Assembly (NCBI GenBank): GCA_013154335.1
Contig: JAADCQ010000026.1
Location: 1 to 37,520 of the forward strand
Source of the DNA: Methanopyri archaeon
GTDB lineage: Archaea; JAADCQ01; Methanopyri; Methanopyrales; Methanopyraceae
DNA length: 37,520 nucleotides
Direction of reading: 5' to 3'
Part shown: piece after piece, positions 1-37,520 of the stretch
Position numbering within the stretch: position 1 is the first letter of the stretch
Layout of the letters: each line of letters starts with the position of its first letter
The notes under the pieces: generated by a model
What the model was told of the DNA's origin: nothing
Databases searched by the model: none
What the model saw: the letters and a program-made list of their open reading frames with translations, nothing else
Program-made: the position numbers and the translations under genes

Positions 1-40
1 CCCGGCCCGTGTTCATACGTGATTTTCGGGTTTCGAGATG

Positions 41-57
41 GCGAAATTTTTATATAG
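41..57 (+). promoter_or_regulatory. 16S rRNA promoter (BRE and TATA box)
   Basis: A GCGAAA element (41-46), resembling an archaeal BRE, is followed directly by the AT run TTTTTATATA (47-56) in otherwise very GC-rich sequence. With usual archaeal spacing, transcription would start near 77-80, giving a leader of about 140 bases before the mature 16S rRNA. It is the clearest TATA box in the window, as expected for an rRNA gene. Confidence 0.8.
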
Positions 58-116
58 ACCCCGGGAACTAGGGGGCGTGGACGCGGGAAGGAGCCCCCCG
101 ATGGGGCCCCGGGCAA

Positions 117-140
117 CCCCCAGGGGAACGACCCTGGGGG
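117..140 (+). other. Leader hairpin upstream of 16S
   Basis: A perfect 9-base-pair stem (CCCCCAGGG at 117-125, CCCTGGGGG at 132-140) closes a 6-base loop in the predicted pre-16S leader, between the promoter and the processing stem. It may help leader folding or processing; its function is inferred only. Confidence 0.5.
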
Positions 141-152
141 CCCCGGGGCCGA

Positions 153-189
153 CGCAAGCCCGCCCTCGGGGCCGTGAGAGCCCCGCCGC
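153..189 (+). other. Pre-16S processing stem, 5' half (BHB motif)
   Basis: Bases 153-172 pair perfectly with 1720-1739 and 180-189 pair with 1703-1712. Between these helices lies a 4-bp helix, CGTG (173-176) with CACG (1713-1716), with a 3-base AGA bulge on each strand (177-179 and 1717-1719). This is the canonical archaeal bulge-helix-bulge cut by the splicing endonuclease to free pre-16S rRNA. Confidence 0.9.
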
Positions 190-216
190 GGACCCGAATC
201 CTTGCGGCCGCCACCT

Positions 217-1687
<1,471 letters not shown>

Positions 1688-1702
1688 AGCGGCGGGGATG
1701 AT

Positions 1703-1739
1703 GCGGCGGGGCCACGAGAGCCCCGAGGGCGGGCTTGCG
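1703..1739 (+). other. Pre-16S processing stem, 3' half (BHB motif)
   Basis: Partner of the 5' half at 153-189. The inner helix is 1703-1712, the central 4-bp helix CACG 1713-1716, the AGA bulge 1717-1719, and the outer 20-bp helix 1720-1739. Cleavage in both bulges would excise a pre-16S species running from about 178 to about 1718. Confidence 0.9.
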
Positions 1740-1770
1740 CGGGGGGCGATGAACTCCCGCCTTTCCCACA

Positions 1771-1793
1771 ATCGTTACGAGTTCCATAACGAT
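1771..1793. repeat. 23-base palindrome, copy 1 (after 16S)
   Basis: ATCGTTA and TAACGAT are separated by 9 bases (CGAGTTCCA) and preceded by the pyrimidine tract CCCGCCTTTCCCACA. The element lies 31 bases after the rRNA processing stem and 48 bases beyond the stop of the convergent AGOG gene. The same arms with the same 9-base spacing recur at 10570-10592 and 14562-14584. Proposed 3'-end or termination element; function inferred. Confidence 0.7.
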
Positions 1794-1841
1794 ACTCGGG
1801 ATGATCGATACCGCGGTGTCCGAGGGAAGTGAGGAGCCCCT

Positions 1842-2561
1842 TTAGGGGTGACCGAGCAGTTCCCTCACCGTATCGACCACCCTCGCGACCTCCGGGGACG
1901 TCTTCCTGAGCCCCCTGACGACCTCCGGTTTGGGGCTCATCGAGAGCCACAACACCGTGTCCAGGTGGAGGGGAGGCAGTTCCGCACGCCTCGCCACGCG
2001 GTCCCAGAACGTGACCGGGTCCTCGTCCGTTATCCCGCGCGTGATCCTCGTTATCCTCGAGTCGACGGGGATGGGAACCTCGAACGGGTAGGGCACGAAC
2101 TCGCCCGTGATCTCCCTGGCCGCGTACCCGAACGTTTTGACGGCGAAGACGACGGTCTTGGATCCGGGGTCCGTGTCGAGGGCGCGGGCCAGGTCCCTGG
2201 CGAGGGACGTCATGTCGCGGTGGTAACGGTGCACGGCTTCGGTGTCGAGGGATAGGAGGAAGGGGGCGGCCTTGGCGAGCCTTCGGGCCTTCTGTTCGGT
2301 GAGCCTCCTGTTGTTGCGGGAGCGGGGTAGGTATCGGGCGAGGGTCTCGTGCACGGGTTCGTCCTCGGGGGCCCGGGTGAGGGCGTGCGCGGCCTCGTTC
2401 CACCATTCCTCGCCGGGTCCGGAGAGTTGGTAGCTGGTGATGGCTATGGCGATGGTCGCGGCGGCGGCGCGGGCGGGGGGTAGGTGGTGGGTGAGGGTCG
2501 CGACGGCGTGGTACTGCGGGTCGACGTCGCGTTCGATGCGGGCGGCGGTGCGCGGCGTTAT
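1842..2561 (-). CDS. AGOG-type 8-oxoguanine DNA glycosylase/lyase
   Basis: Excises 8-oxoguanine from DNA in base-excision repair; a bifunctional helix-hairpin-helix family glycosylase specific to archaea. The C-terminal two thirds carry the family core: FAVKTFGYAARE, then PFEVPIPVDSRITRIT and PPLHLDTVLWLS. Upstream codons in the same frame, beyond the GTG at 2354, still encode family sequence (VDPQYHAV, then SYQLSGPGEEWW), so the shorter start is wrong. No ATG, GTG or TTG occurs in frame between 2354 and the upstream stop at 2627-2625. ATA at 2561-2559 is proposed as start, giving 239 residues, close to the Pyrobaculum enzyme as I remember it. Likely last gene of the cooS-frh operon. The start is uncertain. 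Confidence 0.85.
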   Translation of the reverse strand: MTPRTAARIERDVDPQYHAVATLTHHLPPARAAAATIAIAITSYQLSGPGEEWWNEAAHALTRAPEDEPVHETLARYLPRSRNNRRLTEQKARRLAKAAPFLLSLDTEAVHRYHRDMTSLARDLARALDTDPGSKTVVFAVKTFGYAAREITGEFVPYPFEVPIPVDSRITRITRGITDEDPVTFWDRVARRAELPPLHLDTVLWLSMSPKPEVVRGLRKTSPEVARVVDTVRELLGHP

Positions 2562-2587
2562 GGGTTTTAATAAGGAAACTATCCTGT

Positions 2588-3043
2588 TTACGATTTCTTC
2601 CTGAGTATGACGCGGCAGTGTCCCCTACCCTCCGGTTCGTGCTCGAGTTCCATCTCCTCGTCGAGGGCTTCGAGTATCTCCTGGAGCATGGTGGTGAAGG
2701 CGCAGACGTTGTACCCGTACACGTGTTCCTCGAGGTTGGGGTGTTCCTCGACGAAGGCGTCGATGAGGTCCCGTGGGCAGATGCGGCATCCCCTGACGTG
2801 GACGACGGTTTCGCCGTCCTTCTCCTCCTTCTCGGTGTTGGCGCCGAGGAAGCTTTCGGCGATGCTCACGGCGAGTTCGATGGGGTCTTTTTCCTTGAGT
2901 TCGGGGTGTTCCTCGAGCATGGCTTTGACGGCGTTCCTGCAGACCATGCGTCTGAGGGTGGGGGCCTTGTTGCCGAGTAGTTGTGCGGACGTCACGACGT
3001 AGGAGTAGAGGAAGTAGCGGAGGAAATCGCGGGGTTCGATCAT
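2588..3043 (-). CDS. Small Cys-containing protein, V4R-like, unknown function
   Basis: A 151-residue soluble protein starting at ATG 3043. I do not recognise a named family with certainty. The second half has the pattern VHVRGCRICPRD, then YGYNVCAFTTML, then GHCRVILRKK. These spaced cysteines and the alternating strand/helix pattern recall the V4R/hydrocarbon-binding fold also seen at the C-terminus of the regulator at 11067-11807. It follows frhB after 71 bases holding a strong hairpin, so it is probably cotranscribed with the CODH/F420 genes and may be a small sensor or ligand-binding partner of that system. That role is inferred from position only. Confidence 0.7.
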   Translation of the reverse strand: MIEPRDFLRYFLYSYVVTSAQLLGNKAPTLRRMVCRNAVKAMLEEHPELKEKDPIELAVSIAESFLGANTEKEEKDGETVVHVRGCRICPRDLIDAFVEEHPNLEEHVYGYNVCAFTTMLQEILEALDEEMELEHEPEGRGHCRVILRKKS

Positions 3044-3049
3044 GTGGGT

Positions 3050-3085
3050 CCCGCGCCCCCCAGGGGCGTTGGTGGGGGGCGCGGG
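3050..3085 (-). other. Strong GC hairpin between frhB and next gene
   Basis: A perfect 12-bp inverted repeat (CCCGCGCCCCCC at 3050-3061, GGGGGGCGCGGG at 3074-3085) with a 12-base loop. On the transcribed minus strand it begins 29 bases after the frhB stop and ends 6 bases before the ATG at 3043, so it covers the place where a ribosome-binding site would sit. It may act as an mRNA processing or stability element, attenuator or translational block. Confidence 0.6.
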
Positions 3086-3114
3086 GTGTCGGCGGGACAA
3101 AAGGGTGTCGGGGG

Positions 3115-4029
3115 TTAGAGGGGCACGTTGGGGTGGTAGGGGCGCCAGGTGGCGCACTTGGAGGCCTGGATGCGGGTCTTCTTGTCTTCGGAGAGTTTCT
3201 CCACGAGGTTCAGGTTGCCCTCCTCGGGGTCCTTGGTCTCGAGGACGTCGTTCTCGACGGCGGATTGGACGAGTTCTTCGGCGGTTTCGGTCCTGACTAT
3301 GAGTACGTTCCACCCGTCGGGGGCTCCGACGGATCCGACGCTGACGTCGGCTTCCTCGGCGGTGAAGTCGGTGCAGTACTCGCAGGCTTCGTTCGAGTAG
3401 CGGCCTAGTTCCTTGACGGGTACGGTGTGTTCCTCGCCGTCCTTGGTGAGGACTATGAACTTGCCCTTGCTTATGTCCATGCGCTCGACGTCGTCGATGT
3501 CGACGTTCATGTCCTTGAGTAGGGCCAGGAGGTTGTCGTACTCGAAGTTCTCGGTGCAGAATATGCCGACGGTTAGGGCTACGGCGTCGGTGTCGGGTAG
3601 GCCGTACGGGTACTTCTGGGCCTTCCTGACGGCCGTGATCTGGCAGGGTGTTCCGACGATGGCCACGGATTCGTGGGCGGCGAGGGCTTCGTTGAGGAGG
3701 GATACGTTGGGTGATATGGAGTACTTGGAGCCGGCGGCTTCGATGAGTTCGTCGGGGTCGGTGATGATCCTGGGTTCGGGTTTCCAGCCGTTCTTCTTGA
3801 CGGCGGCCACGACGGCGTCGACGTGGCCCTCGTCCAGGGCGTGTGCGAGTAGGGCGGTGGTGGTTCCTCCGTCCTGTCCGGCCTCGCGTACGCGTTCGTC
3901 GGTGGCCCTGGTGAGGAGGACGGTCCTGTACTCGCCGACTAGTTCGGGGTCGAGGGGTCTCTCGCCGCCGTCGGTTCCGGTCTCGGTCTCTTCCTCCTTG
4001 CCCACGAGTTTGCGGAGGATCTTACGCAT
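3115..4029 (-). CDS. frhB: F420-reducing hydrogenase beta subunit (FrhB-like)
   Basis: FrhB-family flavin/iron-sulfur subunit, the site where coenzyme F420 is reduced or F420H2 oxidised in F420-dependent oxidoreductases; cytoplasmic. The 304-residue protein has the family landmarks DGGTTTALLAHAL near residue 53, GSKYSISPN near 100, VGTPCQITAVRKA near 124-136, FCTENF, and CEYCTDF with later cysteines for an Fe-S cluster. Length is typical of FrhB, with a charged N-terminal extension of about 35 residues. It starts at ATG 4029, 7 bases after the frhG stop. It is the piece that makes F420 the likely electron partner of the neighbouring CooS homologue. FrhB proteins also serve non-hydrogenase enzymes, so the family does not prove H2 chemistry. 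Confidence 0.92.
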   Translation of the reverse strand: MRKILRKLVGKEEETETGTDGGERPLDPELVGEYRTVLLTRATDERVREAGQDGGTTTALLAHALDEGHVDAVVAAVKKNGWKPEPRIITDPDELIEAAGSKYSISPNVSLLNEALAAHESVAIVGTPCQITAVRKAQKYPYGLPDTDAVALTVGIFCTENFEYDNLLALLKDMNVDIDDVERMDISKGKFIVLTKDGEEHTVPVKELGRYSNEACEYCTDFTAEEADVSVGSVGAPDGWNVLIVRTETAEELVQSAVENDVLETKDPEEGNLNLVEKLSEDKKTRIQASKCATWRPYHPNVPL

Positions 4030-4035
4030 CGTGGT

Positions 4036-4761
4036 TCACCCCCTGGTGGTCTTGAAGGAGCGTGGGCAGCTCGCGAAGCAGGTGCCGCATCTGATGCATC
4101 TCTCCTGTCTGATGACGGGTTTCTCGTCCATGACGATGGCCATGGCGGGGCACGCGGTGGAGCAGGTGCCGCAGCCGACGCAGAAGAGGTCCTTCTCTAT
4201 GACGTCGAGGTCGCATCCCAGGCAGAGGTCCTTGTTGGACGTGAGTAGGACGTCTTCGACGGGTAGTTCCGGGCCGGTGACGGGTGCGGGTAGGTCCGGT
4301 TTGAGGGCGTGGTAGTCGCCGGAGAGTACCTTGTAGGGTCTGAGGGCTTCCTCGTCCCTCTCGTCGAGGGCTTGGAGGAAGGCGGCTATGGCGTCGGTGG
4401 TGGGTGGGCATCCGGTGATGGCGTAGTCGGTGTCGGTGAACTTGGCGGCCGGGAAGACGGTGAAGTGGTACCTGTCCGGGTCCCTCATGCCGATGACGTG
4501 TCTCTCGAAGCCTCCGGTGGCGGCGCAGGATCCGAGGGATACCACGGTGCCGACGGCCGAGGTCGTTTCCTGGAGTTTTTCGAGGGTCTCGTGGTCCGTG
4601 AAGTCGACGGCTCCGTCGATGAAGAGGACGTCGGCGTCGGGTTTGCCGGTGTCGCCGTCCAGGCTGGACCAGACTATCTCGTGGCCGGTTTCGTGGCACG
4701 CTTCCTCGAGGTTGCGGGCGCAGGCGCCGCACGCCATGAGGGAGAGTACGGCGATCTTCAT
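4036..4761 (-). CDS. frhG: F420-reducing hydrogenase gamma subunit (FrhG-like)
   Basis: Electron-transfer small subunit of the F420-reducing hydrogenase type. The N-terminal half is a NiFe-hydrogenase small-subunit domain with all four proximal-cluster cysteines: CGAC (C11, C14), SLGSCAATGG (C78) and TGCPPT (C117). The C-terminal half is ferredoxin-like: CLGCD, CVGCGTCSTACP and CIRCGTCFASCP, enough for further [4Fe-4S] clusters leading to FrhB. At 241 residues it is of usual size. The ATG at 4761 follows the frhA-like stop by 13 bases. Unlike its large-subunit partner it keeps its cluster ligands, so an electron path from FrhA or CooS through FrhG to FrhB looks intact. Confidence 0.93.
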   Translation of the reverse strand: MKIAVLSLMACGACARNLEEACHETGHEIVWSSLDGDTGKPDADVLFIDGAVDFTDHETLEKLQETTSAVGTVVSLGSCAATGGFERHVIGMRDPDRYHFTVFPAAKFTDTDYAITGCPPTTDAIAAFLQALDERDEEALRPYKVLSGDYHALKPDLPAPVTGPELPVEDVLLTSNKDLCLGCDLDVIEKDLFCVGCGTCSTACPAMAIVMDEKPVIRQERCIRCGTCFASCPRSFKTTRG

Positions 4762-4774
4762 CTCGGGTCACCCC

Positions 4775-5866
4775 TCAGTGGGTGAGGCAGCGGCCGGAGA
4801 GGCCGAGGGCTTTGATCACGGTCGGGGCGTGTTCCTCCTCGAGGTCCTTCAGGACGCGGCCGGCGACCGCGGCCTTGACGTTGGAGGGTGTCACCATGAG
4901 GGCCTCGTCGACGCGGTCGTTCCTCAGCTTGATCGTGACGAGTAGGGTTCCTTCCGGGGCTTCGACGGCCGCGTGGCCTTCCCCGGAGGTGTACTCGACG
5001 TCGGTCTTCACGTCGGCGTTGGGGTCGAGGTTCTCGGAGGTCTCGGCGATCTTTTCGAGGGATTCGACGATCTCCTCGGCCTTGGCGGTGTAGGCGTCGA
5101 GTGGGTGGTCGGTGAGGTTCTTCCTGGCTTGGGGGCCGACGAGTGTCGGGTTACCGTCCACGAGGGCGACGTGGTTGTTGGCGAGTTCGAGGGCGCTCTT
5201 CATGCGGTAGAACTCGTCGGGCGGTACGATCTCGACGTCGTCGGGGGTCAGGTCGGCCTTGTAGCCGGGTTCGCCGTACGTTTCCACGTTCATCTCGGCC
5301 TGGATCTCGTCCTTGAGGTCGTCGACGGCGGATGCGGTGTCGTCCTTGATCTTCTCGGCGGTCTCGAGGGCTTCCTTGGCGGCGTTCTCCACCTTGGCGG
5401 TGGGGATGGTCTCGAGTTCGAGTCCTCCGGGTGTTATGGCGGGTGGGTGGTCGGGTTTGCGTCCCAGGGCGTGGAGCACCTTCTTGGCGGCTTTGATCAC
5501 GGTGTAGAGGGCGTCGGCGTCGAGGTCGAGGTCGGATTTGAGGAGGCTCGTGGCGTGGGATCTCACGGTGTTGGCGGCGTTGAGGGCTTCCCTGGCCTCG
5601 GTGGCGGCGTCGGGTACCTGGACTTCGAGGGCGTTCTCGATGGCTTCGGCCACGGCGAGGCCGGCGCTGGCGTCGCAGCCCGCGCAGACCCTTTCGGCGG
5701 CCACGATCGCGAACTCGGGGTGTTTCTCGAGTACCAGGGTTTCCCAGGCTAGGGGGGTGGTGCTGGAGCATACCTCGGCGTTGACTATCACGCCGTCGGA
5801 GACCTCCATGACGGCGTGGATGTCGCCCGGGGTGCCGGTCGGGATGCGTACGGTCTTGATCTCCAT
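4775..5866 (-). CDS. frhA: FrhA-like NiFe-hydrogenase large subunit, degenerate active site
   Basis: Homologue of the F420-reducing hydrogenase large subunit, 363 residues against roughly 400 in the usual family. Family landmarks remain: RVCAGC (C61, C64) for the N-terminal RxCxxC, AITPGG, and VTPSNVKAAVAGR near the end. The C-terminal DPCxxCxxH becomes G-L-S-G-R-C-L-T-H (355-363), so the first of that Cys pair is Ser357 and the Asp-Pro is lost. The EAPRG motif reads EAPEG. The protein stops right after the His, so there is no tail for the maturation protease, and no frhD-like protease gene is present. A functional Ni-Fe centre therefore looks unlikely. It is second in the cooS operon. The symbol denotes homology, not proven activity. 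Confidence 0.85.
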   Translation of the reverse strand: MEIKTVRIPTGTPGDIHAVMEVSDGVIVNAEVCSSTTPLAWETLVLEKHPEFAIVAAERVCAGCDASAGLAVAEAIENALEVQVPDAATEAREALNAANTVRSHATSLLKSDLDLDADALYTVIKAAKKVLHALGRKPDHPPAITPGGLELETIPTAKVENAAKEALETAEKIKDDTASAVDDLKDEIQAEMNVETYGEPGYKADLTPDDVEIVPPDEFYRMKSALELANNHVALVDGNPTLVGPQARKNLTDHPLDAYTAKAEEIVESLEKIAETSENLDPNADVKTDVEYTSGEGHAAVEAPEGTLLVTIKLRNDRVDEALMVTPSNVKAAVAGRVLKDLEEEHAPTVIKALGLSGRCLTH

Positions 5867-5879
5867 ACGGGAGGTTCCC

Positions 5880-5891
5880 CTTTTCGAAAAG
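5880..5891. other. Palindrome in the cooS-frhA gap
   Basis: CTTTTCGAAAAG is a perfect 12-base palindrome in the 49-base gap between the cooS stop and the frhA-like start. Its role is unknown; it could be a processing site or a weak internal regulatory element. Confidence 0.35.
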
Positions 5892-5915
5892 TTATTGGGG
5901 GTGAAGAAGGAAGGC

Positions 5916-7832
5916 TTAGATACCTAGGCGCTTCCTCTTCTCCTCGATCTTCTCGGCCAGGATCTCCGCGGCCTTGACCATGTCCGTCTCCAGGATCAGC
6001 TCGCCTCCCGTCAGGTCGGGGAGGTCCTCGAGCAGCGTCTTGGTGACGACCTCGCTGCCCGTGACCGGCGGTATCGGGCTCACGTGTAGGGTGATACCCA
6101 GCGCCAGGGCGGAGCAGCCGTCCGCCAGGGCCTGTTCCTCCAGCCACTGCGGGGCGCTGGCGACGGCGGGCACGTCCGGGATGTCGATCTCCTCGCCGGT
6201 CTGCTCCCTGAGTATCTCGGCGATCTCGAAGACCAGGTGCTCGATCTTACCGATGGCCAGACACGGTCCGTAGTGCAGCACGGGCGGTATACCTAGCTCC
6301 TCGCACACCTGTCTGAGGTTCTCGCCCGCGAGCTTGGCGGCCTCGGGGTTGAAGAGCCCGGCGTTGGCCAGGGCCCCGTTCACGCATCCGGCTCCGAGGA
6401 CGAGGATGTCCCTCTTGATCAGCTCCTTGGCCAGCGTGGCCGCGGGCACGTTGTGACCGCCGCTCGACAGGTTGGTACAACCGACGACGGCGGCTACTCC
6501 CCTGATCGTGCCCTCGGTGATGAGCTCGAGCACGTTCTCCCAGCCGACGGCCTCCTCTATCGAGAAGTAACCGAAGCCGACGACGTTCTCGTGCTTGTGC
6601 GTCGGGTTGTAGGTCTTGCCCTCGAGCTTGGACCTGCGCTGCTTGAAGGCCTCGATGGCCTTCTTGACGACGGTCTCGGCGACCTTCTCGGCCTCGTCCG
6701 GGTCCCAGGTGATGAGCTCGGCTCCCCACACCTTGGCCACGTCGTCCACGGCCATGAGCTTGACGTCCAGCTTCTCGCCGTAGAACTTGAGGCCCGGGAA
6801 CGTGCAGTTGAACTCGCTCACGATCGCGTCGACCAGGCCGGTGGCGGCGAGGGCCTCGGTCGTGAAGTTGTTACCGGCGAAGCCCGCGTACGTGTCGGGT
6901 AGGTGCTCGGCCCTGGCCTCGAAGTCGTCTCCCACGCACGTGGCTCCTATGATGCGGATGCCCTTGGCGCCCGCCGCCTTGGCCTCGTCCTCGAGTTTCT
7001 CGGCGGCGTCGGTCAGGTACTTCTGCAGGGGCATCTGGTGACCCGTGGTCATGATGTTGACGTAGTCCGGGTCCAGGATACCGGGACCGCCTTCGGTCTT
7101 GGTGATCTCGGGGCTGCCGAACAGGATGTCGTTGATCATCTCGACGCCGAACAGCGCGATCGGGCCCGTGATCAGTCCGAGCCTGAGCGTGTGGAGGAGC
7201 ATGTCCTCGGGGTCGGAGTTCAGGTTGGTGCTCGTCTTGACGAGGGCGTCGTGGATCTCGGACTTGGCTCCGCCCGGGATCAGGCCCATCTCCTCGTACA
7301 TCTCCACCCTCCAGTCGGGGACGACGGCCTTGAACACCTCGGACTCCTCGTACCTAGGCTTGTAGATGTCCTCGAGGATGAAGTCGGCGATCTCCTCGGC
7401 CACGTCCTCGGGCTTGCCGGACGCGTCGATCCCGTAGACTTCGGCCGCGTACTCGAGGGCCTTCTCGTCCCTCACCTCGTACGGGGACTCCTCGTCGGGC
7501 ACGGACTTGAGGGCCCTGGCGGCGTTCTCGAGGCAGTGCACGTAGCACGCGGTACCGGCGGCCACGTGCCTCAGGAAGTTCCTGGCCACGATCACGTCCG
7601 CGGTGGCTCCGCACACGCCTCTCGGGGTCTTCTCGGTTATCCTACAGGGGCCGTTGGAACAGATGTTGCACCAGACGCCCTGCTTACCGTACGGGCACTT
7701 GGGGAACTGGACGGGCCACCTGATGTGCGGGGTCTCGATCTCGGGGATCTCCTCGTTGAGTTCCTTCGCGTGCTCGACGAGGGGCTTGACGACCTCGTCC
7801 GTGTACGGGCAACCGTTCTTCTTCTCGGCCAT
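5916..7832 (-). CDS. cooS: CooS-type Ni carbon-monoxide dehydrogenase homologue
   Basis: A 638-residue homologue of the monofunctional homodimeric Ni-Fe-S CO dehydrogenases. Compared from memory with Carboxydothermus CODH-II, all six C-cluster ligands are present (H265, C299, C343, C452, C483, C524), as are the B-cluster cysteines (C55, C58, C63, C74). Differences: the second D-cluster Cys is Trp54 (C46 kept); the catalytic-His position in AAGTACYVH is Tyr97; the catalytic Lys of the EKA motif is Gln567 (EEQALADG). The metal site is thus kept while the acid/base residues and part of the D-cluster are altered. No CooF or CooC-like gene is nearby; frhAGB follow immediately. First gene of the operon, ATG 7832, with GGTGGTG upstream. 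Confidence 0.9.
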   Translation of the reverse strand: MAEKKNGCPYTDEVVKPLVEHAKELNEEIPEIETPHIRWPVQFPKCPYGKQGVWCNICSNGPCRITEKTPRGVCGATADVIVARNFLRHVAAGTACYVHCLENAARALKSVPDEESPYEVRDEKALEYAAEVYGIDASGKPEDVAEEIADFILEDIYKPRYEESEVFKAVVPDWRVEMYEEMGLIPGGAKSEIHDALVKTSTNLNSDPEDMLLHTLRLGLITGPIALFGVEMINDILFGSPEITKTEGGPGILDPDYVNIMTTGHQMPLQKYLTDAAEKLEDEAKAAGAKGIRIIGATCVGDDFEARAEHLPDTYAGFAGNNFTTEALAATGLVDAIVSEFNCTFPGLKFYGEKLDVKLMAVDDVAKVWGAELITWDPDEAEKVAETVVKKAIEAFKQRRSKLEGKTYNPTHKHENVVGFGYFSIEEAVGWENVLELITEGTIRGVAAVVGCTNLSSGGHNVPAATLAKELIKRDILVLGAGCVNGALANAGLFNPEAAKLAGENLRQVCEELGIPPVLHYGPCLAIGKIEHLVFEIAEILREQTGEEIDIPDVPAVASAPQWLEEQALADGCSALALGITLHVSPIPPVTGSEVVTKTLLEDLPDLTGGELILETDMVKAAEILAEKIEEKRKRLGI

Positions 7833-7890
7833 GGGGCACCACCTGTTCGGGTTTGTTCTGACGTTTCCGGGACCGGGTGCGGGCGGCCCG

Positions 7891-7897
7891 TTTATAA
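7891..7897 (-). promoter_or_regulatory. cooS operon TATA box
   Basis: On the minus strand the sequence reads CTTATAAAC, an archaeal TATA box about 60 bases before the cooS ATG. Predicted transcription start is near 7867-7870, giving a leader of about 36 bases that contains the GGTGGTG ribosome-binding site. It lies in the 265-base divergent gap before the plus-strand gene at 8098. Confidence 0.65.
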
Positions 7898-7966
7898 GTC
7901 TGTCGATGTAGTTCTAACGTTTGACATTAATCGAACAAGGGGCCATCGGGGACTCCGAACGGCACC

Positions 7967-8071
7967 GTTGTAAACGCACGCACACGGGCCCGCATCACGC
8001 GTGAAACGAGGTCCCCCGCGGAAAATCGGGTTTCACCGCAACGGATAAACGGGATCCGAACCGTTTACAAC
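7967..8071. repeat. Spaced inverted repeat in divergent gap
   Basis: GTTGTAAACG (7967-7976) and its exact complement CGTTTACAAC (8062-8071) lie 85 bases apart between the divergent cooS and 8098 genes. In GC-rich DNA a 10-base AT-containing match is notable. The arms could be paired operator half-sites for a regulator acting on one or both promoters; this is inference. Confidence 0.4.
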
Positions 8072-8097
8072 CGTACCCACGGTCGGAGGCGAGCCCC

Positions 8098-8589
8098 GTG
8101 ATATGGGAGGACGTCCCGCTACCCTCGGACCCGGTCGAGAGGATCCGGGCCCTACGCGTACTCAGGCAGGTCTACGTCAGGGGAAGATCCCCGAGGGTGA
8201 GGGCCACCTTCAGAAGGAGCGGACGCAAGACCCACGGCCCGTACATGGTGGCGTCTTTCCCCAGGACGCTCGATCACCCCGAACCCAGGGTGATGTACCT
8301 GGGGAAACCCGGGACCGAGACCGTCGCGTTCGTCGAGTGGCTCTCCGGGATGTCGGACGCCTCGGCGTTCAGACTGGCCAGGCTCGCGATCAGACAGTTG
8401 GGGACGGCCCTGTCCACGCTGAGGAGGGCCCCCTCCGGCGTGGAGACCGTGGTCAGGGTGTTGGCGTCCGTGTTCGAGCTGGAACCGGGCGATGAGGAAC
8501 CCGATGAACCCCCACCCGGTCCCGTGGCCGAGGTCCTGGGCCCGTGGAAGGCGGGGTTCTCACGTTTCCTGAGGTCGATGCTGGGCTGA
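8098..8589 (+). CDS. Uncharacterised 163-residue basic protein
   Basis: I do not recognise this family. The GTG start is supported by GGAGG at 8084-8088. The N-terminal 60 residues are Arg-rich (RALRVLRQVYVRGRSPRVR, then RRSGRKTHGPYM), which could suit nucleic-acid binding. A helical middle (ASAFRLARLAIRQLGTALS) and an acidic, proline-rich linker (GDEEPDEPPPGP) follow. There is no signal peptide or membrane segment. It ends 4 to 13 bases before the next gene (depending on that gene's start), so the two probably form one transcript diverging from cooS. The layout, a basic protein followed by a Panacea-like partner, loosely recalls toxin-antitoxin pairs but is not diagnostic. Confidence 0.65.
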   Translation: MIWEDVPLPSDPVERIRALRVLRQVYVRGRSPRVRATFRRSGRKTHGPYMVASFPRTLDHPEPRVMYLGKPGTETVAFVEWLSGMSDASAFRLARLAIRQLGTALSTLRRAPSGVETVVRVLASVFELEPGDEEPDEPPPGPVAEVLGPWKAGFSRFLRSMLG

Positions 8590-8602
8590 GGGGGTGCCCT
8601 GT

Positions 8603-9028
8603 GTGCACGCGAGGTGTAGGTGCCACTCGGCCGAGCCGGCGGGCGTCGACCTGAAGCCCCTCGTGAAGTACATCGTGGCGGTGAGGCCGGGGATCGACAA
8701 GAGATCCCTGTTCAGGACGGTGTACCTGATCGACAAGGGGTTCGAGAGGGAGACCGGGAGGCCGCTCACGGGGACGAACTACGGGCACTGCATGCTGTTG
8801 AAGGCCCCGTATTTCTCGGTCGACGTGAAGGACGCGATATTCGAGCTGTTGGAGTCGGGTGAGGTCGAGTTACGGGCGGAGAGGGACGAGGAGGGTAGGT
8901 TGGTGTCCACGTACAGGCCGGTGGGATACGGGCCCGAGGACGTGGAGCCGGAGTTGAGGAGGGCCTTCGGGTTGAACGGTCCCAGGTGGGAGGTTTTCGA
9001 GAGGGTTCTGGAGAGGGCGTTACCCTAG
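8603..9028 (+). CDS. Panacea/SocA (DUF4065)-like protein
   Basis: A protein of about 141 residues. The core LFRTVYLIDKGFERETGRPLT, then KAPYFSVDVKDAIFELLESG, follows the helical pattern of the Panacea/SocA domain (tyrosine-rich helix, GRPLT turn, a GP-like turn, then a helix ending in LxxxG). Panacea proteins act as antitoxins or as adaptors that bring other proteins to proteases. The short N-terminus contains CRCH. GTG 8603 is preferred over GTG 8594 because the GAGGGGG site lies about 8 bases before it; 8594 would add three residues. It overlaps the convergent DUF166 gene by 9 bases. The family assignment is tentative and comes from pattern, not search. Confidence 0.6.
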   Translation: MHARCRCHSAEPAGVDLKPLVKYIVAVRPGIDKRSLFRTVYLIDKGFERETGRPLTGTNYGHCMLLKAPYFSVDVKDAIFELLESGEVELRAERDEEGRLVSTYRPVGYGPEDVEPELRRAFGLNGPRWEVFERVLERALP

Positions 9029-9772
9029 GGCCTCCTTCAGCGCCCGGAGGGCCGCCTCGATGTGGAGGCGACCGGCCACGTGAAGGGGTGTGTCGCCGAG
9101 CTCGGGATCGACGTCCATGGAGGCCGTGCAGGGGAACGAGTGATGAGCCTCGGAGACGGCCGCCTTGACGCGTTCCGGGTCGGCGTCGACGCCCACCAGG
9201 GATTTGGCCACGTACCACGTGCACCCGCAGGGGGCGGATCTCAGGGTTTCCGCGTCGGTTATCACGTCTCCATCGACCTCGACGGAGATCCTCGGCTTCC
9301 CTATCACGGCGGCCTCGCACAGTTCGTCGAGGGTCGGACCGTCGGGGTCGAGGGTGCAGGCGGGTCTGGCTATCTCGCACTCGATGCCCAGTTCCTCGCA
9401 GGTTTCTCGGAGTTCCTCCGCCGTGTACCTGTCGATCCAGTCGGGGGATTCGACGGGGACGAGGATCGCCCTCGTCTCGGTGTTCTCGGGGAGGGCGAGG
9501 AGGAGGTCGGGGTGTAGTTTCACGGCGATGAGGACGTCGACCTCGGGGAGTTGGGGTAGGTGGCGTTCCGGGTCCTCGATCAGGGGCGGTAGGGACTCGG
9601 GCGGGGGCACCTCCTCGACGGCCAGGATGTCGTCGGCGAGGGAGTACCTCCCGTACTTGCACCCGTCGCACGCGGGCCCGCAAGCCCTGCAGTGACCGGG
9701 TTCGTTGGCGAGGTTCGCGACGAGTCTCTCCGCGAAGGTATCGGAGTAGATCACCGCCACGGTCGGGGCCAC
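9020..9772 (-). CDS. DUF166 family protein
   Basis: A 250-residue archaeal protein of the DUF166 type, which some older annotations label thymidylate synthase without firm support. Near the N-terminus it has a dense cysteine motif, CRACGPACDGCKYGRYS (residues 28-44), likely binding an Fe-S cluster or metal. Later cysteines occur in TCEELGIECEI, ARPACTLD and APCGCTWYVA. The fold appears to be alternating strand and helix with no membrane segment. It lies 8 bases downstream of the tatD-like gene on the same strand and overlaps the convergent 8603-9028 gene by 9 bases. Family membership is moderately sure; biochemical role unknown. Confidence 0.75.
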   Translation of the reverse strand: MAPTVAVIYSDTFAERLVANLANEPGHCRACGPACDGCKYGRYSLADDILAVEEVPPPESLPPLIEDPERHLPQLPEVDVLIAVKLHPDLLLALPENTETRAILVPVESPDWIDRYTAEELRETCEELGIECEIARPACTLDPDGPTLDELCEAAVIGKPRISVEVDGDVITDAETLRSAPCGCTWYVAKSLVGVDADPERVKAAVSEAHHSFPCTASMDVDPELGDTPLHVAGRLHIEAALRALKEALG

Positions 9773-9779
9773 GCGCGCT

Positions 9780-10571
9780 TCACTCCCGGATACGGTAGAG
9801 GGAGGCGGCCTCGTCGTGGACGACGGCGCGGATGGTCGCCTTTTCGACCCCTCTACGCTCGAGCTCCAGGGCGAGTCTCGGGAGGGCGAGTGGATCGGCG
9901 GCCATCGATCCCAGGTCGCTGCTGGCCACCAGTCTCGCCCCGTCGGCGAGGTTCTCGACGATGTCGGCGGCCTCTTCGACGGTGAGTTCGCCGGGTCTGA
10001 GGGTGAGGCCCACGGCGTACCCTTCCTCGGCTATCTCGGGGGCCGTCTCGGGTGAGGCGTGGTCGACGAGCACGAGTTCCCCGTCGATGGGGTGTTCGGC
10101 CAGGATCTTCAGGACCTCGCGGGTTACCTCCTCCTTGTTCCTGCCGGGCGTGTGGACGATGATGGGTAGATCGTACTCGTGCGCGATGTCCAGTTGGGCC
10201 TCGAGGGCCTTACGGGCGGTAGGGGTCACCTCGGCGTTCAGGCCGGTCTCCCCTATGGCCGTGATCTCGTCCTTCTCCACGTGCTTCTCGATCGTCTCGA
10301 GGGTTCCTTCGAGGTCCTCCGGGATGCCGCCGGGGTGGACGCCGATGGCCACGTGGACCTTCAGACCGGCCCTTTCCCCCCTCATCGTTTCGATCTCGAT
10401 GAGTCTCCTGTAGAGGGCCTCGTAGACCTCCCTGGTCATGCCTGGGTACGGGTCGTGGGCGCAGGTGACGACGTGTCTTATCCCGGCGAGGGCCATCTTC
10501 TCCAGGTCCTCGTAGCTCCTGACGTCGAGGTGTAGGTGTGCGTCCACGTATCTCAGGTGGGCTCCCCCCAA
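9780..10571 (-). CDS. TatD-family metal-dependent hydrolase
   Basis: An amidohydrolase-superfamily (TIM-barrel) protein of 263 residues, related to TatD DNases and archaeal TatD-like phosphoesterases. Metal-binding landmarks are visible: VDAHLHLD (HxH) near residue 9, GVHPGG, IGETGLN with the conserved Glu, IIVHTPGR, VLVDHAS and SSDLGS with the final Asp. Substrate unknown; members cleave DNA or phosphate esters in the cytoplasm. TTG at 10571 gives MGGAHLRYVDAH. No clear ribosome-binding site precedes it, and the start directly abuts palindrome copy 3, so a slightly later GTG (MDAHLHLD) is possible. Probably cotranscribed with DUF166. Confidence 0.85.
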   Translation of the reverse strand: MGGAHLRYVDAHLHLDVRSYEDLEKMALAGIRHVVTCAHDPYPGMTREVYEALYRRLIEIETMRGERAGLKVHVAIGVHPGGIPEDLEGTLETIEKHVEKDEITAIGETGLNAEVTPTARKALEAQLDIAHEYDLPIIVHTPGRNKEEVTREVLKILAEHPIDGELVLVDHASPETAPEIAEEGYAVGLTLRPGELTVEEAADIVENLADGARLVASSDLGSMAADPLALPRLALELERRGVEKATIRAVVHDEAASLYRIRE

Positions 10572-10592
10572 CGTTATGACTTTCGTAACGAT
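10570..10592. repeat. 23-base palindrome, copy 3 (after rubrerythrin)
   Basis: Read on the minus strand: ATCGTTA, 9 bases (CGAAAGTCA), TAACGTT, one base short of a perfect arm match. It lies 22 bases past the rubrerythrin stop, after the tract TTCTTCCCCCTCCCGAC. Copies at 1771-1793 and 14562-14584 share arms, spacing and the preceding pyrimidine tract. Confidence 0.65.
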
Positions 10593-10614
10593 GTCGGGAG
10601 GGGGAAGAAAGGGT

Positions 10615-11001
10615 TTAGCCCTTGAGTTTCTCCAGGGCGGCCATCAGCATCTTCCTGTGGTGCTTCTCGTCGTAGGCCGTGGCCTTGAGCATGGTGATGA
10701 CCTCGTCGTCCAGCTCGTCCGAGTGGTGGTCGGCCTCGTCCATCCTGGTCTCGTACGCGTTCTTCTCCCCTTCGATCATCTCCTCCATCTTCTCGATCAG
10801 GGCGTCCTCGTCGATCTCGACCTTACCGGCTATCAGGGCCGCGGCGGCCGCGTGTCTGGCCTCGTCCATGGCGATCTGCTCGAGTAGGTCGCCGACCTCG
10901 GGGTAGCCCAGCTCCCTGGCGGCGATGGCCATGGCCATGTAGATGCCTACCTCGGTGGTCTCGCCCTTGAACCACTCCTCAAGGTACTTCTCGAACTCCA
11001 T
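10615..11001 (-). CDS. Rubrerythrin-like ferritin-fold diiron protein
   Basis: A 128-residue four-helix-bundle protein related to the diiron domain of rubrerythrin, which reduces peroxide in anaerobes. Candidate iron ligands: E17 (TTEVGIYM), E47 and H50 (MDEARH), E79 in the third helix, and E112 with H115 (DEKHH). The C-terminal rubredoxin domain of classical rubrerythrin is absent, so an external donor would be needed. ATG 11001 is preceded by GGGGTGATGC. A TATA box lies at 11036-11043. The short leader, own promoter and adjacent palindrome suggest an independent, well-expressed gene. Peroxidase function is inferred from family; ferritin-like storage is an alternative. Confidence 0.85.
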   Translation of the reverse strand: MEFEKYLEEWFKGETTEVGIYMAMAIAARELGYPEVGDLLEQIAMDEARHAAAAALIAGKVEIDEDALIEKMEEMIEGEKNAYETRMDEADHHSDELDDEVITMLKATAYDEKHHRKMLMAALEKLKG

Positions 11002-11035
11002 CTCGCATCACCCCATCCGGGGCCTACCCCGCCCC

Positions 11036-11043
11036 GTTTTAAG
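11036..11043 (-). promoter_or_regulatory. TATA box of rubrerythrin-like gene
   Basis: The minus strand reads CTTAAAAC in an AT-rich patch (GAAAATCTTAAAAC). Predicted start near 11014-11016 leaves a leader of about 14 bases before ATG 11001. Confidence 0.55.
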
Positions 11044-11066
11044 ATTTTCGAATTACGTCGAACGTC

Positions 11067-11807
11067 TCACCCTTCCGTCCTCTCGGCCTCGAACACGCAC
11101 GCCTCCGCGCCGGCCCCGGAACACATGACCTCCTCGGTCTTCCAACCGTCCCCTTCGAGTTCCTCGAGGACCCCGGCTATCAGACCGGCCTCGAAGTGGC
11201 AGGCGGGCCCGTAGGGTAGGTCGGAGCACTCCATACACCCCTTTATCGACACGATCACCTTGCCGTCCTTCCTCTCGACCTCGATCTCCTTCCCTATCCC
11301 GGATAGGAGCCTCTCGAGGACGCGTTCCGCGTCCTCCTCGTCGAGTTCCCTGGCCAGTTCCCTGCCCACACGTTGTCCCAACTCGTAGAGGATGCCCTCC
11401 GTGTCCACCCCTATGGACTCGAGGATGGCTCTGTAGGAGGCCGCCACGGCGTGGAGTACCGCGATCTCGGGGTCCTCGGACCTCTTCAGGACGTTCTTGA
11501 CGTACTCCACGGCGTCGTCTATCCTGGGCTCGCCTATCTCGACGGGTTCGGCCTTGAGACCGTAGTACTTCTTGGGGATGGCGGGTCCGGGCTCCTCCAT
11601 GACCACGTCGACGAAGCCGGCCTTCTTGAGCTCCTGCAGGTGGTAGTGGACGGTGGATTTCGACATGTCGAGGCGTCGGGCCAGTTGGGACACCGTCATG
11701 GGGCCCTCTTTCCGGAGTATTTCTATGATCTTCCTCCGCGTCTCGTTCCTGAGGGCCTTGGCCAGGTCCTTGGGCACTTCAACCGCCAGCGTCGACACCT
11801 CGGTCAC
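11067..11807 (-). CDS. ArsR-type HTH regulator with V4R domain
   Basis: A 246-residue transcriptional regulator. Residues 12-75 form a winged helix-turn-helix (ALRNETRRKIIEILRKEG, then VSQLARRLDMSKSTVHYHL as the recognition region). Residues from about 115 to the end resemble the V4R (4-vinyl-reductase-like) small-ligand domain, with GCMECSDLPYGPACHFEAG, then VMCSGAGAEACVFEAE; the cysteines may bind metal or a thiol-reactive ligand. It probably senses a hydrophobic ligand, metal or redox state. It has its own orientation-matched neighbours: the CBS genes upstream and the rubrerythrin gene 65 bases downstream, a plausible target. The domain call is confident; ligand and targets unknown. Confidence 0.85.
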   Translation of the reverse strand: MTEVSTLAVEVPKDLAKALRNETRRKIIEILRKEGPMTVSQLARRLDMSKSTVHYHLQELKKAGFVDVVMEEPGPAIPKKYYGLKAEPVEIGEPRIDDAVEYVKNVLKRSEDPEIAVLHAVAASYRAILESIGVDTEGILYELGQRVGRELARELDEEDAERVLERLLSGIGKEIEVERKDGKVIVSIKGCMECSDLPYGPACHFEAGLIAGVLEELEGDGWKTEEVMCSGAGAEACVFEAERTEG

Positions 11808-11838
11808 CCCCGGTTCGAAGTGAGGCGAACCGGGGGCG

Positions 11839-12696
11839 TCAAATAGCTTCGGCGATGGCGTGGAGCACGTCCCTCTCCGTGAGTATGCCCACCACGTCTC
11901 CGGTTTCCTCGACGACGAGGCCCCCCACGCTGGCGCCTTTCATCCTGAGGACGGCCTCCTCGAGGGTATCGTCCGGGGAGACCGTGATCACGTCCTCGGT
12001 CATCACGTCGGACACGGGCACGTCGAGGGCCTCCTCCACGGTGGCGTCCGGGTCGATCTCGGACGACTTCACGGAAACGTGGTGGAGAACGTCGGTCATC
12101 GTGACTATGCCCTCGAGTCTGTCGCCGTCCACGACCGGGAGCCTCCTGAACCCCTCCTTCACCATGGTCTCCGCGGCCTCGAGGAGCGAGGAGTCGGGCG
12201 GTACCGTGACGGGGTCCGGTGTCATGGCTTCGGACACGGGGACGTCGGAGACCACGTCGTACATGTCGAAGACGAGGTCTCTCTCCGTCACTATGCCTAC
12301 GAGCTTGTCCCCCTCGACGACGGGGAGGGCGCCCACGTCGAACTTCATCATGGTCTTGACGGCCTTGCCCACGGTGTCGTACGGCGTCACGACGTAGACC
12401 TCGGTCCTCATGAGGGAGCGTATGGGTTCGTGGAGGCCGGGGAGGAACCTGCCTTCGTGCCTGCGGTCGAGGATCTCCTTTCTCTCGCCCACCAGGTACT
12501 CGAGGACGTCCCTCCCTGTCAGGACGCCGACCAGGGTTCTGTCGTCGGGTTCCGTGACCGGGACCCGCCTGAACCCGTACCTGACCATGGTGTCGACGGC
12601 GCTCTTCACGGTGGCGGTGGGAGGTAGGGAGACCACCTCGGTCGTGGCCACCCTCACTATCGAGGTGTCAGGGAGGCCGGAGCGCCTCGTCAGCAT
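11839..12696 (-). CDS. Four-CBS-domain protein
   Basis: A 285-residue protein made almost wholly of four tandem CBS motifs (two Bateman modules). Each repeat shows the pattern vSLPPTATVKSAVDTM ... FRRVPVTEPD ... LVGVLTGRDVLEYL and its equivalents, with ends TERDLVFDMY, TMTDVLHHV and TERDVLHAI. CBS modules bind adenosine nucleotides, SAM or similar and regulate partner proteins or act alone as energy sensors. No catalytic domain is attached. ATG 12696; it ends before the HTH-V4R gene and starts 7 bases after the stop of the next CBS gene, so the pair is probably one transcript. Confidence 0.9.
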   Translation of the reverse strand: MLTRRSGLPDTSIVRVATTEVVSLPPTATVKSAVDTMVRYGFRRVPVTEPDDRTLVGVLTGRDVLEYLVGERKEILDRRHEGRFLPGLHEPIRSLMRTEVYVVTPYDTVGKAVKTMMKFDVGALPVVEGDKLVGIVTERDLVFDMYDVVSDVPVSEAMTPDPVTVPPDSSLLEAAETMVKEGFRRLPVVDGDRLEGIVTMTDVLHHVSVKSSEIDPDATVEEALDVPVSDVMTEDVITVSPDDTLEEAVLRMKGASVGGLVVEETGDVVGILTERDVLHAIAEAI

Positions 12697-12703
12697 CTCG
12701 CCT

Positions 12704-13282
12704 TCACTCCTCGGGTTCCCGTCCTAGTATCTCCTCGTAACACTCGGGGCATACCCACATCCCGTCGACGAATCTCAGTTCTTCTGAGTACGTTTCACAT
12801 AAATCACAAACACCTTCTATTCTCCTCTCTTCCACTTGTCTTTCCTCTAATTCCTCCTCGAATCTCTTCAGTTCCTCCTCGATAGTTTGAATAATATGGG
12901 GTTCTATAGCCAGTAGATCCTGCATGGTTATTATTCCTACTAATTTACCTTCTTCGTCCACTATAGGCAGTCTCCTTATGCCCCTGTTCACCATTATTTT
13001 GATGGCTTCGTTGACATCTATGTCTTCCTCTACCGTGATTACTGGAGACGACATTATGTTCTCCGCTATCACTTCATCGGGGTGTTTCCCTTCCGATACC
13101 ACTTTGATGACTAGGTCTCTTTCGGTTACGATGCCTATTGGTTCGTTGTTCTCGTTGACTATCACGACGCTTCCTATGCCGCGTTCCCTCATCTTGTAGG
13201 CGAGTTCGGCGGCGGTTTCGGTGGGCGTTCCGGTCACGACCTCCCTCCTCGCTATCTCCCCGACGGGGATGTCCTGGACCAC
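12704..13282 (-). CDS. Two-CBS protein with C-terminal zinc ribbon
   Basis: A 192-residue protein with two CBS motifs (residues about 8-130; IGIVTERDLVIKV and VGIITMQDLLAIE mark the repeat ends), a charged helix (RFEEELEERQVEERRIEG), and a C-terminal zinc ribbon CDLC ... CPEC. Such CBS-ribbon proteins are widespread in methanogens and may couple nucleotide or SAM sensing to nucleic-acid or protein binding. GTG 13282 is chosen because GGTGAGG sits just before it; a longer frame to 13330 has no conserved residues. The section 12780-13150 is strikingly AT-rich compared with both neighbours, with many AGA, ATA and AAA codons on the coding strand. Confidence 0.85.
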   Translation of the reverse strand: MVQDIPVGEIARREVVTGTPTETAAELAYKMRERGIGSVVIVNENNEPIGIVTERDLVIKVVSEGKHPDEVIAENIMSSPVITVEEDIDVNEAIKIMVNRGIRRLPIVDEEGKLVGIITMQDLLAIEPHIIQTIEEELKRFEEELEERQVEERRIEGVCDLCETYSEELRFVDGMWVCPECYEEILGREPEE

Positions 13283-13415
13283 GTTCCTCACCCCCCGGCG
13301 GTGTCCGCACCCGGTGCGAGCGGATATCAAGGTTGGCGGTCTGAGTTAACTCTTGGTTGACTGGATGGTAAATCGAAACGTTTAACCGAGCTTCGGCCGT
13401 GGCGACGGCCTTCCG

Positions 13416-13422
13416 TATTTAA
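13416..13422 (+). promoter_or_regulatory. mer TATA box
   Basis: CCGTATTTAAG supplies a TATA box (TATTTAA). Predicted transcription start is about 13445, giving a leader of about 35 bases before the TTG start of mer at 13480. Confidence 0.65.
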
Positions 13423-13479
13423 GTCCGGGGGCCGGGTTACCTCGATGGACCCCGAAAACCGTTGCGGGGGTTCTTTCCC

Positions 13480-14532
13480 TTGGCGGAGGAGGTCAGGTTC
13501 GGTATCGAGCTCCTACCGGACGACAAGCCCACCAAGATCGCTCACCTGATCAAGGTCGCCGAGGACAACGGCTTCGAGTACGCGTGGATCTGTGACCACT
13601 ACAACAACTACTCCTACATGGGCGTCCTCACGCTGGCGGCCGTCATCACGAGCAACATCAGGATGGGTCCGGGTATCACGAACCCGTACACGAGGCACCC
13701 GCTGATCACCGCGAGCAACATCGCCACGCTGGACTGGATCTCCGGCGGTAGAGCCGTCATCGGAATGGGTCCGGGTGACAAGGCCACGTTCGACAAGATG
13801 GGTCTCCCGTTCCCGTGCAAGGTGCCGATCTGGAACCCGGAGGCCGAGGACGAGGTCGGCCCGGCCACCGCGATAAGGGAGGCCAAGGAGGTCATCTACC
13901 AGTACCTCGAGGGTGGCCCGGTCGAGTTCGAGGGTGACTTCGTGAAGACGGGTAAGGCCGACGTGAACGCCAGGTCCATCCAGGGCACGGACATCCCGTT
14001 CTACATGGGTGCCCAGGGTCCGATCATGCTCAAGACGGCCGGTGAGATCGCCGACGGTGTGCTGGTGAACGCGTCCAACCCGAAGGACTTCGAGGAGGCC
14101 ATCCCGCACATCGAGGAGGGTGCCAAGGAGGCCGGCAGGAGCCTGGACGAGATCGACGTGGCCGCTTACACGTGCTTCTCGATCGACAAGGACGCGGACA
14201 AGGCCGTCGAGGCCACGAAGATCGTGGTCGCGTTCATCGTGATGGGCGCCCCGGACGTCGTCCTGGAGAGGCACGGCATCGACAAGGAGAAGGCCGAGCA
14301 GATCGCCGAGGCCATCGGTAAGGGCGACTTCGGCAAGGCCATCAGCCTGGTGGACGAGGACATGATCGAGGCGTTCTCCATCGCGGGCGACCCGGACACG
14401 GTGATCGAGAAGATCGAGGAGCTGCTGAAGACCGGTGTGACGCAGGTCGTCGTCGGTTCGCCGATCGGTCCGGACAAGGAGAAGGCCATCGAGCTGGTGG
14501 GTCAGGAGGTCATCCCGCACTTCAAGGAGTAA
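13480..14532 (+). CDS. mer: F420-dependent methylene-H4MPT reductase (Mer)
   Basis: Catalyses reversible reduction of methylene-tetrahydromethanopterin to methyl-H4MPT with F420H2, a core step of CO2-reducing methanogenesis; cytoplasmic, bacterial-luciferase-like TIM barrel. The 350-residue protein has FGIELLPDDKPTK at the N-terminus, ICDHYNNYSYMGVL, the GPGITNPYTRHP block and PFYMGAQGP. It closely matches the M. kandleri enzyme as I remember it, with scattered substitutions. TTG 13480 (giving M-A-E-E-V-R-F-G) is chosen over TTG 13462 because it fits the known mature N-terminus and has CGGGGGT about 8 bases upstream. Codon use is strongly biased to GTC, GAC, AAG and GAG, as in highly expressed genes. 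A single-gene unit with its own TATA box. Confidence 0.97.
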   Translation: MAEEVRFGIELLPDDKPTKIAHLIKVAEDNGFEYAWICDHYNNYSYMGVLTLAAVITSNIRMGPGITNPYTRHPLITASNIATLDWISGGRAVIGMGPGDKATFDKMGLPFPCKVPIWNPEAEDEVGPATAIREAKEVIYQYLEGGPVEFEGDFVKTGKADVNARSIQGTDIPFYMGAQGPIMLKTAGEIADGVLVNASNPKDFEEAIPHIEEGAKEAGRSLDEIDVAAYTCFSIDKDADKAVEATKIVVAFIVMGAPDVVLERHGIDKEKAEQIAEAIGKGDFGKAISLVDEDMIEAFSIAGDPDTVIEKIEELLKTGVTQVVVGSPIGPDKEKAIELVGQEVIPHFKE

Positions 14533-14561
14533 ACCTCGCCCCCTCACGCCCCCTTCCCGAA

Positions 14562-14584
14562 ATCGTTATAAACATCGTAACGAT
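14562..14584. repeat. 23-base palindrome, copy 2 (after mer)
   Basis: ATCGTTA, 9 bases (TAAACATCG), TAACGAT: a perfect 7-base inverted repeat, 29 bases past the mer stop and right after the tract CGCCCCCTTCCCGAA. It overlaps the TATA-like TTATAAAC (14566-14573) that may serve the ASCH gene. Same arms and spacing as copies at 1771 and 10570. Confidence 0.7.
14566..14573 (+). promoter_or_regulatory. Possible TATA box of ASCH gene
   Basis: TTATAAAC inside palindrome copy 2. Predicted start near 14593-14597, upstream of the proposed ATG at 14662. If both elements are used, termination of mer and initiation of the next gene are overlaid in 23 bases. Confidence 0.45.
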
Positions 14585-14661
14585 TGCAGAAGGGATTCCT
14601 CGTTGAATACAAAAATCAACCTTGCCCCTCGGCGGGCGGGTTGTCCGCGGTGCCGGTTTGG

Positions 14662-15105
14662 ATGTCCGTCAAGCCGAAGTTCGCCCAACTCATACTCAGC
14701 GGGGTCAAGGACGTCGAGGTCAGGAGATGGCTCCCCAAGACCATCGTCATGGAGGACAGGTGCATAGTCTACGCGTCCAGCCCCACGTGCGCCGTCCTCG
14801 GCGAAGCCGCCATCGAGGACATAAGGGCCGTGAGGGTGAGGGATGAGGGAGACCTGAAACTCCTGGCCGAGATCGCCCACGCGAGCGTCGACGAGATGAA
14901 GGAGTACCTCGGCGGCAAGGACGTCGCCTACGTGATAAGCCTCTCCGACCCCATAAAGTACCCCAGGCCGGTACCCCTTTCCGAGTTGAAGGAGATAGTG
15001 AAGGAGAAACTGGGGAAGGACTTCCACCCGAACCCCCTGTTCAGGGTCGGGGCCGAGGTTCTGGACGTGGTCAGGGAGGCCGCGGGGTTCCTCGAGGCTT
15101 ACTGA
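14662..15105 (+). CDS. ASCH-domain protein
   Basis: A 147-residue protein with an N-terminal ASCH domain: SVKPKFAQLILSGVKDVEVRRW (residues 2-23) matches the family pattern of an IxP-like start, a helix ending in GxKxxExR and a Trp/Lys, followed by VYASSPTCAVLGEA. ASCH domains resemble PUA folds and are thought to bind RNA or modified nucleotides; some are ribonucleases or nucleoside amidohydrolases. The frame is open back to 14584, but residues before the ATG at 14662 do not look conserved, and GCGGTG lies 8-13 bases before it; GTG 14650 is an alternative. It ends inside the convergent Cys-rich gene (7-base overlap). Function unknown. Confidence 0.8.
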   Translation: MSVKPKFAQLILSGVKDVEVRRWLPKTIVMEDRCIVYASSPTCAVLGEAAIEDIRAVRVRDEGDLKLLAEIAHASVDEMKEYLGGKDVAYVISLSDPIKYPRPVPLSELKEIVKEKLGKDFHPNPLFRVGAEVLDVVREAAGFLEAY

Positions 15106-15473
15106 CCCGACCTCCAGACGCGCTTGGCCTCCTCCACGAGCTTCCTCCTGAGCTCGTCGTCCTCCTCTATCCTCCTGACGGCCTCCAGCACGCTACCGTC
15201 ACCGATCTCCCTGAGCCTCTTCAGGAGGAACGCGGCCACCCTCTCGTCGTGCACCATGGTACAGTCGGCGCACCCCCACACCTCCCCCTCCCTCGTCTTC
15301 ACCCACTCGCCCAACGACTCGTCCTCGCACGGGTAAAGGGGACAGAAGCACCAGGTGCAGTCCTGCCCCTCGTAGTGACACGGGTAGTAGTCGCAGTCCT
15401 CGTTCGGCCCCACGGGTTCGGTCACGTTCTCCTCATCTAACTTCCGGAAATGCTTCTCCGCCAACGGTATCAA
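15099..15473 (-). CDS. Cysteine-rich small-domain protein
   Basis: A 124-residue protein with a dense cysteine cluster: CDYYPCHYEGQDCTWCFCPLYPC (split over residues 27-49), then VWGCADCTMVHDERVAAFLL. This pattern matches the archaeal Cys-rich small domain found alone or fused to cobalamin-pathway enzymes; it probably binds zinc or an Fe-S cluster. The C-terminal 50 residues are helical and charged. TTG 15473 is supported by GGTGA about 8 bases upstream. It is convergent with the ASCH gene and divergent from uspA. Family moderately sure; role unknown. Confidence 0.75.
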   Translation of the reverse strand: MIPLAEKHFRKLDEENVTEPVGPNEDCDYYPCHYEGQDCTWCFCPLYPCEDESLGEWVKTREGEVWGCADCTMVHDERVAAFLLKRLREIGDGSVLEAVRRIEEDDELRRKLVEEAKRVWRSGQ

Positions 15474-15552
15474 GGCGAGGTCACCCCGATAGGGATATGG
15501 ATCCTAAACCGACGTTGAACCCGCGTCCCATGGGTCCTCGGGGGACGCGGGA

Positions 15553-15990
15553 TTGGGCTTGTTCGAGAAGATAATCATCCCGACGGACGGTTCCGAATAC
15601 GCCCGTAAGGCCGCCGAACTGGCCCTGGATATAGCGGAGCGCGAGGGTGCCTCCGTGGTGGTCGTCCACGTGATCCCGATAGTCAGCCCCCTGTCCGCGA
15701 AGCCTAAGATCCGGGCCCCCGAGGAGATCCTCGAGGAGGCCGAGGAGATAGTCGAGGAGATCGTGGAGATGGCCAAGGACAGGGGGATAGAGGACGTTAA
15801 GGACGTGATCGTCGAGTCCACGTCCGTGGTGGAGGGGATAAGGAAGGTGGCCGAGGACGAGGACGCGGACCTGATAGTGATCGGGACCCGGGGCCTCACC
15901 GGTGTCAAGGGCGTTATAGTCGGGAGCACGGCCAGGGAGATCCTGGGTAGGGTGGATTGCCCCGTCCTGGTGGTACCGCCCGGGGATTGA
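15553..15990 (+). CDS. Universal stress protein (UspA family)
   Basis: A 145-residue UspA-fold protein. The N-terminal KIIIPTDGSEYARKAAELAL carries the nucleotide-contacting Asp, and the ATP-binding signature appears as VIGTRGLTGVKGVIVGSTA (G-x2-G-x9-G-S type), so it is predicted to bind ATP. A glutamate-rich segment (residues about 55-75) sits in the variable loop. TTG 15553 is used; TTG 15559 is a possible start. It ends directly against the top6A stop (convergent, no gap). Probable stress-related signalling; partner unknown. Confidence 0.9.
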   Translation: MGLFEKIIIPTDGSEYARKAAELALDIAEREGASVVVVHVIPIVSPLSAKPKIRAPEEILEEAEEIVEEIVEMAKDRGIEDVKDVIVESTSVVEGIRKVAEDEDADLIVIGTRGLTGVKGVIVGSTAREILGRVDCPVLVVPPGD

Positions 15991-17034
15991 TCACTCCAAC
16001 TCCTCCAGCTTCCTGGGTAGGTACTCCTCCACCACGTAGTCGAGCGAGTACTTGGCGAAGGCCTGCTGCTCGGCCTTGCGCCCTATCTTCTTGAGCTTGT
16101 GGAGTTCCCTCCTCCAGAACGGGTCGTCGTACCTGGGATCCTTCAAGAGCTCGTCTATCCTCTTCAGGTCGGCCTCCTTGAGGGGCTCGGTGGGTAGGTC
16201 GTACTCCACGATGTCGGTGGCGGTGACGCCCAGGAACACGGCGTCCGGGCAGGCGAGCTCCTCGTTGAGGTGGGCGGCCTTGGCGCTCCCGCTCTTGATG
16301 ACCATGTAGATGTGCCAGCCGTAGGGGTCCCCGTCCGTGAACACGTACACGGGGAGGTCCAGCTCCTCGTTGAGTCTCTTGATGAGGCGCCTCGTGGCCC
16401 TGGCGGCCTGCCCCTTGAGGCCGATTATGAGGGCGTCGAGTTTCTCGTGGGCTCTCTCTTGCACCAGTCGTCTGTACATACCCATGGTTTCCACGGCGAT
16501 AACTCTCTCGGCCCCGCAATCCAGGAACTCCACGGCGTCCACGTTGGGCGGTATGTTGTACCCGCTGATCCCCGCCCTCTCGGCGTGGATCTCGACGCCG
16601 TCCTCCCTGACCAGCAGGTCCCCGTACACGGCGGCACCGTCCTCCTCCGGCCAGATCCCGAACTCCTCCCTCTTCAGACCCGTGGCGGCCTCCAGGTCCT
16701 CTATGATGGCGTCGCTCTCGCGTTGGTCCTTGAAGGAGACGTCCCAACCCTCGCTCGTGTAGTAGATCTCCCTGAGGGTGGCCGACCTGTTCCTCTCGAC
16801 GAGTTCCTTGGCGAAGGCGGCCACGCACATCATCTGGGCGAGCTTCTTGGATCCCTTCAGGGTGTCGGGGCGCCTCTCCAGCTTGGCATCCCCGACCTTG
16901 TATATCCCCGAGTCCGGATCGTACTCGATGTTGGAAGTGGTTCTCTTCGGGATCCTGAGAGGCTTCCCGTCCTCGAGGCATTCCAGGACCTTCCGCGCCA
17001 GCCTTCTCAGCCTGTTCAGCGCCCTGTCGCTCAT
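15991..17034 (-). CDS. top6A: DNA topoisomerase VI subunit A
   Basis: Spo11-like catalytic subunit of the type IIB topoisomerase, which cuts both DNA strands with a tyrosine and relaxes supercoils with the GHKL ATPase subunit B. Visible: the winged-helix tyrosine motif TLREIYYTSEGW (tyrosines at residues 91-92), the Toprim Glu in VIAVETMGMYRRL, and the Toprim metal motif FTDGDPYGWH. ATG 17034 is preferred because GGTGAGG precedes it by 6 bases; GTGs at 17046 and 17049 overlap the KH gene stop. About 347 residues, normal for the family. Subunit B, often adjacent in archaea, is not in this window. Last gene of the nine-gene minus-strand run. Confidence 0.95.
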   Translation of the reverse strand: MSDRALNRLRRLARKVLECLEDGKPLRIPKRTTSNIEYDPDSGIYKVGDAKLERRPDTLKGSKKLAQMMCVAAFAKELVERNRSATLREIYYTSEGWDVSFKDQRESDAIIEDLEAATGLKREEFGIWPEEDGAAVYGDLLVREDGVEIHAERAGISGYNIPPNVDAVEFLDCGAERVIAVETMGMYRRLVQERAHEKLDALIIGLKGQAARATRRLIKRLNEELDLPVYVFTDGDPYGWHIYMVIKSGSAKAAHLNEELACPDAVFLGVTATDIVEYDLPTEPLKEADLKRIDELLKDPRYDDPFWRRELHKLKKIGRKAEQQAFAKYSLDYVVEEYLPRKLEELE

Positions 17035-17042
17035 GACGGTCC

Positions 17043-17660
17043 TCACCACAGGCTGGGCGGTTCGGAGTCCTCCCAGAGGCCCATCCTCTCCCTCTTCATC
17101 CTCCTGCGCTGGGCCTCCAGGAACTGGTACACCTTACCGTGGGGGGCGCCGCTGACGAGCATCTCGATGGCCTTCCTCGCGATCTGAACCTCTTCGGGTT
17201 TCCCGATTATCGCCACCGTCTTGCCCTTGACCGTGACGTAGGCCCCGCTCAGCTCCTCTATCAGCTCCCTGGTCCTACCCTTCCTTCCGATTATCCTGCC
17301 GCGCTGTCTCTGAAGCGCCTTCGGGTTCCTGCCCACGGCCTCGTAGATGTTGATGATCTCCAGGGTGGCGTCCTCGTCCCTGATCAGCCTGAACGCCTTC
17401 TCGGGCGAGAAGCCCCTGCCTATCGCCATCACGACCTCCTTGGCCTTGAGGAGGTTCAGCGGGTCCTTCGTGTTCTCGGTGGGCCTGATCTCGACCTCGC
17501 CCGTGCGGCTGTCCACCTTTATCTCGACGCCGAGCTTGTCCTCGATGTAGCGTTTCGTCTCGCCTCCCTTCCCGATGAGGACGCCTATCCTGTCCTTCGG
17601 TATCCTCACGCGCTCGACGCTCTCGTAGAACTCGTCGGCGAGCTCGTACTCCTCGGCCAA
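17043..17660 (-). CDS. KH-domain ribosome-biogenesis protein (Pno1/Dim2/Krr1-like)
   Basis: A 205-residue RNA-binding protein with two KH domains: IPKDRIGVLIGKGGETKRYIE near residues 19-39 and QRQRGRIIGRKGRTRELIEEL near 118-138, each with the GxxG loop. Archaeal homologues of eukaryotic Pno1/Dim2 bind the 3' end of pre-16S rRNA and work with Rio1 and the KsgA/Dim1 methylase in small-subunit maturation. The TTG start at 17660 is preceded by GGGGTGA. It sits directly after rio1 (4-base gap), which supports the assignment, and overlaps the upstream reading of top6A. Confidence 0.92.
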   Translation of the reverse strand: MAEEYELADEFYESVERVRIPKDRIGVLIGKGGETKRYIEDKLGVEIKVDSRTGEVEIRPTENTKDPLNLLKAKEVVMAIGRGFSPEKAFRLIRDEDATLEIINIYEAVGRNPKALQRQRGRIIGRKGRTRELIEELSGAYVTVKGKTVAIIGKPEEVQIARKAIEMLVSGAPHGKVYQFLEAQRRRMKRERMGLWEDSEPPSLW

Positions 17661-17664
17661 GGTT

Positions 17665-18456
17665 TCACCCCCCTTTAACGTGGGAGACGGCCTCCTCGAC
17701 GCCCGGAACGTCGGTCCCCTGCCTGGCGAAGAACCTGAGCAGGTTGGAAACGTCCCTGACGAGGAGTTCCTCCGCCATGGGGTGGTCCGTGGGCACGCCC
17801 TGGGAGAAGTCTATGATGTAGTACTCGCCGTCCCCCGCGTACAGGATGTTGTACTCGCTGAGGTCGCCGTGAACTATCCCTCCCTCCGTGTACAGCCTGT
17901 GGTAATCGTCCAGGATGTTCCAGAGGACCTCCTCGGCGGTCTCGGGGTCCTCGGGTGGGTGGTACTTGAGGAGGGGGTAGGGGTTGCCTTCATCGTCTCC
18001 GAGGAACTCCATCACGATGACGTTGTTCATGTGAGCGTAGGGCTCCGGGGATCTGATGCCGGCCCTGTGGGCGGCGAGGAGGTTCTTGAACTCCCTCTCG
18101 GCCCAGGTGTACACTATCCTGTGCCTACGCCTTCCCCTGACCTTGACCCTGTGATCGCCCCGGAGGTACCTCCACATCCTCCTGAAGTCGGACGTGGCCA
18201 CGCGGTATATCTTGACGGCCACGAGATCGTCTCCTCTCACGCCCCGGGCGACGTTGGCCTCCTTCCCGGTTTTGACGAAGCCCATCAAACCGTCGAGGTA
18301 ACCGCGCCGGGAGAGCTCGTACAGGGTCATCAGGGTGTACTTGTCGAATACCTCCTCCTCTACCTTCAGGTCCTCGAGGGTTTTCTCCAGCCTCTCTATC
18401 TTCTTGGGGGAGAGGTCGATGTCCTCCTCGATGGCGCTGAACTTATCGTCGTTCAA
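17665..18456 (-). CDS. rio1: Rio1-type serine/threonine protein kinase
   Basis: Atypical protein kinase/ATPase needed for late 40S/30S subunit maturation. The 263-residue protein shows MGFVKTGKEANVARG (nucleotide loop), VAVKIYRVATSDFR (catalytic Lys and the Rio1 flexible loop), EFKNLLAAHRAGIRSPEP, VMEFLGDD (hinge), GIVHGDLSEYNIL (catalytic loop Asp and Asn) and YYIIDFSQGVPTDHP (metal Asp). The STGKEA-like loop and IDFSQ are diagnostic of Rio1. TTG 18456 is the start, 3 bases after the aIF1A stop. It lies beside the KH protein and aIF1A in a ribosome-maturation run. Confidence 0.95.
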   Translation of the reverse strand: MNDDKFSAIEEDIDLSPKKIERLEKTLEDLKVEEEVFDKYTLMTLYELSRRGYLDGLMGFVKTGKEANVARGVRGDDLVAVKIYRVATSDFRRMWRYLRGDHRVKVRGRRRHRIVYTWAEREFKNLLAAHRAGIRSPEPYAHMNNVIVMEFLGDDEGNPYPLLKYHPPEDPETAEEVLWNILDDYHRLYTEGGIVHGDLSEYNILYAGDGEYYIIDFSQGVPTDHPMAEELLVRDVSNLLRFFARQGTDVPGVEEAVSHVKGG

Positions 18457-18459
18457 GCG

Positions 18460-18795
18460 TTACGCTCCCGGTATTATCTCGTCAAGAAGCTGTAGCACCC
18501 TCTCGTCGAGCTTGCCCTTTCTCTTCAGCCAGTCGACCTGAACCCGGGTGTATCTCCAGGTGACGTCGGCCCTCTCCGGTTGGAAGTCCCATGGTTTCAC
18601 CAGTACCACGTCGCCTTCCCTTATCCATACCCTTTTACGCATCTTACCGGGTATTCTCGCTATCCTGGTCTTACCGTCGACGCATCTCACCTGAACTCTG
18701 TCATCACCCAGCATCTTCTCTACTACACCGAATATTTCGCCTTCCTCGGGCAGTCTTATCCTCTTCATGGTCTCGTCCTTTATCCTCTTGCCCAA
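18460..18795 (-). CDS. eif1a: Translation initiation factor aIF1A
   Basis: OB-fold factor that binds the A site of the small subunit and helps start-codon selection. The 111-residue protein has the family core [45 protein letters not shown] (split as strands of the OB fold) and [24 protein letters not shown] 18795 gives the usual short basic N-terminus ([15 protein letters not shown]); the ribosome site GGGGGTGG lies upstream. It overlaps the pcc1 gene by 16 bases. Its presence is relevant to the unusual ATA start candidates in this window, since aIF1A and aIF1 govern start fidelity. Confidence 0.95.
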
Positions 18796-19043
18796 GGGTT
18801 TCCACCCCCGTGGTCCCTGTCGCCCTCCAGCACTTTAAGTAGTTCCTGTGCGGAACGAACGCAGGATAGGGTTGCGTTGATTCCGGAAGCGGCTTTCCCC
18901 GGGCTACCGGCCTCGAACTCGACGGTCACCGACCCTTCCTCGGCCTTGACGCTCTGCCTGTAGCCCCTCGGACCGCCCTCCCACAGGACGGCCCGGGTGA
19001 TCGTGTCCGGGAGTCGTAGGATCATCCTTCCCCTGACCCTCAA
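18780..19043 (-). CDS. pcc1: KEOPS complex subunit Pcc1-like protein
   Basis: A small protein of 81-87 residues with the Pcc1 layout: a strand with IxLP-type start ([14 protein letters not shown]), a strand pair around [16 protein letters not shown] and a final helix [20 protein letters not shown] that matches the DLTALRAALNS-like dimer helix. Pcc1 is the dimerisation subunit of KEOPS, which makes t6A37 in ANN-decoding tRNAs. TTG 19043 overlaps the tyrS stop by 4 bases; ATG 19025 is equally possible. It is followed by aIF1A with a 16-base overlap, consistent with translational coupling. The family call is probable, not certain. Confidence 0.75.
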
Positions 19044-20014
19044 GCCTCGACCCCGAGCCTGCGACGCACGGGCGCCAGGATCTCCGCCATGTAGCGGGCC
19101 GCGTTCTCCTTGAGGTCCAGCGGGTGGATCTCGCCCGCCGCGTAGTCGCGTTCCAACTCCTCGTAACTGCCGTAGGTCACGTCGCCCCCGTACTTCTCGG
19201 GCCTCTCGATCGTGACCTCGTCGTACTCCCTGAAGATGAAGTACCTGTACAGCTCGAGGATCGGGTTACCCTCCGTCTCCTTCATCGGGCAGTAGGCCTT
19301 CATGATCTTCTCTCTGATGGTGTCCGGATCGTCGTCCACGGCGATGAAGTTACCCTTGCTCGAGGACATCTTCTCGTCGCCGTCCAGACCGTGGATTATC
19401 GGCGTGTGGAGGCAGGTGGGGGGCTCGTAACCGAGCTTGGGAAGCACGTCCCTGGCCAGCATGTGGATCTTCCTCTGCTCCAGACCGCCGACGGCCAGAT
19501 CTACGCCCAGGTGTACTATGTCCAGGGCCTGCATGAGGGGGTACACGACCTGGGAGACAGGCGGGTTTTCCTCCCGCCTGGCGATCATGTCCATGCTCCT
19601 CCTGGCGCGTTTCATCGTGGTGTGCCTGGCCATCTTGTACACGTCCAGGGCGTAGTCGGGTTCGAGTTGGAACTCGGACCCCAGCACGAACTCCGTGTCC
19701 TTGGGGTCCAGGCCCATGGCCACGAAGCATCGCTTGTTGTACTCCGCCGTCTCCCTGACCTCCTCGAGCGACCCCTTCTCGTTCAGGTACCCGTGTAGGT
19801 CCGCCAGGAGGATCTTAACCTTGAACCCGGCCTTCTGGAGGTCGACCATCTTGTCTATCACGAGCTTGTGACCCAGGTGGATCTTACCGGATGGTTCGAA
19901 ACCCACGTAGGCGACGGGCCTCTCCTTCGTCTCGAGTATCTCCCTGAGTTCATCCTCGGTCACGACCTCCACGGCGTTCCTGGTGGCCAACTCCATCCTC
20001 TCTTCGACGTCCAC
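19040..20014 (-). CDS. tyrS: Tyrosyl-tRNA synthetase
   Basis: Class I aminoacyl-tRNA synthetase charging tRNA-Tyr. The 324-residue protein is of the short archaeal/eukaryotic type without a C-terminal S4 domain. Motifs: HIGH-like GKIHLGH (residues 43-49), the tyrosine pocket around YPLMQALD and GVDLAVGGLEQRK, and DEKMSSSKG (213-221). GTG 20014 has GGGGGTAAA about 8 bases upstream; ATG 19996 is an alternative. It lies 6 bases after the nmd3 stop within the long minus-strand run. Confidence 0.97.
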   Translation of the reverse strand: MDVEERMELATRNAVEVVTEDELREILETKERPVAYVGFEPSGKIHLGHKLVIDKMVDLQKAGFKVKILLADLHGYLNEKGSLEEVRETAEYNKRCFVAMGLDPKDTEFVLGSEFQLEPDYALDVYKMARHTTMKRARRSMDMIARREENPPVSQVVYPLMQALDIVHLGVDLAVGGLEQRKIHMLARDVLPKLGYEPPTCLHTPIIHGLDGDEKMSSSKGNFIAVDDDPDTIREKIMKAYCPMKETEGNPILELYRYFIFREYDEVTIERPEKYGGDVTYGSYEELERDYAAGEIHPLDLKENAARYMAEILAPVRRRLGVEA

Positions 20015-20020
20015 GGCGGT

Positions 20021-21085
20021 TTACCCCCTGTCCGGGAGGATGAAGGCCTCGTCCCCGACGACCACGACCCGGACCTCGTCCCCCACCTTCACATCCTCAT
20101 CGGTCTCGTGACACTCGACGACCCTCCCGGAGGGCAGCACCACCCGGGGAGGGTTCTCCTCGATGACGACTCCTCGTTCGGTCTCGAGGACGCGAACACC
20201 CTTCAGTTCCTCCCAGTCGGGCCTCACGGTCTCGCCCGTCCTGAGGTCCTCGAGGGTGGGTTTGCCCCCTCCCCCTAGGGACAGGACGAGGTGAGGTCTT
20301 CCCTCGTACTCGATGACGTCTCCCTTGGAGAAGTGGGGTATCCTGACGGAGAGGGACGCTTTCGTCTTCTCGCGACTCTTCTCGTGATCGTACCCGACGA
20401 CGCGGTGGGATTCACCGACGGTTCCTCCGAACCTCTGGACGATGAGTCTGGCGAGTTTTCGAGCGGAGGCCAGGGATCCCATGTACACGTCGAGCCCTTC
20501 GTCCAGGATCTTGGAGTCGCTCACGTACGCCATCCCGTCCTTCTCCATCAGCTTGGGGACGGTGTCCCGGATGAACTCCATTACCTCCTCGAGTTCTTCC
20601 TCCGTGAGTTCGCCTCGGAACGATCTGACCTGGAGGATGGCCTCGAAGTACCCTCCACGGTGCTTCATGCACCTGTCGCACAGGGAGAACCTGATGGGGA
20701 TCTCGATCAGGTAGCGTTTCGATATCTCCACGTCGTCGATCTCGGCCTCGGCGTCGGCTAGGACCCTGACGATCACGCGCGACCCGGGACCGCCCGGTTC
20801 GCCCTTCACCTCCAGGGGCTCGAGTCGAACGCGGGCGCCGGGGAGGACCTTCATCTCGTCCTCCAGGGCGCTCAGGGCGTGGTCTATCAGGATGGATTCC
20901 ACGTCCGGGAGTTCGGGATCGGGTTCCCTCCACCCCAGTCCGGTCTTGACGGCGAGGCACTGGGCGCATACCTCGACTTCTAGGTCCTCGGGGACCTCGA
21001 TCAGGGGGTTCTCCTCGAGGTAGCACTCGGGGCAGAGGCCTTCCACGAGTTTTTCGACGGTTCTACCGCATCTGGGGCAGGTTAT
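20021..21085 (-). CDS. nmd3: Nmd3-like ribosomal export/60S maturation protein
   Basis: Archaeal homologue of Nmd3, which in eukaryotes binds the 60S subunit joining face. The N-terminus is a double zinc ribbon: ITCPRCGR then LCPECYLEEN, followed by VEVCAQCLAVKTGLGW and later LCDRCMKHRGGYFEAILQVR, the Nmd3 hallmark. A GTG at 21046 begins only after the first CPRC pair, so the true start must be earlier. The frame upstream has no ATG, GTG or TTG; ATA 21085-21083 shares its first A with the upstream gene's TGA stop, making TGATA, the analogue of a TGATG coupling site. With that start the protein is 354 residues. CTG just before is the alternative. Confidence 0.9.
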   Translation of the reverse strand: MTCPRCGRTVEKLVEGLCPECYLEENPLIEVPEDLEVEVCAQCLAVKTGLGWREPDPELPDVESILIDHALSALEDEMKVLPGARVRLEPLEVKGEPGGPGSRVIVRVLADAEAEIDDVEISKRYLIEIPIRFSLCDRCMKHRGGYFEAILQVRSFRGELTEEELEEVMEFIRDTVPKLMEKDGMAYVSDSKILDEGLDVYMGSLASARKLARLIVQRFGGTVGESHRVVGYDHEKSREKTKASLSVRIPHFSKGDVIEYEGRPHLVLSLGGGGKPTLEDLRTGETVRPDWEELKGVRVLETERGVVIEENPPRVVLPSGRVVECHETDEDVKVGDEVRVVVVGDEAFILPDRG

Positions 21086-22215
21086 CAGCCGCCGACGGCC
21101 CCCTTCTCGGGGACGTAAGGCTTGTTGTCCGGGACCCCTACCGTGTTGCCCACTCCCACGACTATCACGGTGGTGTCCTCGGGGGCTTCTTTCACGAGTT
21201 CGAGGACCCTTTCAGCGGCCTCGGGGACCGCGTCGGCTATCTCCTTCTTCATGGGTATGACGGCCTCGGTGGCGCTCATCTTGATGACGACGGCGTCCAG
21301 GTCGACGCCCTCCTCGGCGGCTATCTCCTCTATCCTGTAACTCTCGTGACCCGGGTCGCCCATCGCCACGCCTACGCCCTCGCTCACCTTACCCGTGGGT
21401 TCGCCCTCGAGCTTCAGGGCCGCGTCGACCGTGATGACCTTGGAAACATCCCCGTATTCCCTGATCAATTTTCTGACCGCGCGCCCTATCCTCCCGAGGT
21501 TGCCCGAAGGACCGTGGGCCTTCACGACCACCACGCGTCTCCCCTCGTGCTCGAACTCGGCCGCGACCGTCTCCTTCTCGACTTCCCTCACGGGACGGTC
21601 TCCTATCAGGTAGGCGGCGACCATGGGTCCGACGCTGTCGCCCACGGGGACCCTATCCAGGAACGCCTTGGCCGCGTGGTAGTTGCTGAGGGCGTACTCC
21701 TTGAGCACGGGGATGATGAACTTCAGCTGTATGAGGATCTGCCAGCTTCCCATCTTGGATGCCGTCAAAAGCCAGTGCTCGATGAGTTTCTTGATGTTGG
21801 ATAGCGTCACGACGGCCGTCAGGGACATCTTGAAGTCGTTGACCCTGTCCTCGTCGCCCCCGGCCAGGACGCGGGCGAAGGACTTGAACTTCTCCTCGCC
21901 CCTGTCCAGGAGGTTCTCGAGCCTGTCGATGATACCGTGCGGGTCGAGCTGTACCGGGGGTATGATGATGGTCTCGGAAGCCCTTTTGATTATGGTTCTA
22001 GCCTCCTCCGTGGAACAGGCGGCTCGGGCGACCATCATGTCGATTACCTTTTCCAACATCTCGGAGATCTCCTCGAGCTCGCGCTCCACGTATTTACGCA
22101 CGACTATCTTGTTGTAGAGGCCGAACACGTAGATGGATAGAAGCGGTACGATTATCCAGAAGAGCGCGGAGAGGATGTATTGCGTGGTCGTGGACGAGAG
22201 TTCGTGCGTGGCCAC
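21085..22215 (-). CDS. DUF1512-like membrane-anchored archaeal protein
   Basis: A protein of about 376 residues with one N-terminal membrane helix (ILSALFWIIVPLLSIYVFGL), a helical soluble region (ELEEISEMLEKVIDMMVARA and onward) and a C-terminal domain with DSVGPMVAAYLIG, VVVVKAHGPSGNLGRIGRAV, TVDAALKLEGE and VGVAMGDPG. These conserved stretches match, from memory, the archaeal DUF1512 family; function unknown. GTG 22215 is chosen over TTG 22236 because GGGTGAGG sits just before it. It lies 5 bases after the trmJ-like stop and its TGA overlaps the proposed nmd3 ATA. Confidence 0.78.
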   Translation of the reverse strand: MATHELSSTTTQYILSALFWIIVPLLSIYVFGLYNKIVVRKYVERELEEISEMLEKVIDMMVARAACSTEEARTIIKRASETIIIPPVQLDPHGIIDRLENLLDRGEEKFKSFARVLAGGDEDRVNDFKMSLTAVVTLSNIKKLIEHWLLTASKMGSWQILIQLKFIIPVLKEYALSNYHAAKAFLDRVPVGDSVGPMVAAYLIGDRPVREVEKETVAAEFEHEGRRVVVVKAHGPSGNLGRIGRAVRKLIREYGDVSKVITVDAALKLEGEPTGKVSEGVGVAMGDPGHESYRIEEIAAEEGVDLDAVVIKMSATEAVIPMKKEIADAVPEAAERVLELVKEAPEDTTVIVVGVGNTVGVPDNKPYVPEKGAVGG

Positions 22216-22220
22216 CTCCC

Positions 22221-22922
22221 TCACCCCCTGCGCCAACCCTCGAGTAACTTCCTGGACTTCTCGAATATCCCGATGAGGGTCTTGATCTCCTTGTCAGTAC
22301 ACCTCGCGCGGGCCAGGAACCTTCGGAGGGTTGCTCTGGCGTAAAAACGCCGTGTCGGGTCCATGTTGAGGGCCCTCGTGAGACCGTCGAGCGCCTCCAC
22401 CAACGCCTCCTTCTCGGCCTTGGTCGCGGGTCTACCGTAAGTGTTCACCTCGAACTCGCCCTTGGTCATCTCGTACAGGGTGACGGCCACCGCGTGGGAG
22501 AGGTTCATGGACGGGTACTCCTCGCTCGTTGGTATCTTCATGGTCACGTCGCACATTTCTAGCTCCCAATTCCTAAGTCCCCTATCCTCGGGACCGAACA
22601 CGAGGGCCACCTTACCGTGATCCGACAGGAGCTCCCTCACCTCCCACGGAGGCAGGGGGTTCCTGATGGGGGTAGAGCCCTCGATCGCTGTGGTACCGAC
22701 GGCGACCTCGACGTCTTCGAGGGCCTCCTCGAGCGTGTTCACGATGACCGCGTTCTCGAGCACGTCGAGGGCGTGCATGGCCCTGGCTATGGCCACCTCG
22801 GTCAACTCGGCCCTGGGACGGACTAGGTACAGCTCTTTAACCCCGAAGTTCTTCATCGCACGGGCCACGTGCCCTACGTTACCGTCGTACTTGGGTTCCA
22901 CGAGGACAACCCTCAACTCCAT
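22221..22922 (-). CDS. SPOUT tRNA 2'-O-methyltransferase (TrmJ-like)
   Basis: SpoU/TrmJ-type methylase, which in archaea methylates the 2'-O of Cm32 (and sometimes other residues) in tRNA using SAM. Motifs: VVLVEPKYDGNVGHVARAMKNFG (motif 1, split over residues 5-27), VALVFGPEDRGLRNWELEMCD (motif 2) and PSMNLSHAVAVTLYEM (motif 3) forming the trefoil knot. The C-terminal helical extension is typical of TrmJ. ATG 22922 has GGTGGGAAGAGGG before it; GTG 22937 is an alternative. First gene of the nine-gene minus-strand run and divergent from the COG2401 gene by 27 bases. Confidence 0.9.
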   Translation of the reverse strand: MELRVVLVEPKYDGNVGHVARAMKNFGVKELYLVRPRAELTEVAIARAMHALDVLENAVIVNTLEEALEDVEVAVGTTAIEGSTPIRNPLPPWEVRELLSDHGKVALVFGPEDRGLRNWELEMCDVTMKIPTSEEYPSMNLSHAVAVTLYEMTKGEFEVNTYGRPATKAEKEALVEALDGLTRALNMDPTRRFYARATLRRFLARARCTDKEIKTLIGIFEKSRKLLEGWRRG

Positions 22923-22949
22923 CCCTCTTCCCACCAAACGGGAAGGGTG

Positions 22950-24905
22950 ATGATCGTGACCGACGTGGTGAAGGGCCGGGTCGTCAACGGGTACCAGGAC
23001 AGGAGGAGGACCTACTGGGACGGTCGCGTGGTGTTGGACACGGAGGACGGGAAGGTAACCGTCAGGATGCCCGGTGTCATCGCCGGGTGGCTCACGAAGG
23101 GCACCGAGGTCAAGGTGGAGGGCCGGTCAATCGGGGACGAGGTGGACGTTTTTGAAGCTGACGTGGAGATCCACCGCAGGCACGACGACGAGTGGGTACA
23201 GGTGTGGCCTCCCTTCGAGGCCGAGGCGACCCTCGAGAGGACCGACGTGCTGGGTCGCGAGGTTTACAGGTACGAACTCAAGTTCAGGGAGGCCATCCAC
23301 AGGGAGGACTACGAGGCCATCGTCGGGCTGGAACAGTACCACTACGCGAGCGAGAAGGACGTGGTGGCCGTCTGGAGATGCGCCGAGTGCGGTAGAACCG
23401 TCAGGGAGAACATCAAGCCCGAGAAATGCCCCAAGTGCGGTTCGAGGAACGTGTACCTCTGGGCCATCAGAGGATCCCTACCCGCCTCGAGGTTCATGGT
23501 GGTCGAGCTCCAGAACGCCGAGGAGTACGAGCCCGACATAGTCGCGTACGTCAGGGTGGACCCACCCATCCCCAAGATGAACAGGAGGCTACCCGACGGC
23601 GGCGTGGAGAGGAACATCAGGGAGAAGGTGTTCGGGGAGGACTGGTTCCACCCCACGTTCGAACCCAGGCGGGGCAAGACCGTCGAAGACATACTCCACG
23701 AGTGCGACACGCACGTCGCCAGGATAGCCAGGGTAGTCGTCCACCCCGAGTACAGGGCCGACGGTATAGGAAGGGAATCGGTGAGAGGCGCCGTCAGGTG
23801 GATAAAGGAACGCAGGATACCCGAGATGAAGTCCGAAAAGCACCTCGTAGAGGTCATAGCCCAGATGGCCAGGTATCACCCGATATTCGAGAGCGTCGGG
23901 TTCGTCTACCTTTGGGACACGGGCTCCGGCAGACCTTACCTGGTCAAACCCCTGACCGACGAGGCGAAGGCCAAGGTGAGGGAGTTCCTGAGGAAGGATC
24001 CCGTCGCCAGACAACACGGAGGCAGGCTCTACGTCTCGAGGCTCAGGAACATAGAGGTCGAACCCCTCGAAGAACCCATCCGTATAGAAGACCTCAACAA
24101 GACCTTCACCACCGAACTGGACGTGAGCGGGCTACCCGAGGAACTCGTGGAACTCCTCAGGGCCTTCGGCGTTATCCACAGGAAGATCCAGCAGTACGTC
24201 CTACAGGACGTGAACCTCGAGATAGAACCCGAGAAGATCTACGTCGTGGTCGGACCCAGCGGCGCGGGCAAGACCACACTCGCCCGCATGATAATGGGCG
24301 CGGACCCCGAGTTCGTGGAGGGAATGAAGAGGAAACTCCTCGAGGAACTGTCCTCCCCCGTCGTCTCCAGGGCCCTCTCGACCCTCGGGGTGGACGTCAG
24401 GGAACTCGCCGATGAACTCGTGAGGGAGATGTACGAGCCGGACGACGGGGAGGTGATCCTACCGGACAACCTGAAGCTAGCGGCCATGATACCCGGGGAG
24501 GTGGAACCCGAGATACCGCCCTACAAGCCCATCATAGAGATACTCTACGACGTCACGGGCGACGCGTCCCTAGCGGCGGAGATCCTCAACAGATCCGGGA
24601 TAGCGGACGCCGTCCTGTACAGGAGCCCCTACGAGAGGCTCTCTCCCGGTCAGAAGGAGAGGGTGAGACTCGCCAGGATGATAGCCGAGGGCGCGAACCT
24701 CCTCGTGATAGACGAGTTCTGCTCCCACCTGGACCCCAAGACGGCCATGAGGGTGGCCAGGAACTTCTCGAGCATGTGCAGGGAACTGGGGATCACCGCG
24801 CTGATAATAACCCACAGGCCCGAGGTCGTGGACGCGCTGGCACCCGACTACATGATCTACGTGGGACACGGCGTCGTGGGCAAGAAAAGGTACGGCGCCG
24901 ACTAG
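22950..24905 (+). CDS. ABC-type ATPase fused to acetyltransferase domain (COG2401-like)
   Basis: A 651-residue multidomain protein. Residues 1-100 form a beta-rich region; C144, C147, C160 and C163 (CAECG ... CPKCG) form a zinc ribbon; a GNAT-like segment follows (ARVVVHPEYRADGIGRESVRGAV, about 258-280). The C-terminal third is a soluble ABC ATPase with Walker A GPSGAGKTT (434-442), signature RLSPGQKERVRLARM and Walker B LLVIDEFCSHLD. There are no membrane helices, so it is not a transporter. This matches the archaeal family described as an ABC ATPase fused to a predicted acetyltransferase, whose substrate is unknown; RNA or ribosome modification would suit the neighbours. ATG 22950 abuts GGAAGGGTG; GTG 22956 is possible. 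Confidence 0.88.
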   Translation: MIVTDVVKGRVVNGYQDRRRTYWDGRVVLDTEDGKVTVRMPGVIAGWLTKGTEVKVEGRSIGDEVDVFEADVEIHRRHDDEWVQVWPPFEAEATLERTDVLGREVYRYELKFREAIHREDYEAIVGLEQYHYASEKDVVAVWRCAECGRTVRENIKPEKCPKCGSRNVYLWAIRGSLPASRFMVVELQNAEEYEPDIVAYVRVDPPIPKMNRRLPDGGVERNIREKVFGEDWFHPTFEPRRGKTVEDILHECDTHVARIARVVVHPEYRADGIGRESVRGAVRWIKERRIPEMKSEKHLVEVIAQMARYHPIFESVGFVYLWDTGSGRPYLVKPLTDEAKAKVREFLRKDPVARQHGGRLYVSRLRNIEVEPLEEPIRIEDLNKTFTTELDVSGLPEELVELLRAFGVIHRKIQQYVLQDVNLEIEPEKIYVVVGPSGAGKTTLARMIMGADPEFVEGMKRKLLEELSSPVVSRALSTLGVDVRELADELVREMYEPDDGEVILPDNLKLAAMIPGEVEPEIPPYKPIIEILYDVTGDASLAAEILNRSGIADAVLYRSPYERLSPGQKERVRLARMIAEGANLLVIDEFCSHLDPKTAMRVARNFSSMCRELGITALIITHRPEVVDALAPDYMIYVGHGVVGKKRYGAD

Positions 24906-25351
24906 ACGACCTCCACGTCCACGTCGACGATCACGGGCCCCAGGGTCCTGGTGATCACGCACTTGGCCGCGCCCTTCCTCGCCACCCGCTCGACTTCCTC
25001 CGGGTCCACGTCCCCCTCGGGTTTCACCCTGATCACGATGTCTATCGAACAGACCACGTTCCTCCTCTCGTCCTTCTCCGCCCTAGCCTCGCCCGTGACC
25101 TCCGCCTCGATACCCTCCTTCTCCAACGCGTGACCCGCGTTCATCACCGTACAGGCCAGGGCCGAGGCCGCCAACAGGTGCAGGGGCGAGACCTCCCCCG
25201 GACCCGCTACCTTCCCGGACTTCAACCTCATCCTCTCACCGTCGACGAACTCCACCTCACACTCCCCGTCACCGAGGAACACGCAGCGAGGCTCCACCTG
25301 ACCCATCCACACCCGGCCCCTCGTGTCGAGGCGTTGATTAAAATCATCCAT
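24902..25351 (-). CDS. OsmC/Ohr-family protein
   Basis: A 149-residue OsmC-fold protein. It has the GEVSPLHLLAASALACTVMNAGHAL segment bearing the first conserved Cys (SALACTVM), a hydrophobic strand VVCSIDIVIRVKPEGD, and a second conserved Cys in KGAAKCVITRTL. The two-cysteine arrangement fits thiol-dependent hydroperoxide reduction. ATG 25351 (MDDFNQRL) is chosen because a TATA box lies 25-30 bases upstream, which would make the mRNA almost leaderless; the longer frame from 25366 is less likely. It overlaps the convergent COG2401 gene by 4 bases. Confidence 0.85.
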   Translation of the reverse strand: MDDFNQRLDTRGRVWMGQVEPRCVFLGDGECEVEFVDGERMRLKSGKVAGPGEVSPLHLLAASALACTVMNAGHALEKEGIEAEVTGEARAEKDERRNVVCSIDIVIRVKPEGDVDPEEVERVARKGAAKCVITRTLGPVIVDVDVEVV

Positions 25352-25373
25352 AAACCACAGGCTCAAGTTGAAA

Positions 25374-25385
25374 CCATATTTAACC
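25374..25385 (-). promoter_or_regulatory. osmC-like TATA box
   Basis: The minus strand reads GGTTAAATATGG. Predicted start about 25352-25356 coincides with ATG 25351, suggesting a leaderless transcript. The box overlaps the stop codon of the AIR-synthase-like gene. Confidence 0.5.
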
Positions 25386-26267
25386 CTTGAGGGCGCTGAT
25401 ACGTCCGGCCACCTCGGTCATGAGATCCTCGTCCACCAACACCCTCCCGGAGACCCTCAGCACGGGCTCCTCGACGACCTCCCCGATCACGCACGCCGGG
25501 CACCCGTGATCGGCGCAGATCGCCACCACCTCCTCGGAATCCCCCGGCTCCACGGTGACGAGGATGTTGTCCCAGTTCCTGGTGAGGCTCGGGTAGGGAA
25601 CCGAGTGCAGGTCCATACCCACGCCCGACTTGGCGCACACCAGCGCCGCCATGGCCACCAGACCACCCTTCGTCACGTCCTTAGCCGCCCGCACCAACCC
25701 CCTCTCGGCCACCCGCGGGAACGCCTCGAACAACCGCCTGGCCTTCTCCATCCTCTCCTCGGGATCCCCGTGGATGGGTTCGCCCACCAACAGCACCTCC
25801 TGCCCGGGCTCGGCCGCGTCATCCCTCAACGGCTCCGGCGCCACGAGGGGTCCCATCACCGTGAGGGAAACCTTGGGTTCCTCCACGTCGTCCTCGATCA
25901 TCGTGTTCCCACCCAGAACCACGAGCCCCAGCGCTTCCGCCTGCTCCGCCACGCACCCGATGGCCTCCCGCGCCCCCTCCTCGTCGGGCGCTATCACGGT
26001 GTCGACGAGGTACCTCGGCTCGCCACCCATGGCCAACACGTCCGTGGAAGCGTGCACGACGGCGGACTTCCTCACCAACCTGAACGCGTAGGGACCGTCC
26101 GCGCTGACCACCAGCGGGGAATCCGACGGTTCCAGGACGGCCCCGTCGTCGAAGTCACCCAACCCGACGATAACCCCCTCACCATCCCGGGGCAACGGTT
26201 TTACCAGCCGGGCGTCGTCGGCCGCGTACCTCAGGACGTGTTCACGCAACCCCTTCAACCCCTCCAC
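25380..26267 (-). CDS. AIR synthase/HypE/SelD superfamily protein
   Basis: A 295-residue protein of the PurM-like ATP-binding superfamily. The N-terminal half carries the Asp-rich region (VGLGDFDDGAVLE) and VSADGPYAFRLVRKSAVVHASTDVLAMGGEP, typical of the ammonium/ATP-binding part; the C-terminal half has VLLVGEPIHG, DVTKGGLVAMAALVC and SGVGMDLHSVP (the GGL/G motif shared by PurM, HypE, ThiL and SelD). It lacks the C-terminal Cys of HypE, and no Sec/Cys catalytic residue of SelD is clear. It may be one of the methanogen AIR-synthase-related proteins of unknown function. GTG 26267 is used; TTG 26258 is possible. Divergent from the AEC transporter by 18 bases. Confidence 0.75.
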   Translation of the reverse strand: MEGLKGLREHVLRYAADDARLVKPLPRDGEGVIVGLGDFDDGAVLEPSDSPLVVSADGPYAFRLVRKSAVVHASTDVLAMGGEPRYLVDTVIAPDEEGAREAIGCVAEQAEALGLVVLGGNTMIEDDVEEPKVSLTVMGPLVAPEPLRDDAAEPGQEVLLVGEPIHGDPEERMEKARRLFEAFPRVAERGLVRAAKDVTKGGLVAMAALVCAKSGVGMDLHSVPYPSLTRNWDNILVTVEPGDSEEVVAICADHGCPACVIGEVVEEPVLRVSGRVLVDEDLMTEVAGRISALKG

Positions 26268-26285
26268 CCCCTCGGGGAGACCGAG

Positions 26286-27176
26286 TTGGGAGGGTACGTG
26301 GAACTACTGGCCCTGGTCTCCCTGGGCTACGCGTTGAGAAGGGTAGGGGTCCTGGACGAAACCTCCTCCTCGCACCTCAACGCCTTCGTCGTGTACGCGG
26401 CCATGCCCGCCCTCGTCTACAAGGTCACCTCCTCCATACCCGTCCACGAGCTCGTGGGATACGGCGAGATGACCCTGGTCTCGATAGCCACGGCCTCCGT
26501 GTCCACCGCCCTGGCGGCCGGGATCGCTAGGTTACTCCGTGAAGAAGACCCGCTGGTACCGATCCTATGCTCGAGCCTGGGCAACACCGGGTTCCTGGGC
26601 TACCCCATATGCCTCTCCACCTTCGGCGAGGAAGGTCTCAGAGCCGCCGTGTTCTACGACTTCGGAACCGTCCTATGCGTGATAGCGGCCTACGCCATCG
26701 CGGGACGTGGGAACCCGATCAAGGTCAGCCTCAGGTTCCCGCCCGCCCACGCGGCCGTCGCCGGGATGCTCACGTCCATCCTCTCGGTCAAGCTCCCGAC
26801 CCAAGCCGTCTCGATCCTCAAGGACCTTGGAGGGGCCGCCGTCCCCACGATCATGGTGTCCCTCGGGGCCGCCCTCAAGTGGAGGATCTCCGAGTGGACG
26901 ACCATGGTACCCGCCGCCTGGACCATCAAGCTGGGGATATCCCCGCTCGTGGCCCTAACCCTGGCCCACGCCCTAGGGCTGGAAGGCGTGAAAGCGTACG
27001 TGGCCACCGTGGAAGGGGCGATGCCGCCGGCGGTCATGACCGTGGTCCTGTCGGAACTCCTGGGGAGAAGAGTCGATCTAGCGGCCTCGATCACGTTCTC
27101 CGCCACCGTGATCTCGCTGATGACGGTACCGTTGGTGATACTGACGGTGACCGGGAGGATACCGGCGATCACCTAG
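26286..27176 (+). CDS. AEC-family transporter (auxin efflux carrier/permease fold)
   Basis: An integral membrane protein of about 296 residues with repeated hydrophobic helices. It has the N-terminal LVSLGYALRRVGVLDETSSSHLN and VVYAAMPALVYKVTSS patterns typical of AEC transporters, the mid segment SSLGNTGFLGYPI (the family GNTGFxGxP motif), and the C-terminal AVPTIMVSLGAAL and GAMPPAVMTVVL. Family members export or exchange organic acids or amino acids; the substrate cannot be told here. The frame is open for 900 bases upstream but only as a shadow of the opposite gene. TTG 26286 (GGGGAG about 7 bases upstream) is preferred; GTG 26298 is an alternative. Confidence 0.88.
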   Translation: MGGYVELLALVSLGYALRRVGVLDETSSSHLNAFVVYAAMPALVYKVTSSIPVHELVGYGEMTLVSIATASVSTALAAGIARLLREEDPLVPILCSSLGNTGFLGYPICLSTFGEEGLRAAVFYDFGTVLCVIAAYAIAGRGNPIKVSLRFPPAHAAVAGMLTSILSVKLPTQAVSILKDLGGAAVPTIMVSLGAALKWRISEWTTMVPAAWTIKLGISPLVALTLAHALGLEGVKAYVATVEGAMPPAVMTVVLSELLGRRVDLAASITFSATVISLMTVPLVILTVTGRIPAIT

Positions 27177-27191
27177 GGGGAGCACCCGACG

Positions 27192-27737
27192 GTGAAGATC
27201 GAAGTACCCACGGTGTGTTACGGTCGGGCGGACGCCTGCCCCGACTCCCGGTGGAGATCCTACGAGGAGTACCTGGCCGAGATCATGCCCGACGTGAGGA
27301 AAGACGGCATCGAGATACGCTTCGAGCCCCCATCGAGGTGCGACGAGGGATGGAGACACACCCTCACGGCCCTGGACGTTCTCATGAGGCTCTACGCGGA
27401 CAAGGTGAGGGTGGAGGGCGCCACCATCGGGGACGTGGACGTCCTGGAGATACTCGCGCCCGCGTACGATCAGGTGTTTCGTAACTACGACGTCCTGAAA
27501 GCCCGCGTGGGGATCCCGGAGGGTCACGTCCACGTGAGGACGGAGGTGACGTGCAAGGACGGTAGGAGGATCGTCCTCCAGGAGGCGACCGTGTCGAACC
27601 TGCTGAGGGCTTTCGTGACCGTCAAGACGCATCCCGAGGTGGAGTGCGTGGAGTTGGAGCGTCGGGAGTGCGACGCGCCCGGGTACGCCCGCTGGCAGCT
27701 GATCGAATCGCGGGTTCACCGGCGTCGGCGATCCTGA
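27192..27737 (+). CDS. Uncharacterised 181-residue protein
   Basis: I do not recognise a family. GTG 27192 is preceded by AGGGGGAG. The protein is soluble, with several Cys (VCYGRADACPD, SRCDEGW, VTCKDG, VECVELERRECD) that may form a metal or disulfide site. The centre WRHTLTALDVLMRLYADKVRVEG looks helical. The C-terminal 35 residues lie in a 116-base overlap with the convergent MBL-fold gene and end in HRRRRS, so one of the two genes may have acquired an extended tail. It follows the AEC transporter by 15 bases on the same strand. Confidence 0.65.
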   Translation: MKIEVPTVCYGRADACPDSRWRSYEEYLAEIMPDVRKDGIEIRFEPPSRCDEGWRHTLTALDVLMRLYADKVRVEGATIGDVDVLEILAPAYDQVFRNYDVLKARVGIPEGHVHVRTEVTCKDGRRIVLQEATVSNLLRAFVTVKTHPEVECVELERRECDAPGYARWQLIESRVHRRRRS

Positions 27738-28626
27738 GTACGAACTCCCTGTAACTCATCACCTCCCTACGCCCGCACCTCGGACACAGCACCGTGATCT
27801 CCGACGGATCCTCGCCCAGCGGGACCACCGGGTTACCGCACCCCGGGCAACGGTAATCCCTCGCGAACCTGAACACGGGACAACCCCGGCCCCTCTCGCA
27901 ACGCTGGCAAAGGTGGTACCGCCGGAGACACGGGACCCTCGCCTCCACGGTCCAGGAGACGTCGATCTCGAGGCCGAAGTCCGGCACCACTACGGCGGCA
28001 TCGACGTCGAGGTCGGCCACCGCCTCGGGCCTGTAGGAGATCATGTGAACGGGGATGACGAGTCTCGGTCGGAGCACCTCGCACGCGGTCTCAACGTGCC
28101 GGAAGTAAGCGTGTCCCGGGACGCCGGAACACTCCATGATCAGCACGTGCACGGGGCTGACGTTTCTCGCCAGCTTCAGGAACACCCGCGGGTTCACGTC
28201 ACCCGTGAACGCCACCCTCACGCCTTCGATCTCCAGCACGTAGGCGGAGGAACCGGCCGTGTGTCCGGTTCTCACGGTCTCGACGACGAGCGGGGCGTCC
28301 TCGGCGGGTCTGGCGGTGTACGAGTACCTCCTCTCGGCGACCCCCCTATCGGGCTCCGGGACGTAAGGTTCCCCGAAGAGATCCCCGTGCTTAGCGTGAT
28401 CCGTGTGGTGATGCGTGACCAAGGTGACGTCGGGGTCGGGCCACCCGAACATATCGAACAGACCCGGGGCCGATCGGAGTTCCTCGGGCAGATCCACCTC
28501 CTCGGGAACCCTGGAGTCGTACCCTCTCCTCCAACCCCCGGGGTCGAACAGGACCTCGACCTCGGGGGACGAGACGGTGACGACGGCCCCCGGAGTGGCC
28601 CCGAACAGCCTGACCGGCGAGTACAC
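27622..28626 (-). CDS. MBL-fold metallo-hydrolase with C-terminal zinc ribbons
   Basis: A 334-residue protein. The metallo-beta-lactamase core has LVTHHHTDHAKHGD (HxHxDH metal motif, near residues 71-76), VRTGHTAGSSAYVLEI, VAFTGDVN (metal Asp) and VIPVHMISYRPEA. The C-terminal part holds zinc-binding pairs CQRCERGRGC, YRCPGCGNP and VLCPRCGR, suggesting nucleic-acid or protein contact. It resembles archaeal beta-CASP-less MBL proteins of unknown substrate. GTG 28626 starts 3 bases after the ksgA stop. The last 35 residues (Arg/Pro/Ala-rich, ending RTPPRDAS) overlap the orphan at 27192 and look like a recent extension. Confidence 0.85.
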   Translation of the reverse strand: MYSPVRLFGATPGAVVTVSSPEVEVLFDPGGWRRGYDSRVPEEVDLPEELRSAPGLFDMFGWPDPDVTLVTHHHTDHAKHGDLFGEPYVPEPDRGVAERRYSYTARPAEDAPLVVETVRTGHTAGSSAYVLEIEGVRVAFTGDVNPRVFLKLARNVSPVHVLIMECSGVPGHAYFRHVETACEVLRPRLVIPVHMISYRPEAVADLDVDAAVVVPDFGLEIDVSWTVEARVPCLRRYHLCQRCERGRGCPVFRFARDYRCPGCGNPVVPLGEDPSEITVLCPRCGRREVMSYREFVLRIADAGEPAIRSAASGRTRARRTPDAPTPRTPPRDAS

Positions 28627-28628
28627 CT

Positions 28629-29465
28629 TCAGCGTAACACGTCCTTCAGGGCCTTCGATAGCTCCAGCACCTCCTCCGGTGTCATGTGCATGGGCCTCTT
28701 ATCCAAGAGATCGGGGGGCACTGCTCCCAGGAGTTCGTCCTCGTCGAGACCCTCCCGTGAGGCCCAGTTACGGAGGGCGTTCCTGAGGGTCTTCCTACGG
28801 TAGGGGAACACGCCGGCGCATACCCTCTCCAGCGTGTCCACGCCCACCTCCAGGACCTCTTCGGGCGGGTTCGGGACGAGTTTCACCACGGCGGAGGATA
28901 CCCGGGGTGGGGGCACGAAGGATCTGGGTGGGACGCCCCTCACCACCTCGACGTCGCACGTCAGGGACACGAGGACCGTCAGTCTGCCGTAGTCCTTGGT
29001 CCCGGGCTCCGCGGTCATCCTGTCGGCGAACTCGCGCTGGACCGTTATGACGGCCAGGTCCAGGTCGGACTTGACGACCTCGGAGACGACAACCGAGGAT
29101 ATCTGATATGGTATATTGGAAACTATCTTGTTTACATTTTCTGGAATACCTAGCTCGACGAAGTCCCCGTGCACGATCTCGAGGTCGTCCCTGTCCCCTA
29201 GCTCCCTCCTCAGGATCTCCACCATCTCGGGATCCAGCTCGATCGCCACGACGCGACCGGCCGCTTCCACGAGTTTCCTGGTAAGGGTTCCGGGACCGGG
29301 ACCGATCTCCAGCACCGTGTCGTCCGGGCCGAGCTCCGCGGCCTCTATCATCGCGTCCATGACGTCGTCGTCTATCATGAAATGCTGTCCGAGGGATTTC
29401 CTGGGTTTGATCCCGTACCTCCTGCTGAGGCGTGCCAGGTACTCAGCCGTCCCTCCTCTCGACAC
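28629..29465 (-). CDS. ksgA: 16S rRNA m6,2A dimethyltransferase (KsgA/Dim1)
   Basis: Dimethylates the two adjacent adenosines in the 3'-terminal hairpin of 16S rRNA using SAM, a late step of small-subunit assembly. The 278-residue protein has [17 protein letters not shown], motif [18 protein letters not shown], the acidic [17 protein letters not shown] and the catalytic SNIPYQIS (NLPY type). The GTG start at 29465 lies inside the end of the CDAT8 gene (23-base overlap). A short AT-rich patch (29101-29150) contrasts with the rest. It joins rio1 and the KH protein elsewhere in the window as part of the 30S-maturation set. Confidence 0.95.
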
Positions 29466-30294
29466 CCACGGACACCCTCCTACCCAGGACGTCGACGTGG
29501 ACGAGGGTTCTCGGGTCCTCCAAATCCACCTCGTGGCCGGCCGACGTCAGGACGTCCCCTATGAACACCTCGGCCTCCTTGGATCCGGAGAACGTGGGTC
29601 CCGGGGAGGCCACGTTCGCCCTCACGGCGAAGGGGTCCTCGATCAGCGGCTCCACCACCTCGAGCACGTCTTCCGCCAGGCTCTCACGGTCCTCGTAATC
29701 GCCGCTGAGTTGGAAACGTCTGACCTTGAACACGGACCCGAACGTCTCCTTCAAACGCCCGTGGGCGCGGTCGGGGTCCCCCCTCTTCACCATCACCTCC
29801 ACACGGCCCGCCATGTTGTTGGGTGCGGGGACGACCTCGGCCTCGACCCCTATCCCCGTGAGGAGGGCGTAGGTCCTGGCCGCCACGTCCTCCTCGGTCA
29901 GGTACGGGTTGCCCCCGAACGTGATGAGAACATCGAGCCGTGGGACGGGGCGCCACGCCGGGGGCTCGGACGGGTGAACCTCCACGCAGGGTACCCCGAG
30001 CCTCTCGAGTAGGTAGGGCCCGTACCCCCTCCCCTTGCCCAGGTACACGACGCCGGCGACGCCCGCCTCCGCCATGGCCTCGGCGCAGTACCTGCACGGT
30101 CTCGCGGTCACGAAGATCACGGCACCCTCGACGTCGTGCTTCCTGACCAGCTTCTTCTCGGCGTGTTCCCCGCCGGTCTCCTCCACGGCCACGACCTCGC
30201 CGTCCTTTATCAGGGCGGCCGCGACCGTCGTGGAGGATATCCTCTTGAGGACCTCTTCCACGTCGATGGTCTGCCCGCCGAGCGTAACCTTCAA
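29443..30294 (-). CDS. cdat8: tRNA C8-to-U8 cytidine deaminase (CDAT8)
   Basis: A 283-residue protein joining an N-terminal cytidine-deaminase domain to a C-terminal THUMP domain. The zinc site is GGEHAEKK (H44, catalytic E46) and [11 protein letters not shown] (C67, C70). The second half (about 150-283) has a ferredoxin-like linker and a THUMP region near [18 protein letters not shown] and [16 protein letters not shown]. This architecture is the one established for M. kandleri CDAT8, which edits C8 to U8 in the many tRNAs of that organism encoded with C8; it is otherwise essentially unknown. TTG 30294 is the start. It overlaps ksgA by 23 bases, indicating coupled expression of two RNA-modification enzymes. 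Confidence 0.92.
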
Positions 30295-30332
30295 CCGTCC
30301 GTCCCCTCGCGTCGATCCGAGGGTGTCGCGTC

Positions 30333-30719
30333 TTGAAGGCTCGTGATCTCGCCACCTTGGGCGTGGCCCAGGTCCCGTTCGACGCGAAGGTAAAGGACGT
30401 CGTCAGGGAGATGGTGAAGGCCGGCGTTCACGGCGTGGCGGTGGTCTCCGAGGACGGGACGTTCATGGGTGTCGTCGAACAGGAACATATCCTCGAGGCC
30501 ATGGACCCGGAGAACCCGGAGGAGGTCTTGGACCTGCCCGTGGAGGAGGTGATGGACGAGGAGCCCGCGATCGTGGACCCGGAGGACGATCTGGAGACGG
30601 TGTTGAGGTTGATGAAGGACGAGGGAGTGACGAGGGTTTTCATCGTGAGTTGCGAGGGTAGACCCGTCGGGGTCGTGAGCCTGACGGACGTCCTCAGGGT
30701 CGTGTCCGAGGAAGGGTGA
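30333..30719 (+). CDS. Two-CBS-domain protein
   Basis: A 128-residue single Bateman module: [27 protein letters not shown] (repeat 1) and [40 protein letters not shown] (repeat 2, split across residues 86-125). Likely binds an adenosine-type ligand and acts as a regulatory protein by itself. TTG 30333 lies 38 bases from the divergent CDAT8 start, so the two may share a control region. Its stop is 4 bases from the convergent orphan gene. Third CBS-only protein in the window. Confidence 0.88.
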
Positions 30720-30723
30720 TCCC

Positions 30724-32034
30724 TCACTTGATCACGGGGATCACCCGCTCCTTCGCCATCTCGGCCACCCTCTTGTAGTTGTGTAGGGTCACGTTGATCG
30801 ACGGTATGTCCCTGAAATGAACTATGAAGGGTATCTCGTCTAGGTACATTATCTCCCTGCCGTTGATGTCCTCCCCGTACGCGGCCACTATCCTCTCCAC
30901 GTTGTCCGCCATCTCGTCGCTGGAACCGGAGTACACCTCCATCACCTCCACGTCGGCCTCCTCCTGTAGCGTCTCGGCCACCCAACCCTTGCACCTCTTG
31001 TCGGAGACGAGGAGTATCACGTCCTTCACGCCCAGGTTATCGAACGCCTCCAGGTGCTTCCAGAAGACCACGTACTTACGGCCCTCCTCCTTGTGCTTCC
31101 ATATCGGTCTCCTCGGGAGTTTCATCCTCACCTTGAGGAACCACGTGTAGGACATGTCGAACAGCGGTAGGTCCAGGACCATGGAGAGGTACAACCCGTA
31201 GAAGCTCGAGGGCGCGTCCGTGTAGGCCACGACCACGTCGGACTTGTTCCAACTCTTCATGGCGGTGACGCCGTCCACGCCCCAGCCCATCACCCGGGGG
31301 AGGTACCTCCAATTGTGTCTACCGAGCTTAGTCAGGGGCCTGACGTAGCTGGGGAGGTCCTCGAGCGTGATCATGTTGTCCGTGGGGAAGTTTATCCTCT
31401 CCACGCCCTTCGACGTGCGCAGGTAGGGTGCCACCAGGGTCCTCGTGTTGGTGGACTCTGCCACGTTCTGGAAATCGTCTATGTCGACGAGGTTCCTGGC
31501 CGCGGATATCATGGAGGTTTTCACGAGGACCAAGGCGGCAAGGGTCCTCTTGAACTCGGACTTGCCCATTATGTAGGAAACGCGCTTCATACCGTACTCC
31601 ATCTCGATGAGCGTGGGAGCGTCCGTGTCCAGCACGGGTGGGATCGCGATCTCGCTCACGGTCTCGCGCTTGGAGGCCTCCACACCCGTCATCTTGGCCC
31701 TGACCATGCTCTTGATGTACTCGAGTTTCTGCCAGAGCTCCATGTCCATGTCGACGATCTCTTCCTCCTCGGGCGGACTCTCCACGGGTTCTATCTTGAT
31801 CTGAGAGGGTCCCTTGACCTTCCTCGGCTTGATCACTATGTTCGTAGGGACCTCTACCCTCACCTCGATCCTCTTGTCCCTGGTCACCACGTTCAGGTGA
31901 TCTCCCTGCCAGACGACCTCGCAACCCGGTGGGACCTTCACCACGGAGGGCTTGTTCTCGGTCATCGCCCTCTCCAGCCTGGTGGCGAGGGCGTCCAGGA
32001 ACAGGGTCAGGTTGTAAACGTCGGCTTCCGCCAT
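30724..32034 (-). CDS. Uncharacterised 436-residue protein
   Basis: I do not recognise this family. ATG 32034 (MAEADVYNLTLFLDAL) is preferred over an open frame reaching 32148, because GGGCGG precedes it and the extra residues are low-complexity. The N-terminal 100 residues are beta-rich (VVKVPPGCEVVWQGDHLNVV); an acidic linker (PPEEEEIVDMDMEL) and a helical middle follow, then an alternating strand/helix region with RKYVVFWKHLEAF, DVILLVSDKRCKGW and INGREIMYLDEIPF that looks like a Rossmann-like or nuclease-type fold. No signal peptide or membrane helix is evident. Flanked by CBS and flavoprotein genes, giving no clear functional clue. Confidence 0.75.
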   Translation of the reverse strand: MAEADVYNLTLFLDALATRLERAMTENKPSVVKVPPGCEVVWQGDHLNVVTRDKRIEVRVEVPTNIVIKPRKVKGPSQIKIEPVESPPEEEEIVDMDMELWQKLEYIKSMVRAKMTGVEASKRETVSEIAIPPVLDTDAPTLIEMEYGMKRVSYIMGKSEFKRTLAALVLVKTSMISAARNLVDIDDFQNVAESTNTRTLVAPYLRTSKGVERINFPTDNMITLEDLPSYVRPLTKLGRHNWRYLPRVMGWGVDGVTAMKSWNKSDVVVAYTDAPSSFYGLYLSMVLDLPLFDMSYTWFLKVRMKLPRRPIWKHKEEGRKYVVFWKHLEAFDNLGVKDVILLVSDKRCKGWVAETLQEEADVEVMEVYSGSSDEMADNVERIVAAYGEDINGREIMYLDEIPFIVHFRDIPSINVTLHNYKRVAEMAKERVIPVIK

Positions 32035-32144
32035 TTTACCGCCCGCACGCCCCCGAGGGTCTGTACCGGGGGAGGGAAAACGGGAAACGGTATCACGGTT
32101 GTGCCCACCTTTCCTCCGATGAGTTAAGGGGGGATAAACCACCC

Positions 32145-32726
32145 TCAACCCTTGATCAACTTGACGACCTCGCCCACCCTCTTACCCAAGTTCTTGGCGG
32201 TCTCCACGCCCGTCTCGTCCTCCTTCACCTCACCGGGCGCCGCCGCCACACCCGCACCACCGAAGTGAGCCGTCGGATCCGCGTCCCCCACCACGATCAT
32301 CGCGTGGATCATGAAGAACGCGTGGATGTCCCTGATCGTCTCCTCCTGGCCCCCGTTCCTCGCCGCACCGACCGCGATAGCCCCACCGACCTTATCCTTC
32401 AACGCCCACTCCACCCTCAAAGGCCTCGTCCTGTCCATGATGGCCTTCAACTGGGCGCTCACGCCGCCGTAGTACACGGGAGAACCCACGATCATACCAT
32501 CGCACTCGCGCATCAACTCGTACACCTTCTCCATGTCGTCCTCGACCCTACACACCCCGTGCTCGATGCAGTAATCGCAAGCCCTGCACGGGGACACGTC
32601 CAACTCCCTCACCGTGATCAACTCCGTGTCCTCACCGGAAACGTCCGCCGCCTCGTCCAACGCCACACGAACCAGGTACTCCGTGTTACTGTCCTTCCTA
32701 GGGCTGCCCGATATACCTAAGATCAT
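32145..32726 (-). CDS. Iron-sulfur flavoprotein (NADPH-dependent FMN reductase family)
   Basis: A 193-residue flavodoxin-like protein. The N-terminus [17 protein letters not shown] is the FMN phosphate loop, [13 protein letters not shown] (C47, C50, C53, C59) is the compact cysteine motif of archaeal iron-sulfur flavoproteins, and [19 protein letters not shown] is the second flavin segment. These proteins move electrons from ferredoxin to small acceptors and often act in oxygen or peroxide defence in methanogens. ATG 32726 is 23 bases from the divergent dtdA start. No separate TATA box was found for it. Confidence 0.92.
32711..32720 (+). promoter_or_regulatory. dtdA TATA-like box
   Basis: ATATACCTAA, located inside the 5' end of the opposite flavoprotein gene, lies 30-39 bases before the GTG at 32750. 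Predicted start is about 32740, leaving a leader of about 10 bases. Confidence 0.4.
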
Positions 32727-32749
32727 ACGACCCGAGCCCCCCGAGGGCT

Positions 32750-33604
32750 GTGACGGGATTGAGGAAACTGATCGTCCTCTGGGACAAGTCGGACCCGGCC
32801 TCGGTCAACATAGCCGAGAAACTGACCGAGGGGGCCACCAAGACCGACGAACAGGAGCTCGAGTTCCACCGTGTCGAGTTCTGGGAGCGCGACGGTATAA
32901 AGTTCGCGATGGCCGCGTCCCTCGGCGAGCTCATCGAGGAGGACGAGGCCTCCGAGTTCGCCGACCACGGGTTCGACGCGGTGGTCTTCGCCTCGAGACA
33001 CGAGAGCAGGAGCCGCGAACCCACCCTCACCGTCCACGTCCCCGGCAACCCCACCCCCGAGGCCAAGTTCGGAGGGGACCCCATGTCGCTGTGCACCGCC
33101 GATCCCGCCGGCATGAAAGAAGCCCTACTCACCCTCAAGAAAGCCGTCGACGAGGGACGCGTCCAAGGGTACACCGTGTGCTACGAGGCCACCCACCACG
33201 GCCCCTCGGACCCGGGGATCCCCTGCTTCTTCATAGAGATAGGATCCGACGAGGAGAGATGGAAGGACGACGACGCCGGCAGAGCCTGCGCCGAGGCCAT
33301 ACTCGCGGCCGTCGACCCCGACGGGTACCGACACGCCATCGGGTACGGCGGGGGACACTACGCCCCCAAACACACCGACGTCGCCCTCACGACCGACATC
33401 GCCTACGGCCACATCATCCCCGACTACGCCATCGACACGGACCGACTACGGACCCAATTCAAGGAAGCCCTCGAGAAAACCCCCGACGCCCGACACCTCG
33501 TGATAGACGACTCCTCCCTACCCGACCGCACCGTGGAACTGCTCGAAGACCTGGCCCGCGAGAACAACCTCAAGGTCGCCACCGCCGACGAACTCAAGGG
33601 GTGA
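32750..33604 (+). CDS. dtdA: Archaeal D-aminoacyl-tRNA deacylase (DtdA/DTD2)
   Basis: Hydrolyses D-aminoacyl-tRNA, stopping D-amino acids entering proteins. The 284-residue protein has the family landmarks: a [24 protein letters not shown] block near residues 85-105, [22 protein letters not shown], and [30 protein letters not shown] toward the C-terminus. It has normal length for the archaeal type, which differs in fold from bacterial DTD. GTG 32750 is used ([11 protein letters not shown]), with TTG 32759 possible. Its stop overlaps the next GTG start (GTGA), so the two are translationally coupled. Confidence 0.94.
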
Positions 33605-34113
33605 TCCCCACGCTCAAACACGGCCAACGACTCCGCGGAGAATCCGGATGGACCAGAAGGGTCGGCGCCATCGTGAACCTCCGACACATCGACGTGATAC
33701 TCACCGTGAGAGGACCCAAAGCCTCCCCCTACGCCCTGTTCGACGGCGTCAAATGCCCACTCGTCTACGAAGACCCCGTCGTGAACGTCGCCGCCTACCT
33801 ACTCGAGTTCCCGGAACTCGCCCACCCCACCCCCGTCGGGGAACCCGACCTCGGCGAAGCCACCCTGGTGGTGGGCCACGACGAACACTGGTGCCGCATA
33901 ACCGACGTCGACAGGAGAAACGTCAGGATAAACCTACCCTCGTACGTACCCAGACCCGGCGACGCCGGCGCCCCCATAATCCAAGACGACAAAGTCGTCG
34001 CCATGCTCGCCTCCTACTGGCTCAACGACATGCTGGGAATGGGGCCCAGGATCGACGTCGCCCTCCGAGAACTCCTCGATCACTTCAGACGCACCAACTC
34101 CACCACCCGATGA
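33601..34113 (+). CDS. Uncharacterised protein, degenerate serine-protease-like motif
   Basis: A 170-residue protein coupled to dtdA (GTGA overlap at 33601). I do not recognise a named family. Strand-rich, with [12 protein letters not shown] early and, near the end, [25 protein letters not shown], which resembles the GDSG(G/A)P motif region of chymotrypsin-like proteases with Ala in place of the nucleophile Ser. An early His (LRHIDV) could correspond to the catalytic His. If the resemblance is real, this is a protease fold without activity, perhaps a binding protein. It overlaps the convergent taw2 gene by 34 bases. Confidence 0.65.
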
Positions 34114-34907
34114 ACCAACCCCGGACCGTAAGACTTCACATCCCTAACATCGACCACCTCCACCTCGAAACCCCCGGGAACCGCCCCCAACACCTCCCCC
34201 GCCGTCCTACCCTCGTCCCAATCCGCCGGAAACACCTCGTGAACCATAACCCTACCACCAACCCTCACCTTCGACAACGCCACATCCAAAAAATCCAAAG
34301 TACCCTTTAAATACCCCATTATAACCACATCAACCTCCGGAATCAACCCCGCCACCTCCCGGCAATCACCCAAGAACGGCACCACAACATCCCCAACATC
34401 GTTCAACCTAACGTTCTCCACCAGATAACGATACGCCACCGGATTCAACTCAGCACAGTAAACCACCTCCGGATCCCTATGCACCGCAACAGGCAACGAC
34501 AAGTACCCGATCCCCGCGAACATATCGAACACCGAAGCACCATCGAACAACCCACGCTCCGCCAACCTACGCTTCTCCCTCAAATTACCCTTCGCGAACA
34601 TAACCCTAGTAGGATCCAACTTGTACCTAACACCCAACTCCACGTGAACCGTCTCCGCATCACCCTCCCCCGCCACCACCTCACCCACCGGTTCCCTGAA
34701 CACCCCCGAGATACCCCTCCACGCCACCACACACCTGACACCGGGCACCGCCTCCAACACCGCCTCCCCCACCTCCCTCCTGTACCGCCAAGCCTCCCCG
34801 TCGTACAACCTCACCACCGCCACGTCACCCAACCTCAACACCCGACGCGGCAGCCTCCTCCTCACACCCTCCGGCACGACACCCTCCAACAACTCCCGGT
34901 AATCCAC
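34080..34907 (-). CDS. taw2: tRNA wyosine-pathway aminocarboxypropyltransferase (Taw2/TYW2-like)
   Basis: SAM-dependent enzyme of the Trm5/TYW2 family that transfers the aminocarboxypropyl group to C7 of 4-demethylwyosine at G37 of tRNA-Phe. The 275-residue protein has VMFAKGNLREKRR, motif I VFDMFAGIGYLSLPVAV (near 127-143), YCAELNPVAYRYLVENV, and DVVIMGYLKG (MGY at 197-199), the variant that separates TYW2 from Trm5 methyltransferases (NLP). GTG 34907 is chosen because GGTGGGGTGG precedes it and a TATA box lies about 38 bases upstream; GTG 34928 is the longer option. Third codon positions favour G and T, unlike genes on the other strand nearby. Confidence 0.85.
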   Translation of the reverse strand: MDYRELLEGVVPEGVRRRLPRRVLRLGDVAVVRLYDGEAWRYRREVGEAVLEAVPGVRCVVAWRGISGVFREPVGEVVAGEGDAETVHVELGVRYKLDPTRVMFAKGNLREKRRLAERGLFDGASVFDMFAGIGYLSLPVAVHRDPEVVYCAELNPVAYRYLVENVRLNDVGDVVVPFLGDCREVAGLIPEVDVVIMGYLKGTLDFLDVALSKVRVGGRVMVHEVFPADWDEGRTAGEVLGAVPGGFEVEVVDVRDVKSYGPGLVHRVVELVRLK

Positions 34908-34939
34908 GCAACCACCCCACCTAACCACGGTAGAGATAC

Positions 34940-34950
34940 GATTAAATACA
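34940..34950. promoter_or_regulatory. Shared bidirectional TATA box (taw2 / DUF1931)
   Basis: GATTAAATACA contains TTAAATA read on the plus strand (predicted start about 34970, ATG at 34983) and TATTTAAT on the minus strand (predicted start about 34919, GTG at 34907). Both leaders would be about 12 bases. The 75-base divergent gap has no second AT-rich box, so a single near-symmetric TATA element may drive both genes. Confidence 0.55.
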
Positions 34951-34982
34951 GGTTACCCCGAACCGCCGCAGGGATCGTTAGA

Positions 34983-35453
34983 ATGGCACCAACAAGAGTT
35001 GTAGGACTCCCCAGACTACAGACCCTCTACAGGAGATTCGTAGGATTAGACCTGAACAAGAGCAGGGCCAAAGAAATCCTAGATATAGCGGAAAAGAAGC
35101 TCAACGACATATTCGAAGTAGCCGTAGAAAGGGCCAAAGAAGAGGGCAGAGAAAAGGTCAAAATGAGGGACCTACCCCTCACCAAAGGCTTCAAGAGAAC
35201 CATGCAAAGGTACGAGACCAAGAGGGAAAATCTCGACGACCCCAGACTCGACCTATCCCCCATCCTCGACTTCCTACAACCCACCATCGGAACCATGATC
35301 CTCGACGAGCAGGTCAAGGAGAAACTACCCACCATCGCGGCCACCACGCTCCTCCTCATCGGCTACATCATCAAAGAAGTCGACCCCAAGGCCAGGACAC
35401 CCTCGAAGGACGACGTCAAGAGGGCCAAACAGATACTCGACCTCACCCTCTGA
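34983..35453 (+). CDS. DUF1931-family histone-fold protein
   Basis: A 156-residue protein of the DUF1931 type, which contains two histone-like folds in one chain. The first half has LDLNKSRAKEILDIAEKKLNDIF and MRDLPLTKGFKRTMQRY; the second has LDLSPILDFLQ, LPTIAATTLLLIGYIIKEVDP and SKDDVKRAKQILDL. Helix-loop-helix spacing and the DLPLTKG loop match the family. It probably binds DNA as chromatin or a nucleoid protein, distinct from the fused-dimer histone HMk. ATG 34983. Its N-terminal coding half is more A-rich than its neighbours. Followed by the radical SAM gene with a 23-base gap. Confidence 0.82.
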   Translation: MAPTRVVGLPRLQTLYRRFVGLDLNKSRAKEILDIAEKKLNDIFEVAVERAKEEGREKVKMRDLPLTKGFKRTMQRYETKRENLDDPRLDLSPILDFLQPTIGTMILDEQVKEKLPTIAATTLLLIGYIIKEVDPKARTPSKDDVKRAKQILDLTL

Positions 35454-35460
35454 ACCCCCA

Positions 35461-35467
35461 GGGGTGA
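35461..35467 (+). promoter_or_regulatory. Ribosome-binding site deciding the ATA start
   Basis: GGGGTGA is complementary to the 16S 3' end (TCACCTCC) and lies 9 bases before ATA at 35477, the normal spacing. No ATG, GTG or TTG is available in the radical SAM frame at that distance. Confidence 0.6.
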
Positions 35468-35476
35468 TCCCCGACG

Positions 35477-36433
35477 ATAACCGGGCACGTCGACGACCCA
35501 CACCGAATCCTCAACGCCCTCCGCGAACTCGGATGGACGATCCAAGAGGAAGGGAACCGCGCCACCGCCACCTCCCCCACCGGCCACGAGATCGAAGTAT
35601 CCGACGACGGGACCGTCAGGATAACCGGACCACGCCCCGACACCGCCGCCAGAACCCTCCTCAAACTCGCCAAGAAACTCGACATCCACGTCCACCTCGA
35701 CGACCTCACCACCCCACACACGGAACCACAGGTCTACGGCCCCGTACCCTCCCGCCGACTCGGCAGATCCCTCGGCATCGACGTATGCGCCGGCAAATGC
35801 ACCCAAGACTGCAGGTACTGCAGCGTCGGCGTACCCCGGAAAGTCCCCATCCACGACACCCACACCACCGACCCCGAACCCATCCTACAACAACTCCGAC
35901 GAACCCTACGAACCTGCGACCCCGACGCCATCACCTTCGCCGGCGTCGGAGAACCCACCCTGTGCGAGAACCTCTCGGAGATAGCCGAAGAAACCGCCCG
36001 AGAGGCCCGAAGAACCGACGCCGAACTCGTCCTCCTCACCAACACCACCCACCCCTCCCGCCACCAACACGCCTTCGACGAGATCATCGCCAGCCTCGAC
36101 GCCGTCGACCCACACCTCCACCGAACCATCAACAGACCCCACCCAACCCTCACCACCCAACACATCCTCCGAGAACTCGAGAAGATGGACACCGACAACC
36201 TCACCGTCGAAGTACTCCTCTGCCGCCTCCCCGACGGCACCACCAACGCCGAACCCCAACACCTACGACACCTCGCCGAAACCCTAGCCTCCATCGGCGT
36301 CCGAAGGGTCCAACTCAACACCGTCGCCAGACCACCGGCCCACGGCGACGCACGACCGGTCACCGAGGAAGAACTACTGAAAGCCAAGAAAACCCTCGAA
36401 AAAGCCGTGGACCACGTGGAGGTGTACCGGTAG
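35477..36433 (+). CDS. Radical SAM protein with ATA start candidate
   Basis: A 318-residue radical SAM enzyme of unknown substrate. Residues 1-80 form a separate N-terminal domain (DDPHRILNALRELGWTIQEEG). The SAM/[4Fe-4S] motif is CTQDCRYC (C108, C112, C115), preceded by YGPVPSRRLGRSLGIDVCAGK, then FAGVGEPTL and VLLTNTT, typical of the TIM-barrel core. The frame is open without a stop from 35468 to 36430; its first canonical start codon is the ATG at 36185, deep inside the barrel. ATA 35477 (ATA ACC GGG CAC) is proposed as start since GGGGTGA sits 9 bases before it. Very C-rich coding strand. It ends one base from the convergent secreted-protein gene. Confidence 0.85.
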   Translation: MTGHVDDPHRILNALRELGWTIQEEGNRATATSPTGHEIEVSDDGTVRITGPRPDTAARTLLKLAKKLDIHVHLDDLTTPHTEPQVYGPVPSRRLGRSLGIDVCAGKCTQDCRYCSVGVPRKVPIHDTHTTDPEPILQQLRRTLRTCDPDAITFAGVGEPTLCENLSEIAEETAREARRTDAELVLLTNTTHPSRHQHAFDEIIASLDAVDPHLHRTINRPHPTLTTQHILRELEKMDTDNLTVEVLLCRLPDGTTNAEPQHLRHLAETLASIGVRRVQLNTVARPPAHGDARPVTEEELLKAKKTLEKAVDHVEVYR

Positions 36434-36434
36434 A

Positions 36435-37514
36435 TCACCCACCCCTCCGCCGCACCAACGGAAGCACCACCACCGCCGGCAACTCCCTCAACAGGCTCAA
36501 CGGACCACCGCCACCACCGCCAGAACCACCGCCCTGACCACCCGACGAACCACCCTTCCACGGGCACCAGAACACCACCCTACCGGAACACCCCCTAGCC
36601 AACTCCTCCGCCCTCTTGACGTCACCCACCTGGTACGCCAACACGACGTCCGCGATCCGCCTCGCCAACGGGTCGTTCCTCGGAGGCACGTAGATCACGA
36701 ACAACGGCTCCACACCACCCTTCCACCTGAGCACCGCACCGAAACCCGACGTCTCACCCTCCGACTCCGACCAAACCCCGGACACGTTCCCACCCACGGA
36801 ACCCCGCGGGCTCCACCGCTCCACGTTCACCACCCTATGACCGATATCGTACGAGAACACCAACGGGATCGAACCGACAACCTTCACCACCGCCCCGTCC
36901 CCGTACACGTCGTACAGCACGTCCTTGACACCACCCTCACCCGCCACCTCGAAATCGTAAACCAGGTCCGAAGACCCACCGCGACCCTCGATACCGGCCC
37001 GGTACTCCACGTAAACGGACCCCTCACCGCCCGACGCCTCCCCGGAACCACCGCCGGCGGAATGCACGATGATCTGCGTGTACGGCGGCGTCACGGAACA
37101 CCCGAACCGACACACGCAGTCCCCGTACACCACGTACAGGCGGGCATCGGCCAGATCGTCGACGACGGCCGGCAGCTCCACCTTGAACCGCTTCGACAGG
37201 TCGTACGGTCCGACGATCGCGACCACCCTCACCCCACCCAGGTACCCAGGCTCGACGTCCACGCCGACGTCCGACGCCGAAACGAACACGTTCCTCCACG
37301 GTAGGTAAGCGAACACCAAGTCGCCGGGGTCCGTAGCACCCACGTCCACGTACACCTTGGCGCTCCCCCACGCCTTCTCCGCCTCCTTCAGACACGCCTG
37401 AAGCACGCCGTAATCCCCGGAGACGCTCCCCTCCACCACCGGGGTCTCCGCGGCCGTCACCGCGGCCGGACACGCCAGACACAGCGCCACCACACACACC
37501 ATCCAGACACGCAT
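36435..37514 (-). CDS. Secreted/surface protein with C-terminal Gly-rich linker
   Basis: A 359-residue exported protein of unknown function. Residues 1-22 form a Sec signal peptide (MRVWMVCVVALCLACPAAVTAA) with cleavage likely after TAA or near. The mature part is beta-rich with Val/Gly/Tyr and a few cysteines (YGDCVCRFGCSV and CSGRVVFWCPW). At the C-terminus a long Gly/Ser linker (about 321-337) is followed by PLSLLRELPAVVVLPLV and RRRGG, a short hydrophobic stretch with a basic tail that could anchor or sort the protein at the cell surface. The ATG start at 37514 leaves only 6 bases to the window edge, so no promoter is visible. Methanopyrus surface proteins are poorly characterised; role unknown. 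Confidence 0.75.
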   Translation of the reverse strand: MRVWMVCVVALCLACPAAVTAAETPVVEGSVSGDYGVLQACLKEAEKAWGSAKVYVDVGATDPGDLVFAYLPWRNVFVSASDVGVDVEPGYLGGVRVVAIVGPYDLSKRFKVELPAVVDDLADARLYVVYGDCVCRFGCSVTPPYTQIIVHSAGGGSGEASGGEGSVYVEYRAGIEGRGGSSDLVYDFEVAGEGGVKDVLYDVYGDGAVVKVVGSIPLVFSYDIGHRVVNVERWSPRGSVGGNVSGVWSESEGETSGFGAVLRWKGGVEPLFVIYVPPRNDPLARRIADVVLAYQVGDVKRAEELARGCSGRVVFWCPWKGGSSGGQGGGSGGGGGGPLSLLRELPAVVVLPLVRRRGG

Positions 37515-37520
37515 CGCACA

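Follow-up and report, generated by a model that had tools for sequence, protein, structure and literature searches.

A 23-bp palindrome at the 3' ends of Methanopyrus transcription units: a probable DNA-level roadblock terminator

In the genus Methanopyrus, the ends of all tRNA genes checked (in two genomes), of most other stable-RNA genes checked and of many protein-coding genes are followed by a 23-bp inverted repeat with the consensus ATCGTTAYGA-NNN-TCRTAACGAT. This palindrome is probably the point at which a putative DNA-bound protein stops RNA polymerase, which would be a new mode of termination in archaea. Comparative analysis of its sites suggests, with a probability of roughly 0.6, that it is a sequence-specific transcription terminator of Methanopyrus that would act at the DNA level, as a roadblock formed by a putative dimeric protein. 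The element lies downstream of genes at tight spacing and is conserved in five species, its arms do not covary as RNA pairs, and at tRNA genes the arm proximal to the gene is the stronger one.

Copies in the window and distribution among genomes

The window (the whole stretch of DNA that was analysed, 37,520 nt) contains three copies of the pattern ATCGTTA-N9-TAACGAT, with 0, 1 and 0 mismatches, at the positions given for them in a preceding sequence-only reading. The distances which that reading reported from the rubrerythrin and mer stop codons, its names for the two genes and the pyrimidine tracts that it saw before the palindromes were likewise correct. The copies, the tracts or UTRs that precede them and the genes that they end are:

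1250..1690, + strand: 16S rRNA gene, 3' part, the unit ended by copy 1; terminates in GGATCACCTCC
1754..1769, + strand: pyrimidine-rich tract CTCCCGCCTTTCCCAC, which precedes copy 1 (from the sequence and the pyrimidine enrichment ahead of sites)
1771..1793, + strand: palindrome copy 1, ATCGTTACGAGTTCCATAACGAT, 3' of 16S rRNA, 0 mismatches; 79-85 nt past 16S in five of five genomes
10570..10592, - strand: palindrome copy 2, ATCGTTACGAAAGTCATAACGTT on the rubrerythrin strand, 1 mismatch, 22 nt past the rubrerythrin stop
10593..10614, - strand: pyrimidine-rich 3' UTR ACCCTTTCTTCCCCCTCCCGAC from the rubrerythrin stop to copy 2 (from the sequence)
10615..11001, - strand: rubrerythrin gene, ended by copy 2 (PF02915, E-value 8e-11)
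13480..14532, + strand: mer, 5,10-methylenetetrahydromethanopterin reductase, ended by copy 3 (TIGR03555, E-value 2e-172)
14533..14561, + strand: pyrimidine-rich 3' UTR ACCTCGCCCCCTCACGCCCCCTTCCCGAA from the mer stop to copy 3 (from the sequence)
14562..14584, + strand: palindrome copy 3, ATCGTTATAAACATCGTAACGAT, reversed polarity, 0 mismatches, 29 nt past the mer stop

Copy 1 starts 83 nt past the conserved 16S 3' end, and a gene for an AGOG DNA-glycosylase is convergent with it. The extended left arm ATCGTTACGA had been attributed to all three copies once copy 2 is reversed; this was wrong for copy 3, where ATCGTTACGA is found only on the strand antisense to mer (that is, when copy 3 is reversed too), and copy 3 therefore differs in polarity from the other two copies. 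The profile scores of copies 1-3 are 35-37. Allowing up to three mismatches, five matches were found in the window against an average of 0.37 in shuffled sequence; all 100 shuffles gave fewer than five. A fourth, weak match at position 34410 (profile score 12) lies within a coding frame and is probably a chance match.

The palindrome is real and far above chance. The genome-wide search that had been proposed as a check was strongly positive: the window's genome, a 1.37-Mb archaeal draft, has 130 sites at up to three mismatches, compared with four for a reversed control pattern, and at up to two mismatches each of five Methanopyrus genomes (the window's genome and four congeners) has 69-93 sites, with 0-2 for the controls. 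None of 36 archaeal genomes outside Methanopyrus exceeded its own control to a similar degree, although a few did so modestly. A scan of 84,980 species for the exact consensus returned 24 stretches in two Euryarchaeota MAGs, each with many sites. The same scan gave one lone match in a bacterial (Crocinitomicaceae) MAG; as an indication of presence outside Methanopyrus this was dismissed as chance. Viral spread of the motif was considered as well and rejected, the exact consensus not being found in 2.9 million viral contigs.

Orthologous genes were compared for the presence of a site. The rubrerythrin orthologue has one downstream in five of five genomes, with differing UTR, flanks and arms, and mer has one in the window's species only, the other four genomes being without it, so that sites at protein genes are gained and lost. 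Sites are thus kept at tRNA, SRP and 16S genes and gained or lost at protein genes. In the orthologue table eight sites were shared and one was not, which serves as illustration only since the choice of loci was biased. An AT-rich motif in a GC-rich genome could in principle be a compositional accident or a dispersed repeat. We give such an origin practically no probability and consider it refuted by the reversed-pattern controls (0-4 against 69-130 sites), by flanks that are unrelated between sites and by orthologous sites that are kept despite changed arms.

Position relative to genes

The palindrome followed every tRNA gene checked (62/62; 27 in the window's genome and 35 in M. kandleri AV19), ARAGORN matches that lay within coding frames and implied very long 'introns' having been set aside as false. 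It starts 5-14 nt (mode 8) past the tRNA 3' end as annotated, which in most cases is the encoded CCA, and at most sites 5-9 nt past it; a single site, at a tRNA-Val gene of AV19, is weak (score 9). Only one of 42 control tRNAs from eight other archaea got to the score threshold, at 11.4. The SRP RNA gene has a site 11-15 nt downstream and the 16S gene one 79-85 nt downstream in five of five genomes; for the RNase P RNA this was the case in four of five (15-25 nt), the site being missing in the window's species. A 23S gene (positions 723-3822 of locus L073) is followed by two abutting copies. Near two CRISPR arrays of AV19 a site lies a few hundred bases past the last repeat, opposite the TTTAAA promoter box (box A; PMC3695527). 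These CRISPR-adjacent sites had been candidates for exceptions and were rejected as such, because the position of the TTTAAA box puts them downstream of the arrays.

The sequence-only reading had described the motif as not known to it, but it was published in 2017: CGTTA(N)9TAACG was reported about 10 bp past roughly half of the tRNA genes of M. kandleri AV19, and was guessed to be a signal for tRNA 3' maturation (BMC Genomics 2017, PMC5217627). No further report of it was found in the open-access literature. A signal confined to tRNA maturation was rejected, with sites also after 16S, 23S, SRP and RNase P RNA genes and after mRNAs; that interpretation is too narrow and is disfavoured. New here are its presence after all tRNAs checked, the other gene classes and the genus-wide spread.

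For protein-coding genes the enrichment after stop codons, the second part of the proposed check, was again strong: of 56 such sites in the window's genome, 50 lie 12-33 nt past the stop. Genes were called by a simple codon-usage script, by which starts are approximate and stops exact. Site-ended genes include those for ribosomal proteins L7Ae, S10 and L2, EF-2, the thermosome, glutamine synthetase, FwdF, ATP synthase A, polyferredoxin, NrdD and mer, together with several unknown proteins. Many of them are typically highly expressed, which fits the expectation with which the three copies in the window were first described.

Gene orientation was analysed for intergenic regions of at least 40 bp without a tRNA end. 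Sites were present in 14 of 29 convergent, 22 of 129 tandem and 1 of 82 divergent regions of the window's genome (convergent versus divergent, Fisher p = 5e-9) and in 12 of 39, 18 of 148 and 2 of 78, respectively, of AV19; these fractions are upper estimates, because the selection of loci was in part guided by sites. The trend was the same, at small counts, in stretches picked independently of sites (convergent 2/11 and 2/21 versus divergent 0/41 and 0/39). Two sites were seen in apparently divergent regions (L110:1252 and L134:4005). The palindrome is a 3'-end element, located downstream of transcription units without preference for promoter regions.

This distribution bears on whether the palindrome could serve the gene that follows it as an operator or promoter, i.e., be the mark of a regulon. 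Its shape is typical of repressor sites, and between tandem genes it can adjoin the next start, as it does after mer. In tandem pairs the spacing is nonetheless tight with respect to the stop before it (median 24.5 nt) and loose with respect to the next start (-2 to 262 nt), and locations in the window's genome are convergent in 25 cases versus divergent in one. We regard a regulatory role of this kind as highly improbable, and rejected it on gene orientation (1/82 divergent regions).

Symmetry, polarity and flanking sequence

The invariant letters of the element are CGTTA/TAACG, rather than arbitrary letters capable of pairing; the sites used here were chosen by the CGTTA core, and tRNA sites found by score give nearly the same letters. 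Covariation of RNA pairs was not found at the tRNA sites, where 499 paired cells were observed over the ten position pairs versus 497.7 with shuffled right arms. At positions 8/16 the commonest combination on the tRNA sense strand is C-A, which cannot pair in RNA. The predicted energy of the RNA stem is 0 at 95 °C (mean -4.3 kcal/mol at 37 °C), and by this model the stem should melt at growth temperature.

An intrinsic terminator formed by an RNA hairpin would account for an inverted repeat at transcript ends with some stem at 37 °C. It would leave unexplained why CGTTA is invariant although any paired letters would suffice, and no U-tract follows the palindrome. We consider such a hairpin very unlikely, and it was rejected on the missing covariation together with the folding at 95 °C.

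The same observations weigh on a 3'-end processing signal at the RNA level, in which an endonuclease (a maturation enzyme in the case of tRNAs) would read the transcribed sequence and trim the RNA. The fixed spacing of 5-14 nt past tRNA 3' ends is what such a signal would show, and a role at tRNAs has been suggested in print (PMC5217627). Inverted symmetry without pair covariation, a C-A mispair as the commonest 8/16 combination, a stem energy of 0 at 95 °C and sites that also follow mRNAs, SRP, RNase P and rRNA and lie between convergent genes argue against it, and we judge it improbable.

The two arms differ at tRNA genes. Mismatches in the gene-proximal versus the distal arm numbered 0 versus 13 in the window's genome and 14 versus 40 in AV19, and over both genomes 29 sites had the better match in the proximal arm and one had it in the distal arm, so that the element has a direction at tRNA genes. 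In the window's species the polarity at tRNA genes is forward in 19 cases and reverse in two. Strict arm polarity was rejected as a rule, since it fails at protein-coding ends. The absence of RNA covariation, the melting stem and the better proximal arm together point to a dimeric DNA-binding protein, and binding of a protein to DNA is favoured by these sequence comparisons over RNA structure or tRNA processing. Of the functions first offered for the element, a terminator or processing signal or else a protein-binding site, the general idea has gained support from a palindrome that follows 62 of 62 tRNAs, other stable RNAs and mRNAs, in the last case usually 12-33 nt past the stop.

A protein could also bind the palindrome as a site of chromosome structure, for a topoisomerase (e.g., topoisomerase V), a nucleoid protein or an insulator that handles supercoils between convergent genes, comparable to the gyrase sites in BIME/REP elements of E. 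coli. Topoisomerase V is an unusual enzyme specific to Methanopyrus, and the palindrome is restricted to the genus that possesses it; the enrichment between convergent genes and the location after highly expressed genes would also agree with this role. Spacings of 8 nt (tRNA) and 12-33 nt (stop codons) are tighter than the role needs, and the stronger proximal arm at tRNAs implies a direction. We hold a structural site to be unlikely.

The sequence between stop and palindrome is 72% pyrimidine (50% C and 22% T), and at least 13 pyrimidines in 15 positions were found at 50% of palindromic ends versus 8-15% of other ends; at tRNA sites such a tract is not evident. Termination by the usual archaeal U-tract and aCPSF1 (FttA) uses runs of at least four U (PMC8716108). 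Within 60 nt past the 62 tRNAs, T-runs of at least five were absent and runs of four occurred in seven, so that the usual archaeal U-tract terminator, for which a run of 4-7 T on the non-template strand is required, is missing at tRNA ends and was rejected. Among palindromic CDS ends, 4-6% have a T-run of at least five.

Proposed mechanism and comparison with known systems

In the roadblock reading, which we prefer, we infer protein binding, a block of the polymerase and transcripts that end at the site. A putative dimeric DNA-binding protein would occupy the palindrome, RNA polymerase leaving the gene would meet the bound palindrome and stall, and the transcript would be released or cut just upstream of it. 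The end point of mRNAs would fall in the pyrimidine-rich 3' UTR, and the transcripts of tRNA, SRP, RNase P and rRNA units would stop shortly after the structured RNA, which could itself act as the hairpin. A single palindrome between convergent genes could serve both of them.

RNA polymerase I pauses about 15 bp ahead of its roadblock, where the sequence is rich in T or in pyrimidines, and release is completed by an RNA hairpin located upstream (PMC12366685). The spacing at CDS (12-33 nt) and SRP genes (11-15 nt) fits such a pause, and that at most tRNAs (5-9 nt) is tight; a block there would require either that the archaeal polymerase intrude into the palindrome or that its far half make the blocking contact. 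The short tRNA spacing is the weakest point of the roadblock account. Also against it are the loss of arm polarity at protein-coding ends and the presence of a site in only about half of the convergent CDS regions at the sampled loci of the window's genome.

More tentatively, and at slightly less than even odds, we propose that Methanopyrus may have replaced U-tract termination by a genome-wide, DNA-encoded roadblock at tRNA, other stable-RNA and many strongly expressed mRNA genes. This system would use a putative dimeric terminator protein of its own, would have converged with the terminators of RNA polymerase I and might be an adaptation to life at about 100 °C. Near that temperature RNA structures and weak hybrids would be poor signals, which may be a reason for such a system. 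No archaeon is known to use dedicated protein-binding sites for ending transcription across its genome, and a search of the literature gave no example. If true, a second archaeal termination strategy, built like Pol I terminators, would exist in one deep-branching hyperthermophile genus and the published guess of tRNA maturation would be corrected; the palindrome would allow the ends of transcription units to be predicted in all Methanopyrus genomes, and the 23-bp sequence could be used as bait for direct capture of the putative binding protein.

Among known elements, the gyrase sites of E. coli BIME/REP resemble the Methanopyrus element in that they too are palindromic and occur at 3' ends as well as between genes that converge. 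REP units of E. coli are GC-rich, form RNA stems and are loosely spaced, whereas the Methanopyrus element is AT-rich and has a fixed spacing. The motif published for AV19 (PMC5217627) has the same core, in the same genus and about 10 bp past tRNA genes; it was described for about half of the tRNAs, and here for 62 of 62, for other stable RNAs and for many mRNAs, in five species and with conservation at the DNA level. Archaeal U-tract termination with aCPSF1 (FttA) is alike in being a general mode of 3'-end formation with a pyrimidine-rich 3' UTR (PMC8716108), but its runs of at least four U are mostly absent at tRNA and palindromic ends of Methanopyrus, and it operates without a DNA palindrome. 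The eukaryotic Pol I roadblock (TTF-I at the Sal box; Reb1/Nsi1) shares the succession of a structured RNA end, a pyrimidine-rich tract and a downstream protein site (PMC12366685), which in Methanopyrus is a predicted one; the Methanopyrus site differs in being palindromic, in its use across archaeal tRNA, rRNA and mRNA genes, in its shorter spacing at tRNAs and in the putative nature of its protein.

The 16S rRNA gene as an apparently separate unit

At positions 1690-1842 of the window no 23S gene comes after the 16S rRNA gene; its neighbour there is an oppositely oriented gene for an AGOG DNA glycosylase, and the 16S gene therefore looks like a stand-alone unit in this genome. Approximately 43 nt of the Methanopyrus kandleri AV19 16S rRNA, located near the 3' end (helix-44 region), are missing from the 16S rRNA of the window (at ~1615-1625), and the 16S matches in two other Methanopyrus genomes (G001 and G004) are also longer by the same ~43 nt.

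Other sampled loci

Two good palindromes were found in sampled loci, at L110:1252 and L134:4005, both in apparently divergent intergenic regions, where they possibly represent the ends of unannotated small RNAs. In a further locus the elongation factor EF-2 gene is split by an intein (L115:3974-7276; TIGR01445 match inside the EF-2 protein).

Paired palindromes after the 23S rRNA gene

The 23S rRNA gene was located on a different contig (L073), with palindromes of its own:

L073:3932-3977, two adjoining palindromes 3' of the 23S rRNA gene, in the order ATCGTTACGAGGTTCGTTACTAT, ATCGTTACGAGAACCATAACGAT

By analogy, this arrangement may be likened to a main terminator with a fail-safe terminator.

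Follow-up and report, generated by a model that had tools for sequence, protein, structure and literature searches.

Archaeal clade C Ni-CODHs have been placed in the literature beside F420-reducing hydrogenases, and the locus described here raises the question of whether a cooS gene followed by frh-like genes encodes a Ni-CODH homologue next to a normal hydrogenase or a single enzyme of another kind. The cooS-frh synteny was published for M. kandleri in 2011 (PMC3082573) and for archaeal clade C in 2026 (PMC13240472), both times as "F420-reducing hydrogenase" genes. We analyzed a stretch of 37,520 nucleotides (the window) from a Methanopyrus genome (GCA_013154335.1, contig JAADCQ010000026.1), in which the following open reading frames (ORFs) bear on this question:

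2588..3046, minus strand: small ORF, 152 aa, no family match, starting 68 bases after frhB
3115..4029, minus strand: frhB-like gene, 304 aa
4036..4761, minus strand: frhG-like gene, 241 aa
4775..5866, minus strand: frhA-like gene, 363 aa
5916..7832, minus strand: cooS, 638 aa
9020..9772, minus strand: DUF166 protein, the upstream neighbor in 5/5 Methanopyrus genomes
9780..10571, minus strand: TatD-family protein, adjoining DUF166 in the window, at L044 and L045, and at several Methanocaldococcus loci
10615..11001, minus strand: rubrerythrin-family protein, near cooS in 5/5 Methanopyrus genomes
11067..11807, minus strand: ArsR-type HTH regulator with a V4R domain (MsvR-like architecture)

The same-strand order cooS-frhA-frhG-frhB, given in a preliminary description of this DNA, was borne out by the ORFs on the minus strand. 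Gaps of 49, 13, and 6 bases separate the 4 genes; the first 2 agree with that description, whereas the third had been given as 7 bases, and the span of 4036–7832 assigned to the set leaves frhB outside. Neither a CooF-type ferredoxin gene nor an H2-evolving hydrogenase gene was identified among the flanking genes tested, as had been stated. The 152-aa ORF was kept beside frhB in 5/5 Methanopyrus genomes and may be an extra member of the cooS-frh unit.

Searching archaea for this synteny, as had been proposed, we identified the same order in 14 genomes from at least 3 genera (Methanopyrus and Methanocaldococcales), and strong FrhA-like matches (373–517 bits) occurred in exactly those 14 of the 394 archaeal genomes searched. 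The four-gene order is not a product of chance, as it recurs in these 14 genomes with frames that are open and under purifying selection (dN/dS about 0.1–0.4, no stops). In the CooS tree, the 2 Frh-linked groups, Methanopyrus and Methanocaldococcales, were not sisters, although the AU test did not reject a single clade (p 0.154). Despite this separate placement, it is disfavored that the 2 lineages recruited Frh independently, and a single origin is favored because both share a segment of FrhG and a tail of FrhB. M. jannaschii apparently carries a candidate cooS-frh locus, and PMC10210160 cites a published genetic system for this species; a literature search with the locus tags MJ0726–MJ0728 returned no match.

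The FrhA-like protein scored 104 bits against the FrhA equivalog model, below the cut-off of 392, and its NiFe ligand set was incomplete in all 14 genomes. In Methanopyrus, both L1 cysteines (C61 and C64) and the second L2 cysteine (C360) are kept, with the first L2 cysteine replaced by S357, whereas in Methanocaldococcales a different ligand, the second L1 cysteine, is lost. The canopy (catalytic) Arg is Glu in 14/14 genomes (E305 here), so that EAPRG reads EAPEG, EGGEG, or ESPEG, and the region of the EGH glutamate is altered. The protein ends 3 residues past the last L2 cysteine and thus has no C-terminal extension for maturation, a weak sign alone because a few hydrogenases naturally lack it. 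The genuine FrhA, encoded with FrhG and FrhB elsewhere in the same genome, carries EGH, RICGIC, EAPRG, D-I-Sec-A-S-C, and the C-terminal extension. The fold of FrhA is nevertheless kept (TM 0.92 to FrhA 9r51; 0.86 for the Methanocaldococcales protein), and C61, E305, R359, and C360 are invariant, suggesting that the old NiFe pocket is still in use. A decaying pseudogene was ruled out, with the gene open in 14/14 genomes and dN/dS well below 1. On these residues, the FrhA-like protein is predicted to be a hydrogenase large-subunit fold that cannot hold a normal NiFe site, which excludes H2 as donor far more firmly than synteny does.

FrhG-like and FrhB-like proteins were also below their equivalog cut-offs (132 bits against 246 and 274 bits against 332, respectively), but the cluster and flavin/F420 landmarks claimed for them in the preliminary description were confirmed, with cofactor residues kept in both. 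FrhG-like keeps the proximal-cluster cysteines and two 4Fe-4S motifs and has an extra segment with LLTSNK-LCLGCD, common to Methanopyrus and Methanocaldococcales. FrhB-like keeps the QDGG, PCQ, FC.EN, C..C, and GSVG..DGW motifs, has a C-terminal tail with one additional conserved cysteine, and passed the cut-offs for PF04422, PF04432, and NF006807, so that both the N and C domains of FrhB_FdhB are present. It is accordingly annotated as the predicted F420/FAD subunit of the FrhB/FdhB family, and the wire from the FrhG clusters to the FrhB flavin is intact as judged by cofactor residues.

CooS passed the TIGR01702 cut-off (731 bits against 478) and keeps all C-cluster ligands (H265, C299, C343, C452, C483, and C524) and the B-cluster (C55, C58, C63, and C74). 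Only one cysteine is left in the D-cluster, C46, the second being W54, and the acid-base His and Lys are Y97 and Q567. This residue pattern assigns it as a Ni-CODH homologue with the clade C / structural group C-3 signature; Boehm and Land regard clade C as perhaps regulatory or only weakly active. A CODH-V-type (clade D) hybrid site was ruled out by the presence of C299, the first C-cluster cysteine, a position at which clade D-like archaeal sequences have Glu. In a scan of named loci, the second D-cluster cysteine was Trp or Tyr in 6/6 Frh-linked or contig-truncated loci, whereas it was Cys in 74/74 other CooS (Trp/Tyr change, 0/74), and the D-cluster-deficient CooS was present in the same 14 genomes as the strong FrhA-like matches. 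The source genome also encodes a CdhA-type CODH.

Oxygen/redox-defense genes surround the locus in several lineages. Methanopyrus has the rubrerythrin and V4R regulator genes nearby; in many Methanocaldococcus the neighbors are flavodiiron protein, rubrerythrin, peroxiredoxin, desulfoferrodoxin, and HCP; and in Archaeoglobaceae they are a V4R regulator and cytochrome bd genes. Few or none were found at 2 Methanotorris-type and 2 other Methanocaldococcales loci. Besides that of the window, no rubrerythrin-family protein was found in this genome assembly. The DUF166 gene is also close to cooS at several Methanocaldococcus loci, and in one Archaeoglobaceae genome it directly precedes cooS on the upstream side. 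A nickel-regulator-like gene adjoins the locus in several Methanocaldococcus genomes, and none of the neighbors tested was a CODH maturation gene.

The reading we favor, with a probability of roughly 0.65, is that the 4 genes encode a single CooS:F420 oxidoreductase complex that carries out no H2 chemistry. We infer the physical complex, its electron path, and its direction. Within a single cytoplasmic assembly, a CooS-type Ni-Fe-S site, instead of a NiFe hydrogenase site, would exchange electrons with F420; the FrhA-like protein would be a former hydrogenase large subunit retained as scaffold or adapter, FrhG would carry electrons between CooS and FrhB, and the FAD of FrhB would pass hydride to or from F420, leaving no role for H2. 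As to direction, F420H2 may be the electron donor, with the CooS site carrying out a reduction that serves oxygen/redox defense, which we prefer over CO oxidation weakly and at less than even odds. A more specific proposal, in which the CooS-type cluster reduces a stress compound (e.g., oxygen or nitrogen species) and the large subunit acts as an electron-transfer adapter with a new role for its invariant pocket residues, is speculative and rather unlikely; if true, the Ni-CODH superfamily would gain a new activity and NiFe hydrogenase subunits a new fate. The separate placement of the CooS groups, the indirect nature of the neighborhood argument, the loci with few or no defense genes, and the view of clade C taken by Boehm and Land weigh against a single complex acting in defense, as do the incomplete D-cluster and the lack of a known cluster in the FrhA-like protein, which leave a gap in the route from CooS to FrhG.

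Oxidation of CO at CooS with reduction of F420 at FrhB, for CO scavenging or detoxification, differs from the favored reading only in direction and substrate, and its direction is the one that the preliminary description, which also allowed the reverse, put first for a CODH:F420 oxidoreductase. The conserved unit and the intact FrhG-to-FrhB wire support the proposed coupling to F420, but CO as substrate fares less well and appears somewhat unlikely. The complete C-cluster, the nickel-regulator-like gene, the CO/CO2 couple at about -520 mV, low enough for F420 reduction, the coupling proven in another CODH, and the CO-dependent F420 reduction reported for extracts of a methanogen all speak for it. 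Against it stand the Tyr/Gln replacements, since mutation of the acid-base His/Lys lowers CO oxidation in the enzymes studied (PMC6344411), together with the absence of a maturation gene among the neighbors tested, the CdhA-type CODH already in the genome, and the defense genes nearby.

A redox or gas sensor, in which the CooS site with its Tyr/Gln pair and the modified hydrogenase pocket would respond to CO, O2, or redox state and signal through F420, would fit the regulatory roles proposed by Boehm and Land, the nearby HTH/V4R regulators, and the invariant pocket residues; it is improbable, as the FAD/F420 subunit is intact and three 4Fe-4S sites are conserved, which exceeds the needs of a sensor, and the operon has no signaling domain. 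The published annotations imply a normal F420-reducing hydrogenase beside an unrelated or loosely coupled CooS, and all 3 subunits are indeed homologous and alike in fold to FrhAGB. That view is hardly tenable and was rejected on the NiFe ligand losses; the canopy substitution, the missing extension, the 3 sub-threshold equivalog scores, and the genuine FrhAGB elsewhere also contradict it.

What databases and papers call a hydrogenase in these deep-sea-vent methanogens is therefore probably another kind of F420-linked redox enzyme. Without a complete NiFe ligand set, H2 is removed from the scheme and a defined, testable CooS-F420 electron path remains, which, if confirmed, would be either an independent second link between a CODH-type enzyme and F420 or a redox-defense enzyme of a new kind. 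The arrangement is less novel than the preliminary description claimed: the synteny was already published and CODH:F420 coupling was known (PMC11493965). New in this analysis are the FrhA-like ligand losses, the CooS D-cluster change tied to Frh linkage, and the redox-defense neighborhood.

Among known systems, FrhAGB (F420-reducing [NiFe] hydrogenase, group 3a; PDB 3zfs, 6qgr, and 9r51) is alike in its A/G/B subunit set, FrhA fold, and FrhG/FrhB cofactor motifs, but the set described here has lost the NiFe ligands, canopy Arg, and C-terminal extension, carries an extra Cys-bearing segment in FrhG, and is joined to cooS. The CODH component of the ACDS from Ca. Ethanoperedens, an ethane-oxidizing archaeon (alpha2 epsilon2 zeta2; PMC11493965), was purified and solved and likewise has an FrhB-like subunit that connects it to F420. 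It differs in being a CdhA of clade A that is accompanied by epsilon and zeta subunits and no FrhA or FrhG, in being part of acetyl-CoA synthase, and in its proven CO:F420 activity, the only known case. Group C-3 of the clade C Ni-CODHs shares complete C-cluster ligands, the Tyr/Gln acid-base pair, and one D-cluster cysteine; in the available text of PMC6344411 it includes Methanocaldococcus and Methanotorris, to which Methanopyrus is added here, and that text makes no mention of a degenerate FrhA partner. Class I hybrid cluster protein belongs to the same prismane superfamily and is encoded close to cooS-frh in several Methanocaldococcus genomes, but it has a gene of its own and a different active cluster. 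Bacterial clade C CODHs with FNOR and CooF share the Tyr/Gln site and the presence of redox partner subunits in the operon, yet they combine an NAD(P)-type partner with an intact D-cluster, whereas the archaeal set combines an F420-type partner with a broken one.

The order cooS, frhA, frhG, frhB on a single strand, as given in the preliminary description, was confirmed in the window together with the gaps of 49 bases (cooS/frhA-like) and 13 bases (frhA-like/frhG-like), while the frhG-like/frhB-like gap, given there as 7 bases, measured 6 between the window ORFs. The window (contig C84) is assigned, by indirect criteria, to a Methanopyrus genome, namely gene content and the synteny published for M. 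kandleri (PMC3082573). The four genes are as follows.

5916-7832, minus strand, cooS: strong match to the TIGR01702 equivalog
4775-5866, minus strand, frhA-like: matches the Frh model, score below the equivalog cut-off
4036-4761, minus strand, frhG-like: matches the Frh model, score below the equivalog cut-off
3115-4029, minus strand, frhB-like: matches the Frh model, score below the equivalog cut-off

An ARAGORN tRNA-Ala call at 3695-3796 (plus strand), inside frhB-like on the other strand, is probably a false positive.

Among 394 archaeal genomes, CooS relatives with at least 55% identity were identified only in 5 Methanopyrus genomes and 9 genomes of two further genera, taken as Methanocaldococcus (by named records) and Methanotorris (by the published distribution of group C-3, a structural group of clade C Ni-CODHs). 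In all 14, cooS is followed on one strand by frhA-like, frhG-like, and frhB-like genes, the synteny that had been proposed as a search target in archaeal genomes. A profile built from the 14 FrhA-like proteins gave strong matches (373-517 bits) in exactly those genomes, the next match being one divergent protein (225 bits) whose genome lacks CooS, followed by ordinary hydrogenases (126 bits or less). A Methanocaldococcales genome without CooS (G144) encodes a 395 aa FrhA-like/FrhG-like fusion (L144:8309-9496), likewise with degenerate motifs (RICHLN, EGGES, and CERC) and with no adjoining FrhB-like gene.

In [NiFe] hydrogenases the metal site is held by a CxxC pair towards the N-terminus (L1) and a second one at the C-terminus (L2); the roles assigned here to the canopy Arg (of the EAPRG motif) and the EGH Glu are general background. 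Elsewhere in the genome, contig C59 encodes a genuine FrhA that carries EGH, RICGIC, EAPRG, and D-I-Sec-A-S-C, then a C-terminal extension. The window FrhA-like protein has GDI where the EGH region stands, RVCAGC, EAPEG, and GLSGRCLTH before the stop, with Ser357 at the first L2 ligand position, Glu305 at the canopy Arg position, and no C-terminal extension; ligand and canopy positions are identical in 5 of 5 Methanopyrus proteins. The 9 Methanocaldococcales proteins keep L2 as CERC, lack the second L1 Cys (RLCCLNE, RLCYLNE, or RLCCNTE) and the N-terminal stretch with EGH, and have Glu at the canopy position. A different NiFe ligand has therefore been lost in each lineage, and the FrhA-like subunit is predicted from its residues to be without a complete NiFe site. 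R59, C61, E305, G306, R359, and C360 are invariant in all 14 proteins, which suggests a new use for the old NiFe pocket. FrhA structures were the best structural matches of both AlphaFold models, of the window protein and of a Methanocaldococcales one (mean pLDDT 89.8 and 90.2; query TM 0.92 and 0.86), and in these models the FrhA fold is retained. The genes are open frames under purifying selection (dN/dS about 0.1-0.4, compared with about 0.01-0.11 for CooS).

The FrhG-like proteins retain the Cys of the proximal cluster together with the two ferredoxin-type motifs, and the FrhB-like proteins retain their Fe-S Cys and flavin-domain motifs, so residue comparison bears out the earlier statement that the FrhG cluster and FrhB flavin landmarks are retained. 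Both lineages share an FrhG-like segment (LLTSNK-LCLGCD) and a Cys-bearing FrhB-like C-terminal tail, absent from the M. marburgensis reference stretches, which come from printed alignments and cover part of each protein only; these shared features suggest that the module arose once.

Compared with D. vulgaris CooS as reference, all 6 C-cluster ligands and all 4 B-cluster Cys are present, and the acid-base His and Lys are replaced by Tyr97 and Gln567 (the numbering of these catalytic residues in reference CODHs being general background). The second D-cluster Cys is Trp54 in the window and Tyr in Methanocaldococcales, and the window CooS matches the published group C-3 signature (PMC6344411). 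In a genome scan whose pattern included Gln, making it uninformative on Gln frequency, and left the D-cluster position outside, 6 of 80 named loci had another residue at the D-cluster Cys and the remaining 74 retained it. Those 6 are the Frh-linked loci, two of which stop short of frhB, and neighbours of FrhA- or FrhB-like type are absent from all 74 others; the association is perfect, and one or two evolutionary events may lie behind it. Separately, a second CdhA-like ORF (~640-670 aa) directly follows cdhA in four Methanopyrus genomes (G002:C1:685902-687587; equivalents in G001, G003, and G004).

A rubrerythrin-family gene lies near cooS in 5 of 5 Methanopyrus genomes and is the sole one in the assembly containing the window, with DUF166 and V4R-domain HTH regulator genes close by. 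The regulator resembles in predicted architecture MsvR, a redox-responsive methanogen regulator combining V4R and HTH (PMC3729527), and is a putative family member; seven V4R stretches score above cut-off in the assembly, so this neighbour alone could be there by chance, with a probability of a few percent by our estimate. Two ORFs at 8098-9028 (plus strand, opposite to cooS), one of them DUF1678, lie between cooS and DUF166, the second being kept in at least 3 other Methanopyrus genomes. In several Methanocaldococcus loci, a flavodiiron protein with the architecture of an F420H2 oxidase is encoded upstream along with rubrerythrin, peroxiredoxin, and desulfoferrodoxin, and the downstream side in some includes HCP and a NikR-like gene; defence-type neighbours are few or none at L051, L069, and two Methanotorris-type loci (L053 and L054). 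The closest Frh-less CooS relatives are from Archaeoglobaceae. At 4 of 5 named loci there (L070, L071, L073, and L088), the clade C cooS is followed by two genes for cytochrome bd oxidase, and a V4R-HTH regulator is encoded nearby on the other strand. At L057:5506-8776, a clade C cooS is preceded by ferredoxin-type and CCG-domain proteins resembling HdrC and HdrB, a possible further electron partner for clade C CooS.

Because the ligand losses exclude H2 chemistry and the FrhG-FrhB wire is intact, CooS, first in the operon, is the simplest electron source or sink. We consider that the four genes probably (about 65%) encode a CooS:F420 oxidoreductase, in which electrons would be exchanged between CooS and F420 through the FrhG-like and FrhB-like proteins with no H2 chemistry. 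The Tyr/Gln site and defence neighbourhood favour, tentatively, F420H2 as the donor; CO oxidation at CooS is a somewhat less probable alternative. Within the CooS:F420 oxidoreductase model, the lack of a normal D-cluster is a difficulty for electron passage between CooS and FrhG; one speculative possibility is that the Cys left in the FrhA-like subunit hold a cluster.

In excerpts from five open-licence papers, where no mention of NiFe ligand loss was found, cooS-frh synteny is reported for M. kandleri and Methanococcus vulcanius (2011; PMC3082573), archaeal clade C CODH with F420-reducing hydrogenase genes (2026; PMC13240472), and a M. jannaschii CODH that shares its operon with a hydrogenase (PMC4652020); F420-coupled CODH was already known (PMC11493965), and in ANME-1, FrhB paralogues occur with CODH subunits (PMC9012536).
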